From Halothiobacillus diazotrophicus (GTDB taxonomy: Bacteria > Pseudomonadota > Gammaproteobacteria > Halothiobacillales > Halothiobacillaceae), in the NCBI RefSeq assembly GCF_001663815.1, contig NZ_CP016027.1, positions 1,809,001 through 1,873,000 of the forward strand: DNA of 64,000 nt. The letters run 5' to 3'. This document shows, one piece after another, positions 1 to 64,000 of this stretch. A model generated the notes under the pieces. The model had not been told where the DNA came from, did no database searches, and saw nothing but the letters and a program-made list of their open reading frames with translations. Within the stretch, counting starts at the first letter, position 1; every line of letters begins with the position of its first letter. The position numbers were made by a program, and so were the translations under genes.

Positions 1-601
1 ATTTATGATTGGCCCCGTCGATCGCAACGTGCGAATAGGTCGCTGATCGCAGACCCGCTCGCTCGGAAGCCGCCTCGGCATCCTTGCCGTTACTGCTGCC
101 CCAGATATCCAGTACCGGCAAGCCAACCTTCTGCAAATTCTTATCGCAGTCCAGCGGCGACCCGCCATTGTTCCGGCACCCCACGACGATCAGGCCGGCA
201 AGGCCGCTATTCGGGTGTGTGGCAACAAACGCACTGACCATGCGCGCGCCCATGCTGTGGCCCAGCAGATAAATTCGGGTGACCCCTTTCTCTTTCAGAA
301 AACTGATTCCCTGGTCAATGGTCTTGTAGGCTTCCGGAAAGGCCCCGGCGTAGTTTTTCCAATTCCCCCCCACGATGGGCATCTGCAGAGAGAGCGTGTG
401 ATAGCCCAGCTCATCGTGAATCCCCTTGCGAAGCGGGTCGACCACCAGCCAGGTCGGGGATTTGCCGCGTCCATGCGCGAGGATGAGCCCGTATTTCACA
501 TCGCCGCCATCCAGATAGACCGAGCCATCCGGCTTGTCTGCCTGTGCAATGGGCGCCACGAACATCCCCACCAATGCCAATACGGCAATTATTTGCTTCA
601 T
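1..601 (-). CDS. Secreted alpha/beta-hydrolase family protein (3' end outside window)
   Basis: Reads from an ATG at 599-601 and stays open to the left edge (200 codons seen). The first 21 residues form a signal peptide ending in IAQA, so the protein is probably periplasmic. The nucleophile elbow GHSMG lies at residues 114-118 and a GANH motif near residue 196 fits the catalytic histidine, so almost the whole fold is present and only the tail is missing. A GAGGG-type ribosome site precedes the start. The substrate is unknown; small periplasmic hydrolases with this layout resemble the DUF3530 or dienelactone-hydrolase-like groups. The two Cys (near 142 and 152) could form a disulfide. Confidence 0.8.
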   Translation of the reverse strand, partial: MKQIIAVLALVGMFVAPIAQADKPDGSVYLDGGDVKYGLILAHGRGKSPTWLVVDPLRKGIHDELGYHTLSLQMPIVGGNWKNYAGAFPEAYKTIDQGISFLKEKGVTRIYLLGHSMGARMVSAFVATHPNSGLAGLIVVGCRNNGGSPLDCDKNLQKVGLPVLDIWGSSNGKDAEAASERAGLRSATYSHVAIDGANHK

Positions 602-1155
602 CAATTTCCCTCACCCCGCTGATACAACCTGGCATGCGGGCATAAGACACATGACCAGACTCGCGAACACGCTACGACACCCCGAAAAGACACAGGGATT
701 GTTACCGCACCGCGGTGTCCGTTCAGCGGCTGAAGCCGATGGCCTCGTGCGATGACGGCGACCCCGTGGGTAAAAACAAGCGCCATCGAGCGCCACGCCC
801 GACCAGTCAAGTGTGCATGCATCCAGAAGGACAGTCATACCCCAAATGAGTGAGGCATTTCCGCTCATGGCGCGAAAGCAGGTACGTGTCGCTGTCCCTG
901 GAAGTTGGTCATTGGCGTCCAGGCCGCCCGCTTCTCCGGATTCCTGAAAACAGGCATCGAAAAATTGGCCTGTATCCGGGATAAGCGCCGGAGGCGATTT
1001 ATGCAGAACGTCCCAAGACAATGGATATCAGCGGAAGAATTTGCCCCAACCCTCAAGCCGTCACGTGGCTGCCGCCGGCAGATCCGGGACCTATCTGCCG
1101 GCGGGATTACAGGATCGTAACCCGCCCCCCAAATCGTGCTCACTATACTCAACGC
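602..1155. other. Intergenic region without recognised gene
   Basis: The 554 bases separate the leftward hydrolase gene from the rightward efflux adaptor gene. Open frames here have no recognisable protein character and no RNA gene could be identified. It must hold the promoters of both divergent genes, but I see no convincing -35/-10 pair. Confidence 0.5.
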
Positions 1156-2247
1156 ATGAATGCGCCCAACGAATGTCGACGCCTTGGGGATCGCTCCGAG
1201 CGAAGCTCAGCACAATCTATCGCCCGCCTGTTCCTGATAATCGGCCTGCTCGCGTCGTCCGGCGTGGTCATCGCCGACGACGAGATGCCGGCAGGCAGCG
1301 TTGTCGTCGTTCGCACGACAGTCACCCCAACTCAGAGCGGCTACGGGGCCATCCGGCCCGTAGCCGACGTGGCGCTGACCGCCCAGGAAACCGGCCGAAT
1401 CACCGATTTCAGCATACTGCCCGGCCAACTCATCAAAAAGGATACGGTGATCGGGCATCTCACCGGTACCACGATCGAAGCACGTCGCGCCGAATATCGG
1501 GCGCGTCTGCAGCAAGCCACGGCAGCCGAAACGCATGCCGAGCAACTGCTGACCATCGACCGACGCACCCTGTCCGACCAAATCAGCACCCGACAACAGC
1601 TCATCGGTGCAGAACAGGCCCTAAAACGCGCGCAGGGCGAGCGACGCGTCGCCCAAGCTCGGTTGAACGAATTGATCCGAAAAACCGTCGTGCGCAGCCC
1701 GATCGACGGTACCGTCACGACCGTCGAACACGTCGACGGCAGTCTTGTCCGGCCGGGAACAGTCATCGCGCGTCTTGCCCCCATCCAGAATCTGCACCTT
1801 ACCGCCCGCTTTTTCGATTCACCCATCACACCCGGCATGCGCGGGGTATTTCTCCCCCTCGGTTCGCACACCCCCATCGCCGTCCGGGTCACCCAGGTAT
1901 TGCCCATCGATCCACGTGATGGGAGTCGGCCCGCCTTATTGCGTCCTATCGCGGCGACGGCGCCGTCCGATTGGGTCATGGGCGTCGCCGGCCGGGTCGA
2001 GCTATCGCGACCGCCGCAATCCCGAATGCTCGTACCGACCCGAGCATTGATTCTGGATCAGGGACAGTGGTGGGTTTTATTACAGACCGCACGCGGCCCG
2101 CAGCGTCAGGCCGTCACCATCGGGCACAGCCAGGGGGACGACACCGCCGTACTCAGCGGCCTGAAAGCCGGTGACCGCGTGATCGTGGAACAGGTCTATC
2201 GGTTGTTCCACCGCGATTTTGCTCAACGCTACCAGCAGCCGGATTAA
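1156..2247 (+). CDS. RND efflux periplasmic adaptor subunit (HlyD/MFP family)
   Basis: Membrane-fusion protein that would bridge the inner-membrane RND pump encoded next door to an outer-membrane channel. The ATG at 1156 is chosen over an in-frame ATG at 1021 because a hydrophobic signal/anchor segment (about residues 23-40) follows it, while the upstream stretch has no protein character. Two half-lipoyl motifs flank a short alpha-hairpin: one around GRITDFSILPGQ and one around VRSPIDGTVTTVEHVDG, followed by a beta-barrel domain. Length 363 aa is normal for the family. The stop lies 10 bases before the pump start, so the two genes form an operon. No outer-membrane TolC-type gene is present, so the pump must recruit one from elsewhere. 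The exported substrate cannot be read from the sequence. Confidence 0.9.
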   Translation: MNAPNECRRLGDRSERSSAQSIARLFLIIGLLASSGVVIADDEMPAGSVVVVRTTVTPTQSGYGAIRPVADVALTAQETGRITDFSILPGQLIKKDTVIGHLTGTTIEARRAEYRARLQQATAAETHAEQLLTIDRRTLSDQISTRQQLIGAEQALKRAQGERRVAQARLNELIRKTVVRSPIDGTVTTVEHVDGSLVRPGTVIARLAPIQNLHLTARFFDSPITPGMRGVFLPLGSHTPIAVRVTQVLPIDPRDGSRPALLRPIAATAPSDWVMGVAGRVELSRPPQSRMLVPTRALILDQGQWWVLLQTARGPQRQAVTIGHSQGDDTAVLSGLKAGDRVIVEQVYRLFHRDFAQRYQQPD

Positions 2248-2257
2248 TCATTACCCC

Positions 2258-5200
2258 ATGCCGGACTCCGTCAATGCCCCCGTTGTGCCCCCCGCCTTGA
2301 GCCGCCTTTGGCAGAAACCCACCCTGTGGGCACTGCTGTATGGCGCGCTGATCGCCTATGGCATTTATGCCTTCATGCTCATTCCCGTGGAAGTGCTCCC
2401 CCGCTTCGACTATCCGCAAATCAGCATTGTGACCCATGCACCCGGCGCCACCGCCCAGGAGCTGGAACAGATGATCGCCCGTCCGCTGGAAGCCGAGTTG
2501 CTGGCCTTGCCGGGGCTGGAAGGGCTTCGATCCACCATCGGGCACGGCAGCGTGCAAACCGATGTGCGCTTTGCCGAGAACACCCGCCCCACCCTGGATC
2601 TGCAAACGGTCAACGGGGCGATCGATCGCGCCCGAAGCCACCTGCCGGCCGACGCCCACCCCTACGCCGAGATCATGGGCAATGCCATCAATGAAGTGGC
2701 CGATTACAGCTTGATCCTCCCCCCCGATGTGGCACCGGCCACGGTGCAACGCCAGATTCAGAATCGGATCGTCCCCGCCTTGCGGGCCCTACCGGGCGTG
2801 CAGCGGGTCAACGTGTATGGCGGGGGCGAACAGGCACTCTGGGTTCAACCCGATCTGACTGCCCTGCGCCAACACCACGTTTCGATCGATGCCCTCAAGC
2901 AGGCGCTCCGGCAGCAAGTGATTCTGCAACCGGCCGGGTATCTCACCCTCGGTCATCAGGATGTCCTGATTGAAGCGCGCAACCTGCCCAAAACCATTGC
3001 CGAATTGGCCAAAACCACCGTACCGGGCGCCGCCGGCCCCATCCCGATTTCCGCCCTCGCCCGGATCGTACGCGCGCCGATCCCTACCCACAGTGCCGTG
3101 GCACTGGACGACCACTCCACCATCGCCCTGACGATTTTCAAGCAACCCGGCGCATCCACCCTGCCCGTCACCCAGGCCGTGCAATCCACGCTGGACGCGA
3201 CCCTCGCCCAGTTACCCAAAGGGACGCACTGGCTCAGGGTGTACGATCAGGGGCACCTCGTCCGCGTGATCGGCAACGATCTCACGCGCAATCTGCTGAT
3301 CGGTGCCGTGCTCGCCGTCCTGGTGCTGTTCTGGCTGCTGGGCGGGGGCCGCGGGATCTGGATTCTGGCGGTCAGCATTCCGTTATCCTTATTGCTCGGG
3401 ATTGCCGGGCTGTATGCCGTCGGGCAAAGCCTGAACCTGCTCACCCTCGGCGCGCTGACGGTGGCCGTGGGGTTACTGGCGGACGACGCCATCATCGTGC
3501 TGGAAAGCATCATTCATCGCTGGGAGCAGGGTGACGACCGCTGGGCGGGCATCGGCCGCGGGCTGCGCGACATTGCCAGCCCGGACATCAGCGGCACCTT
3601 GTCTACGGTCGCGGTATTCCTGCCCCTGCTGCTGGTCGGCGGACTGGCCGGGTTGTTTTTCGTCCCCTTTGCCCTGGCGATGACCTTCGCGCTGCTGGCG
3701 TCCCTCGTGGTGTCGCTGACCGTCATCCCCCTGGGGCTTGGGCTGCTGCACGCCGAGCGATACCTCGTTCCCCGTCAGGCCACCGAAATCGCCGCGCCGC
3801 GCCCGGCACAAACCCAGGATTCGCGTCACAGGGGTTGGCGTGACGCCGGCCCCCGGACGGTGGCCGCGCTCTACCGGGCAAACCACCGTATTTTCCGGGC
3901 CGTCAGCCGCCACCCGCGCAGCAGCTTGGCCGCCAGCCTGCTGCTCTTACTGATCAGCCTGGCGGCCATGGGCTGGGTGACCGTGAATTTCCTGCCCCTG
4001 CCGAACGAAGGCGTGATGCTGGAAAGCTTCACCCTGCCGCCGGGCACCTCGCTCACCGACACCGAAGCCACGGTCGCCCAAATGACGGCCCGCCTGCGTC
4101 AGGATCCGGCCGTCCGCCATGTATTCGCCCGAATCGGTTCTGCCGCCAGCACCGCTTATACGGAGCCGGCCTATGCGGGCGAAATTCAGATCGTCCTGCG
4201 TCCGAACATCACGGTGGACGACCTAAACGCGATCGGTATCCGGCTACAAAAAATCAGCGCACTCGATGGGGTGCAAACCGCCATCGACACCCCGACTATC
4301 GAACGCGTCGGCGAGAGCCTGTCCGGCCTGCCGCAACCGTTCGTCATTCGCGTGTATGGGCAAAACATCGACACCCTGCGCGCGATCGCGCAGAAAATCA
4401 CCGCACATCTGCGAAAAAGCGTCCCCGAACTCACCGATGTCTTCAATAACGACGGCTACCCCATCAACCAGTTGACCCTAACCCCCAAGCCCGCCGCCCT
4501 AGCGCTCTATCACACCACCCCCGCCCGCCTGTACGCCCAGCTCAAACCCCTGCTGGCCGGCGAAATCCTCGCCCGGATTCCCGATGGCAATCAGCCGCTC
4601 GCCCTGTATCTGCGCCCGGCGGACAGTCATCACCTGTCGCTCGATCAACTGCGCGATCTGCCCATCCAGCTACAAGGCGCCCCTACGCCCCGCACGATTC
4701 CCCTGGGGCAACTCATGGACATTCGGCTCACCGAAACACCCAATCAGATCCGACATATCGACGGCGCCCGCGCCCTGGACATTCTGGCCACCCCAACCAG
4801 CATCAATAGCCTCTCCACCATCCGGAAGGCCATCGACACCATCCCGCTGCCCAGCGGCTACCGCATCGGCTTCGCCGGCCTCTACCCCGAACTCATCCAT
4901 ACCGGCATTGCCCTGGCCATCGCCGCCCTGCTCGCCTTCGCGCTGATGTTCGGCATCCTGATCCTGCAATTCGACGGCGCGCTTGCCCCCGGCCTGCTCC
5001 TGCTGCAAATCCCGCTCGCCTTCACCGGGGGTGCCCTGGCGCTTAGCTTGAGTGGGGTGGGGCTGAACATCACGGGGTTGATCGCCTTCCTCACCCTGAT
5101 CGGCCTCGGGTTGAATCACGGCATCGTTTTGCTCCATCGCGTGCGGCGCAACGAGCAAGCAGGTCAATCGACGGCCGATGCCGTGGAGGAAGCCATCCGC

Positions 5201-5398
5201 ATCCGCTTCCGCCCCATCCTGCTCACCACCCTCACCGCCATTCTGGGCATGCTCCCCACCGCCCTCGGCTGGGGCCAGGGCGCCGCCCCCGAGCAAGGAC
5301 TCGCCATCGTGATTCTGGGGGGGATTTTGTGGAGCGCCCTGCTCTCGACCAACCTGATTCCGGCCCTGTATCTGCATTACCAAACGGGACGTCGTTAA
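2258..5398 (+). CDS. RND efflux transporter permease subunit
   Basis: Proton-driven inner-membrane pump of the AcrB/HAE superfamily, 1046 aa, which is the usual length. It shows the twelve-helix plan with two large periplasmic loops. The TM4 proton-relay pair is intact in GLLADDAIIVLE. In the matching TM10 segment (GLGLNHGIVLLHR) the lysine of AcrB is replaced by Asn-His, as in several other RND subgroups. The ATG at 2258 gives a 10-base gap from the adaptor; an in-frame ATG at 2219 would overlap the adaptor by 29 bases and is less likely because the pump homology begins after 2258. Drug, metabolite or metal export cannot be separated here. Confidence 0.93.
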   Translation: MPDSVNAPVVPPALSRLWQKPTLWALLYGALIAYGIYAFMLIPVEVLPRFDYPQISIVTHAPGATAQELEQMIARPLEAELLALPGLEGLRSTIGHGSVQTDVRFAENTRPTLDLQTVNGAIDRARSHLPADAHPYAEIMGNAINEVADYSLILPPDVAPATVQRQIQNRIVPALRALPGVQRVNVYGGGEQALWVQPDLTALRQHHVSIDALKQALRQQVILQPAGYLTLGHQDVLIEARNLPKTIAELAKTTVPGAAGPIPISALARIVRAPIPTHSAVALDDHSTIALTIFKQPGASTLPVTQAVQSTLDATLAQLPKGTHWLRVYDQGHLVRVIGNDLTRNLLIGAVLAVLVLFWLLGGGRGIWILAVSIPLSLLLGIAGLYAVGQSLNLLTLGALTVAVGLLADDAIIVLESIIHRWEQGDDRWAGIGRGLRDIASPDISGTLSTVAVFLPLLLVGGLAGLFFVPFALAMTFALLASLVVSLTVIPLGLGLLHAERYLVPRQATEIAAPRPAQTQDSRHRGWRDAGPRTVAALYRANHRIFRAVSRHPRSSLAASLLLLLISLAAMGWVTVNFLPLPNEGVMLESFTLPPGTSLTDTEATVAQMTARLRQDPAVRHVFARIGSAASTAYTEPAYAGEIQIVLRPNITVDDLNAIGIRLQKISALDGVQTAIDTPTIERVGESLSGLPQPFVIRVYGQNIDTLRAIAQKITAHLRKSVPELTDVFNNDGYPINQLTLTPKPAALALYHTTPARLYAQLKPLLAGEILARIPDGNQPLALYLRPADSHHLSLDQLRDLPIQLQGAPTPRTIPLGQLMDIRLTETPNQIRHIDGARALDILATPTSINSLSTIRKAIDTIPLPSGYRIGFAGLYPELIHTGIALAIAALLAFALMFGILILQFDGALAPGLLLLQIPLAFTGGALALSLSGVGLNITGLIAFLTLIGLGLNHGIVLLHRVRRNEQAGQSTADAVEEAIRIRFRPILLTTLTAILGMLPTALGWGQGAAPEQGLAIVILGGILWSALLSTNLIPALYLHYQTGRR

Positions 5399-5860
5399 AT
5401 CTCCCCTGAGCGCCCGACAACGCGCTACGAACGGGGCAAATCCATGTCCAGCCGACGATCGACCGCATGCCAAACCATCCCAGCCCGCACCGTCTCATCG
5501 CCCCAAACGGGTTCGTTGTCCCGCCCGGCCCCGGGCAAAGTCGGCGCATCGAATCAGCGGGGAAATCGCCCCTGATCAAGGCGAAGTTGCGCTTCTGGAG
5601 ATTATCTATGAGCAAATACGGCACGTTATTTCACGCCCGATTAATGGTTAAATAAATAAACCACCATTCACCCAAAAATACCTTCAATCACCATTTATGT
5701 ATGCATGACTAAATAATGAGCCAATTAACAACATGACTGCCATGACATAGAACAAAACAAACCCTGATATACTGTAAAGTCCAGTATCGCCACCTTCAAG
5801 ATAGGTACCAATGCTATATATCACAGGGATATAGCGCACAGTCAAACGAGGTACAAACCG
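5399..5860. other. Intergenic region with an AT-rich patch
   Basis: The first 240 bases are GC-rich and featureless apart from a 15-codon frame at 5608-5655 (ATG with GGAG upstream). From about 5640 to 5850 the composition turns strongly AT-rich, unlike either neighbour. On the minus strand this patch encodes a hydrophobic stretch with TM-like character (about 5839 down to 5684) but without a clear ribosome site. The promoter of the following sensor pair should lie in the patch. Confidence 0.5.
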
Positions 5861-6415
5861 ATGTCCACTTCCAGCCCTTCCCCCGCCCAATTACCCGCCC
5901 AGGATCTGGATATCGCGCTGGAAAGGGATGTTTTCTTGCGGACGCTGATTCGCGAACTCTCCGGCACCCTGCAAGACGTGGTCGGTCTGGACGAGGCATC
6001 CGGATTCGTCAGCGTGGTCGGTCAACGCATTGGGGAGTGGATCGATCATAACTACCGCGAAGCCTGGCAAATTGAACGCATGACAGCCGAGCAGGTCGCC
6101 GAAGTGCTGGTGGATCTGAAAGCCCGGATCAACGGCCAATTCCGACTGGAAGAAAGCACGCCGGAAAAAATGACGTTTTTCAATACCCGCTGCCCGTTCG
6201 AGGAAAAGGTTATCGGACGACCGTCGATGTGCATGATGACCTCAAACGTATTCGGCACCATTGCCGCCGAAAATCTGGGCTACGCCAAGGTCGAATTGCA
6301 AAAAACCATTGCCAACGGCGATGGGTGCTGTCGGGTGGCGGTCCATTTACGCCCAACGACCGAAGCGTTGGCTTGCACGGGACGCGAGTATTTTGGCGAT
6401 GATGAAATCGTTTGA
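5861..6415 (+). CDS. Methanogen output domain 1 (MetOD1)-type protein
   Basis: A 184-aa soluble protein. The C-terminal two thirds match my memory of the MetOD1/V4R-like output domain, found in archaeal and bacterial signalling proteins; the ligand is not known. Four cysteines stand out: C111 in TRCPFEE, C124 in PSMCMMTS and the C156-C157 pair in GDGCCRVAV, which could bind a metal or a redox cofactor. The last 17 bases overlap the following cyclic-di-GMP gene, whose start lies inside this frame, so the two are translationally coupled. I infer that it senses a signal and hands it to the downstream enzyme, a pairing seen by position rather than by known biochemistry. Confidence 0.75.
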
Positions 6416-8486
6416 TCCTGAGCAGTTTTCAGCCATTGGCGACACGCTACCCGATGCCCTGCTCATCCTACAACCGAACGGTGTGATAGAAGCCCTCAAC
6501 CGAGCGGCACGAAAGCTCTTTCCCCGCGCCCAAATCGGAGCGCATCTGGAAAACAGCGTCCAGGAGGATTCCGACGCAGTCGGTCGACTGCTCAAAACCT
6601 GGCGCCGTGCCGCAACACCGACACCGGGCACACTGCACGCGCGTGCCGAACAACCCGGCATGCAAAATCCGCCGCTGCGTTGCGAGGGTTGTGCCGTCGC
6701 CCAAAATGGGGTTCTCGTGCTGCACTGCCGCCCCCGCGAGCAAGCAACCAAGCCTTTTGCCATCCTGAACGAGGAGATCAAAAAGCTCCAGCATGCCAAC
6801 CATGAGCTGCGTCACGATCGCGAGTATCTCGCTCAGCGCGTTGAAGAACGCACCCGCACCATCCGAGAAAGCGAACGCAGGCTGCACGGCATCCTGGAAG
6901 CGCTGGCCGAGGCCGTCATCTGCTTTAGCCATGAGGGTACGGTGCTGAGTTCCAACCCTGCGGCCGACACGCTATTTGGCTACCCGACCAACGCGATGAT
7001 CGGTGTGCAGATGCAAACCCTCCTCCCGGGTGCTTGGCCAGAAGGATCATCGTCACAGCCCCTTCCCAAGCGAAACATGGAATTGAATGCGCAGCACCGA
7101 AGCGGCATGACATTTCCCGTGGAAATCAAGATTCGCGAACTGATCCTGCAAGATGAAACCGTCTTTACGGCGCTCATCAGCGACATCAGCGAACGCAAAG
7201 CCCATCTGCTTCACCTGAAATATCAGGCCGAACACGATGTCCTGACTGGCCTGTACAACCGACGATATTTTCAATCCGCACTCGATCGGCTGGTCGACGA
7301 GGGGGGCACGCTGAACGACGCCGCCCTGCTATTCATCGACCTGGATAACTTCAAATTTGTCAACGACCAATATGGCCATAGCGCGGGCGATCGGGTCTTA
7401 AAGGAAATCTCCGATCTACTTCAGCGTCACACCCGCAACAGCGATCTGTTGGCCCGACTGGGCGGAGACGAGTTTGCCTTGTTGATTTCCGACGCGCGCG
7501 CAGCCGAAGTGGATGCGATCGCCGAACGCATTCGGACCTCCCTTGAGACCTATACCTTCACCTGCAGCGAGGGATACGCCGACATCGGCTGCTCGATCGG
7601 CATCGCCGACCTGCACGAACCTCTGGCGGTGAATTTGGTGCTCGGTCGCGCGGAGTTTGCCTGTCGCCGCGCCAAAAACAGAGGGCGCAACGCCATCTGG
7701 CGCTACACCGATACCGATGAGGAAGCCGCAAAGGCCGGCACCCAGGAAATGGGCTGGTTGAACCGAATCAGACGCGCATTGCGAGACGATCTGTTCGTAC
7801 TGCACATCCAACCCATCCTGGGCACCGACACGAACGATCTCGCCGCCTCGGAAGTACTGATCCGACTCGCCGATCAGGGCGACAGTCTCGTGATGCCCAA
7901 TGCCTTCTTGCCCGCGGCCGAACGCTTTGGCTTGATGCCCGAGATCGATCGCTGGGTTGTTCGACATGCCCTAAGACGGATATCCCATGAAACGGGCGCC
8001 CTATCCATCAACCTATCGGGAACGACACTCGAGCACGGCGGAATAGCCGACTATGTCGCCCAGCAGTGCCAGGAGCACGACGTCGCGACCGAGCGACTCG
8101 TTTTCGAAGTCACGGAAACGGCCGCCATCGCCAATCTCGCCGGCACGGCAATGGAGCTGGGAAAACTCCAGGCACTCGGCTGCCGAACCGCACTCGATGA
8201 TTTTGGCGCGGGGATGTCTTCGTTTGCCTACCTGCGTGAATTGCCGGTGGACTGGGTCAAAATCGATGGACGCTTTGTGCGCGACCTCGCTCAAAACTCG
8301 GTCGACCTTGCCATGGTCAAGGCTATGCATGAAATTGCCCACACGCTCGGCAAGCACACCGTGGCCGAGTTCGTTGAAAATCAGGACACGCTCGTGATCC
8401 TGAAAAAACTCGGCATCAACTTCGTTCAGGGATATCATCTCGGCCGCCCGATGCCACTCGATCGGTCCACCTGCCTCATGACCTAA
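6399..8486 (+). CDS. PAS-GGDEF-EAL cyclic-di-GMP turnover protein
   Basis: A 695-aa cytoplasmic signalling protein starting at the paired ATGs at 6399/6402, inside the end of the MetOD1 gene. In order: a PAS-like segment (about 8-75), a linker with coiled-coil character ([20 protein letters not shown]), a second PAS domain (about 165-270), GGDEF and EAL domains. The GGDEF motif is intact at 355-359 and has the inhibitory RxxD site (RNSD) five residues before it. The EAL signature is EVL at 485-487 and retains the ExLxR form; DDFG, the VKID lysine, AEFVE and QGY are also present, so both synthesis and hydrolysis of c-di-GMP look possible. No membrane segment is seen; input likely comes from the PAS domains and the coupled partner. 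Confidence 0.93.
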
Positions 8487-8817
8487 ACGCGCGTCACATC
8501 CATATCGAGAGCGATACGGCGGCAGACAATCATACTTAGCGATCAGTGCGCCCTGCGCGTTCAGGCCGCACCCGTACTGGTTTCATGTAGAGAACCGGAT
8601 GCCCATTACGACAGGCAATCAAATTTCGCCGATTGGCCGTCGACGGTGCAATGACGGTCTGTGCGCGCCTTTACGCGGTGTTGACTGACACATGAGGGCA
8701 CGCCCCCAGGAATCCGCGGATACCGTCGTCAACCCCCAAGGCGCGACTCGGGGGAGATGCCGCTCAAAATGAACCATGAGAAAAACGCCGAATCCGCGCT
8801 CATTTGGTGTAAGGCGT
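8487..8817. other. Convergent intergenic region, no gene
   Basis: These 331 bases separate two genes that end toward each other. Read on the minus strand, AACGCC at 8812-8817 and GGCGTT near 8784 could pair around a 20-plus-base loop and are followed by a short T-run, a weak candidate terminator for the methionine sulfoxide reductase gene. No other structure was found. Confidence 0.4.
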
Positions 8818-10119
8818 TCATGACTTATCCGGCACGAACTTCAGCACGTCGCCATTGATGCAGTAGCGTTTGCCGGTGGGTGGCGGGCCGTCGTCGAAGA
8901 CGTGTCCGAGGTGGATGCCGGAGCTGGCGCTGATCACCTCGACGCGGTGCATGCCGTAGGAGTTGTCTTCCTTGAGCACGATGGCGCCGGGTACCGGGTT
9001 GAAGAAGCTCGGCCAGCCCGTGCCGCTGTTGAACTTGGTGTCGCTGCGGAACAGCGGGGCGCCGGTGATCGGGTCCACGAAGGTGCCGGGCCGTTTTTCA
9101 TCGAGGTGCGAGCCGGTGAAGGGCCGTTCGGTGCCCTGCTCGAAGGCGATCTTGCGCTGTTCCGGCGTGAGCAGCTGGTAGCCCAGCCATTTCCAGAAGC
9201 GATCCTTGTCGCCGTTGTAACCAGTGTACCGCGACACTTCCTTGCCGTGCTCGAACAGCACGATGGTCGGCGTGGCGAACAGGGCCTTGTCCAGGGTCCA
9301 ACCCTCGGGCGCATGCGGGTTGAGGGTGGCGACGATCGGCACCTCGGACTGCCAGCCGTCCAGCACATCCGCCTTGAACTGCTTGCAGAAGGGGCAGTCC
9401 TTCGCCTCGAACACGATCAGCTGACGGTCGAAATGCAGGTCTTCCGCCTTGAGTTGGGGCGGCTGCGGATTTTCGGCGGCCCCGGCTTGCGGATAGGCGA
9501 CACCCGTGCCGCCCAAGCCGCAATAGCCGTTGGGGTTTTTCTTGAGGTAATCCTGGTGGTATTCCTCGGCCCGGTTGTAGTTCTTGAGCGGCGCGATTTC
9601 GGTGGTGATGGCCGGATAGCCCGCTTTCGTCAGCGCGGCCTGATAGGCGTCGCGGGTCGCGATCGCCACGGCTTTCTGATCCTCGCTGGTGTAATAGATG
9701 GCGCTGCGGTAGTTGCTGCCGACGTCATTCCCCTGGCGGTCGCCCTGGGTGGGATTGTGGTTTTCCCAGAACTTGATGAGCACGGTTTTCAGGCTCACCT
9801 TCGCCGGGTCGAAAGTCACCTTGACCACTTCGGCGTGATTGCGGGCAGTGGTGTCGCCACGACGGCGCGCCCGTTCCTCGCCGAGCACGTCCTCGTAGTC
9901 CACCTTGGGCGCATCGCCACCGGCATAGCCCACTTCGACGTGCACCACGCCGGGAATTTCGGACATGCGTTTTTCCGCACCCCAGAAACAACCCATGCCG
10001 AGCACGATGGACTCGGTTTTCCCGTTCGTCGGCGCGGTATCCGCGGCGGAACCCACAAAGGGTATACCCATCATCAAGACTCCCAACAAGATGCGTAATT
10101 TCTGCGTGATCGCGAACAT
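8818..10119 (-). CDS. msrAB: Periplasmic methionine sulfoxide reductase MsrA-thioredoxin-MsrB fusion
   Basis: Repairs oxidised methionine in exported proteins. The start at 10119 has a GAGGAGG-type site and is followed by a signal peptide (about residues 1-25, ending VGSAA). MsrA comes first with the catalytic Cys44 in MGCFWGAE and a second Cys at 200 (GYCGLG). Next is a thioredoxin-like segment with a CPFC pair at 242-245, then MsrB with [16 protein letters not shown] and catalytic Cys420 in [11 protein letters not shown]. The MsrB part lacks the two CxxC zinc pairs and has Thr where many homologues carry the resolving Cys (NSGTGWP). The MsrA loop that normally reads CSGxTGH is replaced by about ten extra residues ([14 protein letters not shown]). 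Domain order differs from Neisseria PilB, where thioredoxin is first. It follows the sigma/anti-sigma pair by about 140 bases and may share their control. Confidence 0.93.
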
Positions 10120-10257
10120 GGTCGCCTCCTCAGTGTATAGCAGCCGAACCGGTGACTTACCGACCGATCCGGCTTGATTCGTTGTTCTGCTCGAAAGATT
10201 CGTCGGGCGACACGGCGATTTCTTACCGCCAGCCTGCACAGAGATGGATATCGACGG

Positions 10258-11151
10258 TCATTTCGGGTTGATCTGGTTGTAGACCGCCAGTGCCACCCGG
10301 GCCAGTTCGCTCCGGTTCGTGCCGGCGGAAATCGCATAGCCCATGCCGTTGTCGATCCAGTAGAACACGCCGATCGGCCCTTCCTCGGCGAAGTGGAACG
10401 CCGTGTCCTGCTTGTCCTCGCGCTCGCCGGACACGTACAGGGTGAGGCGCTGGCCCTTGGCATCGTGATACATGAACTGGGCGACCGGCCCCTCTGCACC
10501 CGGCAACAGACGTCCGCCGATCAGTTCATAGCCCTGCGCCTGCAGGCTGGGCGGCTTGAGCGTGACGCCGAGGCGCTTGGAGAGCCACTGCACCAGCTGC
10601 GCCTCCTGATCCGCGCCGATCTCGACCGGCCGACGGGTATCCGGGCTGTAGACGGCATGCGCCACGGCCGCGCGCCAGGCGAGTCGATCACCCACGGTGG
10701 TGCGCGCCCGGGCCGGGCCGACCCCTTGGTCGGCGAGCTGGCCTGTCACCGGGCCAGGCGTTCCCCCGACCCGTGCGTTGTCATAGGGCAGGGGCGCAGC
10801 CATCTGGGCGAGCATCGACGGGGCACCCCGCAGCTCCCAGCCCAGCACGCCGCCGAACGCCCCACCCAACACGGCACCCAGCGCAACCCAGGTGACCATG
10901 GCGGCAGCGCGCCATTGCGGCCACCCCGTGCGTTCCCGGACGATCCGGCGCTGAGTGACCGGCACCGGTTCGTCCAGTTCGGCATCGAGCAGGGCCCGCA
11001 GCTGCGCGTTCTGTCGGCGATAGTCGGCCAGACGGGCGGCTTCCTCGGGATGGTCGGCGAGATAGGCCTCGACCTCGGCCCGGCGGGCGGCATCGAGCTG
11101 CTCGTCGACATAGGCCTGAAGATCGGCTTCGGTAAGGGGGGATCGGTTCAT
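10258..11151 (-). CDS. Membrane anti-sigma factor of the adjacent ECF sigma factor
   Basis: A 297-aa protein with the plan of ECF anti-sigma factors. An N-terminal cytoplasmic zinc-finger-like/RsiW-type domain (residues 1-70, YVDEQLDAARRAEVEAYLADHP) is followed by one transmembrane helix (about 83-105, rich in Gly and Ala) and a periplasmic domain of about 190 residues. The HxxxCxxC zinc motif is absent, so it is a zinc-free variant. Its ATG overlaps the TGA of the sigma gene by four bases, the usual arrangement for a co-expressed regulator pair. The periplasmic part presumably senses envelope oxidation; the signal is not known. Confidence 0.85.
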   Translation of the reverse strand: MNRSPLTEADLQAYVDEQLDAARRAEVEAYLADHPEEAARLADYRRQNAQLRALLDAELDEPVPVTQRRIVRERTGWPQWRAAAMVTWVALGAVLGGAFGGVLGWELRGAPSMLAQMAAPLPYDNARVGGTPGPVTGQLADQGVGPARARTTVGDRLAWRAAVAHAVYSPDTRRPVEIGADQEAQLVQWLSKRLGVTLKPPSLQAQGYELIGGRLLPGAEGPVAQFMYHDAKGQRLTLYVSGEREDKQDTAFHFAEEGPIGVFYWIDNGMGYAISAGTNRSELARVALAVYNQINPK

Positions 11152-11726
11152 TTGACTATCTTCATCGAAATCGCCACGGGAGAAGTTCGCCCGGCCCTGG
11201 TGGCGGCCTGAGCGGTTGACAGGGTGCCGGCCGTGGCATCGGCGGGCACCGCGTCGTCCATGAGTTCGCGCAGTCGCGCCCGGGCACGCGACAAGCGGGA
11301 CATCACCGTGCCCTGCGGGATGCCAAGGGTTCGGGCCACGTCCCGATACGACAATTCTTCCACCGCCACCAGCAGGAGCACCGCCCGCTGCTCCTGGGGC
11401 AAACGGCGCAGGGCATCCTGCAGGTTCTGCAGTTCGAGCAGGCCGTCCTGACCGGGCGGCACGGCCGTCTCGAACGCCGCATCGTCCAGGGACTGGGTCG
11501 GCAGCCGGTTGCGGCGGACCTGATCCACATACAGATTGTGCATGATGCCGAACAGCCAGGGCCGCAGATCGCTGCCCCAGCGCCAGAAATGAATCTTGCG
11601 CCAGGCCCGCTCCAGCGTGTCCTGCACGAGGTCGTCCACCCCTGCCTGCTGGCCGCTGCCGAGCAGGACCCGCGCATAGCGGCGCAGGCGCGGGATGCAG
11701 GCTTTGATTTCCCGCTCCAGACTCAT
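11148..11726 (-). CDS. ECF (sigma-70 family) RNA polymerase sigma factor
   Basis: A 192-aa group 4 sigma factor. Region 2 is visible in DDLVQDTLERAWRKIHFW and region 4 in the helix-turn-helix segment SYRDVARTLGIPQGTVMSRL near residues 130-155. It lies 28 bases after the cytochrome/propeller gene and overlaps its anti-sigma gene by four bases. The operon (NTF2-like protein, cytochrome c/propeller protein, sigma, anti-sigma, Msr fusion) suggests that it drives an envelope redox-damage response and its own operon. Assignment to a numbered ECF group is not possible by eye. Confidence 0.93.
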   Translation of the reverse strand: MSLEREIKACIPRLRRYARVLLGSGQQAGVDDLVQDTLERAWRKIHFWRWGSDLRPWLFGIMHNLYVDQVRRNRLPTQSLDDAAFETAVPPGQDGLLELQNLQDALRRLPQEQRAVLLLVAVEELSYRDVARTLGIPQGTVMSRLSRARARLRELMDDAVPADATAGTLSTAQAATRAGRTSPVAISMKIVK

Positions 11727-11754
11727 GGATTTCCCCCGATCGGCCCGCGATTCA

Positions 11755-13077
11755 TCACGAATTCCCCGGCACGGCCACCCAGAACGGGAAGGCCCCGACG
11801 GGAATCTTCTGCGTCACGGTCAGGGTCTTGGCATCGACCACGGCCACGGCGTTTTCCTGGGTCAGTGTGACGTAGATCCAGCGGCTGTCCGCACTGGCGC
11901 GGATACCATGCGGCCCCTTGCCGACCGTGACGTTGCGCACGGACAGATCCCGGGTGTCGATCACCGAGATGACGTTGTCGCCGATGGCGGCCGTCGCCAC
12001 ATAGCGCCCGTTGGGCGCCACGTCGATACCGCCGTGACCGTTGCCGACCGTGATCACCTTTTTCACCGTCCCGTTTTTCAGATCCAGCACCGCCACATGG
12101 TGCACGAAATCACGCACATATGCCGTGTTTTCGTCGGCAGACAGGTCGATGTTGTGCGGCCCCGTGATGCCGGGCACGGGAATGACCCGCGTCATCTTCC
12201 GCGCGCGTGTATCGATCACGCCGATCCCCGCGCCGCCCTGCAGGGTGACGTAGCCGATCCGGCCGTCCCGGGTGAAGCGAACGTTGTGCGGTGCCTTTTC
12301 TACCGGGATCGTATCCACCACCTTCAGTGCCGCGAGATCGATCACGCTGATCTCGTCGGAACCTTCGTTGCTGACATAGGCGAACCGGCCATCCGGCATG
12401 ATCTTCACGCCCTTGGGCGCCTTGCCGACGCGGATCACGGCGCGCTGCTTGCCCGTGGCCGCATCGAACACGTACACGCTGCCGGTGGAAGGGCTGGTCG
12501 CCAGCAGCGTCTTGCCGTCGGGCGTGAGCGCGTTGTAGAGCATGTCCGGCCCACCGGACCAGACGTTCTCGCCGGGGAAGGCCGTCACGGCACCGGCCTT
12601 CTTCAGCGTGACGAACACGGGCTGCGGGAACAGGGCCGGGTTGGCCGGGCCAGTCGGGGCCGTCACGTCCGTCGAAGCGACCGCCGTCGGCATGAAGCCG
12701 GAAAGACTGGCGTAGTAGGCAGCCAGATTGCGGATATCGGCCTCGCTCAACGACGCCGCCATCGCGTTCATGGTCGGGTCCTGACGACTCCCCGTCTTGA
12801 AGGCCATGAGCTGCTTGACGAGATAGGCCTCCTGCTGGCCGGCCAGATTCGGAAACTCGCCACTGAGCCCGATGCCCTGGGCGCCGTGACAACCGGCGCA
12901 GGTCACGGCCTTTTCCTTGCCCAACGTCACGTCGCCGGCCCAGGCGGGCGCAACGAACGACATGGCTGCAAAAGCGCCGAGCATGAGTCGGGGGAAGTGC
13001 GCCCGGAACCCGGACATGGCGGGGCGGGGCTTGAAATCGGTCACAGAATGATCCGTCATGGCATGGAAGGTGTTCAT
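11755..13077 (-). CDS. Cytochrome c with YVTN/cytochrome-d1-like beta-propeller
   Basis: A 440-aa exported protein. A signal sequence lies around residues 28-47 (ending APAWA). A class I cytochrome c domain follows, with the heme site CAGCH at 60-64 and Met103 or Met106 in DPTMNAM as likely axial ligand. Residues from about 150 to the end form a seven-bladed propeller of the YVTN type, with repeats such as YVSNEGSDEISVIDL, YVTLQGGAGIGVID and YVRDFVHHVAVLDL. A GAGGAAAG ribosome site supports the start at 13077. Proteins of this plan are exported electron-transfer or sensory proteins; the heme-to-propeller order resembles nitrite reductase NirS-like proteins, but d1-heme ligands cannot be confirmed. 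It is probably transcribed with the downstream sigma factor. Confidence 0.85.
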   Translation of the reverse strand: MNTFHAMTDHSVTDFKPRPAMSGFRAHFPRLMLGAFAAMSFVAPAWAGDVTLGKEKAVTCAGCHGAQGIGLSGEFPNLAGQQEAYLVKQLMAFKTGSRQDPTMNAMAASLSEADIRNLAAYYASLSGFMPTAVASTDVTAPTGPANPALFPQPVFVTLKKAGAVTAFPGENVWSGGPDMLYNALTPDGKTLLATSPSTGSVYVFDAATGKQRAVIRVGKAPKGVKIMPDGRFAYVSNEGSDEISVIDLAALKVVDTIPVEKAPHNVRFTRDGRIGYVTLQGGAGIGVIDTRARKMTRVIPVPGITGPHNIDLSADENTAYVRDFVHHVAVLDLKNGTVKKVITVGNGHGGIDVAPNGRYVATAAIGDNVISVIDTRDLSVRNVTVGKGPHGIRASADSRWIYVTLTQENAVAVVDAKTLTVTQKIPVGAFPFWVAVPGNS

Positions 13078-13198
13078 CAGGCTTTCCTCGGGATAAACAG
13101 AATGGGCATAAAGGGCGTGGGCGCTCAGAAAATGAAGCGGCGGCGCGGCGATACCCTGATCGACGCCCCGCCTCGGCGACCTATCCGTGCGACCCGGC

Positions 13199-13660
13199 TC
13201 AGTAGCCGCCGCCGACAGCCAGCTTCGGTGCGATTTGCCAGGTTTCGGCGATCAGCTTGTCGCCGCGATAGGTGAGCACGTAACGCACCTTGACCGTCGC
13301 CTTGCCGGCGAACACCACGTTGGCCGTCACGGTCGATCCCTTGGGATTGGCCGCCTCCTCCAGATGCTCGACGGTGACCTTCATTTCGCCCTGGGCCTTG
13401 GCGAATTTCGTCCAGACGCCACGGATCGCCGCCGCACCGGTGTAGTCGCCATCCAGCGGCCCGCCGACCCAGTAGAAACGGCTGTCGTCGGTATAGGCGT
13501 TCGCAATCCGATCCACGTCGCCCGCGCCGATGGCGGCGAAGTGGGCTTTCGCCTCCTCGGCAGGACCGGCAAAGGCGGTGGAAGCGGCCATCAGACCGCC
13601 GAACAGGGCACAGGCCAGGGTGGTACCGCGGATCGCGGTCGATGCAAAAATCGATTTCAT
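13199..13660 (-). CDS. Exported NTF2-like (SnoaL/DUF4440-type) protein
   Basis: A 153-aa protein with a signal peptide of about 28 residues ending in STAFA. The mature part (EEAKAHFAAIGAGDVDRIANAY to the C-terminus) has the cone-shaped NTF2-like pattern shared by SnoaL and DUF4440 proteins; no catalytic residues can be assigned. The start at 13660 is chosen over one five codons earlier because GGGGAG lies seven bases before it. It is the first gene of the stress operon and follows the ECF-type promoter candidate at 13732-13758. The spacing to the cytochrome gene is about 120 bases. Confidence 0.75.
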   Translation of the reverse strand: MKSIFASTAIRGTTLACALFGGLMAASTAFAGPAEEAKAHFAAIGAGDVDRIANAYTDDSRFYWVGGPLDGDYTGAAAIRGVWTKFAKAQGEMKVTVEHLEEAANPKGSTVTANVVFAGKATVKVRYVLTYRGDKLIAETWQIAPKLAVGGGY

Positions 13661-13731
13661 GAATAAGCTCCCCAATGAATGAACGGCCGATGGCCGGAAA
13701 CGCGTCGGATTGAACGCGTCACATGGGGGTG

Positions 13732-13758
13732 TACGAGACGGGGCGGCGGATTATTCCC
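13732..13758 (-). promoter_or_regulatory. Candidate ECF-type promoter of the redox-stress operon
   Basis: On the minus strand GGAATAA (13751-13757, within GGGAATAA) is followed after 15 bases by CGTA (13732-13735, within CGTCTCGTA). This is the general form of ECF-recognised promoters. It lies about 70 bases upstream of the first gene of the operon that encodes the ECF sigma factor, which fits autoregulation. This is inference from pattern only. Confidence 0.5.
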
Positions 13759-13813
13759 GCCGTTGGAAATTTTTTTTGGAACAATTTTTTTTGGGGACCG
13801 CCCCGCGAAGACG

Positions 13814-16375
13814 CTACCGCGGCCGGAACAGTCGCTTGACGCCCTCGAACGGGAGCAGCAGGGAGACGCCCAGGGCGGCCGCGGCCAAGGCCAGATCGCC
13901 GGGCGGCGGTTGGAAGTCGAAGGCGCCCGCCAGACCGGGCAGACCGATGATCGCCGCCAACCCCAGCAGGGTGAGGCCCAGCACCCACAGCGCAACGGGG
14001 GACAAGCCGGAAAACAACCGGTGCAGATCGGCATCGGGCGAACGTGCCGACAGGATCAGCACGGCATTGGCCACCACCACCACGATGAAGGCCAGCGCCC
14101 GGGCCGAGTCGGTCGCCACGCCCAGGGACAACGCCCAGCTATAGCAGGCCAGGGCCGCGACCGTGGTCACGGCGCCCTGCACCACGCTGAGCCCGAGATG
14201 CCGCGCGGCGATCAACGGCTCGGTGGGCGGCCGCGGCGGCTGCGTCATGAGGCCCCGACGGCCCTTTTCAGCCTCGAAGACGATCGAACAGGCCGGGTCG
14301 ATCACGAGTTCGAGAAAGGCGATGTGGATCGGCATGAGGATCATCGGCCAGCCGAACAGCACCGGCACGATCGACAGGCCGATGATGGGCATGTGTACAG
14401 CCACGGTGTAGACGAGCGCCTGACGGAGATTGGCGAAGATGCGCCGCCCCAGACGGATGGCGGCGACAATGGCGGTGAAATCGTCTTCGAGCAGCACCAG
14501 CGATGCAGCCTCGCGGGCGACGTCCGTGCCGCGCCGCCCCATGGCGATACCGATATGCGCCGCCTTCAGCGCCGGGGCGTCGTTCACGCCGTCGCCCGTC
14601 ATGGCGACCACTTCCCGATCGCGCTTCAGGGCGGACACGATCATCAGCTTCTGGGCCGGCGTCACCCGGGCGAACACATCCGTTTCGGCCACCCGGGCCG
14701 CCAGCGTGGCGGAATCCATGGCCGCCACCGCCTCACCGGTCGCAACGGACGCCGCATCGATCCCGGCCTGTTCGGCAATGGCCCGCGCCGTGCCGGGATG
14801 ATCGCCGGTGATCATCACCACGCGAATGCCCGCCCGATGGCATTCCTCGATGGCGGCGGGCACCTCCGGGCGCAGGGGATCGGCCAGGCCGATCAACCCG
14901 ACCAGCGCGAAGGGGAAATCGTGCTGCCGATCCGGGAACGGTTGCCCGCTCGGATGGGTGGACTTGGCCACCGCCAGCACGCGCCAGCCCCGCGCAGCCA
15001 TGGCATCGGCCGACTGGCGCAACGCTTCGTGGGCGATTGGGTCGAGATGACACAGATCCGCGATCGCCTCCGGCGCGCCCTTGGCGGCCACCACGTCATG
15101 CGGCAGCGAACCATCCCGCCAGAGATGGGACATAGCCGGCAGCGCCGGGGACAACTCGTATTCCCGGGTCAGCGCCCAGTCGGGATGCAAATGCTCGGTA
15201 TCGGCGAGGTAATCCTGCGCGAAGCGGTGAAAGGCCTGCTCCATCGGATCGCTGGGGTCGATCTCGCTGGCGAGCACCGCGTATTCCATCAGCTCGTGGT
15301 AGTGCTCCGGCAAATCCCGCGCCGCGAGATCGTCCGCGACCAGCAACTGACCCTCGACGGAGAGGGCCGCCAGCGCCATGCGGTTGCGCGTGAGCGTGCC
15401 CGTCTTGTCGACGCAGAGCACCGTGGTTTCGCCAAGGGTTTCGATGGCGTTGAGCCGCCGCGTCAGCACCTGATGCGCCGCGATCCGGCGGGCGCCGAGG
15501 GCGAAGAACACGATCATGATGACCGGGAATTCCTGGGGCAGGATGCCCATGGCCAGGGTGATGCCCGCGAGCAGGCCGTGCAGGGCGTCGCCACGCAATG
15601 CCCAGAACAGGCCGGCGAGGAACAGGCTTAACCCGGCCCCGATCAGCGCGAGGCGCCGGGTGAGACGGGCAATCTCGGTGCGCAGGGGGGAGGCCTCGAC
15701 ACCGATGGCTTGCAGGGATTTTCCGATCCGCCCCAGCTCGGTCTGCGCGCCGATAGTCGTCACGCACATCAGGCCCTGACCGCGCACGATCATCGTGCCG
15801 GCGAACACCCGGTCTCGGGCCGCATCCGTCGGATCGTCCGAATCGGCAGGAAACTTCGCCACCGGCTCCGACTCGCCCGTCAGCAGGGATTCGTCGGCAG
15901 CCAGCTCGTGGGCCTCGACCACGAACCCGTCGGCCGGCACGCGATCGCCCTCCGTGAGCATCAGCACGTCCTCGCGCACCACCTCCGCCCCGGCGATCCG
16001 CACCGGCACGCCATCGCGGATCGCCAGCGCCCGCGGGCTGGACAGCGTGCGCAGCATGTCCAGCGCATGTTCGGTCCGCCGCTCCTGCAGGATCGTCACG
16101 CCCATGATGATGCCCACGAACCCCAGCAGAATGAGTGCCTCGTGGACGTCGCCCATCAGCAGATAGATGGCGCCGGCGCCCAGCAGCAGCAGAAACATGG
16201 GTTCGCGGATCACCTCGCCGGCGATGGCCCACAGCGTGCGCCGCCGCTCCTGACCCAGCTCGTTGAGGCCCTCGGCGGCCAAGCGCTCGGCGGCCGCCGC
16301 CGAGGTCAATCCGTGCAATTCCGGGGAGGCATTATCAATCATGGGATGCTCGGGATGGTCAATTCGAAGGGTCAT
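13814..16375 (-). CDS. Cation-translocating P-type ATPase
   Basis: An 853-aa inner-membrane ion pump. The phosphorylation motif DKTGTLT starts at Asp323, the actuator loop TGES is present (LLTGESEPV), and the hinge TGDGVNDAPALK is intact. The helix-4 motif that defines ion choice reads MGILPQEFPVI in place of the Ca-pump PEGLP, so the ion remains open; P2-like Ca or Mn pumps and other HAD-IC type ATPases are candidates. No N-terminal CxxC metal-binding domain is seen, which argues against heavy-metal P1B pumps. The start at 16375 (GGGG upstream) is preferred; ATG at 16342 is an alternative. It reads toward the redox-stress operon and the 150-base gap contains two T8 tracts. Confidence 0.9.
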   Translation of the reverse strand: MTLRIDHPEHPMIDNASPELHGLTSAAAAERLAAEGLNELGQERRRTLWAIAGEVIREPMFLLLLGAGAIYLLMGDVHEALILLGFVGIIMGVTILQERRTEHALDMLRTLSSPRALAIRDGVPVRIAGAEVVREDVLMLTEGDRVPADGFVVEAHELAADESLLTGESEPVAKFPADSDDPTDAARDRVFAGTMIVRGQGLMCVTTIGAQTELGRIGKSLQAIGVEASPLRTEIARLTRRLALIGAGLSLFLAGLFWALRGDALHGLLAGITLAMGILPQEFPVIMIVFFALGARRIAAHQVLTRRLNAIETLGETTVLCVDKTGTLTRNRMALAALSVEGQLLVADDLAARDLPEHYHELMEYAVLASEIDPSDPMEQAFHRFAQDYLADTEHLHPDWALTREYELSPALPAMSHLWRDGSLPHDVVAAKGAPEAIADLCHLDPIAHEALRQSADAMAARGWRVLAVAKSTHPSGQPFPDRQHDFPFALVGLIGLADPLRPEVPAAIEECHRAGIRVVMITGDHPGTARAIAEQAGIDAASVATGEAVAAMDSATLAARVAETDVFARVTPAQKLMIVSALKRDREVVAMTGDGVNDAPALKAAHIGIAMGRRGTDVAREAASLVLLEDDFTAIVAAIRLGRRIFANLRQALVYTVAVHMPIIGLSIVPVLFGWPMILMPIHIAFLELVIDPACSIVFEAEKGRRGLMTQPPRPPTEPLIAARHLGLSVVQGAVTTVAALACYSWALSLGVATDSARALAFIVVVVANAVLILSARSPDADLHRLFSGLSPVALWVLGLTLLGLAAIIGLPGLAGAFDFQPPPGDLALAAAALGVSLLLPFEGVKRLFRPR

Positions 16376-16490
16376 CGTACAACCCCAACCATCATACGCC
16401 GACGATCGTCCGCAGAAGGCGCGTCGCTCAGTCAGGAGCCCTGGATCGCGTACTGGCTCGTCCGCTCTCATCCCTTGGGCAGCGCCAGAC

Positions 16491-16517
16491 AAAAAACCCC
16501 GCCGGCTTTCGGCGGGG
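16491..16517 (-). terminator. Rho-independent terminator of the 16552-17178 gene
   Basis: Read on the minus strand, CCCCGCC and GGCGGGG (16497-16517) form a strong GC stem with a seven-base loop and are followed by TTTTTT (16491-16496). It lies 35 bases after the stop codon and would shield the P-type ATPase gene from read-through. Confidence 0.85.
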
Positions 16518-16551
16518 TTCTAAGCAACCTCTCAGGTCAGAGAGACCAGGC

Positions 16552-17178
16552 TCAGGCGTAGGTGTTGACGGCCTGTTGTCGGTTCTGAACCGGCAATTGA
16601 CTGGACAGATTAGACAGGAAATTGCTCAGGTTGGCGCCGGATACGCCCATTGCATCAGCCAGTGTCTGGAAGCTCGATTGCAGGTTGGACAGGTTCCCGG
16701 TGGTCGCAATGCCCCCCGATGCCGAGTTCGTGGCGGTCGTTGTCGCGGAGGACGATGCAAGCTGGCTCATCAGGCTCTGCAGGTCGGACGCCATGTTCAT
16801 GCGCTGATGTCCGCCATGGCGACCGGCGCCCCGTGCGCGCCCCGTACTGCCATCCGTATCACCGTCACTATCCGTCGAGGACGCCCCGCTACCGGAACTG
16901 CCGGTAGCGCCATTCTGGGCATGCAACGCCTGAAAGAGCGATTGCATGAACGCACCCATTGCCTGTTGCTGCGTCGGATTGAGGCTTGCGGCGGTGGTCG
17001 TGCCCGTTGGGTCCGATCCCGCCGTGCCGCTTCCGGAAAGGGCGTTGAGGATGACCCCCTGAAACCCGCCCGCCGACGGGGTGCCGCCGGAAGCGACCGA
17101 GGCGGTCCCGAGAGGTTGGCTCGGGTTGTTGACTTGAGACCACCAGTAGCTGTTCGTCGAAATGGCATTGACGTTCAT
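16552..17178 (-). CDS. Unknown low-complexity protein with an Asp-rich calcium-loop-like motif
   Basis: A 208-aa protein that I do not recognise. It is rich in Ser, Thr, Gly, Ala and Gln and has no signal peptide or membrane segment. DSDGDTDGS at 103-111 looks like the loop of an EF-hand or dockerin-type calcium site. Two similar amphipathic stretches follow: SDLQSLMSQLASS (131-143) and NLSNLQSSFQTLADAMGVSG (162-181), the latter with an echo in ANLSNFLSNLSSQL (182-195). The start at 17178 is supported by AGGAG eight bases upstream. It has its own strong terminator, so it is likely a free-standing transcript. A secreted or surface-associated structural role is only a guess. Confidence 0.7.
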   Translation of the reverse strand: MNVNAISTNSYWWSQVNNPSQPLGTASVASGGTPSAGGFQGVILNALSGSGTAGSDPTGTTTAASLNPTQQQAMGAFMQSLFQALHAQNGATGSSGSGASSTDSDGDTDGSTGRARGAGRHGGHQRMNMASDLQSLMSQLASSSATTTATNSASGGIATTGNLSNLQSSFQTLADAMGVSGANLSNFLSNLSSQLPVQNRQQAVNTYA

Positions 17179-17384
17179 GATCGGGACTCCTGATAACCGG
17201 GGATGATCGGCGGAAAAACACGCCACATGAATTCTGTCTACTGATAATTAGCAGACAGATCTATTTGAGCATTCTGACAGAAACTCGGCAGAAATCAGAC
17301 ACCACACGATGGAGAAACGTCGGCAAATTGTGAACGGGGTGTATACCGGACCCGACTGTCCCAGACCAAAGCGCCAGACAATCC

Positions 17385-19658
17385 CTAGTATTCCCGGACC
17401 TCGTCGCCCATGGCGCGGACAAAGACCTCGAACGCCTCCGGCGGCATGGGCTTGCTATAGAGGTAGCCCTGCGCTTCGTCACACCCCTGAGCCCGGAGGA
17501 ACTCCAGCTGGGCCGGGGTTTCCACTCCTTCGGCGAGCGACTGCAGATTCAGGGCGCGGGCCATCTGCACGATGGCGCTGACGATCGCGCGATCCTCGGG
17601 ATCGCGGCCGATGTCCCGAACGAACGACTGATCGATCTTCAATCGGTCGACCTTGAATTTCTTCAGGTAGGAGAGGCTCGAATAGCCCGTACCGAAATCG
17701 TCGATCGCGAGCTTGATGCCCAGATCCTTGAGGCGATTGATCAGCGACAGCATGATCTCCATGTCATGCAGCAGCACCGACTCGGTCAGTTCGATCTCGA
17801 GAAAGCGCGGGGCAAGCCCGCTTTCCGACAGCGCCGTCAGCACGGATTGCTCGAAGTCTCCGCGACGGAATTGCACGGCGGAGATATTGACCGCCACCAC
17901 CAGCGGCGGCAGACCGGCACGTTGCCAGGCCACCGCCTGACGGCAGGCCTCGCGCAGCACCCAGTCGCCGATCTCCACGATCAACCCGGTCTGCTCGGCG
18001 ATCGCGATGAAGTCGTTGGGCGGCACCAGCCCCTCCTCGGGATGGTGCCAACGGATCAGCGCTTCCGCACCGACCAGGGCACCGGTCCGCAGATCGATCT
18101 GTGGCTGGTAATGCAGCGCGAACTCGCGCGCCCGAACCGCCGCACGAAGACTGTGCGCGATCCGCAGGTGCGCCAGGCTGTCCGTATTGATCTGCTCCGT
18201 GAAGAAGCGATAGGTGTTTCGCCCGGCCTCCTTGGCGTGATACATCGCCTTGTCGGCACGCTTCAGAAGGGTTTCGAACTGATCCCCGTCATCCGGATAC
18301 ACCGCCACGCCGATCGAACAGGTCAGCGACAGCGGACGGCCATCGATATCCAACGGGCTGGCAACCTGGGCAAGGACCTCAATCAGCACGTGATTGATGG
18401 CGTCGACACTGTCGATATTGGTCAGGGCGATCAAAAACGCATCGCCGCCGAGACGACTGATGCTGTCGGTTTCGGGAATGCACCCCTTCAACCGCAACGC
18501 CACCGCGCGCAACAACGTATCCCCGGCGGAATGGCCGAGCGAGTCGTTCAGCAATTTGAAGTTGTCGAGATCCAGATCCAGCAACGCAACCCGCCGATGG
18601 TCGCGGGCCGCATTCGCAATCGCATTCTCAAGCCGATCCTGGAACAACATGCGGTTCGGCAGGCCGGTAAGTGCATCGTGAGAAGACAGATACTGGATCT
18701 GGGCTTCCGTCGATTTACGCCGACTGATATCGCTAAACGTGGCGATGTAGTGGGTCGTCGTGCCCTCGGTATCGTTGACGGCGGAAATATTGAGCCACTC
18801 GGGAAACACCTCGCCATTCTTCCGACGTTTCCAGACTTCGCCCTGCCAGCGGCCGAACCGTCGGACGTTCGCCCACAGCCCCGAATAAAAAGTTTCGTCG
18901 TGCTCATCAGAGCGGAGCATCGGGAGCGTCTGACCGATGACCTCTTCGGCCGAATAGCCATACATCCGGGTAAACGTCATATTCACGCTGAGGATATGCA
19001 AACCGGTATCGACGACCATGAACCCCTCTTCGCTGCCGGCTATCGCCGTTTCGAACAGGCGCAACGATGCCTCGACCTTATTTCGCGCAAGCACGATGCC
19101 GATGATCGACGCGCCGATTTCCAGCAGTTTTTGGTGAAAGGGACTGGGCGAGCGGTGCTCGAAACTCGACAGGGCAAACGTGCCCACGATCTTGCGTTCG
19201 GCGGAATAGACGGGGATGGACCAGCAGGAGCACAGATTGAAATCGTAAGCGATCTGGCGAAGATCCTCCCAACGCGGGTCAGTGAAAGTATTACTCACGA
19301 ACTGCGGCACGGCGGTGAAAAGCACATTCCCGCAGGAGCCGGCGCCCGGTCCCGGCCGCAAGCCATTCAGTCGGGCCACGCCCTCGGGCGGAATGTTCGG
19401 CGCGGCGTAGACGTTCAGGAGCTCATCCTTCTCGTCCAGCAACATGACCGAACCGACGGAATTGGGCAGCAATTGCTCCGCCAACCGGCAAACCTGATCC
19501 AGGATCGCCCGGTGATCGGCCCCCTGAGCGACCGAGGTCAGAACCGTCTGCTGCAGTTGCAGGATCTGCTCCTGCTCCTCGCGCGACAGTGCGCTGTACT
19601 CTCCGTTGGTGGGATACCCGAACTCCGCGGACATCGGCATTCCGCGCATCTCGCTCAT
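17385..19658 (-). CDS. GAF-PAS-GGDEF(degenerate)-EAL protein, likely c-di-GMP phosphodiesterase
   Basis: A 757-aa cytoplasmic sensor enzyme. A GAF domain (about 35-185, with the pattern SCWSIPVYSAERKIVGTFAL) is followed by a PAS domain (about 190-310), a GGDEF-like domain and an EAL domain. The GGDEF site reads GGDAF at 404-408, which should abolish cyclase activity; such domains often act as GTP sensors. The EAL signature (AEALIRW, 531-537) is intact, with DDFGTGYSS, KIDQSFVRD, AEGVE and QGY also present. The start at 19658 (GGTGAG upstream) is preferred because the upstream reading frame has no domain homology; another ATG lies at 19634. It is the second c-di-GMP protein of the window and probably opposes the one at 6399-8486. 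Confidence 0.92.
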   Translation of the reverse strand: MSEMRGMPMSAEFGYPTNGEYSALSREEQEQILQLQQTVLTSVAQGADHRAILDQVCRLAEQLLPNSVGSVMLLDEKDELLNVYAAPNIPPEGVARLNGLRPGPGAGSCGNVLFTAVPQFVSNTFTDPRWEDLRQIAYDFNLCSCWSIPVYSAERKIVGTFALSSFEHRSPSPFHQKLLEIGASIIGIVLARNKVEASLRLFETAIAGSEEGFMVVDTGLHILSVNMTFTRMYGYSAEEVIGQTLPMLRSDEHDETFYSGLWANVRRFGRWQGEVWKRRKNGEVFPEWLNISAVNDTEGTTTHYIATFSDISRRKSTEAQIQYLSSHDALTGLPNRMLFQDRLENAIANAARDHRRVALLDLDLDNFKLLNDSLGHSAGDTLLRAVALRLKGCIPETDSISRLGGDAFLIALTNIDSVDAINHVLIEVLAQVASPLDIDGRPLSLTCSIGVAVYPDDGDQFETLLKRADKAMYHAKEAGRNTYRFFTEQINTDSLAHLRIAHSLRAAVRAREFALHYQPQIDLRTGALVGAEALIRWHHPEEGLVPPNDFIAIAEQTGLIVEIGDWVLREACRQAVAWQRAGLPPLVVAVNISAVQFRRGDFEQSVLTALSESGLAPRFLEIELTESVLLHDMEIMLSLINRLKDLGIKLAIDDFGTGYSSLSYLKKFKVDRLKIDQSFVRDIGRDPEDRAIVSAIVQMARALNLQSLAEGVETPAQLEFLRAQGCDEAQGYLYSKPMPPEAFEVFVRAMGDEVREY

Positions 19659-20043
19659 GCGACGCTCACCCGTGATGCCGGGCAGTCGGTCCGCCGAGGC
19701 AAGAAACCGCGCGACAGCCGCGCCGACCGACGGGAACCGCAGTCGGTCCTCGGCACGCACCGCCCGCCACCCGGCAGACCCTCTCCACGGACAAAATTCC
19801 CAGGCACAGCTTGATCCCTCCACCCGTACACCCCGTCGGCGAAGCCGATCGTTCATCCTCAGGCATGTGCCAAAGTTGAATTGGGTTCATCATCGCCGAT
19901 TCTTTTGATCCTGTCATTGCTTGGGGATCACTTCGTGTTGCCCCCCGCCCTGATCGACCGAGGTGCCGGAGTCCGCTGGGCGCTCCGGAGCGAATCGGCT
20001 AGACTGCGACGACGAATCGGCAGGTCATACGGAAAGGAAGCAC
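19659..20043. other. Divergent intergenic region between EAL protein and lemA
   Basis: The 385 bases carry the divergent promoters. No RNA gene, repeat or operator was recognised. A GGAAAGGA ribosome site for lemA is at its right end. Confidence 0.5.
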
Positions 20044-20571
20044 ATGCTGAGCTTTGGCATCCTGGGAAGTCTCCTTGTCCTGGCCGCCCTTGTCTGGGCG
20101 ATCTGGATCTACAACCGTCTGGTGCGCGATCGACACCGGGTGTTGGCCGCCTGGAGCGACATCAATGTCCAGCTCAAGCGTCGGCACGACCTCATCCCGA
20201 AACTGGTCGAGGCCGTCCAGGGCTATACCGCCTACGAACAGGCCACACTGCAAACGCTGACCGCCCTGCGCACCCGCAGCGGCCAAACCGAAGACCCCGC
20301 CGCACGCGGTGCGCTGGAAGCCCAGATCACGACCGGCGTACATCGCCTGCTTGCCCTGGCCGAGGCCTATCCCGATCTCAAGGCCAGCGCCAATTTCCTC
20401 GAATTGCAGCGGGACATCTCCGCCGTCGAGGACAGCCTCCAGCATGCCCGTCGCTACTACAACGGCGCGGTGCGCAACCTGAACACGCGCATCGATTCCT
20501 TCCCCGATCTCTTCATCGCCCGCACCCTGGGGTATCGCTACGCCGTGTATTTCCAGAGAGAAGGCCAATGA
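20044..20571 (+). CDS. lemA: LemA family protein
   Basis: A 175-aa protein with one N-terminal membrane helix (residues 5-22) and the helical LemA domain. The signature runs through NRLVRDRHRVLAAWSDINVQ, KRRHDLIPKLVEAVQGY and the C-terminal YNGAVRNLNTRIDSFP. The family is widespread; its molecular role is not settled. The stop overlaps the start of the DUF2207 gene by four bases (ATGA), a pairing common in bacteria and a sign that the products work together at the inner membrane. Confidence 0.93.
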   Translation: MLSFGILGSLLVLAALVWAIWIYNRLVRDRHRVLAAWSDINVQLKRRHDLIPKLVEAVQGYTAYEQATLQTLTALRTRSGQTEDPAARGALEAQITTGVHRLLALAEAYPDLKASANFLELQRDISAVEDSLQHARRYYNGAVRNLNTRIDSFPDLFIARTLGYRYAVYFQREGQ

Positions 20572-22568
20572 ACAGGCCGGGCGGAGCACCGGGACGCGGG
20601 CAGCGGTGCCAATTCGCACGACCGATTCGACGACCGCTCCTGCACCTGCTGCTCCTGTTTCTGCTGCTCCCTGGCTTCTGGATCGCCGGTACGGTCGCCG
20701 CCCTCGCCGACGAGCGGATTCTCGATTTCGACAGTGCCGTCGTCGTCGAGCCCGATGGCGGCCTGCAGGTTCGCGAGACCCTGCGTGTCCGGGCCGAAGG
20801 CCGGTCGATCCGCCACGGTATCTATCGCGATCTGCCCCTACGCTATCGCACCCTGCTCGGGCTATATCGTCGCGTCGGCTTCTCGCTGGCGCAGGTCCTG
20901 CTCGACGGCCAGCCCGTCGCCTGGCATACCAAGACGCAGCGCAACGGCATCCGCATCTATATCGGCCAGCAGAACCGACTGCTCAATCCGGGCATCCACA
21001 CCTATACCCTCGTCTACCGAACCGATCGTCAGCTGGGGGTTTTTTCCGACCACGACGAGCTGTACTGGAACGTCACCGGCACCGACTGGAAATTTCCGAT
21101 CGACCACGCCCGCGCCACCGTCACCCTGCCGGACGGCGTACCGCGGGATGCCATTCGGGTCGAGGGCTATACCGGGCCGCAGGGGGCCAAGGGCCAGGAC
21201 TACACGGCCAAGGTGACGACGGAAGGCCTGGCCGAATTCGCCACCACCCGCCCCTTGCCGCCGCATACGGGGCTGACGATCGTGGTCAGCTGGCCCAAGG
21301 GCTTTGTCCGCGAACCCAGCCGGGAAACGCGCCTGGGCTGGTGGCTCGAGGACAATCGCTCGGCGCTGATCGCCGGGGGCGGCCTGATCCTGCTGCTCGG
21401 CTACTTCCTCATCGCCTGGTATCGCGTGGGGCGAGACCCGGAAGCCGGGGTCATCATTCCGCGCTACAGCCCGCCGGACGGCCTCTCGCCCGCCGCCATG
21501 CGCTTCGTCCGGAACATGGGCTACGACAACAAGACCTTCGCCGCCGCGCTGGTGGGCCTGGCGGCCAAGGGCTATTGCACGATCGACGAACAGGACGGGG
21601 ACTACACCCTGACACGCCTGGACGCCGAGTCGCCGCCATCGTTGACGACCAGCGAAGCGGCGCTGAACCAGGCACTGCAGTCCTGGCCTCGGCACTTCCG
21701 GTTCCGACAGGAAAACCACGCGGAAATCCAGACGGTCCGGAAAACCCACGAAAAGGCGCTGCGCCGGGAGTACGCCGCCCGGAATTTCCGGCTCAACGCG
21801 ACTTACCTGTGGATTGGCGTCGCACTCCTGGTCGTCAGCTACGCCACGGCCCTGCTTACCCTGCCGGACACCGAGGACAAATCGCTGGGACTCTTCCTCA
21901 GTCTGTGGCTGACGATCTGGAGTTTCGGCGTGTACATGCTTGTCGCACGCGCTATCGGGGCATGGCGCCAGGTCGGAAGCCCCGGCGGAAACTTCCTGAA
22001 CCTTTTGGGCGCCCTGGGCGCCACGCTCTTCGCCCTGCCGTTCATCGGCGGCGAGGTTTTCGGCATCGTCATGCTGGTTCGGGGCATCGGCATCCTGGTG
22101 GCCCTGCTGCTGGTATCGGGCATCGGCCTGATCCTGCTGTTCCACCACCTCCTCAAGGCCCCGACCCTGCTCGGCCGACGCCTGCTCGACCGCATCGAGG
22201 GTTTCCGGTTGTACCTTTCCGTGGCGGAAGCCAGCGACCTCAAGATGACCTACAGCCCGCGCGTGGACCGGCAGATGTTCGAAACCTACCTGCCCTACGC
22301 CATGGCATTGGACGTCGAAGACGCCTGGACCCGTCGCTTCGCACAGAGTCTGCGCGACAGCGGCACGTCGCCCGACACCTACGCCGGGCCGGCCTGGTAC
22401 GGCGGCTATCTGGGTGGAAACGCGCTGAGCGGCCTGTCCAGCGGGTTCAGCAGCGCCATGTCCAATGCCATCGCGGCAGCGGCCACGCCGCCCGGCTCGT
22501 CGTCCGGGAGTGGGGGCGGAGGATCCTCCGGCGGCGGTGGGGGTGGAGGCGGCGGCGGGGGCTGGTAA
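20568..22568 (+). CDS. DUF2207 domain membrane protein
   Basis: A 666-aa protein coupled to lemA. A signal/anchor segment at about residues 22-45 precedes a large extracytoplasmic domain that begins with DERILDFDSAVVVEPDGGLQV, the DUF2207 hallmark. A helix near 265-285 (IAGGGLILLLGYFLIAWYRV) returns the chain to the cytoplasm, and three more hydrophobic segments lie between about 405 and 530. The C-terminus is a run of Ser and Gly ending in GGGGGGW, typical for this family. The biochemical role is unknown; linkage to lemA is widespread. Confidence 0.9.
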   Translation: MNRPGGAPGRGQRCQFARPIRRPLLHLLLLFLLLPGFWIAGTVAALADERILDFDSAVVVEPDGGLQVRETLRVRAEGRSIRHGIYRDLPLRYRTLLGLYRRVGFSLAQVLLDGQPVAWHTKTQRNGIRIYIGQQNRLLNPGIHTYTLVYRTDRQLGVFSDHDELYWNVTGTDWKFPIDHARATVTLPDGVPRDAIRVEGYTGPQGAKGQDYTAKVTTEGLAEFATTRPLPPHTGLTIVVSWPKGFVREPSRETRLGWWLEDNRSALIAGGGLILLLGYFLIAWYRVGRDPEAGVIIPRYSPPDGLSPAAMRFVRNMGYDNKTFAAALVGLAAKGYCTIDEQDGDYTLTRLDAESPPSLTTSEAALNQALQSWPRHFRFRQENHAEIQTVRKTHEKALRREYAARNFRLNATYLWIGVALLVVSYATALLTLPDTEDKSLGLFLSLWLTIWSFGVYMLVARAIGAWRQVGSPGGNFLNLLGALGATLFALPFIGGEVFGIVMLVRGIGILVALLLVSGIGLILLFHHLLKAPTLLGRRLLDRIEGFRLYLSVAEASDLKMTYSPRVDRQMFETYLPYAMALDVEDAWTRRFAQSLRDSGTSPDTYAGPAWYGGYLGGNALSGLSSGFSSAMSNAIAAAATPPGSSSGSGGGGSSGGGGGGGGGGGW

Positions 22569-22590
22569 TCACCCAAAACCGGGGACAGGC

Positions 22591-23184
22591 TTATTCCGAG
22601 TCGGTGCCATTTCCTGAGATCGGCAGCAAATGAACGATCCAGTCCAGGGTTCGCAACGCCTCCTCGGGCGATGCATCCATCTGTGCCCGGACGATCGCAC
22701 CATCTACCGCCAGGGCCAGCGCCCGGGCATGCTGCGCCCGCTGAGGGTTTTCCGGCAGCAACCCTGCGATCACATCCGCCATATCCTGTTTGTGTCGATG
22801 AGAGATCGTCACCACATCCGGCAGCGTCGTCCCCAGCTCCCCGACACTGTTGATGAAAGCGCAGCCACGATAGTTTTCCGAGCCGAACCATTCGGCCAGG
22901 GCCGGCACCAAGGCCCGATCATCCCCCCCATGTCGTTGCAGGGCTTCCGTGAACCAGGTCATCCAGCGCTGATGCCGGAATGCCAGAAATTCGCGAATCA
23001 GATCGTTCTTGCTGGGGAAATGTCGATAAAAGGTGACCTTGGTCACACCGGATTCGGCGATCACCCGATCGACCCCGGTTGCGCGAATCCCATCCCGATA
23101 GAACAGGTCATGCGCGGCCAAGAGAATGCGCATTCGCGCGGATGGTTGGGTCAATGTCGGTTTGTCTGCGGACAGCTTGCTCAT
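22591..23184 (-). CDS. TetR-family transcriptional repressor
   Basis: A 197-aa regulator with the N-terminal TetR helix-turn-helix (VDRVIAESGVTKVTFYRHF, about residues 38-56) and a helical ligand domain that retains the GCAFINSVGEL segment of the AcrR/YcdC-like group. It ends 22 bases from the converging DUF2207 gene. It is divergent from the DUF1348 gene, and the two palindromes between them are very likely its operators, giving both autorepression and control of the neighbour. The inducer is unknown. Confidence 0.92.
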   Translation of the reverse strand: MSKLSADKPTLTQPSARMRILLAAHDLFYRDGIRATGVDRVIAESGVTKVTFYRHFPSKNDLIREFLAFRHQRWMTWFTEALQRHGGDDRALVPALAEWFGSENYRGCAFINSVGELGTTLPDVVTISHRHKQDMADVIAGLLPENPQRAQHARALALAVDGAIVRAQMDASPEEALRTLDWIVHLLPISGNGTDSE

Positions 23185-23194
23185 GCCACGGATT

Positions 23195-23212
23195 GTAGAC
23201 AGCTCTGTCTAC
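23195..23212. promoter_or_regulatory. TetR-family operator O1 (palindrome)
   Basis: Arms GTAGACAG and CTGTCTAC are separated by CT. The site starts 11 bases upstream of the tetR ATG, so a bound repressor would block its own gene. The same arms recur in O2, 31 bases away in centre-to-centre terms of about three helical turns. Confidence 0.85.
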
Positions 23213-23225
23213 CGTGGATAGACTC

Positions 23226-23255
23226 GGCCATGTAGACAGATCTGTCTACATGGCC
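23226..23255. promoter_or_regulatory. TetR-family operator O2 (perfect 30-bp palindrome)
   Basis: A perfect inverted repeat with the core TGTAGACAGATCTGTCTACA (23231-23250), extended by GGCCA and TGGCC on its flanks. It lies about 43 bases upstream of the DUF1348 start codon and shares the GTAGACAG arms with O1. It is followed by three copies of ATCGACCATT or a close variant (23256-23285). Confidence 0.88.
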
Positions 23256-23297
23256 ATTATCGACCATTAATCGACCATTGATCGACAGGAGTTCAGC

Positions 23298-23765
23298 ATG
23301 GAAATTAAGCCGCCCCTTCCCCCCTTCACCCGGGAAACCGCCATCCAAAAAGTGCGCATGGCCGAAGATGCGTGGAACACCCGCGATCCGGAACGAGTTG
23401 TCCTCGTCTACACCGAGGACACGCGCTGGCGGAACCGCGCCGAATTTCCGGAAGGACGGGAACAGGTGCGCCAATTCCTCGAGCGCAAATGGACCCGAGA
23501 GCTGGATTATCGACTCATCAAGGAGCTATGGGCCCATGACGGGGACCGCATTGCCGTACGCTTCGCCTACGAATGGCGCGACGACGCCAACCAGTGGTTC
23601 CGTGCCTATGGCAACGAAAACTGGGCGTTCAATGCGCAGGGCCTCATGACGCATCGCTATGCCAGCATCAACGATCTGCCCATCAAGGAGACCGAGCGGA
23701 AATTCCGCTGGCCGCTCGGACGACGACCGGACACACATCCGGGACTCAGCGATCTGGGGCTCTGA
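23298..23765 (+). CDS. DUF1348 (NTF2/SnoaL-like) protein
   Basis: A 155-aa soluble protein of the DUF1348 family, recognised by [19 protein letters not shown], the WRNRAEF motif and [19 protein letters not shown]. The fold is NTF2-like and the activity is unknown. AGGAG precedes the start. It is controlled by the divergent TetR protein through the palindromes upstream. Orthologues are often induced by xenobiotics or oxidants together with TetR regulators, so a detoxification role is plausible but unproven. Confidence 0.88.
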
Positions 23766-23798
23766 GTCTCAAAACACATCGACTGGTAACGCAGTTGC

Positions 23799-24194
23799 CT
23801 ATCCCTTGCGGCGGATCACAAAGGCATTGTCCGCCCGCGTGAAGCCCACCTTGGGGTAATAGGCCATCGCGCCGGGTGCCGACAGCAGAATGAGCGTCAC
23901 ATTCTCCCCAATGTCGTCCTGAATCAGCCGGATCAGTTCATGGCCGATACCCTGCTTCTGGTAGGCCACATCCACGGCGAGATCGGAGAGATAGCAGCAA
24001 TAGGCATGGTCGGTGAGCGCCCGCGCCACGCCGATCAGGCAGTCGCCATCCCAGGCAGACACGACAAGATCCGCCCGGGTGAACATTTGGGCGATGCGCG
24101 GGAGATCCGCCGTCGGCCGGTTGATGCCGGATGCATCGAAAACCCGGGCGACCTCGGCGGCATCGAGCGGATGATTCAGACGATATTCGATCAT
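23799..24194 (-). CDS. GNAT-family N-acetyltransferase
   Basis: A 131-aa protein of the short GNAT type. The acetyl-CoA loop is seen in VAYQKQGIGHELIRLIQD (about 75-92), followed by the beta-5 segment NVTLILLSAPGA and the closing YYPKVGF motif. The substrate cannot be predicted. It converges with the DUF1348 gene across 33 bases. Confidence 0.88.
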   Translation of the reverse strand: MIEYRLNHPLDAAEVARVFDASGINRPTADLPRIAQMFTRADLVVSAWDGDCLIGVARALTDHAYCCYLSDLAVDVAYQKQGIGHELIRLIQDDIGENVTLILLSAPGAMAYYPKVGFTRADNAFVIRRKG

Positions 24195-24311
24195 GCGGCC
24201 ATGCTCCGGGTACGATGGACCCCATTGAGCCTTGCGTGGAATTCAAAAGCAAGATGCGGGCTGTTTCGGCCCCGTCTGCCGTTTAGGATACCTTCCAGAA
24301 GTCGGGACCGA

Positions 24312-24389
24312 CCCTGGAGATAGGCCCTGGAGATAGGCCCTGAAGATAGGCCCTGAAGATAGGCCCTGAAGATAGGCCTTAAAGATAGA
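24312..24389. repeat. 13-bp tandem repeat upstream of ada
   Basis: Six head-to-tail copies of a 13-bp unit: two CCCTGGAGATAGG, three CCCTGAAGATAGG and one degenerate CCTTAAAGATAGA, followed by a decayed partial copy. The period is not a multiple of three and the block is noncoding. It ends 42 bases before the ada start. Confidence 0.9.
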
Positions 24390-24431
24390 CCCGAGGATCG
24401 ACCTAAAATCCGGCAGAGAGGACAAGCAACC

Positions 24432-25628
24432 ATGACCCATCGAATGCCACTCTCGGACACCGAGCCGGCGCCAACCCGGACGACGACCGAAACCTCATCC
24501 TCCGGCATCGACGACCCGCGCTGGTTGGCGGTACGTGCCCGCGACCCTGCGGCCGAGGGGCAGTTCTTCTATGCGGTTCGCACCACGGGCGTCTATTGCC
24601 GGCCGACCTGCGGCGCCCGCACGCCCAGACCGGAAAACGTCACGTTCTACCCCACGCCCCAGGCGGCGGAACAGGCCGGATTCCGCCCCTGCAAGCGCTG
24701 CAAGCCCGATCAACCGCCCCGCGCGCAACGCGAGGCCGCCCGCGTGGCCGAATTGTGTCGATTCATCGAGCAATCGGCGGATCTCCCCAACCTGGATCAA
24801 CTCGCCCGCCACGCCGACATGAGCCCCCATCACCTCCACCGGATGTTCAAGGCCGTCACCGGCGTGACGCCGAAAGCCTATGCAACGGCCATTCGCGCCC
24901 GCAGGGTTCGTGGGGCGCTGACGGGCGACAGCTCGATCACCGAAGCGATCTTCGAAGCCGGCTACCAAGCCAACAGCCGTTTCTACGCGGAATCGGATCG
25001 ACGATTGGGCATGACGCCCAAGCACTTTCGAAAGGGTGGGGCGCAGACCACCCTGCGGTTTGCCGTCGGCGATTGCGCGTTGGGCTGTGTGCTCGTCGCG
25101 GCCAGTACGCGCGGGATCTGCACCATCGCCTTGGGCGACGATCCGGATGCGCTGGTACGCGAACTTCAGGATCGGTTTCCCCTTGCGGCGCTCATCGGCG
25201 GTGACGCCGAATTCGAACACTGGATCGCCCAGGTGATCGGTTTCATCGAGATGCCGCAACGAGGACTCGATCTGCCCCTCGATATCCAGGGCACGGCCTT
25301 CCAGCAGCGTGTCTGGCGCGCCCTGCAGGACATCCCCGTCGGCTCGACCGCGAGCTATACCGAGATCGCCGAGCGCATCGGTGCCCCGCGCTCGGTGCGT
25401 GCCGTGGCCGGCGCCTGTGCGGCCAATGCCTTGGCGCTGGCCATTCCCTGCCATCGGGTCGTCCGCAACGACGGGACGCTGTCCGGCTACCGTTGGGGCG
25501 TCGAGCGCAAGCGTGCGCTGCTCGAACGGGAGGCCAAAACCGGCGCCCGAACTGGCGCGCGGGCCAACACCCGGGGCAACACCCGGGCCGCCCCCTTGAT
25601 CGACGACTTGGCCCCGGATAAGCCATGA
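24432..25628 (+). CDS. ada: Ada: O6-alkylguanine-DNA methyltransferase and transcriptional activator
   Basis: A 398-aa bifunctional adaptive-response protein. The N-terminal domain has the zinc ligands Cys56, Cys60, Cys87 and Cys90, of which Cys56 (GVYCRPTC) is the methyl-phosphotriester acceptor. An AraC-type helix-turn-helix follows (about 105-205). The C-terminal methyltransferase domain has the acceptor Cys340 in IPCHRVVRNDG. The tail after residue 370 is extended by Thr/Arg/Ala-rich repeats (TGARTGARANTRGNTR). It overlaps alkB by four bases and heads an ada-alkB-alkA operon, which methylated Ada should activate. Confidence 0.96.
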   Translation: MTHRMPLSDTEPAPTRTTTETSSSGIDDPRWLAVRARDPAAEGQFFYAVRTTGVYCRPTCGARTPRPENVTFYPTPQAAEQAGFRPCKRCKPDQPPRAQREAARVAELCRFIEQSADLPNLDQLARHADMSPHHLHRMFKAVTGVTPKAYATAIRARRVRGALTGDSSITEAIFEAGYQANSRFYAESDRRLGMTPKHFRKGGAQTTLRFAVGDCALGCVLVAASTRGICTIALGDDPDALVRELQDRFPLAALIGGDAEFEHWIAQVIGFIEMPQRGLDLPLDIQGTAFQQRVWRALQDIPVGSTASYTEIAERIGAPRSVRAVAGACAANALALAIPCHRVVRNDGTLSGYRWGVERKRALLEREAKTGARTGARANTRGNTRAAPLIDDLAPDKP

Positions 25629-26281
25629 ACGATTTGATCGACACGGCGCTGGCCGACGAAGGCAGCCGGGAGACCTTGGCCGAGGGCGCGATGATACTAC
25701 GCGGGCGAGCCCGGAGTCAGGCGCCAGCGTTGCTTGCGGCGGTAGCCGCCATCGCCGCCGAGGCCCCGTTTCGCCGCATGATGACGCCCGGTGGACTGAC
25801 CATGTCCGTGGCGATGACCAACTGCGGCGCCCAGGGCTGGGTGACGGATCGCCACGGCTACCGCTACACGCCCGTCGATCCGCAAACCGGCCGCCCCTGG
25901 CCCGCCCTACCGGAAGCGCTCCGCCGCTTGGCCGTCGAGGCCGCGGCCGAGGCCGGATTTCCCGGTTTTTCGCCGGATGTCTGCCTCATCAATCGCTATG
26001 AACCCGGCAGCAAGCTTTCGCTGCACCAGGATCGCGACGAGCCCGACCGCTCGGCGCCGATCGTTTCGGTCTCGCTGGGCCTGCCGGCGGTTTTCCTGTT
26101 CGGCGGGCTGACCCGCGACGCACCGAAGACGCGCACGCGACTGGCGCATGGCGATATCGTCGTCTGGGGCGGGCCGTCCCGTCTGGCCTATCATGCCGTG
26201 CAGACCATCAAGCCGGGATCACATCCGGCAACGGCGGACCAGCGCATCAATCTCACCTTTCGCAAGGCCGGCCCGCCATGA
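25625..26281 (+). CDS. alkB: AlkB: Fe(II)/2-oxoglutarate-dependent DNA demethylase
   Basis: A 218-aa dioxygenase that removes 1-methyladenine and 3-methylcytosine by oxidation. The iron ligands are in LHQDRDE (HxD) and LAYHAVQ, and the 2-oxoglutarate-binding arginines in RINLTFR. The substrate-recognition lid WVTDRHGYRYTPVDP is present. It overlaps ada and alkA by four bases on each side. Confidence 0.96.
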   Translation: MNDLIDTALADEGSRETLAEGAMILRGRARSQAPALLAAVAAIAAEAPFRRMMTPGGLTMSVAMTNCGAQGWVTDRHGYRYTPVDPQTGRPWPALPEALRRLAVEAAAEAGFPGFSPDVCLINRYEPGSKLSLHQDRDEPDRSAPIVSVSLGLPAVFLFGGLTRDAPKTRTRLAHGDIVVWGGPSRLAYHAVQTIKPGSHPATADQRINLTFRKAGPP

Positions 26282-27195
26282 CGTCCCGACTCGACTGCAG
26301 CCTGACTCTGCCCGCCGATTTCCGCCCCAGCGACATCCTGAGTTTCCACCGACGAGATCCCCAGGAAATCGCCGAACGCGTGACCGATACGTGCCTGTAC
26401 AAGGGGATGATCTGGGGCGGATATCCCGCCCAATTGACGATCGAATTCGCGGAGGGTGTTGCTCATGCCGCTCTGACGGTGGACGGGCCACACGCTGGCA
26501 ACCTGCCGTTGTTTCAGGCCCTGGTGCACCGCCTGCTCGGCCTGAATCAGGATATCTCCGCCTTCGAGGCCGCCTATCGCGAGCATCCGCAGCTGGGGCA
26601 GATGATCGCCCGCAACCCGGGCCTGCGCGTGCCCGTCACCACCACCCCGTTCGAGGCACTGACCTGGGCCATCACCGGCCAGCAGATCAGCGTTCAGGCG
26701 GCGGTGTCGCTCCGGCGCAAGCTCATCGTCACCGCAGGCATCGCACATTCGAGCAGTCTGCTCTGCTATCCCGAAGCCCCCCAGATCACGGCGCTCCCCC
26801 TCGACCGGATCCGGCAGGCGGGCTATTCCCGCACCAAGGCGGAAACCCTGCATCGACTGGCTGGCCTGGTGGCCGACGGATCGCTACCCCTGGACGCCGG
26901 GCTCGGAACAGGAAGGCCCCTGTCGTCCGAAGCAGCCGAGGCACTGCGCGCGCAGCTGCTGGCCGTCAAGGGCATCGGCCCCTGGACCGTCAGTTACGCC
27001 CTGCTGCGCGGATTCGGCTGGCTGGACGGCTCGCTGCACGGCGACGTCGCCGTCCGTCGCGGCCTGCAGAGGCTCATCGACAATGAAACACCCGTCGACG
27101 AGAAGCAGGCGCGGGACTGGCTGATTCCGTTCGCGCCCTGGCGCGCCCTGGTCGCGGCCCACCTCTGGGCCTGGCAGTCGAGCACGGCCTACTGA
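26278..27195 (+). CDS. alkA: AlkA: DNA-3-methyladenine glycosylase II
   Basis: A 305-aa base-excision enzyme with the TBP-like N-terminal domain and the helix-hairpin-helix GPD domain. The hairpin reads LLAVKGIGPWTVSYAL, and the catalytic aspartate is in SLHGDVAVRRGLQ. The start overlaps alkB by four bases. It completes the alkylation-repair operon. Confidence 0.95.
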   Translation: MTSRLDCSLTLPADFRPSDILSFHRRDPQEIAERVTDTCLYKGMIWGGYPAQLTIEFAEGVAHAALTVDGPHAGNLPLFQALVHRLLGLNQDISAFEAAYREHPQLGQMIARNPGLRVPVTTTPFEALTWAITGQQISVQAAVSLRRKLIVTAGIAHSSSLLCYPEAPQITALPLDRIRQAGYSRTKAETLHRLAGLVADGSLPLDAGLGTGRPLSSEAAEALRAQLLAVKGIGPWTVSYALLRGFGWLDGSLHGDVAVRRGLQRLIDNETPVDEKQARDWLIPFAPWRALVAAHLWAWQSSTAY

Positions 27196-27381
27196 CGGAG
27201 GCCAGAAACGGGCCCCACAAACGAAAAAGACAATGGACGGCAGGGCATTATCGAAACGTCACTTGATTTGACCCGCATCCGACGCTAGCTTGGGAGGCGC
27301 CGGAATCAAGTCGTTCGACCCCGTGCCGAACGCCGAGAATTCCGGCAACCCCACTGGAAGCATCTGTACATGGAGTCGCAC

Positions 27382-27756
27382 ATGAACTGGTATCTCGACG
27401 TTCTGAAACAGTACGCAGTATTCAACGGCAGAGCACGTCGCGCGGAGTATTGGTACTTCGTCCTCTTCAACCTCATCATCAGCATCGTCCTGGGCATAGT
27501 CGACGGGATGCTGGGCAGTAGTGGCGTGGGCCTGCTGGGCGGCCTCTATTCCCTGGCGGTTCTGATACCCAGTCTGGCCGTGTCCGTGCGCCGGCTGCAC
27601 GATACGAACCGCAGCGGCTGGTGGTTGCTCCTGCTCCTGATTCCGCTCATCGGGTTCATTGTGATTCTGATCTTCATGGTGCAGGACAGCACCCCTGGCG
27701 AGAACACCTACGGGTCCAATCCCAAAGAAACGACGCCCTTGGGCATCCCTGCCTGA
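27382..27756 (+). CDS. DUF805 family small membrane protein
   Basis: A 124-aa inner-membrane protein with the DUF805 signature (MNWYLDVLKQYAVFNGRARR, then SVRRLHDTNRSGWWLLL). Four hydrophobic segments are visible. The ATG at 27382 is chosen over 27370 because GGAG lies six bases before it and homologues begin with MNWY. Function unknown. Confidence 0.92.
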   Translation: MNWYLDVLKQYAVFNGRARRAEYWYFVLFNLIISIVLGIVDGMLGSSGVGLLGGLYSLAVLIPSLAVSVRRLHDTNRSGWWLLLLLIPLIGFIVILIFMVQDSTPGENTYGSNPKETTPLGIPA

Positions 27757-27801
27757 TCGTCGCAGTCTGAAACGGATGGCAGGGTTTCACCCTGCGCATC
27801 G

Positions 27802-27829
27802 ATCCGGCGCAGCGCCGGATTTCCTGTTT
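27802..27829 (+). terminator. Terminator of the DUF805 gene
   Basis: ATCCGGCGC and GCGCCGGAT form a nine-base stem with a one-base centre (27802-27820), followed by TTCCTGTTT. A second, weaker stem (GCAGGG/CCCTGC, 27779-27795) lies just before. It separates two converging genes. Confidence 0.7.
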
Positions 27830-28577
27830 AAAACTCGTATTCCACCTGAGCCCGGAGATTATGACTCGGGGCGGCCGACGAGGTGCCGATCAACCAGGCC
27901 ACGTTGTAGCCGATGGATCGGTGCCCACCGAGCGGCAGCTTGCCGAACACGGCAGGTCCCACGCGGTTGCCGCGCTCGCTTTCCGGCGCCCAGTCATTCC
28001 ACTTGCCGAACTCGCCGAAACCCTGCAAACCAAACTCGAGCGGTTCACGCCAACGATACTTGGCCTGCCACTGGTACCCCATCTCGGTATCGCCCGATCC
28101 CTCCCCCCGAACATGACGTTCGAACAACAGGTTGGCGTTTAACTGGATCTTGCCGAACTCCGTCTGGAACAGGGGGCCATACTTTACCTCCCAGCCTTCG
28201 GCGTGATCGCGCGGTCGCTCGATCTCCAGCAGAAATCCGACATCCACCGGATAGCGCCCAGGCTCGGTGAGCTGAAAACGGTTCTCCCACTCGGTGGCCT
28301 CGTAGGCGGTCGGCTGCCCGTTCGCACGCGTTCCCTTGACCGCAACCTCGGTAAACCACCAGGCATTCACGCCATATCCAAAGCCAATGGCCGTATCCGT
28401 CTGCGGCTGGGCCGGGTCCTGGTTCCAGTGCCCGTAGTGCAGCTCGATTTCTTTCACGCCCTGCTCCACTGTCGGGAGATACAGATGCTCATCGGAACCG
28501 GCCATCGCGGGCTGAATCCACAAAGGGGCGGCCAGAACGCCACCGACACCCACCATAAAAGAAAGACTGTTTTTCAT
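27828..28577 (-). CDS. Outer-membrane protein of the iron-uptake operon, unknown function
   Basis: A 249-aa exported protein with a signal peptide (MKNSLSFMVGVGG to about residue 27, ending QPAMA). The mature part has alternating strands and many aromatic residues and ends in VEYEF with a C-terminal Phe, the pattern of an outer-membrane beta-barrel. GAGG precedes the start. It lies 90 bases after the FTR1 gene, so it may be an iron-linked porin or sensor. No family name was recognised. Confidence 0.75.
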   Translation of the reverse strand: MKNSLSFMVGVGGVLAAPLWIQPAMAGSDEHLYLPTVEQGVKEIELHYGHWNQDPAQPQTDTAIGFGYGVNAWWFTEVAVKGTRANGQPTAYEATEWENRFQLTEPGRYPVDVGFLLEIERPRDHAEGWEVKYGPLFQTEFGKIQLNANLLFERHVRGEGSGDTEMGYQWQAKYRWREPLEFGLQGFGEFGKWNDWAPESERGNRVGPAVFGKLPLGGHRSIGYNVAWLIGTSSAAPSHNLRAQVEYEF

Positions 28578-28666
28578 CGATGCCTCAAACGAATCAAAAA
28601 TTATGGGGCACACGCGGTGCCCCTGTAACATCAAGGGTAGTTAGGATAAATCAAGGAAACCCGCAG

Positions 28667-29494
28667 TTAATGTGGACTGCCTACAGGCGCCGGTTTCTGC
28701 CGCGCCAAGCGCATCCCCAGCAGGATCAACGCGGCCGTTGCCACATAGAAAATCACCTGCATGCCGGCCGGGTTGGCATCGTACCCCACGAGCGTCTGCA
28801 GCAATAAACCGACTGCCGAATCATTGCTGAGAAGCCCCGAAGTATCCCACAACGGCGCGGCCAAACTCGGCAACAGATCGCTCTGGATCAGCAGATTGGC
28901 CACCTGGCTGGCCATGGCCGCCGCCAGGAAGAGGATCAGCCCGCTGGTAACGACAAAGAACCATCGCGTCGGAATCCGCAGGAACCCCAGATAGAGCGCC
29001 AATCCTGCCGCCGCGCCGGCCGCCAGCCCCATGCCCGCTCCATTCACGATCGCCCAGGCATCGTGCTGACCGCCCAGCGACATCCCGTACAGGAACAAGG
29101 CCGTCTCCGAACCTTCCCGCAGCACGGCCAGGGCAATCACCACGAACAGGATCGGCAGGGCCTTGGCGCCCGCCTGCACATCCCGGCCCAACTGACGCGC
29201 ATCCCGCGCCAGCGTGGCCCCATGGCGCGCCATCCAGATGTTGTGCCAAGCCAGCATGAGCACCACGACCCCGAGCACGAGCGCATTGAACAGCTCCTGC
29301 CCCATCCCTTCGGCAAGATTGGCAATCTGTTCCGTCAGACTGGCGACGACCAGCGACCCGGCGATGCCGGCCAGCACCCCGGCCGTCAACCAGCGCGCCC
29401 GGCCGGTCACGCCCACCGTCGCGGCGGCGATGATGCCCAGGATGAGCGCGGCTTCCAGGGTTTCCCGAAACACGATGATGGCGGCACTGATCAT
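28667..29494 (-). CDS. FTR1-family iron permease
   Basis: A 275-aa inner-membrane protein with seven hydrophobic segments. Both iron-binding REXXE motifs are present: RETLE at 10-14 and REGSE at 126-130. It transports oxidised iron after periplasmic processing. It begins three bases after the cupredoxin stop, an EfeU/FTR1-P19-like arrangement without the peroxidase EfeB. Confidence 0.92.
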   Translation of the reverse strand: MISAAIIVFRETLEAALILGIIAAATVGVTGRARWLTAGVLAGIAGSLVVASLTEQIANLAEGMGQELFNALVLGVVVLMLAWHNIWMARHGATLARDARQLGRDVQAGAKALPILFVVIALAVLREGSETALFLYGMSLGGQHDAWAIVNGAGMGLAAGAAAGLALYLGFLRIPTRWFFVVTSGLILFLAAAMASQVANLLIQSDLLPSLAAPLWDTSGLLSNDSAVGLLLQTLVGYDANPAGMQVIFYVATAALILLGMRLARQKPAPVGSPH

Positions 29495-29497
29495 GGC

Positions 29498-29824
29498 TTA
29501 CTCCGCGACGACCACGCCCTGAGCCGTGGCTTCGTTGAATTCGCCGAAGAACGGGTAACGACCCGGCTCCAGCGGGCCGATATAGATGGTCGCCTTGGAT
29601 TTGCCGGCGATTACTTTCTCGCGGTTCAGCTCATGGCTTTCGAACTCCTCGGGCGTCGCATCCTGGTTATCGACGATCAGGCGAATCTTCTGCCCGGCCG
29701 GTACCTTCACCTCGGACGGCGTAAAGCGGTGATCCTTGATCACCACATGGACCTCGGGCGGCGCCGCCACGGCGACGGAGGAAACGAGGGCGGCAAAGAA
29801 CACACTGGCCTTGAACACGGACAT
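29498..29824 (-). CDS. Periplasmic cupredoxin-domain protein
   Basis: A 108-aa exported protein (signal peptide to about residue 20, VAVAA). The rest is one cupredoxin fold of the EfeO/P19-associated type, with VHVVIKDHRFTPSEVKVPAG and the FESHEL motif; the usual blue-copper Cys is absent, so type 1 copper binding is unlikely and iron or copper may bind at His/Glu/Met-type ligands. It is the first gene of the operon and probably hands iron to FTR1. The start at 29824 has GGGAG upstream. Confidence 0.88.
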   Translation of the reverse strand: MSVFKASVFFAALVSSVAVAAPPEVHVVIKDHRFTPSEVKVPAGQKIRLIVDNQDATPEEFESHELNREKVIAGKSKATIYIGPLEPGRYPFFGEFNEATAQGVVVAE

Positions 29825-29881
29825 GACAAACACTCCCAGAAAGTTGGTGAGAAAAACACAAAAGAGACACGAGGCACGAAC

Positions 29882-29900
29882 GATAACGATTCTCATCTGT
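29882..29900 (-). promoter_or_regulatory. Fur-box-like site upstream of the iron operon
   Basis: GATAACGATTCTCATCTGT matches the 19-bp Fur consensus at about 12 positions, with the core GATAA-GAT-TCAT conserved. It lies about 60 bases before the cupredoxin start, in a locally AT-rich stretch. The match supports iron repression by Fur. Confidence 0.6.
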
Positions 29901-30101
29901 ATAGTCAATAGGATTGATTCGCATTTACGAAAAAATGACCGGGGCGTTGCCGAAAGCGCTCATCGGGCGCGTTGAAATACATTTCGGGACGGGTTTACCG
30001 ACAGCGCGCCAGTCGCCACAATGAGGACGGCGGCGTTGCGGTCCAAAGCCGCACGCGGGCGCCTGTGCCACGCCAAGTTGTCACCCAGCCACGGGCCATC
30101 C

Positions 30102-30584
30102 ATGGAAACGATTATTCGCGCCGATCTCGCCCGTCCCGAGCATGCCGAAGCCGTGCTCGCCCTGCTTGATGCCTATGCCCGGGACCCGATGGGCGGCGGC
30201 GCGCCGCTCAGCGATTTCGTTCGCCAGAATCTGATCGCCGAACTCCGTACGCGGCCAGCCATCCGGCTACTGCTCGCCTTCGTGGATGACGCCCCCGCCG
30301 GGCTCGCCCTGTGCATCGAGGGCTTTTCCTCCTTCGCCTGCAAACCGCTCCTCAACATTCACGACCTCGTGGTACTGCCGCCCTATCGGGGTCGCGGACT
30401 TTCGAAAAGATTGCTGACCAAGGTCGAGGAAATCGCCCGCGAACTGGGCTGCTGCAAGTTGACGCTGGAAGTGCTGTCGGGCAACACGGTTGCCCAGGCG
30501 GCCTACCGAGCCTGTGGCTTCACGGGCTATGAACTTCGGCCGGAAACGGGCAAGGCCCTCTTTTGGGAAAAACCGCTGCCATGA
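30102..30584 (+). CDS. GNAT-family N-acetyltransferase
   Basis: A 160-aa protein with the full GNAT core: IHDLVVLPPYRGRGLSKRLL carries the acetyl-CoA loop (about residues 86-105), followed by LTLEVLSGNTVAQAAYRACGF. The ATG at 30102 fits the usual domain start (METIIRADLARP). Its last four bases overlap an in-frame start of the next gene. Substrate unknown. Confidence 0.9.
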   Translation: METIIRADLARPEHAEAVLALLDAYARDPMGGGAPLSDFVRQNLIAELRTRPAIRLLLAFVDDAPAGLALCIEGFSSFACKPLLNIHDLVVLPPYRGRGLSKRLLTKVEEIARELGCCKLTLEVLSGNTVAQAAYRACGFTGYELRPETGKALFWEKPLP

Positions 30585-30652
30585 CGCCGACTCCCGCCCC
30601 CCACGCCGGGCACACGCCTGCCCCCCTGCCCCAACCCAATCCTGAGGTCCCC

Positions 30653-32536
30653 ATGCGTACCGCCCAACGCCCTGCCCCGATCACCCATCGCCATCTGGGC
30701 CGCTGTCTAGCCGTCATACTGATCGGGTTGGGCACCCTGTCGCCCGCGTTTGCCTGGTCATCGCCAGAATTGACGCAGCCGGATACGGCGACGATTTCCA
30801 CTTCTGCGCTGGACGTCACCGCCCCCGCAACCACCCATGCCGAACTCGCCACGGCCCGACCGGTAACGGCGAAGCACGCCATGGTCGTCACCGCCCAGCA
30901 TCTGGCGACCCAGGTCGGCGTGGACATCCTCAAGCGGGGCGGCAATGCCGTCGATGCCACCGTGGCCGTCGGGTACGCGCTGGCCGTCGTCCACCCCTGC
31001 TGCGGCAATATCGGCGGCGGCGGGTTCATGGTGCTGCATCTGGCTCCGAGCGAAAACCAGGGGATGGATAAAGGGGAAGACAAGGGGCTGGCCAATGGGA
31101 TGGACAAGGGGAAAACCGTCTTCCTCGATTTCCGCGAGAAGGCCCCGCTGAAAGCCACCCCCACCCTCTTTCAGGATGCCGAAGGCAACGTGGTCAAGGG
31201 GCGCAGCACCGACACCTATCTGGGCGTGGGTGTCCCGGGCACCGTGATGGGCCTGAACACCGCCCTTCAGACATACGGCACGATGAGCAGGAAGGAAGTG
31301 ATGGCACCGGCAATCAAGCTCGCCCGCGATGGCTTCGTGCTGACCCAGGGCGACATCAACATCCTGCACACCCGCAGCCAGGATTTCGCCAAATATCCCA
31401 ACGTGGCGGCCATCTTCCTCAACCACGGTAAGCCCTACGAAGTAGGCGACCGGCTGGTGCAGCCGCAACTGGCGCACACGCTGGAACAGATCGCGAAGGA
31501 CGGCAGCCGCGCCTTCTACCACGGTTCCATCGCCCAGGCTGTCGTCAAAACCAGCGAAAAGAACGGCGGCCTCCTGAGCCTGAAGGACTTCGCCGACTAC
31601 ACGGTGCAGTGGGACAAGCCCATCACCTGCGGCTACCACGGCTACACCGTGCTGTCCGCCCCGCCGCCCAGTTCCGGCGGCACGACCATCTGCCAGATCC
31701 TGCAGATCATCCAACCCTACCCCATGGGCCAATGGGGTTATGGCTCGGTAAATACCCTCCATACGCTGGTCGAGGCCGAGCGCCGCGCTTTCGCCGATCG
31801 CAACACCTATCTGGGCGATCCCGCCTTCGTGAACAACCCCATCGACGAACTGCTCTCCCCAAAACACATCGCCAAGATGCGCGCCACCATCCAGCCCGGC
31901 AAGGCCACGCCCTCCAGCGAGATCAAGGGCAGCCTCGGCCCGGCGGAAGGGCAGCACACCACGCACTTTTCGATCGTCGATGCCCAGGGCAATGCCGTCA
32001 GCATCACCTTCACCATCAACTACCTGTTCGGCCTCGGCCAGATCGCCGGCAACACCGGCTTCTTCCTCAACAACGAGATGGACGACTTCACCGCCAAGCC
32101 CGGCGTGCCCAACAGCTTCGGCCTCGTCCAGGGGCGGATCAACCAGATCGAGCCGGGCAAGCGCCCGCTCAGTTCCATGTCGCCGACCATCGTGCTGAAA
32201 GACGGCAAGCTGTTCATGGTGACCGGCAGCCCCGGCGGCTCCACCATTATCTCCACCACCCTGGAAAGCATCCTCAACGTCGTCGACTTCGGCATGAACA
32301 TGCAACAGGCCGTCGATGCCCCGCGCGTGCATCACCAGTGGTACCCGGACGTCGTCCTCGTCGAACCGGGCCTGCTCACCCCGGCCACGAAATCGACCCT
32401 GGAAAAAATGGGCTATGCCTTCAAGGAGGTGGAATCCTGGGGTGCGGACGAAGCGATCTTGGTCGATCAGAAAACCGGCCTACTCGACGGCGCCAACGAC
32501 CGCCGCCGCCCGGCGGGTCTGGCGGCAGGATATTGA
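30653..32536 (+). CDS. ggt: Periplasmic gamma-glutamyltransferase
   Basis: A 627-aa Ntn-hydrolase precursor that cleaves glutathione and transfers the gamma-glutamyl group. A signal peptide ends near SPAFA (residue 34). GGNAVDATVAVGYALAVVHP marks the N-terminal substrate region. Autocleavage should occur before Thr436 in QHTTHFSIVD, giving the two subunits; the lid and oxyanion segments SSMSPTIV and GSPGGS are present. An unusual hydrophilic insert with two GMDKG repeats (MDKGEDKGLANGMDKG) lies at about residues 135-160. The start at 30653 (GAGG upstream) is chosen because the signal peptide follows; an ATG at 30581 overlaps the acetyltransferase stop and cannot be excluded. Confidence 0.95.
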   Translation: MRTAQRPAPITHRHLGRCLAVILIGLGTLSPAFAWSSPELTQPDTATISTSALDVTAPATTHAELATARPVTAKHAMVVTAQHLATQVGVDILKRGGNAVDATVAVGYALAVVHPCCGNIGGGGFMVLHLAPSENQGMDKGEDKGLANGMDKGKTVFLDFREKAPLKATPTLFQDAEGNVVKGRSTDTYLGVGVPGTVMGLNTALQTYGTMSRKEVMAPAIKLARDGFVLTQGDINILHTRSQDFAKYPNVAAIFLNHGKPYEVGDRLVQPQLAHTLEQIAKDGSRAFYHGSIAQAVVKTSEKNGGLLSLKDFADYTVQWDKPITCGYHGYTVLSAPPPSSGGTTICQILQIIQPYPMGQWGYGSVNTLHTLVEAERRAFADRNTYLGDPAFVNNPIDELLSPKHIAKMRATIQPGKATPSSEIKGSLGPAEGQHTTHFSIVDAQGNAVSITFTINYLFGLGQIAGNTGFFLNNEMDDFTAKPGVPNSFGLVQGRINQIEPGKRPLSSMSPTIVLKDGKLFMVTGSPGGSTIISTTLESILNVVDFGMNMQQAVDAPRVHHQWYPDVVLVEPGLLTPATKSTLEKMGYAFKEVESWGADEAILVDQKTGLLDGANDRRRPAGLAAGY

Positions 32537-32821
32537 AGACGCGATCGCCACCCGATACCCGCGCCCCGAAATTTCCGCCGCCCTGTTTTTTCCGCCATAA
32601 CGAAAATCCGGCTTGTCCTTCGGACCCCGGATTGACGCTGAAAAACCCTGCGATCGCATAAAGCTTCCACCACGTCCAAACCAGCCCACGGCACGCGCTC
32701 ATGTAATGACAATGACACATGCTTCGCAGTATGATCGACGGACGAAAAGCGCGATCATTTCCGCCAAATCCGTTAAGAAAACGCTATTTCCCAGCCAACC
32801 AGAACAGTAAGGAAGCCGTTC

Positions 32822-35110
32822 ATGCCCCATCGTCATATCCTAGCCAACGCCGTTGTTATCGCACTGGGTGCGACCCTGCTCACCGGATGCGGCGGCGGAG
32901 GTGGTAGTTCCACCACCGCAAGCGTCAATTCGCCCACGGTTGCAGCGACCACAACCAGTGGCGTTGCCTCCGATGGCATCATCGTCGGCGGAACCGTTAC
33001 CGCGTCCTCGTTGGACGGCGCGACGCAATACGGCACGGCGACCACAGGACAGGATGGCGCATACACGCTCGCGCTGAGTAGCCAATACGACGGCAAGCGT
33101 CCCCTCCTGCTCACACTGACCGCCGGCACCGGTGCCAGCATGATCTGCGATGTCTCCGGCGGCTGCGGCTCGGTCGCCTATGGCGGCGCGATCCCACTGT
33201 CCAGTAGCGCGCCGATCGTGCTGCACACCGTGCTTCCGGCCAAAGCCGCTGGCGGCAAGATCAGCGCGGCAATCACCCCCTGGACCGACATGGCCTACCA
33301 ATACATCAAAGCCCATACCAACCAGGCTTCGTCCAGTGCGGATATCGATGCGGCCAACAGTATGGTGAGTCAGATTACCGGGGTGAACGTCGTCGATACG
33401 CAACCGGTGGATCTGACGAAATCGACGTCTTCCGCGCGTTCGGATCAACTCGCCTACGCCCTGATGAACTCGGCGTTTGCGCGCTCCGTGGCTTCGGGTA
33501 CCGATCTCGGCACCGCGATCACCAAGCTGACCGAGGAGTTCAGCGACGGCAAGCTGGCATCCGACGAAACGCTGAGTCCGGCGAATCTATCCAAGAACAT
33601 CAGCGAGCAAAAGCCCTTGATTGCCAGTGATCCGGGCGCATCCGCACTGATCACCAATATCGAGAACACCATTTCCGGCCAGCCCGATCTCGCGCCGACC
33701 CCCACCAGTTCCACGACCTTGTCTGCCGTGGGTCAAGCGAAGCAATTGGTGGGTCAGGCGCGCGCATTGGGCAATTCGATCGCTCAGTTGCAAACCCCCG
33801 CCGAGGCATTCAAGGGCAACCTGAATACAGCGAGCAACGTGCTCAACAACAACGCGCAAGCATTGATGACTTCGGTCAGCGAGGTCGTCAAACAGGTCGT
33901 CAAGCAACTGCAAACGGATCAGGTGACCGGCAACAAGACCTACTCCGCACTGCCGATCTACGATGCACAAAACACCCAGGTCGGCGTCGCCAACGTGACC
34001 GTTCAAACCACGGCGAGCGGCGGCTTCACCGTTGCCATCACCTCGTCGCTGAACGGGGGCGCCACCCGCGTCGACCTCGGCGTGAACTCGTCCCTGCCGC
34101 TGACCGCCGTCTCTTCGCCGGTCTCGGCGACCAACGTATCGTTGACGGCCACTGGTTCCGTCACCAACAGCGAAGCCAAAGTGGTGCTGAACGCCATGAC
34201 GCTCAGCATCGGCTTCACGCAGCCCCAGACGATCGACACATCGAGCAGCGCCCCCATCCCTGAGTCGGCCATCAAGGACGCGACCCTATCCGGCGACATC
34301 GAAATCGACGACCTCAAGGGCGGTGCCAGCTTCAAAGGCGGGGCGTCGATCACCGCCGTTCCGCTGAACGCCACGGCGTTGCATTACTATGCGACGAACG
34401 GCTATACCTCCGCCCAGTCGCAGGAAAGCCTCTCGTTATCCAAGCTCAGCTTGAACGGCACGTTCAGCGACGCCAACGGCAGCACGTTCACCGCCAAGGC
34501 CGCCGCCGACCTGACCAATGCCGCGCAATTCGATGCCATCGGCTACCTATCGGGCCATCAGCAGTCCATCTCCCTCTACTACACCATCAATGGGCCGGTG
34601 ACCGATCCAACCGCCACCCTGAACCAAAAGTTTCTGCAAGGCAGTTCGGGCTACACAATCAATTCGACGAATGTCTATTACGCTTACTACGACGCGAGCG
34701 CCAATGTCACCTACCTGTCGGGCACACTGGATGTTTCCGCCGCCGAAACCAACGCCAGCTTTGCCAAGGGGACGTTGAGCCTTTATCTGGGTCTGGCACT
34801 CAAAGGCTACCCGAACACCACGGCGGCGATCACGGTCAACCGGACGGACTTGAATGCCGGCAACGCCACGGTGACGCTGGCACAAAATGGCGGCATCTCC
34901 CTCACCGCGGTCTACCAACGCACGGCGACCGGAGACAGCCTATCGATCAGCAACCCGAGCGGTACCACACTCGTGGCCACCAAGACAGGGAGCAATCCGC
35001 TGACCGGAGTTGTCACGCTGGCCGACGGCACGAAGGTGGGCACGATTTCACAGACCAACAGCCTGTATATCGTTCGCTACGCAGACGGCACCTTCGAAAC
35101 CCTCCAGTAA
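32822..35110 (+). CDS. Large unknown lipoprotein
   Basis: A 762-aa protein with a lipoprotein signal: LLTGC with Cys23 followed by five Gly residues. The N-terminal segment (about 50-95, IIVGGTVTASSLDGATQYGT) resembles the carboxypeptidase-regulatory-like or Ig-like fold. The middle (100-360) looks helical and the C-terminal half is rich in Thr, Ser and Asn with beta character. I do not recognise a named family. The stop is 15 bases before the next gene, so the lipoprotein and the following outer-membrane-like protein form an operon. Confidence 0.85.
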   Translation: MPHRHILANAVVIALGATLLTGCGGGGGSSTTASVNSPTVAATTTSGVASDGIIVGGTVTASSLDGATQYGTATTGQDGAYTLALSSQYDGKRPLLLTLTAGTGASMICDVSGGCGSVAYGGAIPLSSSAPIVLHTVLPAKAAGGKISAAITPWTDMAYQYIKAHTNQASSSADIDAANSMVSQITGVNVVDTQPVDLTKSTSSARSDQLAYALMNSAFARSVASGTDLGTAITKLTEEFSDGKLASDETLSPANLSKNISEQKPLIASDPGASALITNIENTISGQPDLAPTPTSSTTLSAVGQAKQLVGQARALGNSIAQLQTPAEAFKGNLNTASNVLNNNAQALMTSVSEVVKQVVKQLQTDQVTGNKTYSALPIYDAQNTQVGVANVTVQTTASGGFTVAITSSLNGGATRVDLGVNSSLPLTAVSSPVSATNVSLTATGSVTNSEAKVVLNAMTLSIGFTQPQTIDTSSSAPIPESAIKDATLSGDIEIDDLKGGASFKGGASITAVPLNATALHYYATNGYTSAQSQESLSLSKLSLNGTFSDANGSTFTAKAAADLTNAAQFDAIGYLSGHQQSISLYYTINGPVTDPTATLNQKFLQGSSGYTINSTNVYYAYYDASANVTYLSGTLDVSAAETNASFAKGTLSLYLGLALKGYPNTTAAITVNRTDLNAGNATVTLAQNGGISLTAVYQRTATGDSLSISNPSGTTLVATKTGSNPLTGVVTLADGTKVGTISQTNSLYIVRYADGTFETLQ

Positions 35111-35125
35111 GACTGCAAGGTATCA

Positions 35126-36229
35126 ATGATTCATCGCGCGTTCGGGGGGCGGCTGAAACCGCCCCTCTTTATTGCTTTCCTGATTCTGGCCAGCGCACCT
35201 GCCCGGGCCATCGCCCAGGACTGGGCGCCCTACGTACGCATCGAATCGATGACCTACAGCCAGCCGAATTCCATCAAATCCGCCCTGAATGAATGGCATG
35301 GCGCCTTTTACGGCGGCACGCGTCAATGGACATTCAACACGATCGAGTCCGGTGTCGAAACCCATGACTGGTCGCTGGGCGTGTTCTACCGCAAGGATTA
35401 CGACCTGCGCTTTTCGCGTGGAACGGCGGAAGCCTATTACCTCTTGAAGAACAAGTACCCCCTGCCGATCGGCAAGCACTACCTGCTGGACCTGTCGGCG
35501 TCGAGCTTCGCTGCAAAAGGCATCCGGGGCACTTGGCGCATCGAGCCGACCGACCAGATGAAGCTGCGCCTGGGTCTCTCGCTGTTCACGGCAAGCGCCC
35601 TGATCGACGGCGCCCTGCACGGCGACGGCACGGCCCTTTCGCAGGACAGCTATCGCTACGATGCGGCCGTGGACTACCACTACAGCCGCGATTATCTGTT
35701 CAAGCGCGACGTGAGCCCACCAAGCGGCATCGGCGCCAGCCTGGATTTCGGCTTCACCGCACAAATCCAACCCTGGCTCCGCGTGCGCGGCCACGTGGAC
35801 GACCTGCTCGGTCGCATCTGGTGGAAGCAAGCCCCCTACACCGTGGCGACGGCCAGTTCGAACCGCGAGTCTTACGACGCCTCGGGCAACGTGCACTTCG
35901 CCCCCTTGATCAGCGGCTACGAAGGTACCTCGGATCGTTACGTGCAGCGCCTATCCCCCCGATTCTCCGGTCAGGCCGAACTCGGCCGAACCGGCAAACC
36001 CAACGGCATCGTGGCGGTGCAATACCAATACGGCCAGACCCTGCTTGGCGCCGGCGCCGCCGTCGGCTTCCACGACTACGTCTTCAACGTCACCGCCTGG
36101 CCGCAGGTACGTACCCTCAGCATCGGCGTCGCCAAAGGCCGCTACCGCCTCGAATTAGGCGCCAGCAGCCTCTCCCCGTCGACGACGCGAAGCCTGTGGC
36201 TGAGACTGAATATCGGGCAACTGGGTTGA
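35126..36229 (+). CDS. Outer-membrane beta-barrel-like protein paired with the lipoprotein
   Basis: A 367-aa protein with a signal peptide ending near ARAIAQ (residue 31). The mature chain shows alternating polar and aromatic residues in many short strands (VETHDWSLGVFYRKDYDLRF, YDAAVDYHYSRDYLF, RSLWLRLNIGQLG), the pattern of an outer-membrane barrel. No family name can be given. Translation probably follows the lipoprotein in the same transcript (AAGG before the ATG). The two may form a surface or assembly complex. Confidence 0.75.
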   Translation: MIHRAFGGRLKPPLFIAFLILASAPARAIAQDWAPYVRIESMTYSQPNSIKSALNEWHGAFYGGTRQWTFNTIESGVETHDWSLGVFYRKDYDLRFSRGTAEAYYLLKNKYPLPIGKHYLLDLSASSFAAKGIRGTWRIEPTDQMKLRLGLSLFTASALIDGALHGDGTALSQDSYRYDAAVDYHYSRDYLFKRDVSPPSGIGASLDFGFTAQIQPWLRVRGHVDDLLGRIWWKQAPYTVATASSNRESYDASGNVHFAPLISGYEGTSDRYVQRLSPRFSGQAELGRTGKPNGIVAVQYQYGQTLLGAGAAVGFHDYVFNVTAWPQVRTLSIGVAKGRYRLELGASSLSPSTTRSLWLRLNIGQLG

Positions 36230-36341
36230 TGAACCGGACGGAAGGAAACAACCCCGCGGGGCATGGACGCCCCGCCACTCGCGGCACCCCCCGTGGCACC
36301 ACGGAATGCGCTAGACTATCGATGCTTGATCCGGGCATCGA

Positions 36342-36379
36342 ACCGTGTGCTCATACCACAAAACGTTCCGGACGTAGGG
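36342..36379 (+). repeat. Left copy of imperfect direct repeat flanking the CRISPR-Cas island
   Basis: Aligns with 47542-47580 at 31 of 39 positions with one gap, including the exact core GCTCATACCA. It lies outside the toxin remnant and the array. No integrase or tRNA adjoins it. Confidence 0.55.
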
Positions 36380-36498
36380 TAGGGGGACGGATCAAGCCCC
36401 ATTCATGGTTCGCTGGGTTCATTCAAACCGACTGCTGCCCGCCCTCCGGAATCCAGATCGGCACGCCGGCCTCGATCGCATCTGATGCGGTGCATCCG

Positions 36499-36693
36499 TC
36501 AGTGATAATCATCCTCGCGCTGATGACGATCGGCCACAATCGTCACAAACTCGCCAGACTCGATTTCATACAAAGCAACATAGCCCGCAGCACCAAACTC
36601 GATCAGCATTTCACGCAAGAACGGATACTCGGGCGCGGCCTTGCGGCAGGCAAAGGGGGAACGGGCGGGATTGCCGACGTAGACCGGCGTCAC
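36499..36693 (-). pseudogene. 5'-truncated RelE/ParE-family toxin remnant fused to a CRISPR repeat end
   Basis: From the stop at 36499 up to about 36654 the sequence aligns without gaps to the toxin gene at 39318-39473, 115 of 156 bases identical by hand count. The encoded end (PFLREMLIEFGAAGYVALYE and RHQREDDYH) is the C-terminal half of this toxin family. The N-terminal third is missing. The open frame continues into unrelated residues that derive from array DNA. The remnant is on the same strand as the complete copy. It cannot make a full toxin. Confidence 0.85.
36656..36664 (-). repeat. Truncated CRISPR repeat (last 9 nt) at the toxin junction
   Basis: GGGGAACGG is identical to the last nine bases of the array repeat as written on the plus strand. 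It sits exactly one 61-bp period to the left of the first full repeat. The 20 bases before it belong to the toxin remnant. Bases 36665-36696 therefore form a 23rd spacer of exactly 32 nt. Confidence 0.8.
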
Positions 36694-36696
36694 GTC

Positions 36697-38067
36697 CGGT
36701 TCATCCCCGCGCCTGCGGGGAACGGTCGATTACACCACCGGCGCACTCTTGCTCACCCGGTTCATCCCCGCGCCTGCGGGGAACGGTCGCCCTCCATATC
36801 AACAAAATCCCGATGAGTCGGTTCATCCCCGCGCCTGCGGGGAACGGGACATGGGGCGGTTCCTGTGTTTCGGTTACGGCGGTTCATCCCCGCGCCTGCG
36901 GGGAACGGTGGGCAATCTGGCCGGCGTCGATCTGCTCGACCGGTTCATCCCCGCGCCTGCGGGGAACGGCCAAGGCCATTGCCCAGGGTCAGGTGTACAA
37001 CCGGTTCATCCCCGCGCCTGCGGGGAACGGGATTTCATGAACACAAGCCAATGCGTCAGGCCCGGTTCATCCCCGCGCCTGCGGGGATCGGGCTGGCCCA
37101 GGATGGCATGGGGCAACTCAGGACGGTTCATCCCCGCGCCTGCGGGGAACGGGCGCCATTTCTCGCGCACCCTGTCCAAGGTCTCGGTTCATCCCCGCGC
37201 CTGCGGGGAACGGACTTGGGTCGATGGGCTCATTGATCGGGCGATCGGTTCATCCCCGCGCCTGCGGGGAACGGATGTGACCCCACTGGCGCAACCAGCA
37301 GCAGCACGGTTCATCCCCGCGCCTGCGGGGAACGGAGGATTGTATTTTGCAATTCTGCTAACGGCCCCGGTTCATCCCCGCGCCTGCGGGGAACGGAACG
37401 GAATGGAATTAAGCATTTCCATGATAATCGGTTCATCCCCGCGCCTGCGGGGAACGGGTAGTGATCCAGCCGTAACGCTCGTTAGGAGTCGGTTCATCCC
37501 CGCGCCTGCGGGGAACGGACGATCCGGCTATTGGTGTTGACGGAAAGCACCGGTTCATCCCCGCGCCTGCGGGGAACGGGAGGCCATAATTTGCCGCGTT
37601 GTTCTGCAGTCCGGTTCATCCCCGCGCCTGCGGGGAACGGAGACCTACTCGCTGTTTCGCATCCTGTTGGCACGGTTCATCCCCGCGCCTGCGGGGAACG
37701 GGCATTCACTGCCTGCTCCGGCGTGATGCCGTCCGGTTCATCCCCGCGCCTGCGGGGAACGGTGACAACCGGCTCATATCAATACTGCGGTGACCGGTTC
37801 ATCCCCGCGCCTGCGGGGAACGGTCTCATTGCTCCGTGAAGATGCGTGATTCTCGCGGTTCATCCCCGCGCCTGCGGGGAACGGTCGAACAATCCCAACG
37901 GGCTTTTAACGGTATCCGGTTCATCCCCGCGCCTGCGGGGAACGGTTTCGTAGAAGAATTTAGCGTGATCCTCGATGCGGTTCATCCCCGCGCCTGCGGG
38001 GAACGGAGCCTTTTTCTGACTGCCGTGGTTTACTAATGCGGTTCATCCCCGCGCCTGCGGGGAACGG
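36697..38067 (-). CRISPR. Type I-E CRISPR array, 23 full repeats and 22 enclosed spacers
   Basis: The 29-bp repeat begins CGGTTCATCCCCGCG and ends CTGCGGGGAACGG on the plus strand; in the minus (crRNA) sense it ends in ATGAACCG, the 8-nt crRNA handle, with a GC-rich hairpin before it. Repeats start at 36697, 36758 and every 61 bases to 38039, so all spacers are 32 nt. The orientation matches the cas genes, with the leader on the right. All repeats are identical except the one at 37063, which ends GGGGATCGG. Spacers next to the leader (near 38068) are the newest. An additional spacer follows past the left end (36665-36696) next to a truncated repeat. Confidence 0.98.
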
Positions 38068-38117
38068 GTCTTAACATTTACGCTTGTTTTAAAAGACTTT
38101 TAACAGCACCGGAAATT
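38068..38117 (-). promoter_or_regulatory. CRISPR leader
   Basis: The 50 bases between the first repeat and the cas2 stop are AT-rich compared with the surroundings (runs such as GTTTTAAAAGACTTTTAA). This is where the crRNA promoter and the integration site for new spacers should lie. It may extend into the end of cas2. A specific IHF site could not be assigned. Confidence 0.7.
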
Positions 38118-39317
<1,200 letters not shown>

Positions 39318-39318
<1 letters not shown>

Positions 39319-39575
39319 CAGTAATAATCATCCTCGCGCTGGTGCCGTACGCCCAGAATTGTCACGATATCGCCCGTTTCGACCTCGCAAAGCGCGACAT
39401 AGCCCGCGCTGCCAAATTCGATCAGCTTTTCGCGCAGAAAAGGATGATCGGCGGATACTTTTCGGCAGGCAAACGGAAAATCACGCAGGAACCGGCATGC
39501 CAGTTCGATGGCTTGGCGCGCCCTCATCGCTGCGACCAGATCTTCCCCCGCCAGAAGTGTGAACAGCCGCCGCAC
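39318..39575 (-). CDS. RelE/ParE-family toxin, probably frameshifted, inside the cas operon
   Basis: The frame starts at GTG 39575 and encodes 85 aa ending in GYVALCEVETGDIVTILG and RHQREDDYY, the hallmark C-terminus of a RelE/ParE toxin group that usually has about 100 aa. A better N-terminus (YRLTE, from ATG 39636, overlapping the end of the antitoxin gene) lies in another frame and joins the toxin frame if about one base (or 4) is removed, or two (or 8) are added, near 39584. The junction contains CGAACGAA. The gene is therefore probably disrupted, or starts late at GTG without its first helix. It touches cas1 (TGATG). A 74% identical remnant lies at 36499-36654. Confidence 0.7.
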
Positions 39576-39607
39576 ATCTTCGTTCGGTCAGCCTATAAGC
39601 TGATAAC

Positions 39608-39883
39608 TCAAGCGGCTCCCGCCTTGTCGCGCGCATGGACAAGCAGGGCATCAAGTTGGGTGAGCAATTCCTGACTGCTCACATAACCATTAACGGCCCT
39701 CGCCTCATCTCGGGCTTTCAGGCTACGCGCCACGAATTCCTGCCGAGCTTCCCGCCGCTCGATGTTCAGCCGAACCGCTTCCAGTACGAAGCTGGACAGC
39801 GTTTCTCCCTCGCGCAGAACAGATTCGGCAGCGGTACGCAGAGCACTATCCACACGCAAAGGAGGTAAGGTGGCGTTTTTCAT
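39608..39883 (-). CDS. YlcI/YnfO-like antitoxin (ribbon-helix-helix type)
   Basis: A 91-aa protein starting at 39883 with GGAGG upstream. The N-terminal part (LPPLRVDSALRTAAESVLRE, then GETLSSFVLEAVRLNIERRE) fits the RHH-type DNA-binding fold of YlcI/YnfO antitoxins, with a charged C-terminal tail. It should bind its promoter and neutralise the adjoining toxin. It lies 114 bases after cas6e, the only wide gap in the operon, so it may have its own promoter. It interrupts the usual cas6e-cas1 junction of type I-E loci. Confidence 0.82.
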   Translation of the reverse strand: MKNATLPPLRVDSALRTAAESVLREGETLSSFVLEAVRLNIERREARQEFVARSLKARDEARAVNGYVSSQELLTQLDALLVHARDKAGAA

Positions 39884-39996
39884 GGCAAACCTCCGAGCAT
39901 TGCATATGCGATTCAGTCTAAAAGAAAGTCTGGAGACCCGCAAAAATTCACTTCTTCATTCAGCCCCCTAGCCAGCAAACCAAAGGTTGAACTGAC

Positions 39997-40689
39997 TTAT
40001 CTTTGCGAGGGCACAACAGACAAAAGTCCCAGCCCCATGACCTTAGCGTGACCGATGCCCTTTTGGATCGCCGCACGGAATTGAGCCGGATCACTGACAA
40101 CAAGACGCCCCTCGTAAAGTACGGAAAACACGCGAATCGTGCGGCCATCATGGCGCCGCCCAACCAGCATCTGATCTTGCGACACCCGCACATCGGGATA
40201 CGCCCGCCCTTTGGGGCTGTCGAGAAAATCGAAATAGTCCGGCGTGTTGGCGCTGGGCACGGAAAAGCCATGCTGCTGACCTTTTCGTGCCAGCCAGTCG
40301 TGTTGCGCATCCAGGTGAAGCAACCCCAAGCGCTTACCGTGTAGGGTTTTGCACGGATTGGCACGCAAGCGGAAGCGGAAGACTTGGCCGGCGGAGAGCG
40401 TATCGAGAGAGAGTTTCTGTACCAAATCGATCCCAGGTTCGGCCACGGCGAGCCAGCCGGACTCGTACAGGGGTGACCATTCCGGGGGTACTTGCGACTG
40501 TATCAGCACGCGCGGTCGACCGTCTCTGTCGGTCTCCGGCTCCAGTCGCCACAACAGTGCACCCGGTCGAGACGGCGTATGTTCCGGAAAGAACGCTCGG
40601 CACAATGTGGCGTGCATCTGGTAGGGGTCCGCCAGATCACGACGCGCCGCCTTGCTGCGTGGGTTCAGGGTGATTCTATGCAGACGCAT
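39997..40689 (-). CDS. cas6e: Cas6e (CasE), pre-crRNA endoribonuclease
   Basis: A 230-aa enzyme that cuts each repeat and stays on the crRNA hairpin. It starts MRLHRITLNP; His26 in DPYQMHATLC is the likely catalytic residue. The Gly-rich loop GIGHAKVMGLGLLSV near the C-terminus contacts RNA. It overlaps cas5 by 14 bases. It is the last Cascade gene before the antitoxin. Confidence 0.95.
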   Translation of the reverse strand: MRLHRITLNPRSKAARRDLADPYQMHATLCRAFFPEHTPSRPGALLWRLEPETDRDGRPRVLIQSQVPPEWSPLYESGWLAVAEPGIDLVQKLSLDTLSAGQVFRFRLRANPCKTLHGKRLGLLHLDAQHDWLARKGQQHGFSVPSANTPDYFDFLDSPKGRAYPDVRVSQDQMLVGRRHDGRTIRVFSVLYEGRLVVSDPAQFRAAIQKGIGHAKVMGLGLLSVVPSQR

Positions 40690-41359
40690 CGTTCGGCCCT
40701 CTGTTCAATTCGACCCACGCCGAACGCACGTACCGCGCACCAAAGCGTCGGTCAGCAAACGACGACAGAAGCTGATCCATACGCAACGCACCGTTACCAT
40801 CCATTGACTCCAATGACACAAGCAGGCGCTCCGGCATGACTTCGCCGTGGCGCAATGTGGTGAGCCAGGGATGAGCCGAGAGTGCGGACATCAGCGGCTC
40901 TTCCGCCACACCTCCTTCCAACCAAATCGACTCCGAAGGCACATAAGACTTGCGCCCCAGCGCGAGGGGCCAAGTCGGGTTCTGCAAGGCCGCGTGGGCG
41001 CGTTCGAGCAAAGCGCGATCCAGGCCTTCGAGGCCAACCAGAAACACTGCGTCGGCGAGGTAGTCACGCGTGGTGACGGCCGTTTCGTGCATCTTTGATC
41101 GGTCGGCGGAAATGATCCGTTGCGCGGTCTGGTAATCGCGTTTAAGCACCCCAGGTCGATCATGCCGCACACCCATCGCCAGCGCGGCAAGCGCTTGCAA
41201 GTCTTCGTTCCAAGTTTCGCGGTCGATACCGAGCGCAGCGGCGAGCAACCCAATCACGCCGGACTTGCTCGGCTCCTTACCGGTGTCGCGCTGATCGAAG
41301 CGGCTGGTCGTTCCCCAGGATTGCATCGGCCCGGCCAGCCTCAAAAGCAGGGTCGGCAT
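40676..41359 (-). CDS. cas5e: Cas5e (CasD), Cascade subunit
   Basis: A 227-aa Cascade subunit that caps the 5' handle of crRNA. The start MPTLLLRLAGPMQSWGTTSR is the typical Cas5e N-terminus. It starts three bases after cas7 and overlaps cas6e. Confidence 0.96.
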   Translation of the reverse strand: MPTLLLRLAGPMQSWGTTSRFDQRDTGKEPSKSGVIGLLAAALGIDRETWNEDLQALAALAMGVRHDRPGVLKRDYQTAQRIISADRSKMHETAVTTRDYLADAVFLVGLEGLDRALLERAHAALQNPTWPLALGRKSYVPSESIWLEGGVAEEPLMSALSAHPWLTTLRHGEVMPERLLVSLESMDGNGALRMDQLLSSFADRRFGARYVRSAWVELNRGPNDASA

Positions 41360-41362
41360 GTC

Positions 41363-42526
41363 TCAACCCTTTGCCGCAGTAAGTACGGCGTCCAGCACGG
41401 CATCGAGCGACGCCTTGTCTTCGCCAAAGCCACCAATGTCGGCCTTCGCCACGTTGAGCACGAAGGTTTGACCCTTGCGTGGATAGGCGGTATCGAGCGC
41501 GTGCGCCTTCGTCGCCAGCGCCTCCGCCGACTTGCGCGTCAACGATTCGCCCGTCTTGGCGCGAATCGCGGTTTCAAACGCATTGGCGAGATTGCGTGGT
41601 GCGGCATCGTGACAGACCGACACAGCGACGAACTCGGGCGGGTTGTGCGCGGCGAAACTGTTTTGCTTTCCGGTGGGTTCGGCAAGTACGAAACCTTCGA
41701 GGAAGGTGCGCAGCCCCTTGGTGGCAAGATCCGTGTCGCCCTGGAGGTTAGTCACCAGCTTTTCCCAATCGACGACGGCGTAACGGTAGTAGCAGGCCGA
41801 ATTGAATTCGATCGTGCCCATCATGTCCGCGCCCGTCGTGTCTTCCGGTTTCAGGTCATCTACCGCTGTGTAGAAGTCGAATTCGCGTTCGACCGCGTGG
41901 GTCGAAATCGCGTGCGCGACCTGGCAGGCGGCATGCTGGTTTTTCTCGGGCATGTCGGCAAGCATCCGACCGAACAGTGCCACATCCACCGCCTTACCGC
42001 CGCTGAAAATCGCTTCGATCTGGTCCCTGACCTCTTTGGGCGCGCTGCCTGCGGCGTCCTTCTTCGACTTCTTCTTTTTGCTGCCATCCTCAGCTTGATC
42101 AGCTTCGGCTTCCACGATCAAATCCCAGTGCTGGTCAATGGCCCCCGCCACCGCTGCGATCTCGCGCTTGCCGAGAAACAGCAGGTATTGCGTCTTGTCA
42201 GCATCCTTGGATCTGCTGATCTTGATGTAGGACAACGCGGTTTCCGCTTTTGCTCGCGCTTCGGCGGCATCGCGTTTGCCCGCCAGTGCGTCGGCGACAG
42301 CCTGGTACACGCGCTTGGTACGCACGGCAAGTTCGTCTGCACTGAATACGCCTTCGCGTACTTTCTCGTCGAAGAATTGCCGAATCGCGCGCTTGTCGCA
42401 CTGGCTCGACACCCGTCCCCGGCGCGTGCCGCCGAAAAACGCGTCCTTGGGCGCGCCGGTGTCGTCTCGGTTGAGGTTGGACGGCGCAAAATTTTGCAGA
42501 ACGTGAATCTCGATCAGGGTTTTCAT
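41363..42526 (-). CDS. cas7e: Cas7e (CasC), Cascade backbone subunit
   Basis: A 387-aa backbone protein; six copies would line the crRNA. It begins MKTLIEIHVLQNFAPSNLNR and shows the RRGRVSSQCDKRAIRQFF and GTIEFNSACYYRYAVVDW segments common to Cas7e. A lysine-rich loop (GSKKKKSKKDAAG, about residue 170) is an insertion compared with the E. coli protein. It overlaps cse2 by four bases. Confidence 0.96.
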   Translation of the reverse strand: MKTLIEIHVLQNFAPSNLNRDDTGAPKDAFFGGTRRGRVSSQCDKRAIRQFFDEKVREGVFSADELAVRTKRVYQAVADALAGKRDAAEARAKAETALSYIKISRSKDADKTQYLLFLGKREIAAVAGAIDQHWDLIVEAEADQAEDGSKKKKSKKDAAGSAPKEVRDQIEAIFSGGKAVDVALFGRMLADMPEKNQHAACQVAHAISTHAVEREFDFYTAVDDLKPEDTTGADMMGTIEFNSACYYRYAVVDWEKLVTNLQGDTDLATKGLRTFLEGFVLAEPTGKQNSFAAHNPPEFVAVSVCHDAAPRNLANAFETAIRAKTGESLTRKSAEALATKAHALDTAYPRKGQTFVLNVAKADIGGFGEDKASLDAVLDAVLTAAKG

Positions 42527-43035
42527 GCGGCGGTCTCCGTGTCGGCATCAATGTTTTCGGTGGGTGTGATAGTGCGGTAGAAGGCACGTGCCCAAGCGTT
42601 TTGCACATTCTTGTCGGGGCGGTTCCAGTACAGCAGGTCGTTCAACAGCGCCTGAAAGTCGATGGGCTGCTCGTTCAGCAGAGCGATCATCTGGCGCAGG
42701 CGGTGCGGGAGTTGTTCGCGGTCGGCATCCAGTAGATGAATGAAGCGTCGCTCGGTGCTCACGGAACCGCTGGCAAGCTGGTGCAGCGCACAGGCTTTGG
42801 CGAGCGGCGTCAACACTCCGGCACGACCCTCGCGCCAATGTGCTGCCCACAGACCGGCGACAAGGTAGTGCATCTGCCTGCGCCAGCCTTCGGCTTCGCC
42901 CTTCAAGAAGGGCTCGACGTAGGGAAAAGCCGGAATGTGCGTGCCGGGGTCGAATGCGAGGCTGCGCCGCAATACAGCGCGCACTTTCGTGTCTCGTGCG
43001 TTCATGTCTTCCAGCCATGCGATGTACTCACTCAT
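42523..43035 (-). CDS. cse2: Cse2 (CasB), Cascade small subunit
   Basis: A 170-aa helical protein with the Cse2 pattern GEAEGWRRQMHYLVAGLW and LPHRLRQMIALLNEQPIDFQ. Two copies form the belly of Cascade. It overlaps both neighbours by four bases. Confidence 0.95.
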   Translation of the reverse strand: MSEYIAWLEDMNARDTKVRAVLRRSLAFDPGTHIPAFPYVEPFLKGEAEGWRRQMHYLVAGLWAAHWREGRAGVLTPLAKACALHQLASGSVSTERRFIHLLDADREQLPHRLRQMIALLNEQPIDFQALLNDLLYWNRPDKNVQNAWARAFYRTITPTENIDADTETAA

Positions 43036-44576
43036 GCGGGTTCCTCCTGTATCTGGGGATGGGTTTCGTATTGCTGGATTTCCTTGTTCAGCGCGCCGAC
43101 TTGCTTGTTGACGTGCACTTCAGCGCGCACCAACGCGCGGATGGCCCAGGCATCGCTGGTCGAAACCGACGCTGCATGCCGATGCCATGCGTCACGGAGC
43201 GTCTTGCGCACGGTTTTGAGCCAACCGTGCCGTATGACATCAGGGTCGGCATCGATGGTGTATTGGCGCAGCACGTCGTGGAAGGCAGTTTCGAGCGTGG
43301 ACCAGTACATGGCGGACACAAGCATCTGCTCGACGAAGCGGCTGATGTCCTTGCCATCGGGCTCGCGCTCGCCCCTGCTCAGCAAGTCGCGTGCGAAACA
43401 CTTGCAGGCACGCCACAGAGCCTGCTGGCAGGTTTCGGCATCAGCGAGAAGTTGATGAATTTCGCTCCGGATCGTACGGTCGCCAAGCAAGGCCTCGGGT
43501 AACGCGAAGCGCTCCAACCGCCAGAACTCGATCTTGGCTTTGTTGTTGGACTGCCCCAGAACAATAACCGAACGCGGAAAACGCGCGTGGTCGAAGCGCG
43601 TCAGCGCCATTGCGTGCCCAATGACTTCGGGGGCCAAATTCGTGTCATCCGGCAATAGCGAATCGAAATCGCGCCACAACCCACGGTCACGGAACTGGAT
43701 CGACAGCTTGCCGTTCTTGTCGTCAATGCGGTAACCGAGCATCGGGTCGATGTGGTCTTTGGTCACATTTTCCACACCGGACGCGAAAGCAAGCTTGCTG
43801 ACGCTACCATCGTCCTCTCCACTTAGTCGGATCGACCTCGTACGCCAAGTGTAGCGGTCAGCGTAGCCCGCTATGCCGCGCTTTGCTCCCGTCTTGAGAT
43901 CCGCCACCGTTTCCGGATTGCGCTCCCAAACGGGCAAGTCGCCTGGTATTAGCACGCGGTTCTGCGGCACGAGGTTCATAAGCAGGGTGTCTTCCAGGTG
44001 GCGCCCCAGCGGTAGCACCATCGCTGCCGTTGCGGACGGCGCGGTGCCGGTGTGGGACAACTCGCTTTTGCCCGCGCTTACGGAAAATGTCTGTGTCGCA
44101 AGCAGCCAGCGTGCCGCTGCCGCAGGCGACACAGCTTCGGGGTGAGTGACATCGACATGATCGAACAGCACCTTGGCGTTGTCGGCATTATGTTCGGCGG
44201 CGAGCACTGTCCACGCACGCCAAACTTTGGGCTCGAAGTCCGGGATCTGAAAGAAGGGCTTTTTGTCGTCGAACAGCCAGAATCGATCTCGCCAACCTTC
44301 GAGGTAAGCGCAGATCTTTTGCAGAGGCAGCCCAGCCTTAAACAGCTCCTTGGCCTGATCGATGTCTGTCGGTCCTTCGAGCGCCCGGTAGAGCACGGCG
44401 AGCAGGAAGCGATGCAGGCTGGCCGTGACCAACGGCGAGGGGTCTTCGATCACTGCGATGTCTTTGGCTTGCAGCAAAGTGTCGCGGATGCCGAGTTCAA
44501 CGCGCCCGCCGTCGAGCTTGCGAACAGGAATCCAGGCTTCGTCGATCAGATTGAAACGGCTCGATCCAGCGCTCAT
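43032..44576 (-). CDS. cse1: Cse1 (CasA, Cas8e), PAM-recognising large subunit
   Basis: A 514-aa large subunit that recognises the PAM and recruits Cas3. The family start RFNLIDEAWIPVRKLDGG and the segment WLFDDKKPFFQIPDF are clear. The length is typical for I-E. It overlaps cas3 and cse2 by four bases each. Confidence 0.96.
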   Translation of the reverse strand: MSAGSSRFNLIDEAWIPVRKLDGGRVELGIRDTLLQAKDIAVIEDPSPLVTASLHRFLLAVLYRALEGPTDIDQAKELFKAGLPLQKICAYLEGWRDRFWLFDDKKPFFQIPDFEPKVWRAWTVLAAEHNADNAKVLFDHVDVTHPEAVSPAAAARWLLATQTFSVSAGKSELSHTGTAPSATAAMVLPLGRHLEDTLLMNLVPQNRVLIPGDLPVWERNPETVADLKTGAKRGIAGYADRYTWRTRSIRLSGEDDGSVSKLAFASGVENVTKDHIDPMLGYRIDDKNGKLSIQFRDRGLWRDFDSLLPDDTNLAPEVIGHAMALTRFDHARFPRSVIVLGQSNNKAKIEFWRLERFALPEALLGDRTIRSEIHQLLADAETCQQALWRACKCFARDLLSRGEREPDGKDISRFVEQMLVSAMYWSTLETAFHDVLRQYTIDADPDVIRHGWLKTVRKTLRDAWHRHAASVSTSDAWAIRALVRAEVHVNKQVGALNKEIQQYETHPQIQEEPA

Positions 44577-47269
44577 GGGGTCTCCTTGGTTTCGTAAATC
44601 AAACCCAGTTCGCTGGAGATCCGCACCTGCGGGTCATCGATCCAGCGTGATTCGGAGTCGAGCCGTAGTGGATAAGCGTTACGCAGCAAGGCGCTTTGCC
44701 GCCAGCCTTCGGGCACGCCCTGCGCCCGTAACCGCGTAACGATACCTTTGCGCGAGAGGTTCACGGCACGCAGATACCAGGCCTTGGCCTGCGCGAAATC
44801 AGGCGCCACGGTGGGGTCGAAAGCGTCCGACGCGAAGAGCGGCACAACGAGGACGGAATCCTCGCCGAGCCGGGTTCTGACCTTAAGGCTGGCGTGGACG
44901 CCGGGCTCATCGTCGTCGTATAGGGTGAAACGCATACCTGTTTTCCACGAAGCGTCGTCAGGCAGACCGATGATGGACCGATGGGCTTCGCCGAAATGGG
45001 CAAATTCCTTACCCAGTGCGTCCTGCATGGCGCGATCAAGGCGAGCTTCGAGCGAGGCTTCGACGTCGACAGATTCCTCGTAGACCGATGCCACCAGCAC
45101 GTCGATGTCGTCCGGAAGTTGCAGCGTCGGTTTGCCGCGTAACAGGCTGCGGGTACGGAGCAGCACGTCTTCGCGGTAAACAGCTCCCCACCACAGCGGC
45201 TTGCCGAAGCACGGCGGCGGGTCTTCCGCCAGCCCGGCGACGATGAGGTTGGGCTCAGCGACATGGCGCGCACCACGCGCATGCCGCCACAACCGCCCGG
45301 CACGTTGCAGCAGCAGATCGATGGGTGCGAGGTCGGTGACAATGAGGTCGAAATCGAGGTCGAGGCTTTGCTCGGCCACCTGGGTGGCGATGAGGATTTT
45401 CCTGCCCGTGCGCGGGGCGGGCGAAGTATTGTCGGGCGGACCAAACAACTTCAGAACAGCGTCCTCGCGGCGCTGCCGCGCGTCGGCGGGGAAGCGGGCG
45501 TGGAAGAGGTAAACCTCCGTGTCGTCAGGCAGCCGCTTACCGATAGGCTCACCATCAACCATCAACGGCGCACCTACTCCATAATCCCGGTACAAATCCT
45601 GAGCGCGCTGCACGGTGTTGGTGAGCGCCAACGCGTAGCCCCCGTCAACGAGTTGCGCTTCGAGTGCGGCCTTGATCGCATCGAGATCGGCGGTGACCGC
45701 TTCCACGCGCAGGGTCAGGCGGCGCCTGGGGTCGGCGTCAAACGAGGTCGACCGCACCGCTTCGCCCGGCTGGTAAACCGAAAGGCGTGGATAAATGGCG
45801 TCTGGTTCCGGCGGCTTCTGTCCAACCAGTTCCGCGAGCTGACGACGCGTCTGCGGTGGCAGCGTTGCCGTCAGTAGTACGACCGACGCGCCAAGCGCCA
45901 GCAACCAGCGCAATAAGTGAAGCAAGAGCGTGCCGGTGTAAGCGTCGTAGGCGTGGATCTCATCGAACACGACGACGCGATTCGCCAAGCCCCACATACG
46001 CACGAACTGATGGCGCACCGGAAGGATGGTGAGCAGCGCCTGATCAATGGTGCCGACGCCATATTCCGAGAGCAAGGCTCTCTTCTTGTGGGTGAACCAT
46101 TCGCTGGCGCGCACATCACCGCCCTTGGCGATATCAGAAATGCCACCGGGCTTGAGTTGTTGGAATTCGTCGTTGAGCAGTGCGCCCCCATGCAACAGTT
46201 GCATATCCAGTTGCCGATCACCGCGCTGGCTCTGCAAGAACTTGAGCACACGGTGAAACATCGCATTGCCGGTGGCCTTGGTCGGCAAAGCGACATAGAG
46301 CCCACGATGTCCGAGCCGCCGCTGTAATTCCAGATGCGCGTACAACGCGGCCTCGGTCTTGCCTTCACCCATTGGCGCTTCGATCAGCAGAATCGTGGGT
46401 TGGTCGATGGCAGCAAGCGCGTTGACCATCGCTGTTTGTAAAGGGCGCGGTGCAAAGCCGAATACCTCATCGAACGGTCGTGCATCGTCCATAAGTGGCA
46501 AACGTGGCAGCCAGCCAATCTGGTTCAGCGCGTTTTCGACGTTAATCGCGCGACGGGTCCGGAACCACGCCGACGGATCCTCGCAATCGTGCGGCGTGCC
46601 GAAGGGGAAAACCGCTTCGTTTGATCCAATCCAATCGGCGAAGCTGGTCAACCCCGCCAACAACATGAAATCCGGACCGGAGAGCGATGGTTTGCTGGGC
46701 GGCGCACCAGGAGCGAAGACTGCGATTAGAGATTGGAACAGCCCACGACGGGTCTCTTGCCATGCGGGTTTACCGAGTGCACGACGATTGCCTCCGAGCC
46801 GGTCAAGCGTCAAAAGGGCCGCCCGCTCTCCATGGTGACACCCCACCGCGTCCGCGACCAGTTCCGCCATGTCTTCGGGCCAGCCATGTTCGATCAACAG
46901 TTCGAGTAACTCAACCTGGCTGACAAACGCATGATTGATTGACGTATCGGGACTCGGCCCGACATCCAGGCCCGACAGGTTTTTCCACTTGCACTGAAAC
47001 CCTGGGCATCCCTTACCCAAATCATGACAGGCGATCAGCAGTAGAAGCCACGGTTGAGCATCAACCCAATCCAACCCCAACGCGGCAGCAAGGCGATCTC
47101 GCGTGCCTTGTGGTTCGCGCGCCATAATACCGTCTGCGCAGGCAGCGACATCAAGAAGGTGAAGCAATAACGGATGCCACGCGTCGGTGCCGATGTCACG
47201 GGTCTTAGCCCACAGCAAATGGTGCGCAGGTAACGCCAAATCAACGACCGGATCTATCGACTCTGACAC
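44573..47269 (-). CDS. cas3: Cas3, CRISPR nuclease-helicase
   Basis: An 898-aa target-degrading enzyme. The HD nuclease comes first, with HLLDVAAC, ACHDLGK (HD at 82-83) and GCHHG. The SF2 helicase follows: Walker A around 298-305 (EAPMGEGKTEA), DEIH at about 436-439, LLTATLP, and the motif VI region LLQRAGRLWRH. The start is GTG at 47269 with GGGAG upstream; an ATG start is not available near the domain. It is the first gene of the operon and lies about 70 bases from the promoter candidate. Confidence 0.96.
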   Translation of the reverse strand: MSESIDPVVDLALPAHHLLWAKTRDIGTDAWHPLLLHLLDVAACADGIMAREPQGTRDRLAAALGLDWVDAQPWLLLLIACHDLGKGCPGFQCKWKNLSGLDVGPSPDTSINHAFVSQVELLELLIEHGWPEDMAELVADAVGCHHGERAALLTLDRLGGNRRALGKPAWQETRRGLFQSLIAVFAPGAPPSKPSLSGPDFMLLAGLTSFADWIGSNEAVFPFGTPHDCEDPSAWFRTRRAINVENALNQIGWLPRLPLMDDARPFDEVFGFAPRPLQTAMVNALAAIDQPTILLIEAPMGEGKTEAALYAHLELQRRLGHRGLYVALPTKATGNAMFHRVLKFLQSQRGDRQLDMQLLHGGALLNDEFQQLKPGGISDIAKGGDVRASEWFTHKKRALLSEYGVGTIDQALLTILPVRHQFVRMWGLANRVVVFDEIHAYDAYTGTLLLHLLRWLLALGASVVLLTATLPPQTRRQLAELVGQKPPEPDAIYPRLSVYQPGEAVRSTSFDADPRRRLTLRVEAVTADLDAIKAALEAQLVDGGYALALTNTVQRAQDLYRDYGVGAPLMVDGEPIGKRLPDDTEVYLFHARFPADARQRREDAVLKLFGPPDNTSPAPRTGRKILIATQVAEQSLDLDFDLIVTDLAPIDLLLQRAGRLWRHARGARHVAEPNLIVAGLAEDPPPCFGKPLWWGAVYREDVLLRTRSLLRGKPTLQLPDDIDVLVASVYEESVDVEASLEARLDRAMQDALGKEFAHFGEAHRSIIGLPDDASWKTGMRFTLYDDDEPGVHASLKVRTRLGEDSVLVVPLFASDAFDPTVAPDFAQAKAWYLRAVNLSRKGIVTRLRAQGVPEGWRQSALLRNAYPLRLDSESRWIDDPQVRISSELGLIYETKETP

Positions 47270-47329
47270 GAAACCTATGCTCCCTCGGCCTCATTGATCA
47301 GCCGCGAACAGTTCAGACACCAGTCACAC

Positions 47330-47344
47330 GTCAACTAAGTTGAC
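47330..47344. promoter_or_regulatory. Palindrome at the cas transcription start (operator candidate)
   Basis: GTCAACT and AGTTGAC flank one central A. It sits two bases downstream of the -10 box of the cas promoter and so covers the expected start site, a classical repressor position. No regulator is encoded next to it except the RHH antitoxin inside the operon. Confidence 0.55.
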
Positions 47345-47346
47345 TC

Positions 47347-47374
47347 ATTATGGCAGTACATGGCACACAAGCAA
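47347..47374 (-). promoter_or_regulatory. Sigma-70-type promoter candidate of the cas operon
   Basis: On the minus strand TTGCTT (47369-47374) is followed by a 16-base spacer and CATAAT (47347-47352). Both match the sigma-70 consensus at most positions. Transcription would begin near 47340, giving a leader of about 70 bases before the cas3 GTG. Confidence 0.55.
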
Positions 47375-47541
47375 TAGAGGGGAAAAATCCGAAGCAGACA
47401 AAGCGGAACGTATGGTCACGAAAGTCGGAACGATTCGGATCAAGGTGGACAACCTGACTCATCCCCAAAATTGACCATCAATAATCGACCTGCGCATCAT
47501 CTTCATTCTTGGCCAACATCAACACGTTAGTAATCGCACAC

Positions 47542-47580
47542 ACCGGTGCGCTCATACCATGAAGCGTCCTGGACGGAGGG
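47542..47580 (+). repeat. Right copy of imperfect direct repeat flanking the CRISPR-Cas island
   Basis: Pairs with 36342-36379 in the same orientation; most differences are transitions. It lies between the cas promoter and ssb. Confidence 0.55.
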
Positions 47581-47706
47581 ATCGGGCCATTTCTGACACC
47601 CTATCAGTATCAATACATGTGCCCTCGCACCGCCTCCAATGCAATACCTCCACTAGGTGGTAGATCTGCATGGAAACCCCAGGTCAGATGCAACTCCATA
47701 AAATGC

Positions 47707-47733
47707 AAAAAAAGCCAGCATTTCTGCTGGCTT
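47707..47733 (-). terminator. Rho-independent terminator of ssb
   Basis: Read on the minus strand AAGCCAGCA and TGCTGGCTT (47712-47733) pair around a four-base loop and are followed by a T-run. It lies about 37 bases past the ssb stop and separates ssb from the CRISPR-Cas island. Confidence 0.85.
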
Positions 47734-47769
47734 GAGTTACATTTGCAACACTTTTACCGATGGTAGAAT

Positions 47770-48315
47770 CTAGAACGGAATATCGTCCTCGCCAAACCCC
47801 TGATCCGCACGGGCTGGAGCGCGCGGCGGCGGGGGCGGTGCGCCGTAGCTGTCGCGGTTGCCGCTGCTGCGGGCTGCCGCCGGGGCGCGGGAACCGCCAC
47901 GGGCCGGCGGGGCGTTGCCGTAGTCGTCGTCCATGCCGCCGCTGGAGCCGGCACCGCCGCCCGAACCGGAGCCGCCTCGGCCGCCGATCATCTGCATTTC
48001 GCTGGCGACGATTTCGGTGGTGTAGCGGTCCTGACCGTCCTGGCCCTGCCATTTGCGGGTTTGCAGGCGGCCTTCCACATAGACCTGGCTCCCTTTCTTC
48101 AGGTATTCGCCGGCAATTTCCGCCAGACGGTTGAAGAACACGACACGATGCCACTCGGTGTTTTCCTTGGTTTCGCCGGTGTCCTTGTCGCGCCAGGTTT
48201 CGGAGGTAGCCACGGTGATGTTGGTGACCTGCCCGCCGCTCGGCATGTACCGCACCTCGGGGTCCTTGCCCAGATTGCCCAAGATGATGACTTTATTGAT
48301 TCCGCGACTGGCCAT
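47770..48315 (-). CDS. ssb: Single-stranded DNA-binding protein
   Basis: A 181-aa SSB with the OB-fold start [20 protein letters not shown] and the segment [22 protein letters not shown] Gly/Ala/Pro-rich linker leads to the acidic tip EDDIPF that binds repair and replication partners. It is divergent from uvrA, as in E. coli. Confidence 0.97.
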
Positions 48316-48471
48316 CGGTGATTCCTCTTCTCAATATATGCGCTCGGCCGCTGCTGGCGGTTCCAGCGCGGCACTAAAGTCCGTACTATAAATCACTTGG
48401 CCGGATCTTTCCCCCTGGATTGCTGGCGTGGCTCTTTACCCCCTGATTATCTTGCTCGAACTTGGATTCCC

Positions 48472-51300
48472 ATGGCTGACCCGTTTATTCGCATTCGCGG
48501 CGCACGCACGCACAACCTGAAAAACATCGATGTGGATTTGCCGCGCGACAAACTGATCGTGATCACCGGGCTGTCCGGTTCCGGCAAATCGTCGCTGGCC
48601 TTCGACACCCTGTTCGCCGAGGGCCAACGCCGCTACGTGGAGTCGCTGTCGGCCTATGCCCGCCAGTTCCTGTCGATGATGGACAAGCCGGACGTGGACT
48701 ACATCGAGGGCCTGTCGCCGGCGATTTCGATCGAGCAGAAAACGACCTCGCACAACCCGCGTTCGACGGTCGGCACGGTGACGGAGATCTACGATTACCT
48801 GCGCCTGCTGTACGCCCGGGCGGGGATTCCGCGCTGCCCCGAGCACGGCATCGATCTCACCGCGCAAACGGTGTCGCAGATGGTCGACTGGGTACTGGCC
48901 CTGCCGGAGGAATCCCGCTGGCTGCTGCTGGCGCCGGTGATCGAGAACCGCAAGGGCGAGCACCACAAGCTGTTCGACGAATGGCGGGCGCAAGGCTTCC
49001 TGCGGGTGCGCATCAACGGCACCGTGTACGAGATCGACGAGATTCCCCCGCTCGACCCCAAGGGCAAGAACACCATCGAGGTGGTGGTGGACCGCATCAA
49101 GGTTCGCTCCGACCTCGGCCTGCGCCTGGCCGAATCCTTCGAAACCGCCTTGCGCATCGCCGAAGGCCGCGCCGTGCTGGCCAGCATGGACGACGAGACC
49201 AGCCATACCTTTTCGGCCCGCCATGCCTGCCCGGTGTGCGGCTATTCCCTGGCCGAACTCGAGCCGCGTCTGTTCTCGTTCAACAATCCGGTGGGCGCCT
49301 GCCCGACCTGCGACGGCTTGGGCGTGAAACAGTTCTTCGATCCGGCCAAGGTGATCGTCAACGAGGAACTGTCGCTGGCCGGCGGCGCGATCCGCGGCTG
49401 GGACCGGCGTAACGTCTACTACTATCAGCTGCTGCTCTCCCTGGCCCAGCACTACGGTTTCGACCTGGAAACGGCCTGGCAGGATCTGCCGACCGGTATC
49501 CAGGACAAGATCCTGAACGGCAGCGGCCGCGAGAAGATCGTGTTCACCTATCTGAGTCCGCGTGGCAAGCCGAGTACCAAGGAGCATACCTGGGAAGGCG
49601 TGCTGCCGAACATGGATCGCCGTTATCGCGAAACCGATTCCCAGGCCGTGCGCGAGGAACTGGCGAAATACATTTCCGAACAGGCCTGCCCGGCCTGCCA
49701 CGGCGCGCGACTGAATCAGGCCGCGCGGCATGTGTTCATCGCCGATCACAACCTGCCGGCCATCAGCGCGCTCTCCATCGCCAAGGCCGCCGAGTTTTTC
49801 CATAATCTGAGCCTGGAAGGCGCGCGCGGCGAGATCGCCGGACGGATCGTGCGGGAAATCGGGGCGCGTCTGGGCTTCCTGAACGACGTGGGCCTCACCT
49901 ATCTCTCCCTCGACCGCTCGGCGGAAACCCTGTCCGGTGGCGAAGCGCAACGCATCCGCCTGGCGAGCCAGATCGGCTCAGGGCTCGTCGGCGTCACCTA
50001 TATTCTCGACGAACCCTCCATCGGCCTGCACCAGCGCGACAACGACCGCCTGCTCGGCACCCTCACGCATCTGCGCGAACTGGGCAACACGGTGATCGTG
50101 GTCGAGCACGACGAGGACGCCATCCGCGCGGCCGATTACGTGCTGGACATCGGCCCCGGCGCCGGGGTGCACGGCGGTCAGGTGGTGGCCCGCGGCACAC
50201 CCGAGGAAATCGCCGCCACGCCGGATTCCCTGACAGGCGATTTCCTGGCCGGACGACGGGCCATTGCGGTTCCCGAACGTACGGCGCCGAACCCGGATCG
50301 CCTACTGCGGCTCCATGGCGCGAGCGGGAACAACCTCAAGGGCGCCGTACTGGAAATCCCCATTGGCCTGCTGACCTGCGTGACGGGCGTTTCCGGCTCC
50401 GGGAAATCCACCCTGATCAACGACACGCTGTTCCGCATTGCCGCACGCGATCTCAACGGCGCGAGTACGCATCCCGCGCCTTACGAGCGCATCGAGCATC
50501 TCAACCTGCTCGACAAGGTCATCGACATCGACCAGTCGCCCATCGGCCGCACCCCGCGCAGCAACCCGGCGACCTACACGGGCCTGTTCACCCCGATCCG
50601 CGATCTGTTCGCGGGCACCCAGGAAGCACGCTCGCGCGGTTACTCGCCGGGCCGTTTCTCGTTCAACGTGAAGGGCGGGCGCTGCGAAGCCTGCCAGGGC
50701 GACGGCGTGATCAAGGTGGAAATGCACTTCCTGCCGGATGTGTATGTGCCCTGCGACGTGTGCCACGGCGCCCGCTACAACCGCGAAACCCTGGACATCC
50801 GCTACAAGGGCAAAACGATCGCCGACGTGCTGGGCATGACGGTCGAGGATGCCGCGCCGTTCTTCGAGGCCGTTCCCGCCCTGCATCGCAAGCTCACCAC
50901 CCTGCTCGACGTGGGTCTGGGCTATCTCAAGCTCGGCCAGAACGCCACGACGCTCTCGGGCGGCGAGGCCCAGCGGGTCAAGCTCGCGCGGGAACTCTCC
51001 AAGCGGGATACGGGCAACACCCTGTACATCCTCGACGAGCCGACCACCGGTCTGCACTTCGCCGACGTCGAGCAACTGCTTGCCGTGCTCTATCGCCTGC
51101 GCGACCAGGGCAATACCGTGGTGGTGATCGAGCACAACCTCGACGTGATCAAGACGGCGGACTGGATCGTGGACCTGGGGCCGGAAGGCGGCAGCGGCGG
51201 CGGCGAGATCATCGCCAACGGCACGCCGGAAACCGTGGCCCGCAATCCGCGCTCCCACACGGGCCGCTACCTCGCGCGCTTACTGGTTCCCCCGGCGTAA
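48472..51300 (+). CDS. uvrA: UvrA, excinuclease ABC subunit A
   Basis: A 942-aa damage-recognition ATPase of nucleotide excision repair. The first Walker A is GLSGSGKSS (33-41) and the second GVSGSGKST; both signature motifs LSGGEAQR are present. Two zinc modules are seen as CPVC...CPTC and CEAC...CDVC. The start at 48472 is supported by the conserved N-terminus ([18 protein letters not shown]). It is divergent from ssb and ends 19 bases from the converging membrane-protein gene. Confidence 0.98.
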
Positions 51301-51319
51301 ATCGCCCGGATCGACAAAA

Positions 51320-52120
51320 TCAGTCGGACACGGGCGCAGCATCGCGCCGCGTCAGAGTGAGATACGTCACCAATCCCAGAATCACGGCCAGGAACAGGGC
51401 ACTGGTGCCGACCGTACCCAAACCGAGCCCCTGATTCGCAACGGGCTGGGAGAGGTAATCCCCCAATGAGGCGCCCAAGGGCCTAGTTAGGATGTACGCC
51501 AGCCAAAAGGCCAGGATGGCGTTGAGCTTCAGGAAGACATAGGCCAGCGTCACCGCAGCAATCACGCCGGCAAACAATACGGCCGAAACCCAGTAGCCCA
51601 ATTGCAGACTTTCCGCTGCCAAGTCGCCGGCGGCCGTGCCCAACGCGAACGTGAAGAGGATCGCCGCCCAATAAAAAAGCTCGCGCGAGCGGGTGAACAC
51701 GCTGTGAATCGACAGCGTGCGCTCCTTTGCGAACCAGAAGGCAAACGTCGCGATCAATGCCACGCTGAATCCCGCCGTCGCCGCCTCAAGGGACACCCCG
51801 AAATGATCGACCAGATTATCGGTAATCAGGGTACCCACGACACTGATCAGCACGACGGCCAGCCAATACAGCCAGGGGATATATCGCGGGCTGCGAATCT
51901 GAGCGGTCAATACCGCCAGCAGCAATACGGTCATCACCACCGAGGTGCCGGTCAAGCCGAGGTTGAGACTGACATTCAGAAAATCCGCCGCAGTCTCTCC
52001 CACGGTCGTCGCCAGGATCTTGATGATCCAGAAGAACAGCGTGATTTCCGGTACCTTGCTCCACAACATGCTCGAGGCGGATTGGGCGGGAGACATTGTT
52101 GCATCGAGGGTGTTTGCCAT
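51320..52120 (-). CDS. COG4705-type uncharacterised membrane protein
   Basis: A 266-aa inner-membrane protein with about eight helices. Three related motifs, TTVGETAADFL, GTAAGDLAAESL and RPLGASLGDYLS, recur in register and suggest internal repeats, as in the COG4705 family. AGGAG supports the start at 52120; the earlier in-frame ATG lacks support. Function unknown. Confidence 0.9.
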   Translation of the reverse strand: MANTLDATMSPAQSASSMLWSKVPEITLFFWIIKILATTVGETAADFLNVSLNLGLTGTSVVMTVLLLAVLTAQIRSPRYIPWLYWLAVVLISVVGTLITDNLVDHFGVSLEAATAGFSVALIATFAFWFAKERTLSIHSVFTRSRELFYWAAILFTFALGTAAGDLAAESLQLGYWVSAVLFAGVIAAVTLAYVFLKLNAILAFWLAYILTRPLGASLGDYLSQPVANQGLGLGTVGTSALFLAVILGLVTYLTLTRRDAAPVSD

Positions 52121-52378
52121 GTTCGAACTCCTGGTTTCCTGAGTATTTTGATTCAGCACGAACCATACGAGACCCGACATGGCACAGAGATGAACGATGG
52201 ATTACCGTTCGGAAAACCGGGTACAACCGGATGCGCCCCCGGCATGGGCGTGGACGTGGGGCGCGACCAGAGGCAGGATCCGCTGCTAGAGCAGCGGTCG
52301 AAGCCGGTCAACGTCCGAGGGAGCATGGGGAGCGGGAGGGCGGGACCGCTGGGTACCGCCCAGGGGTAGGGCCACCTG

Positions 52379-53332
52379 CTAGTCGCCAGGCCGGGGCGCG
52401 AGCCAGGCCCGGGCGGACTGCTCATCCAGCTGGATCTGGGCGACCAGATCTGCCAGCGAATCGAATTTCCGCTCGTCGCGCAGGGGGTGCAGGAAGCGCA
52501 CCCGCAGAATCTGACCGTAGATATCCCGGTCGAAATCGAAGAGATGGACCTCAAGCCGGGCATCGCCGCCACTGACGGTCGGCCGGGTGCCCACGTTCGC
52601 CACGCCGGAATGGATCGAGCCGTCCGGCAATTCGGCATCCACCACGAACACGCCCCGCAGCGGGGAGAGGCGCCGGTTCAGGGCGACATTGGCCGTGGGA
52701 AAGCCCAGTTGCCGCCCGCGTTTGTCGCCGTGGGTCACCCGGCCGCAGAGCGTCACCGGCCGGCCCAGCAAACGGGCGGCACCCGCCACGTCCCGCTCGG
52801 CCAGATGGGCGCGAATCCGCGTGGATGACACGCGTTCGCCATCGACCTGCATGGTGTCGGCGGCCTGCACCCCGAAGCCCGACTGCGCCCCCATCCGTTC
52901 GAGCAGGGCGAAATCCCCTTGCCGGCCATGGCCGAATCGGAAATCGTCGCCGATCACGACCTGCCGGGCCTTGAGCGTCTCCACGAAAATATGCCGCACG
53001 AAATCCTCGGCCGGCATGTCCGCCAATCGACGGGTGAAGGGCAGCACGATCAGCGCTTCCGCGATCGGTCGCTCGGCCCCCAGTTCCCGGATGAAGCAGA
53101 CCCGTTCGCGCAGGCGCGTCAGCCGCGCGACGGGGGCATCGGGCCGGAAGAACTCGCGTGGCAGCGGCTCGAAGGTCATCACGACCAGCGGCAGGGACCC
53201 CGACTCGGCCAGGGCGGCCGCCTGCCGAAGCACGGCCTGATGCCCCAGATGCACGCCATCGAAGTTGCCGATCGTGACGACGCAGCCGTGCGGGAAACGA
53301 TCTGGGTCGGGAAGTCCACGAATGAGTTGCAT
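52379..53332 (-). CDS. ribF: RibF, bifunctional riboflavin kinase/FAD synthetase
   Basis: A 317-aa enzyme that makes FMN and FAD. The N-terminal nucleotidyltransferase has VVTIGNFDGVHLGHQA and GDDFRFGHGRQGD, with RVSSTRIRAHLAERD. The C-terminal kinase has GRQLGFPTANV and GTRPTVSGGDARLEVHLFDF. It follows murJ by 111 bases, the usual gamma order; ileS and lspA do not follow here. Confidence 0.97.
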   Translation of the reverse strand: MQLIRGLPDPDRFPHGCVVTIGNFDGVHLGHQAVLRQAAALAESGSLPLVVMTFEPLPREFFRPDAPVARLTRLRERVCFIRELGAERPIAEALIVLPFTRRLADMPAEDFVRHIFVETLKARQVVIGDDFRFGHGRQGDFALLERMGAQSGFGVQAADTMQVDGERVSSTRIRAHLAERDVAGAARLLGRPVTLCGRVTHGDKRGRQLGFPTANVALNRRLSPLRGVFVVDAELPDGSIHSGVANVGTRPTVSGGDARLEVHLFDFDRDIYGQILRVRFLHPLRDERKFDSLADLVAQIQLDEQSARAWLAPRPGD

Positions 53333-53443
53333 GACCGGGTCTCGGTTAATCTCGAACGGATGATTTAGGACGCATGATCTCGAATCGGCAGGCGTGCATG
53401 CATTGGCGCGCTGCCCGAGGCGCCGATTGTAACGCAGGGTGGC

Positions 53444-55099
53444 TCATTGCCCCGGCCCGCCGTGTCGCGCTTCGTGCGCCTCGTCGACCGCCTTAAGATC
53501 TCGAGGCGCGGCATCCTGCGTGGAACGCAGGTGCTGGAGCAGCCGCCGGGGGTGCAGGCCGCCGAGCCACCCCGTCAGCGCGAAAACCAGCGCCCCCCCC
53601 GTAATCAGCATCACCAGCACGCCGAAGCGCTGCCAGGCCGGCCAATGGCCCCAGCTCGCGGCCTGCGGGAGCACCCAGAGCAGCACGGCGCTCATTACCA
53701 GGGTCGCCGCCAGCACTTGCCGCAGAAACAGCCACAACGCCGGGTCCGGTCGCCAGCTCCCGCGTCGCCGGAGCGTGAACGCCAGCAGCCCGAAATTCAC
53801 CCAGGCCGCCAGCGCGGTGGTCAGGGCCAGCCCGACATGAGCGGCATAGCCACCCAGCAGGAAAATCCACGGCAACACGATGATGGCCTTGAATCCGAGG
53901 TTGGCGCCGACCGCCACCATGCCGATCTTCACCGGGGTCTTCGTGTCCTGCTGGGCATAGAAGCCGGGGGCAAAGATCTTGATGAGCAGGAAGGCGGGCA
54001 GGCCCAACGCATAGGCGGACATCGCCAGCGCCACCATATGGGTATCGAAGGCGTTGAACGATCCATATTGAAAGAGGGAGCTGAGCATCGGCTGCGCCAG
54101 CACGACAAGCCCGGCGCAGATCGGCAGGCCGAGCAGCACGGTGAACTTGATGGCCCAGTTGAGGGTGCCGTTGAAATCGCCGTGATCCGTCCGGCTGAAG
54201 GCACGCGAGAGCTTGGGCAGGATCACCGTGGAAATCGCCACACCGAACACGCCCAGCGGCAGTTCGACCAGCCGGTCGCTGTAGTAGAGCCAGGACACGC
54301 TGCCGGCCATGAGCAACGAGGCCAGAATCGTATCCACCAGCAGGTTCACCTGGGTGACCGACGCACCGAAAATCGCCGGGATCATCAACCGAATGGTTTT
54401 GCGTACGCCGGCGTGATGCCCAAAGCGCGGACGCGGCAGCAGGCCCAGTCGCGCCAGAAACGGCAGCAGAAATCCGAACTGCAGCACGCCGGCTGCAAGA
54501 ACGCCCCAGGCCAGGGCCATCACCGGCTCGGCAAAATACGGCGCGGCAAGTACCGTGGCGGCGATCATGGCGATATTCAGCCAGATGGGGGCCAGCGCCG
54601 GCATGGAGAAGCGGCCGAAGGCGTTCAGGGTACTGGCGGCAAAAGCCGTGAGCGAGATGAAGAACAGGTAGGGAAAAGTGATCCAAAGCATGTGCACGGC
54701 AAGATCGTGCTGAACCGGATCGCCCGTGAAGCCGGGCGCGAACACCAGGATCACGAGCGGCGCGCCGGCAATGCCAAGCCCCACCACCAGGATCAGAACG
54801 GCCGCCAGCGAGCCGAACATGTGATCGATGAAATCCTTCAGTTCTTCCGCCGTGTTCTTCTCGCGATATTCCGACAACACCGGCACGAAGGCTTGCTGGA
54901 AGGCGCCTTCGGCGAACAGTCGCCGCAGAAAGTTCGGAATCTTGAACACCACGAAGAAGGCATCGGTGGCCGGGCTGGCGCCGAACACCCGGGCCAGGAG
55001 CATGTCGCGCACGAAACCCAGAATTCGCGACAGCATGGTCATGCTGCCGATCACCGCCGTGGAACGCAGCAGGCTCACGGGACGACTAGTGTTGGCCAT
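53444..55099 (-). CDS. murJ: MurJ, lipid II flippase
   Basis: A 551-aa inner-membrane flippase for peptidoglycan precursor, with about 14 helices. The MOP/MVF signature is clear at the start (SMTMLSRILGFVRDMLLARV, then FFVVFKIPNFLRRLFAEGAF). It overlaps tesA by 14 bases on the same strand. Confidence 0.97.
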   Translation of the reverse strand: MANTSRPVSLLRSTAVIGSMTMLSRILGFVRDMLLARVFGASPATDAFFVVFKIPNFLRRLFAEGAFQQAFVPVLSEYREKNTAEELKDFIDHMFGSLAAVLILVVGLGIAGAPLVILVFAPGFTGDPVQHDLAVHMLWITFPYLFFISLTAFAASTLNAFGRFSMPALAPIWLNIAMIAATVLAAPYFAEPVMALAWGVLAAGVLQFGFLLPFLARLGLLPRPRFGHHAGVRKTIRLMIPAIFGASVTQVNLLVDTILASLLMAGSVSWLYYSDRLVELPLGVFGVAISTVILPKLSRAFSRTDHGDFNGTLNWAIKFTVLLGLPICAGLVVLAQPMLSSLFQYGSFNAFDTHMVALAMSAYALGLPAFLLIKIFAPGFYAQQDTKTPVKIGMVAVGANLGFKAIIVLPWIFLLGGYAAHVGLALTTALAAWVNFGLLAFTLRRRGSWRPDPALWLFLRQVLAATLVMSAVLLWVLPQAASWGHWPAWQRFGVLVMLITGGALVFALTGWLGGLHPRRLLQHLRSTQDAAPRDLKAVDEAHEARHGGPGQ

Positions 55100-55757
55100 C
55101 GAACCCCCACAGCGGCCCGACGACCGACCAGATGTTCGCGAGGACTTGCGGCTCGCCCGCGGCCGTGGGGTGCAGGCCGTCCGCCTGCATCAGGCTGCGA
55201 TTCTCCGCCACGCCCTGCAGGATGAACGGCACCAGCGGCAGGTGGTTCTGCGCGGCCAGCGCGTGATACATGTCCCGGAAGGGCGTCGTGTACAGCGGGC
55301 CGTAGTTCGGCGGCAGCATGATGCCGAGCAGCACGACGCGGGCACCGGCCTGTTCGCTCAACGCGATCAGCTTCTGCAGGTTCTGGCGGACGATCGACAG
55401 GGGCAGGCCCCGCAGACCGTCGTTGGCGCCGAGTTCGATCAGCACCCAGCCGGGCTGATGCACGGCCAGCAGTTCCGGCAGGCGGGACAGGCCGCCCGAG
55501 GTGGTCTCGCCGCTGATCGAGGCATTGATGACGTCCCAGGGGATGCGCGCGCCCGACGACTGCTCCGCTGCCTTCATCCGTGCCGTCATCAGGGCTACCC
55601 AGCCCTTGTCCTCGGGCAGGTTGTAGGCGGCCGAGAGCGAATCGCCCAATACCAGCACCGTATGGGCGCGAACCTCGGGAGCGAGCGGCGCTTGCCCCCA
55701 GGCGAGGGATGAACTACAAGCTAGAAACAGCACAATCAACCAGCGGAACACGCACAT
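55086..55757 (-). CDS. tesA: TesA, periplasmic SGNH arylesterase/thioesterase
   Basis: A 223-aa exported hydrolase (thioesterase I/protease I/lysophospholipase L1). A signal peptide ends near SLAWG. The catalytic Ser40 is in VLGDSLSAAYNL, with ISGETTSGG, LGANDGLRG and DGLHPTAAG (Asp/His) completing the SGNH blocks. The start at 55757 has GAGGGC upstream; its ATG and the ATG of the ABC gene share two bases in CATG on opposite strands. Confidence 0.95.
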   Translation of the reverse strand: MCVFRWLIVLFLACSSSLAWGQAPLAPEVRAHTVLVLGDSLSAAYNLPEDKGWVALMTARMKAAEQSSGARIPWDVINASISGETTSGGLSRLPELLAVHQPGWVLIELGANDGLRGLPLSIVRQNLQKLIALSEQAGARVVLLGIMLPPNYGPLYTTPFRDMYHALAAQNHLPLVPFILQGVAENRSLMQADGLHPTAAGEPQVLANIWSVVGPLWGFDGQH

Positions 55758-56508
55758 GCCCTCAGAAGTCGTCAATCCGGTCATCCGTGCCGAGCGGGTC
55801 AGCAAGGTGGTGGCCGGTCCGGTCGGGGCGACCGATGATAGTCCGAAAACCCTGACCATTCTGCACGAGGTTGACCTCGAAATCGCGCCCGGCGAGGCCG
55901 TGGCGATCGTCGGCCCCTCCGGTGCGGGCAAATCCACCCTGCTGGCTCTGCTCGCCGGACTGGACCGGGCCTCGACGGGGCGGATCACACTGGCCGGTTT
56001 CGACCTCGACGATCGGGACGAGGATGGACGCGCCGCCGTCCGCGCCGGTCGCGTGGGGTTCGTCTTCCAGTCCTTCCAGTTGATCGACGGGCTGACGGCC
56101 CTGGAAAACGTTGCCCTCCCGCTGGAGCTGAACGGCATCGCGGCCGCCGAGGACCGTGCCCGCAACGCCCTGACGGAAGTGGGCTTGGCCCAGCGGCTCA
56201 GTCACCAACCCCGGCAGCTTTCCGGCGGGGAGCAGCAGCGCGTGGCACTGGCACGAGCTTTTGCCGGAACGCCCGACATCCTGTTCGCCGACGAGCCGAC
56301 CGGCTCGCTGGACACCGCCACGGGCGACCAGGTGATCGACCTCCTGTTCGAACTGCGCGACCGGCATGCCACCACCCTGGTGCTGGTGACCCACGATCCT
56401 GCTCTGGCGCGCCGGTGCGATCGACGCTACGAAATCCGCGGCGGTCGCATCCGGACGCTCGGCGCATCGGATGGCACGCCCACGACCGACGCGGAGCCGG
56501 CCGCGTGA
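55756..56508 (+). CDS. ybbA: ABC transporter ATP-binding protein (YbbA/LolD-like)
   Basis: A 250-aa ATPase. Walker A is VGPSGAGKST, the signature LSGGEQQRVALARA and Walker B DILFADEPTGSLD. The group (YbbA, LolD, MacB-type) works with FtsX-like permeases. Its divergent tesA partner and the downstream permease match the E. coli tesA-ybbA-ybbP layout. The start shares bases with tesA and lacks a strong ribosome site. Confidence 0.93.
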   Translation: MPSEVVNPVIRAERVSKVVAGPVGATDDSPKTLTILHEVDLEIAPGEAVAIVGPSGAGKSTLLALLAGLDRASTGRITLAGFDLDDRDEDGRAAVRAGRVGFVFQSFQLIDGLTALENVALPLELNGIAAAEDRARNALTEVGLAQRLSHQPRQLSGGEQQRVALARAFAGTPDILFADEPTGSLDTATGDQVIDLLFELRDRHATTLVLVTHDPALARRCDRRYEIRGGRIRTLGASDGTPTTDAEPAA

Positions 56509-59063
56509 CGACCCGACAGATCACCGTCCGACCCGGCTCTGCCCGCCCGGCCATCGGGCGCATTGCGGCAAAGGGGCTCTGGCGGGAGCTGCAATCGGGC
56601 ATGCTGACGACCATGCTGGCCGCACTGATCGTCGCCGTGGCCGCCGTCACGGCCGTCGGGTTTTTCACGGATCGCGTCGATGCCGGCATGCGTGCCCAGG
56701 CGGCGGAGTTCCTGGCGGCCGATGGCCGGATCGATGCCCCCGACCCGCTGAACCAGGTGCGGGAGACGGCCCAAGGGCTCGGTCTCACCACGGCGGATAC
56801 CCTGACCTTTCCCACCGTCGTGCTGGCCAACAACCGGCCGCTGCTCGTGAGCCTCAAGGCCGTCGGCCCCGGCTACCCCCTGCGCGGCAGCTTGCAGATC
56901 GCCCCGGCCATGGCCCCGGCAACGGTCCCGGCCAGCGCCCCCTCTGACGAGTCGGTCGATTCGGGCAACCACGAAATCGATGCCGAGACCGTCGACCATG
57001 GCCCCGCCCTCGGCACGGTCTGGCTCGCGCCGCGTGCCCTTGCCCTGCTGGACCTCAAGCCGGGCGACCCCCTGCAGATCGGTCAGAAGACCTTCACCAT
57101 CGCCGCCCGCCTGCTGCGCGAGCCGGACGTCGGCAATGTCTTCGCCCAGGCCGCTCCGCGCGCCATGATCGCTCTGGCAGACATCCCGGCCACAGGCCTC
57201 GTCACGCCCGCGAGCCGGGTACGCTACCACCTGCTGCTGGCCGCACCCGCTGCGCAACGCGCCGCCCTGTTCGCCAAGCTCAAGGCCAGGCTGCCGAAGG
57301 ACCGGACGATCGAACGCCCGGAAAACAGCCAGCCGGCCTTCAAGACTGCCTTCGACCGGGCGGCACGATTCCTGGGGCTCGCCGCCATGGTGGCCGTGCT
57401 GCTGGCTGGCGCGGCCCTGTTGCTGGCCGCACGCCACTACAACGCGGTCCAGCAGGATTCGGCCGCCCTGATGCGCGCCTTCGGCGCCTCCCGGCGCACC
57501 ATCGGCCGGATCTACGCCCTGCGCCTGCTGATGCTGGCCCTGCTCGCGACGGTGCCGGGCGTGCTGATCGGCGCCGTGACCCAGCAGGGTCTGGCCGCGC
57601 TCATGCGCCATGCACTCGCCGTCGCGCTGCCGCCCCCGGGCCTTCTGCCGGTGTTCATCGGCCTCGGCATTGCCCTGATCGCCCTCATTGGTTTTGCCCT
57701 GCCAGCCCTGATCCGCCTGCAGGACACGCCGCCCCTGCGCGTGCTCAACCGGCAACTGGCAGCGCCGCCGCCCGCGGCGGCAGTGCTGTTCGGCTTCGGC
57801 CTCGTCGCCATGGGGCTGCTCGTCTGGCTGCAGGCGCGCGACCTGACGCTTACCGCCTATGTGCTGGGCGGCATGGGCGCGAGCCTCTTGGTCTTCCTCG
57901 GGCTGGCCTGGCTGCTGATCCGGGGCCTGCGTCGGTTGCGCGTCCAGGGCGTGGCCCGCTTCGGTCTCGCCCGGCTGGCACGGGAACCGCTGGCGGGCAG
58001 CATCCAGATTGCGGCGCTGGCGCTGGGATTGACGGCCCTGCTGCTGCTCGGCGTCGTTCGCGGGGATCTGCTCGATGCCTGGCATGACCAGATCCCCGTC
58101 GATGCCCCGAATTTCTTCGCGATCAACATCCAGCCCGATCAGGTGGCCGATCTCAAGGCCTTCCTGCAGGCGCACCGGATTCACGGGGCGGGGTTCTATC
58201 CGATGGTGCGGGCGCGCTGGACGGCGGAGAACGGCAAAACGATCCACCCGGAAACCTATCAGGGCCAGGCACGACGTCTGGCGGAACGGGAATTCAATCT
58301 CTCCACCACGCCGACCCTGGCCGCCGACAACAGGATCGTGGCCGGCCACTGGTCCGGCAAGGGCTGGTCGGTCGAGCAGGGTATCGCCGATACCTTCCAC
58401 TGGAAACTGGGCGACACCCTGACCTTCCAGGTCAACGGCTCGCCCGTCACGGCGGCCATTACCAGCATCCGCAAGGTCAACTGGGACTCGATGCGACCCA
58501 ACTTCTTCGTGCTGGCCCCCAAGGCGCTGCTCGCCCAGGCACCGGCCCAGTACGTCACGAGCTTCTACCTGCCCCAACCGAACATTCCGCAACAGACCGC
58601 CCTGCTGCGTACGTTCCCGACCCTGACGCTGTTCGACCTCGGCCGCATTCTGGCGGAAGTGCGCAGTCTGATCGACCGGGCCAGTCAGGCCGTGCAGTAC
58701 GTATTTCTGTTCACCCTCGCCGCCGGCCTTATCGTGCTGATGGCCGCCTTTCACGCCAGCGAAGCCGCCCGCCTGCGCGAAACGGCGATTCTGCGCGTTC
58801 TGGGCGCGCGACGCAGCCAGATCATGCAGGCACTCTGGCTGGAATTCACCGTGATCGGTCTGCTGGTGGGGCTGCTTGCCGCCGTCGCGGCCGGGGGATT
58901 GGGCGCCGTGCTGGCCTGGAAGCTGTTCGATCTCTCCTGGCGGATCGACCTGCGCCTGCCGACCTACGGCCTCGCGGCCGGATGGCTGCTCGCCCTGCTG
59001 CTCGTACCCTGGCTGGGCGCGCGGATCACGCGGGCATCGCCGATCGCCGCTTTACGCCGCTAA
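56505..59063 (+). CDS. ybbP: ABC transporter permease, FtsX/YbbP family
   Basis: An 852-aa inner-membrane protein with two FtsX-like membrane blocks (helices near 35-55, 305-490 and 725-850) separated by large periplasmic domains. The start is a GTG at 56505 that overlaps the ybbA stop (GTGA). The substrate is probably a lipid or lipoprotein, as for the E. coli locus, but this is inference. Confidence 0.92.
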   Translation: MTTRQITVRPGSARPAIGRIAAKGLWRELQSGMLTTMLAALIVAVAAVTAVGFFTDRVDAGMRAQAAEFLAADGRIDAPDPLNQVRETAQGLGLTTADTLTFPTVVLANNRPLLVSLKAVGPGYPLRGSLQIAPAMAPATVPASAPSDESVDSGNHEIDAETVDHGPALGTVWLAPRALALLDLKPGDPLQIGQKTFTIAARLLREPDVGNVFAQAAPRAMIALADIPATGLVTPASRVRYHLLLAAPAAQRAALFAKLKARLPKDRTIERPENSQPAFKTAFDRAARFLGLAAMVAVLLAGAALLLAARHYNAVQQDSAALMRAFGASRRTIGRIYALRLLMLALLATVPGVLIGAVTQQGLAALMRHALAVALPPPGLLPVFIGLGIALIALIGFALPALIRLQDTPPLRVLNRQLAAPPPAAAVLFGFGLVAMGLLVWLQARDLTLTAYVLGGMGASLLVFLGLAWLLIRGLRRLRVQGVARFGLARLAREPLAGSIQIAALALGLTALLLLGVVRGDLLDAWHDQIPVDAPNFFAINIQPDQVADLKAFLQAHRIHGAGFYPMVRARWTAENGKTIHPETYQGQARRLAEREFNLSTTPTLAADNRIVAGHWSGKGWSVEQGIADTFHWKLGDTLTFQVNGSPVTAAITSIRKVNWDSMRPNFFVLAPKALLAQAPAQYVTSFYLPQPNIPQQTALLRTFPTLTLFDLGRILAEVRSLIDRASQAVQYVFLFTLAAGLIVLMAAFHASEAARLRETAILRVLGARRSQIMQALWLEFTVIGLLVGLLAAVAAGGLGAVLAWKLFDLSWRIDLRLPTYGLAAGWLLALLLVPWLGARITRASPIAALRR

Positions 59064-59097
59064 CCGCCAGACGGCAGCCGAAGTCCTTGCGGAAAAG

Positions 59098-59841
59098 TCA
59101 CTTCAAGGCCCGATCGACCCGCTGCCAGAGTTGAAAGTAGGCCTGGGCCACCGGGTGGCGCGCATGGCTGTAGACCACGGGGATCTGCGCCTCGCCCATC
59201 TGCTCGACCACGGCCGCGTAGGGAATCTCGACATCCCACAATTCCGGCATGTCCAACTGGTGCTGTTCGCTGAATTCCCGATGCAGGCTGCGACGCCGGT
59301 CGACCATCGAGAGGAAGCCGGCCAACCGGCCGGGCTTGATCTTGTCCTCGGCCAGATGCGCCTTGAGCTGGAACCAGGTTCGTTCGGAAAGATGGGTCGG
59401 TACGACGGGAACCAGCACGAGATCCGCCGCGCGCAGAACGTTGTCGCCCAGCAGGCTGAGGCCGGGCGGCGTATCGATCCAGATTTCCTCGAAGTCTTCC
59501 GCCAGTCCGTCCAGCACCTTGGCGATCCGATAGCCGGCGTCCTTCTTTTCGGCCAGCCGATGCTCGATATCGTGATAGCGCTGATCGGAGGGAAGTACCG
59601 TCAGATTGCGGTGACGCGTCGGTCGCAGGCCCTCGGCCACCGAGCGCGCCTTGAGCAGGTGGCCAACCTTGGGCGCCGATTCCGGCTCGGCCTGCAGATA
59701 CCAAGAAGCCGCGCCCTGCGGATCCAGATCCCACAGGAGCACCTTGCGTCCCTGGAGGGCGGACAAGGCCGCCAGATTGACGACGGCGGCCGTTTTACCG
59801 ACCCCGCCCTTTACGGAATAGAGCGCGATGATCTCCGCCAT
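59098..59841 (-). CDS. Orphan ParA/MinD-type ATPase
   Basis: A 247-aa ATPase with the deviant Walker A KGGVGKT (11-17), LLWDLDPQGAASWYL and IDTPPGLSLLGD. There is no parB or parS-like gene beside it, so it is probably not a chromosome partitioner; small orphan ParA proteins often position chemosensory arrays, flagella or other cell machines. It ends 34 bases from the converging permease gene. Target unknown. Confidence 0.9.
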   Translation of the reverse strand: MAEIIALYSVKGGVGKTAAVVNLAALSALQGRKVLLWDLDPQGAASWYLQAEPESAPKVGHLLKARSVAEGLRPTRHRNLTVLPSDQRYHDIEHRLAEKKDAGYRIAKVLDGLAEDFEEIWIDTPPGLSLLGDNVLRAADLVLVPVVPTHLSERTWFQLKAHLAEDKIKPGRLAGFLSMVDRRRSLHREFSEQHQLDMPELWDVEIPYAAVVEQMGEAQIPVVYSHARHPVAQAYFQLWQRVDRALK

Positions 59842-59953
59842 GAGAGCTGCCTAACCATGGTGCGAATGTGCCGCCATGATACGCCATCCCGGACGAATAT
59901 CCCGTGTGCGTCCTTCTGCCCACCGGCAGACCGAAGAATTGCCTCGAACCGGG

Positions 59954-61414
59954 TCACTCGCCCAGATCGGCCAGTTCCTTCAGTTTGCGGGTCACGGTGT
60001 TTCGCCCCCAGCCGATGAGGGCCGCGGCCTGCTGCTTGTGCCCGCCGGTGAAGCTCAGGGCCGCCTTGAGCAGAGTGCGCTCGAAGGCGGGCCCCGCCGT
60101 CGCCAGCAGATCCTGATCGCCGGCGGCGAGGCGTGCATCGGCCCAGCGCTTGAGATTGGTCGTCCACTGCTCCAGCAGGGCATCGTCGTTCAGGGCACCC
60201 GTCGCCCCCCCGGACCGGCTGAGGTTGTCCGGCAGGTCCTCGATACCGATCTCATGTCCGGGCGCCATCACCGTCAACCACCGCGCGGTGTTTTCCAGTT
60301 CGCGCACGTTGCCCGGCCAGTCATGCTGCGCCAGTTGCGCCAGGGCTTGCGGGTGGATGGTCTTGACCGGGACCCCCAACTCCTGGGCCGCCCGCTGCAG
60401 AAAATAGCGCAGCAGCTGAGGAATATCCTCGCGGCGCTCGCGCAGGGCGGGGAGCTTGAGACGGATCACGTTGAGGCGGTGGAACAGATCCTCGCGGAAC
60501 TGGCCGCTGACGACCCGATCCTCCAGGCGCTGGTGGGTGGCCGCCACGATGCGCACATCGGTACGGATGAGATGCGTACCGCCCACGCGATAGAACTGAC
60601 CGTCGGCCAGAACGCGCAGCAGGCGGGTTTGCAGGTCCAGGGGCATGTCGCCGATTTCGTCCAGGAACAGCGTGCCGCCGTGCGCCTGCTCGAAGCGGCC
60701 CACGCGCTGCCCGGCGGCGCCGGTGAACGCCCCCTTCTCGTGACCGAACAGTTCCGATTCGAGCAGATCCTTCGGAATGGCGGCCGTGTTCAGCGCGACG
60801 AACGGCCCGTTGCGCCGCAGGCTGTGCTGATGGAGGGCCCGGGCAACCAGTTCCTTGCCGGTTCCGGATTCCCCGTTGATCAATACCGTCACGTTGGAGC
60901 GGGCCAGGCGACCGATCGCCCGGAAAATTTCCTGCATCGACGGCGCATTGCCGATCAGGTCCGTCTGCTGTGCACCATCCGTGCCCGAGCCACCTTCACC
61001 ACCCGCGCGTCCGGCCTGGGGCTGTCGCGAAGCCAGGGCACGCTGGGCCAGTCGCACGGCATCGTCGATATCGAATGGCTTGGGCAGATAATCGAAAGCG
61101 CCGCCCTCGAAGGCGCCAACCGCGCTATCGAGGTCCGAGTGGGCCGTAATGATGATGATCGGTAGATCCGGATCGGTTTCCTGCAGGGAGGCGAGCAGAC
61201 TCAGACCATCCTCGCCCGGCATGCGGATGTCCGAGAACAGGACGTCCGGCTTGCTGACCCGCAGACGGGCGCGCAGCAACGCCACGCTCTCGAAGGATTC
61301 GACGGAAAACCCGGCCGATTTCAACGCGCGCTCCAGCACCCAGCGGATGCTGTGGTCGTCGTCTACGATCCAGATTTTTGCGGGCGTATTGCTGTTATTC
61401 ATGGTGGTCATCAT
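59954..61414 (-). CDS. ntrC: NtrC (NR-I), sigma-54 activator of nitrogen regulation
   Basis: A 486-aa response regulator. The receiver phospho-site is Asp62 in [11 protein letters not shown]. The AAA+ domain has [15 protein letters not shown] and the sigma-54 loop GAFTGA. A Fis-type helix-turn-helix closes the protein ([20 protein letters not shown]). The ATG at 61414 overlaps the ntrB stop by four bases; a start at 61402 is the alternative. Confidence 0.97.
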
Positions 61415-62532
61415 TGTCGTGCCTCATGCGGCTTGGGCGCGGGGTGTATCGGTAATATCAGTGAAAATTGGACGGTGTCGGGTTTCTGCTTGAACTCGAT
61501 CATGCCCTGATGCTGTTCGGCGATCGTCTGGGCGATGGACAGGCCGAGCCCGCTCCCGTGGGCGCGGCCGCTGACCATCGGCAAAAACAGGCTTTCAACC
61601 AGGTTCTCGGGCACGGGCGGGCCGTTGTTTTCCAGATCGATCTTCAGAACCAGGCGGTGGCGCTGCTGGTGGATCGTGAACTGGCGAAGCACCCGGGTCT
61701 TCACACAGATGCACGGTTCGGGCGCCTGACTCTCGCTCAATGCCTGCAGGGCATTTCGTCCAAGATTCAACAGAACCTGAATCAGCTGATCGCGATCCGC
61801 CACGATCTCCGGAATGCTGGGGTCGAAGTCCAGCTTCCAGCGCAAGGGGGTCGTCAGCACGCAGTCTTCCGCCTCGATGCAGAGCAGTCGCCGCACCTGC
61901 TCCAGCGGATCATGGATATTGACGCTGCTCTTCTGTGGCCGATCGCTGGGGCCCAGCATGCGGTCGATCAGATTCTTCAGACGCTCCGTTTCCGTCAGGA
62001 TGATCTTGGTGTACTCGCGCAATCCGGCGTTGGGCAACTCGCGTTCCAGCAACTGGGCCGCACCGTGCAACCCGCCCAGCGGATTCTTCAACTCATGCGC
62101 CAGCCCACGGACCAGTTGCCGGGTGGACAACTGCATGGCATGCAGTTGCGCCTCGCGTGAAATCCGCACATGGCGCTCGATATCGGTCAACTCCATGAGG
62201 ATGGCGGCATCCTCGATACTCGGATCCGGGGTGATCGCGCAGTCCGCGATTCGGGTCTGCCCGTGAGGCACGATCAATTCCGCCTCGCGCAACGTCACCA
62301 CCTGCTGCGAGGCGCGCGCCTCTTCCACGGCATTCGCCAGGATCGGATTCATGGCGAAAAAGAACTGCCCGCCCTGCTTCAGCACAGAGGCATAACTCGT
62401 ATCCCAGAATTGTTCCGCCGCGGAATTGAGGTAAAGCAACTGCCCCGCCCGGTCCAAAACCACAATGGCGGTATTCAGTGCATCCGCCAGGCGCGCCGGA
62501 CGTATGGGCGAATTGATCACAGACTGGGTCAC
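61411..62532 (-). CDS. ntrB: NtrB (NR-II), nitrogen sensor histidine kinase
   Basis: A 373-aa cytosolic kinase/phosphatase for NtrC. A PAS domain (about 15-120) precedes the phospho-histidine His146 in RGLAHELKNPLGG, followed by the N box NLGRNALQAL and the G2 box GSGLGLSIAQTI. The start is GTG at 62532 with GGAG upstream. PII is the expected signal partner. Confidence 0.97.
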   Translation of the reverse strand: MTQSVINSPIRPARLADALNTAIVVLDRAGQLLYLNSAAEQFWDTSYASVLKQGGQFFFAMNPILANAVEEARASQQVVTLREAELIVPHGQTRIADCAITPDPSIEDAAILMELTDIERHVRISREAQLHAMQLSTRQLVRGLAHELKNPLGGLHGAAQLLERELPNAGLREYTKIILTETERLKNLIDRMLGPSDRPQKSSVNIHDPLEQVRRLLCIEAEDCVLTTPLRWKLDFDPSIPEIVADRDQLIQVLLNLGRNALQALSESQAPEPCICVKTRVLRQFTIHQQRHRLVLKIDLENNGPPVPENLVESLFLPMVSGRAHGSGLGLSIAQTIAEQHQGMIEFKQKPDTVQFSLILPIHPAPKPHEARQ

Positions 62533-62846
62533 AGTGGCTCCGATTTCCTAGATTGCCCTGCAAAGGTTCGATAGGCGGACAAACGCAAAATATATGCCTA
62601 AGACCGCCACCCTTGTTCAGGCAAAAAAATAAACCCTTAACAATCAGCAAACTGCACAAAAAAAAGGAACGACACAGAAATCATTTTCGCGTTCCCGGAG
62701 GCCAAACGACCGGAAATATACAATTTCAGCGACGCCATGGCACCAATATGGTGCCCAATGCGCCGTATTGTGTGTGTTTTTGGTGCATTCAAAGGCGGTG
62801 TGCGGAAAAACCCCGCACCCGAAAGATGCCCTTCGCCCGAATAGGG
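62533..62846. other. Region upstream of ntrB
   Basis: The 314 bases contain the NtrC box (62739-62755), a half-site GGTGCA (62782-62787), and an AT-rich stretch at 62590-62680 where the ntrB promoter should lie. No sigma-54 -24/-12 pair was found. GTGCGG and CCGCAC (62801-62819) form a small stem without a T-run after the upstream gene. Confidence 0.55.
62739..62755. promoter_or_regulatory. NtrC-binding site
   Basis: GGCACC-AATAT-GGTGCC is a perfect inverted repeat that matches the NtrC consensus TGCACC-N5-GGTGCA except at the outer bases. It lies about 205 bases upstream of ntrB, which fits autoregulation of the ntrBC operon. Confidence 0.8.
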
Positions 62847-63587
62847 CTAGCTGGCTGCGCCAGTCAGATGAATCACGACCGGCGACGACTGAAAGATGTT
62901 CTTGCCTTGGCGCGAGACCAGAGCAATCAATGTGTGCTCACCATTCGACAAGCCACTGATCATAAAGCGATGCCCCGTCGAATCCTCCACCTTGTCCTCA
63001 CCGTCAATCACGATACGGATCCGGTCCCCGGCCGACACATCCAGTGCCGGCGTGATTTGCACCTGCACAAAGATCGTGCCTCCGGGATGTGCTGCAACCG
63101 GCCCCGAATGGGGCTCGGAGATCGACAGGGTTTGATAATGCCCCCCTGCCGCCGGCGATACCGTCGTCGACACGAGCGGCGCCGGTTTGGATGCACTCGG
63201 CGGCAGCACAGTCGGAGGTTCGGCTCGAGGCCCGGATCCGGATGCCGGCGCCTCGGTCACCGGCATCTGAACAGAGGGTACCAGGGGGGCTTGGGGCGCC
63301 GACTGGGGCGCCGCCTGACTCCCGACGGGCGCGGACGGCGGTGGTGTAGCCGGCGGCAGATTGATGGGCGTCAACGGAATGGGCGGTGGCGGGTCGACAT
63401 GAATCTTGCGCGCGCCCTTGGTCGGCTCATCCGTAAACACCCGATCTCCCTGGCTGTTCGTGTAGGTATAGATCGTCTCCGCCTGAGCGGCGGCCAGGGC
63501 AGCGGCGATCAAACAGCCAACCAGTCCCAACGAAAGAATCCGACGCGGACGAAGGAACCCGTCCCGCAGTGCGTTTGGAACGTTCAT
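62847..63587 (-). CDS. DUF4124 domain periplasmic protein
   Basis: A 246-aa exported protein. The signal peptide ends around AAAQA; the DUF4124 motif YTYTNSQGDRVFTDEP follows at once. A long Pro-rich middle (PPPPIPLTPINLPP onward) leads to an Ig-like C-terminal domain (SGLSNGEHTLIALVSRQGK) that ends in a predicted beta-strand. DUF4124 proteins commonly lie near glnA/ntrB in gammaproteobacteria. GGAGG supports the start. Function unknown. Confidence 0.9.
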   Translation of the reverse strand: MNVPNALRDGFLRPRRILSLGLVGCLIAAALAAAQAETIYTYTNSQGDRVFTDEPTKGARKIHVDPPPPIPLTPINLPPATPPPSAPVGSQAAPQSAPQAPLVPSVQMPVTEAPASGSGPRAEPPTVLPPSASKPAPLVSTTVSPAAGGHYQTLSISEPHSGPVAAHPGGTIFVQVQITPALDVSAGDRIRIVIDGEDKVEDSTGHRFMISGLSNGEHTLIALVSRQGKNIFQSSPVVIHLTGAAS

Positions 63588-63719
63588 CACTTGGCCTCCA
63601 TGACAGAAGATGAATACGATCAAGCACCGATTGATACAGAACACCGATGTCTCGCCCGGCAAGCAGCCGCTCGAATCCTTGAGACGGCGCGAACGATATC
63701 CGGTTCCCGCCGGAAACCG

Positions 63720-64000
63720 TCAGGCACCCTGGATGAGTCGGGACACCGCCTCCGCCCGGGTGATACACGCCGCGCGCGTCGGCGCCGTGACGTTGACGTG
63801 CCCCAGCTTCCTGCCCGGCCGCGGCTCCTTGCCATAATCATGCACATGAACGCCCGGAATCGCGAGCATGCCCATCCGCGCCGGGATCGTGCCGATCAGA
63901 TTCAGCATCACGCAGTGCCCGACACTCTCCGTTGCGCCCAAGGGCCAGCCAAGGATCGCCCGGAGATGATTCTCGAACTGCGATGTAACGGCACCATTCT
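63720..64000 (-). CDS. purK: PurK, N5-carboxyaminoimidazole ribonucleotide synthase (5' end outside window)
   Basis: The C-terminal 93 codons of the purine-synthesis enzyme PurK. The conserved end is recognised by TSQFENHLRAILGWPLGATE, NLIGTIP and HVHDYGKEPRPGRKLGHVNV. The gene stays open to the right edge. It lies 133 bases upstream of the DUF4124 gene. Confidence 0.95.
   Translation of the reverse strand, partial: NGAVTSQFENHLRAILGWPLGATESVGHCVMLNLIGTIPARMGMLAIPGVHVHDYGKEPRPGRKLGHVNVTAPTRAACITRAEAVSRLIQGA

Follow-up and report, generated by a model that had tools for sequence, protein, structure and literature searches.

The sigma factor gene and its neighbors

A gene for an ECF sigma factor in Halothiobacillus diazotrophicus lies between genes for an exported cytochrome c/propeller protein and for a methionine sulfoxide reductase fusion, which raises the question of what this sigma factor controls and to which signal it answers. 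We analyzed a window of 64,000 nucleotides from contig NZ_CP016027.1 (GCF_001663815.1, positions 1,809,001–1,873,000); all coordinates given here are window positions. A first-pass annotation had described a block of five genes on one strand, and we indeed find all five open reading frames, each encoding the domains anticipated for it; they run on the minus strand from 13660 to 8818 in the order NTF2/SnoaL, cytochrome c/propeller, sigma, anti-sigma, and MsrA-thioredoxin-MsrB (Table 1). The sigma and anti-sigma genes overlap through an ATGA, and ribosome-binding-site-like sequences were assessed by eye. Neighboring genes were counted by tblastn, as longest-ORF gene calls hid some of them.

Table 1. 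Features of the block, in window positions
Feature	Position	Strand	Remarks
ECF26-like candidate promoter GGAATAA-N15-CGTA	13757–13732	minus	ahead of block; motif and spacing kept in L032–L035
Exported NTF2/SnoaL-like protein, 153 aa	13199–13660	minus	Pfam SnoaL_2, 2e-11
Exported cytochrome c + YVTN propeller	11755–13077	minus	Cytochrom_C 1e-7, TIGR02276 1e-34
CAGCH heme c motif, residues 60–64	12886–12900	minus	single CXXCH of the cytochrome/propeller protein
ECF sigma factor, ECF26/RpoE1-like	11148–11726	minus	
Membrane anti-sigma factor, 297 aa	10258–11151	minus	0 cysteines; conserved C-terminal domain
TATACACT, -10-like element 5′ of msr	10132–10139	minus	common to L136; no convincing -35
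Exported MsrA-thioredoxin-MsrB fusion, 433 aa	8818–10119	minus	PMSR 4e-52, Thioredoxin_2 2e-8, SelR 7e-42

The sigma/anti-sigma pair and its promoter resemble ECF26 systems

The sigma factor shares 43% sequence identity over 158 amino acids with a Lipoprotein_15-linked sigma factor from Sinorhizobium meliloti (L153) and 45% over 154 amino acids with a second one encoded on pSymA (L145). Going by gene order and replicon rather than by any database record, we infer that L153 is RpoE1 and L145 is RpoE6. The order at L153 (Lipoprotein_15 protein, sigma, anti-sigma) matches the one described for RpoE1 in the published accounts (PMC3511301, PMC6180224). PRK12511 is the best NCBIfam model for all three sigma factors, each of which scores below its cut-off. 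In our tree a 55-row set holds the window and S. meliloti proteins (support 80/92, with several long branches), and the window sigma factor clusters (support 91/96) with five ECF factors that have DUF305 and propeller genes among their neighbors; a sulfite-oxidase or molybdopterin-oxidoreductase gene is also found near four of these five. Among the loci of the sigma-bearing family relatives (L032–L035), SBP_bac_11 genes occur at L033–L035 and Lipoprotein_15 genes, related to that of S. meliloti, at L033 and L034; by description, both kinds of gene resemble published RpoE1 targets.

The candidate promoter, already recognized as ECF-type in the first-pass annotation, has the -35 element and spacing of the S. 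meliloti rpoE4 promoter, reported as GGAATAA-N15-CGTC (PMC6180224), with CGTA and not CGTC as its -10 element; against the ECF26 consensus (-35 GGAAT, -10 CGTC) it departs in the final base. It is present in all five family loci: in the window, in L032 and L035, and on both divergent sides of L033 and L034, and is thus kept in four of four sigma-bearing relatives. Elsewhere in the genome, where the initial proposal suggested looking for further copies, the exact motif does not recur, the site ahead of the block being the only one in 2.9 Mb, but six looser sites do exist. Counting these, GGAATAAN14-16CGTM matches the genome at seven places, including five N15 CGTC sites and a single N14 CGTA site; the reversed pattern has one match. 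Two CGTC sites precede genes for small exported proteins, DsrE-like by eye and without a Pfam match; the first of these sites faces away from another ECF pair in divergent orientation. A further CGTC site precedes a DUF302 protein gene. The remaining GGAATAA sites of this genome are located ahead of or within genes with no evident link, among them the N14 CGTA site, which lies ahead of a gene that appears FimV-like by eye. In the class, just 3 of 38 loci carry the motif.

The anti-sigma factor, 30% identical overall to its S. meliloti counterpart in L153, has the predicted architecture of ECF26 anti-sigma factors: an N-terminal domain, one membrane helix, and a periplasmic C-terminal domain. 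A single hydrophobic peak near residues 85–103 and the lack of cysteines bear out its initial description as a zinc-free membrane protein. A Pfam search returned no family at E 0.01, and zf-HC2 matches stayed below the cut-off (E 0.14 for the window protein; at best 0.038 in five of seven relatives). We rejected a short or zinc-motif anti-sigma factor of the Haemophilus/Neisseria type on the basis of its length, single peak, and missing cysteines, and an ECF16 DUF1109 six-helix protein on the basis of the single peak and the Pfam result. In a low-confidence model the C-terminal domain is similar to the RseB/MucB fold (Z 6.8–7.7, rmsd 3.2–3.4 over 85–92 residues). Profile searches and profile comparison were negative for this kinship, and we treat the likeness as a fold hint only.

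At the level of sequence, the sigma/anti-sigma pair and promoter thus resemble ECF26 (RpoE1/RpoE4) systems known from Sinorhizobium and Starkeya. The initial view that no such system had been described is too strong, because ECF26 systems with this type of pair and promoter have been published and, in Starkeya, RpoE1 reportedly activates the promoter of a DUF305 gene, which probably serves a YVTN-propeller gene as well. The sigma switch is of a known kind; its combination with a heme/propeller protein and Msr is a new variant. The published ECF26 signals are sulfite and, for Starkeya RpoE1, also tetrathionate (PMC6527743), and not the hypochlorite or nitrite suggested in the first-pass annotation; the proposed hypochlorite sensing gains no support from our results, nor do they speak decisively against it. 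S. meliloti reporters gave no response to added sulfite in one study (PMC3511301), although sulfite induction is reported in a later one (PMC6527743).

Linkage and control of msr

Five family genomes have the sigma factor, and in four of them (G000, G005, G011, and G015) sigma, anti-sigma, and msr genes lie together, which extends the proposed tie between Msr and the sigma pair beyond one genome. The surroundings differ between the two genera, and in the tree the msr genes of G011/G015 and those of G000/G005 do not group as sisters. Conservation of the block as a whole held in one relative (L032); the complete set is found neither at the other family loci nor at the 38 class loci that we examined. 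All 10 genomes of the genus contain Msr, placed elsewhere in 8, and msr is located away from this sigma factor in 13 of 17 msr-bearing family genomes, 12 of which do not have the sigma factor. G007 has the sigma factor but no msr next to it; its msr gene lies behind RND and DUF3240 genes, homologs of which are found downstream of msr in L032. From this placement, msr may have held that position before the sigma block.

The 138-bp gap between the anti-sigma and msr genes contains no ECF motif, and no terminator-like site was found there on the minus strand. GGAA-N17-20-CGT is absent from the 300 bp upstream of all 14 msr loci examined, and before msr we found no sigma-70 match with both hexamers. 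TATACACT precedes the msr ribosome-binding site in the window and in L136. By eye, TATACT, TACACT, or TATAGT is present before msr at other Halothiobacillus loci (L137, L138, L139, L141, and L143), and a weaker element in L144. Our check for a separate msr promoter therefore had a divided outcome: an ECF motif specific to msr is lacking, but the -10-like element may represent a promoter of its own. Because no ECF motif precedes the 14 msr loci, sigma control of msr would rest on putative read-through. The protein itself has an N-terminus resembling a signal peptide and a CPFC motif in its thioredoxin domain. It is not a PilB-type fusion; its order is MsrA, thioredoxin, MsrB, whereas in PilB the thioredoxin domain lies ahead of MsrA.

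The exported proteins and putative sulfite enzymes

L032, L035, and six of the 38 class loci have an NTF2 homolog upstream of the sigma gene. The propeller contains four histidines (His-264, His-308, His-348, and His-390) that are kept in 21 of 22 propellers and may form a metal or heme center along the propeller axis. It is not a lactonase-type nitrous oxide reductase (L-NosZ), as it scores 104 of 700 bits, under the NCBIfam cut-off; NosZ has seven histidines, and the propeller here has four such residues. All six heme-fused propellers examined have an ECF gene at a distance of no more than about 1.6 kb, compared with 5 of 16 heme-less ones, counts that have no random-gene baseline. The propeller gene adjoins ECF and sulfite oxidase genes in Marinobacter salarius, and ECF and Oxidored_molyb genes in G079. 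A cytochrome P460 gene lies ahead of the sigma gene in 13 of 38 class loci, so that heme-protein genes beside such sigma factors, as first pointed out for this block, do recur. The cytochrome/propeller gene is absent from three family relatives with the sigma factor. No DUF305 gene was detected near the block (best tblastn match in 5001–18000, E 0.39).

We also searched for a sulfite dehydrogenase target. Among 27 family genomes, 22 contain remote homologs (26–29% identity), none of them SorA-like. No SorA-type target was found in H. diazotrophicus itself, because its sole homolog is remote (26%); this molybdoenzyme may be SoxC.

Discussion

Among known systems, the S. meliloti ECF26 factors RpoE1 and RpoE4-EcfR share with our block, as described, a downstream one-helix anti-sigma factor with a C-terminal domain and a GGAATAA-N15-CGT promoter; with RpoE1 it also shares a gene for a small exported protein that precedes the sigma gene (PMC3511301, PMC6180224). 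Our block differs by its CGTA element, by the cytochrome/propeller and MsrA-thioredoxin-MsrB genes, and in that no sorT operon was found. Starkeya novella SigE and RpoE1 likewise belong to a sulfur-oxidizing host; RpoE1 is reported to activate a DUF305 gene promoter and likely also drives a YVTN-propeller gene 12 bp away (PMC6527743). In our block, by contrast, cytochrome c and propeller form one protein, no DUF305 gene was found nearby, and Msr is added. Within the collection of papers that we searched, none joined Halothiobacillus with methionine sulfoxide reductase or an ECF sigma factor, and none joined ECF sigma factors with cytochrome P460 or with sulfite, cytochrome, and β-propeller.

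Halothiobacillus produces sulfite and thionates, and aerobic sulfite oxidation converts methionine to its sulfoxide. We give about an even chance to the reading that the block is an autoregulated, RpoE1-like ECF26 operon for sulfite/thionate envelope stress, in which Msr repairs methionine oxidized by sulfite-derived radicals. At rest, the sigma factor would stay bound to the membrane anti-sigma factor. A signal arising in the periplasm during sulfur oxidation, for which sulfite, a thionate, or a radical derived from them is the likeliest candidate, would act on the anti-sigma C-terminal domain and free the sigma factor. The free sigma factor would transcribe its own operon from GGAATAA-N15-CGTA (NTF2, cytochrome/propeller, sigma, anti-sigma), the cytochrome c/four-histidine propeller presumably serving as a periplasmic redox protein, and read-through would supply more of the Msr fusion for repair.

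Msr could alternatively be the main output of an oxidant response (hypochlorite, chlorite, or peroxide) in which the anti-sigma factor senses oxidation. Neisseria SigE/MseR reportedly ties an ECF sigma factor of another group to MsrAB, with a short zinc-motif anti-sigma factor. Haemophilus RpoE2/HrsE-MsrAB has the same tie, but is described with a short anti-sigma factor, another ECF group, and a sigma-dependent promoter of its own for msrAB (PMC7907618). ECF16 SigF/NrsF (Azospira, Brucella, Caulobacter, and Bradyrhizobium) also controls methionine sulfoxide repair genes, there with a six-helix anti-sigma factor, a TGTAAC-N17-CGAA promoter, and a Met-rich peptide in Azospira, joined by MsrPQ in Brucella (PMC8315932). 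The published ECF-Msr links that we examined concern hypochlorite or reactive oxygen, with Msr genes in several such regulons (PMC7907618, PMC8315932), and adjacency of msr to the sigma gene in most sigma-bearing family genomes fits this picture. The anti-sigma factor and promoter described above are of another kind, and Met-rich peptide and MsrPQ genes are absent among the five, so that we consider an oxidant response unlikely.

A stronger competitor, which we still hold to be somewhat improbable, is that msr is a bystander on its own housekeeping promoter and that the sigma factor controls only the transcript from NTF2 to anti-sigma. The -10-like elements in the window, L136, and other Halothiobacillus loci, the missing GGAA-N17-20-CGT motif, the many msr genes located away from this sigma factor, and the RND/DUF3240 neighbors in G007 and L032 all speak for it, against which stand the lack of a both-hexamer sigma-70 match and the sigma-msr adjacency in two genera with differing surroundings, even though the msr genes concerned are not sisters. 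The original proposal that the propeller is a redox sensor signaling to the anti-sigma factor draws on the frequent ECF proximity of heme-fused copies, with the baseline caveat given above, and on cytochrome P460 occupying the place ahead of the sigma gene. The gene is, however, missing from three sigma-bearing relatives, its position after the ECF-type promoter is the one expected of a target, and the Starkeya YVTN gene is a likely target (PMC6527743); we think a sensor role improbable. Equally speculative is the wider idea that exported cytochrome c/four-histidine propellers are the redox input or a dedicated enzyme of ECF switches in sulfur-metabolizing bacteria, wired to methionine sulfoxide repair in Halothiobacillus. 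Such an input to Msr would link sulfite chemistry to protein repair. If the operon answers to sulfite or thionates, as in the reading we prefer, sulfur oxidizers would count oxidized methionine among the damage to be met under sulfite stress, and the heme-propeller family that recurs beside ECF genes would gain a testable role.

Results

The window covers positions 1809001-1873000 of a single 2.9-Mb contig, and the series of five genes on one strand proposed in the first-pass annotation is borne out on its minus strand. The anti-sigma factor contains no cysteines and has a single hydrophobic peak.

Features of the ECF sigma factor block in the window
Feature	Position	Strand	Description
Promoter candidate	13757-13732	minus	GGAATAA-N15-CGTA motif
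Five-gene block	13660-8818	minus	consecutive genes
Gene 1		minus	NTF2/SnoaL protein, exported
Gene 2		minus	cytochrome c fused to YVTN propeller, exported
Gene 3		minus	ECF sigma factor
Gene 4		minus	anti-sigma factor; ATGA overlap with sigma gene
Gene 5 (msr)		minus	MsrA-Trx-MsrB protein, exported

We searched 25 Halothiobacillaceae genomes (24 relatives and H. diazotrophicus itself, G000) and found the sigma factor at E < 1e-50 in five (G000, G005, G007, G011 and G015). msr lies directly downstream of the sigma pair in four of these, and the neighbourhood with all five genes is found in G000 and in one relative only, G005, assigned to the genus Halothiobacillus. The upstream P-type ATPase gene is common to the window and L032, the relative's locus with the full set (83% identical), and the gene surroundings of the sigma block are unlike between the two genera. 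The anti-sigma factor is detected at E 1e-10 in 39/369 class-sample genomes, our own included. Among 38 class loci examined we found no msr of the block's kind, a propeller with DUF305 in two, an NTF2 gene in six and a GGAATA-N16-CGT motif in three. A cytochrome P460 gene lies upstream of a sigma/anti-sigma pair of the block's kind in 13 of them (L037, confirmed by Pfam, L094, L095, L100, L101, L103, L104, L105, where an NTF2 gene stands in between, L109, L115, L117, L121 and L122) and downstream in a fourteenth; in the collection of papers searched, none mentions an ECF sigma factor together with cytochrome P460.

The window sigma appears 'ECF26-like', as assigned by identity and tree, not by an ECF classifier. 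It shares 45% identity with an S. meliloti sigma on pSymA and 43% with another S. meliloti sigma, whose gene follows that of a Lipoprotein_15 protein and precedes that of an anti-sigma factor, as has been published for RpoE1 (PMC3511301). The closest sigma found is encoded by Halothiobacillus sp. LH_M7. A tree built from 76 sigma rows places the window sigma in a group with its four family relatives (96/88), joined next (91/96) by five further rows, of which four are plasmid-borne (Massilia, Methylibium, Acidovorax and a Comamonadaceae strain) and the fifth belongs to genome G131; a larger set holds both S. meliloti sigmas (80/92). All five further rows have DUF305 and propeller genes near sigma, and four also a sulfite-oxidase or molybdopterin-oxidoreductase gene.

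GGAATAA-N15-CGTA recurs with identical spacing at the block start in L032 and ahead of the NTF2 gene in the family locus L035. In L033 and L034 it lies in the interval that separates the divergent genes for the sigma and a periplasmic-binding protein, once on each side. In the literature the S. meliloti rpoE4 promoter is given as GGAATAA-N15-CGTC (PMC6180224), and S. meliloti shares a GGAAT / CGTC consensus with Starkeya novella (PMC6527743). The genome-wide check suggested in the first-pass annotation returned seven GGAATAAN14-16CGTM sites versus one for the pattern read backwards, the block's operon having the sole N15 CGTA site. A GGAATAA-N15-CGTC site precedes a DUF302 protein gene (L054 1567-2118), and promoters of this form occur at a second ECF pair (L146 6555-13359, genome 1712554-1719358). 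Judged by eye and without a Pfam match, the anti-sigma of this second pair may carry a DsrE-like domain at its end; facing away from the pair are repeated genes for small exported DsrE-like and porin-like proteins.

Propeller homologues occur at E 1e-60 in 19/369 class-sample genomes, our own included. We examined 22 loci (19 from the class sample, Marinobacter, L032 and the window). An N-terminal CXXCH is present in six and, comparing propellers alone, an ECF gene lies within ~1.6 kb of 6/6 heme-fused versus 5/16 heme-less propellers. The Marinobacter salarius row reads propeller, sigma, zinc-finger anti-sigma, sulfite oxidase, cytochrome c; an Oxidored_molyb gene adjoins the propeller gene in G079. 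Marinobacter, G079, G156 and G273 have sigmas on a separate branch of the tree, and the propeller has thus partnered more than one ECF kind. His-264, His-308, His-348 and His-390 are spaced by 44, 40 and 42 residues and thus probably represent one per blade. All four are kept in 21/22 propellers (exception L199), and three DUF305-linked propellers keep two. The structure model is good for the propeller part, not for the cytochrome part.

msr of the block's kind is present in 17/27 family genomes (two matches partial), including 10/10 of genus Halothiobacillus. It has no sigma of the block's kind beside it in 13 of the 17, twelve lacking this sigma and G007 having both apart. Because RND and DUF3240 genes precede msr in G007, and their homologues lie just downstream of msr, convergent, in L032, this neighbourhood suggests an older place of msr. 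No GGAA-N17-20-CGT was found within 300 bp upstream of msr in 14 loci examined, and no terminator-like site between anti-sigma and msr on the minus strand. GGCTGCTATACACTGAGG ahead of msr is common to the window and msr locus L136, with similar elements, by eye, in five other Halothiobacillus loci. Msr fusions of the distant class members L127, L128, L131 and L132 carry a CXXC between their MsrA and MsrB parts.

Discussion

The block fits an autoregulated ECF26-type operon, for which the published signals are sulfite and, for Starkeya RpoE1, also tetrathionate (PMC3511301, PMC6527743). The first-pass annotation, whose interpretation is supported in part, had instead proposed sensing of hypochlorite, chlorite or reactive nitrogen, with Msr repair. 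Its ECF-type promoter ahead of the block stands, and Msr-tied hypochlorite responses are described in other ECF groups (PMC7907618, PMC8315932), but these known systems have anti-sigma factors unlike that of the block, and ECF16 systems differ in their promoter.

Against the sulfite reading counts that no SorA-type gene was found in 27 family genomes searched, and its account of the msr link is weakened by the lack of a direct ECF motif at msr. Sulfite and tetrathionate arise in the own metabolism of sulfur oxidisers, and radicals from aerobic sulfite oxidation oxidise methionine. A sulfite or thionate signal from sulfur metabolism would drive the ECF26-type operon and Msr would repair methionine oxidised by sulfite-derived radicals, from which the retention of msr beside an ECF26-like sigma would follow.
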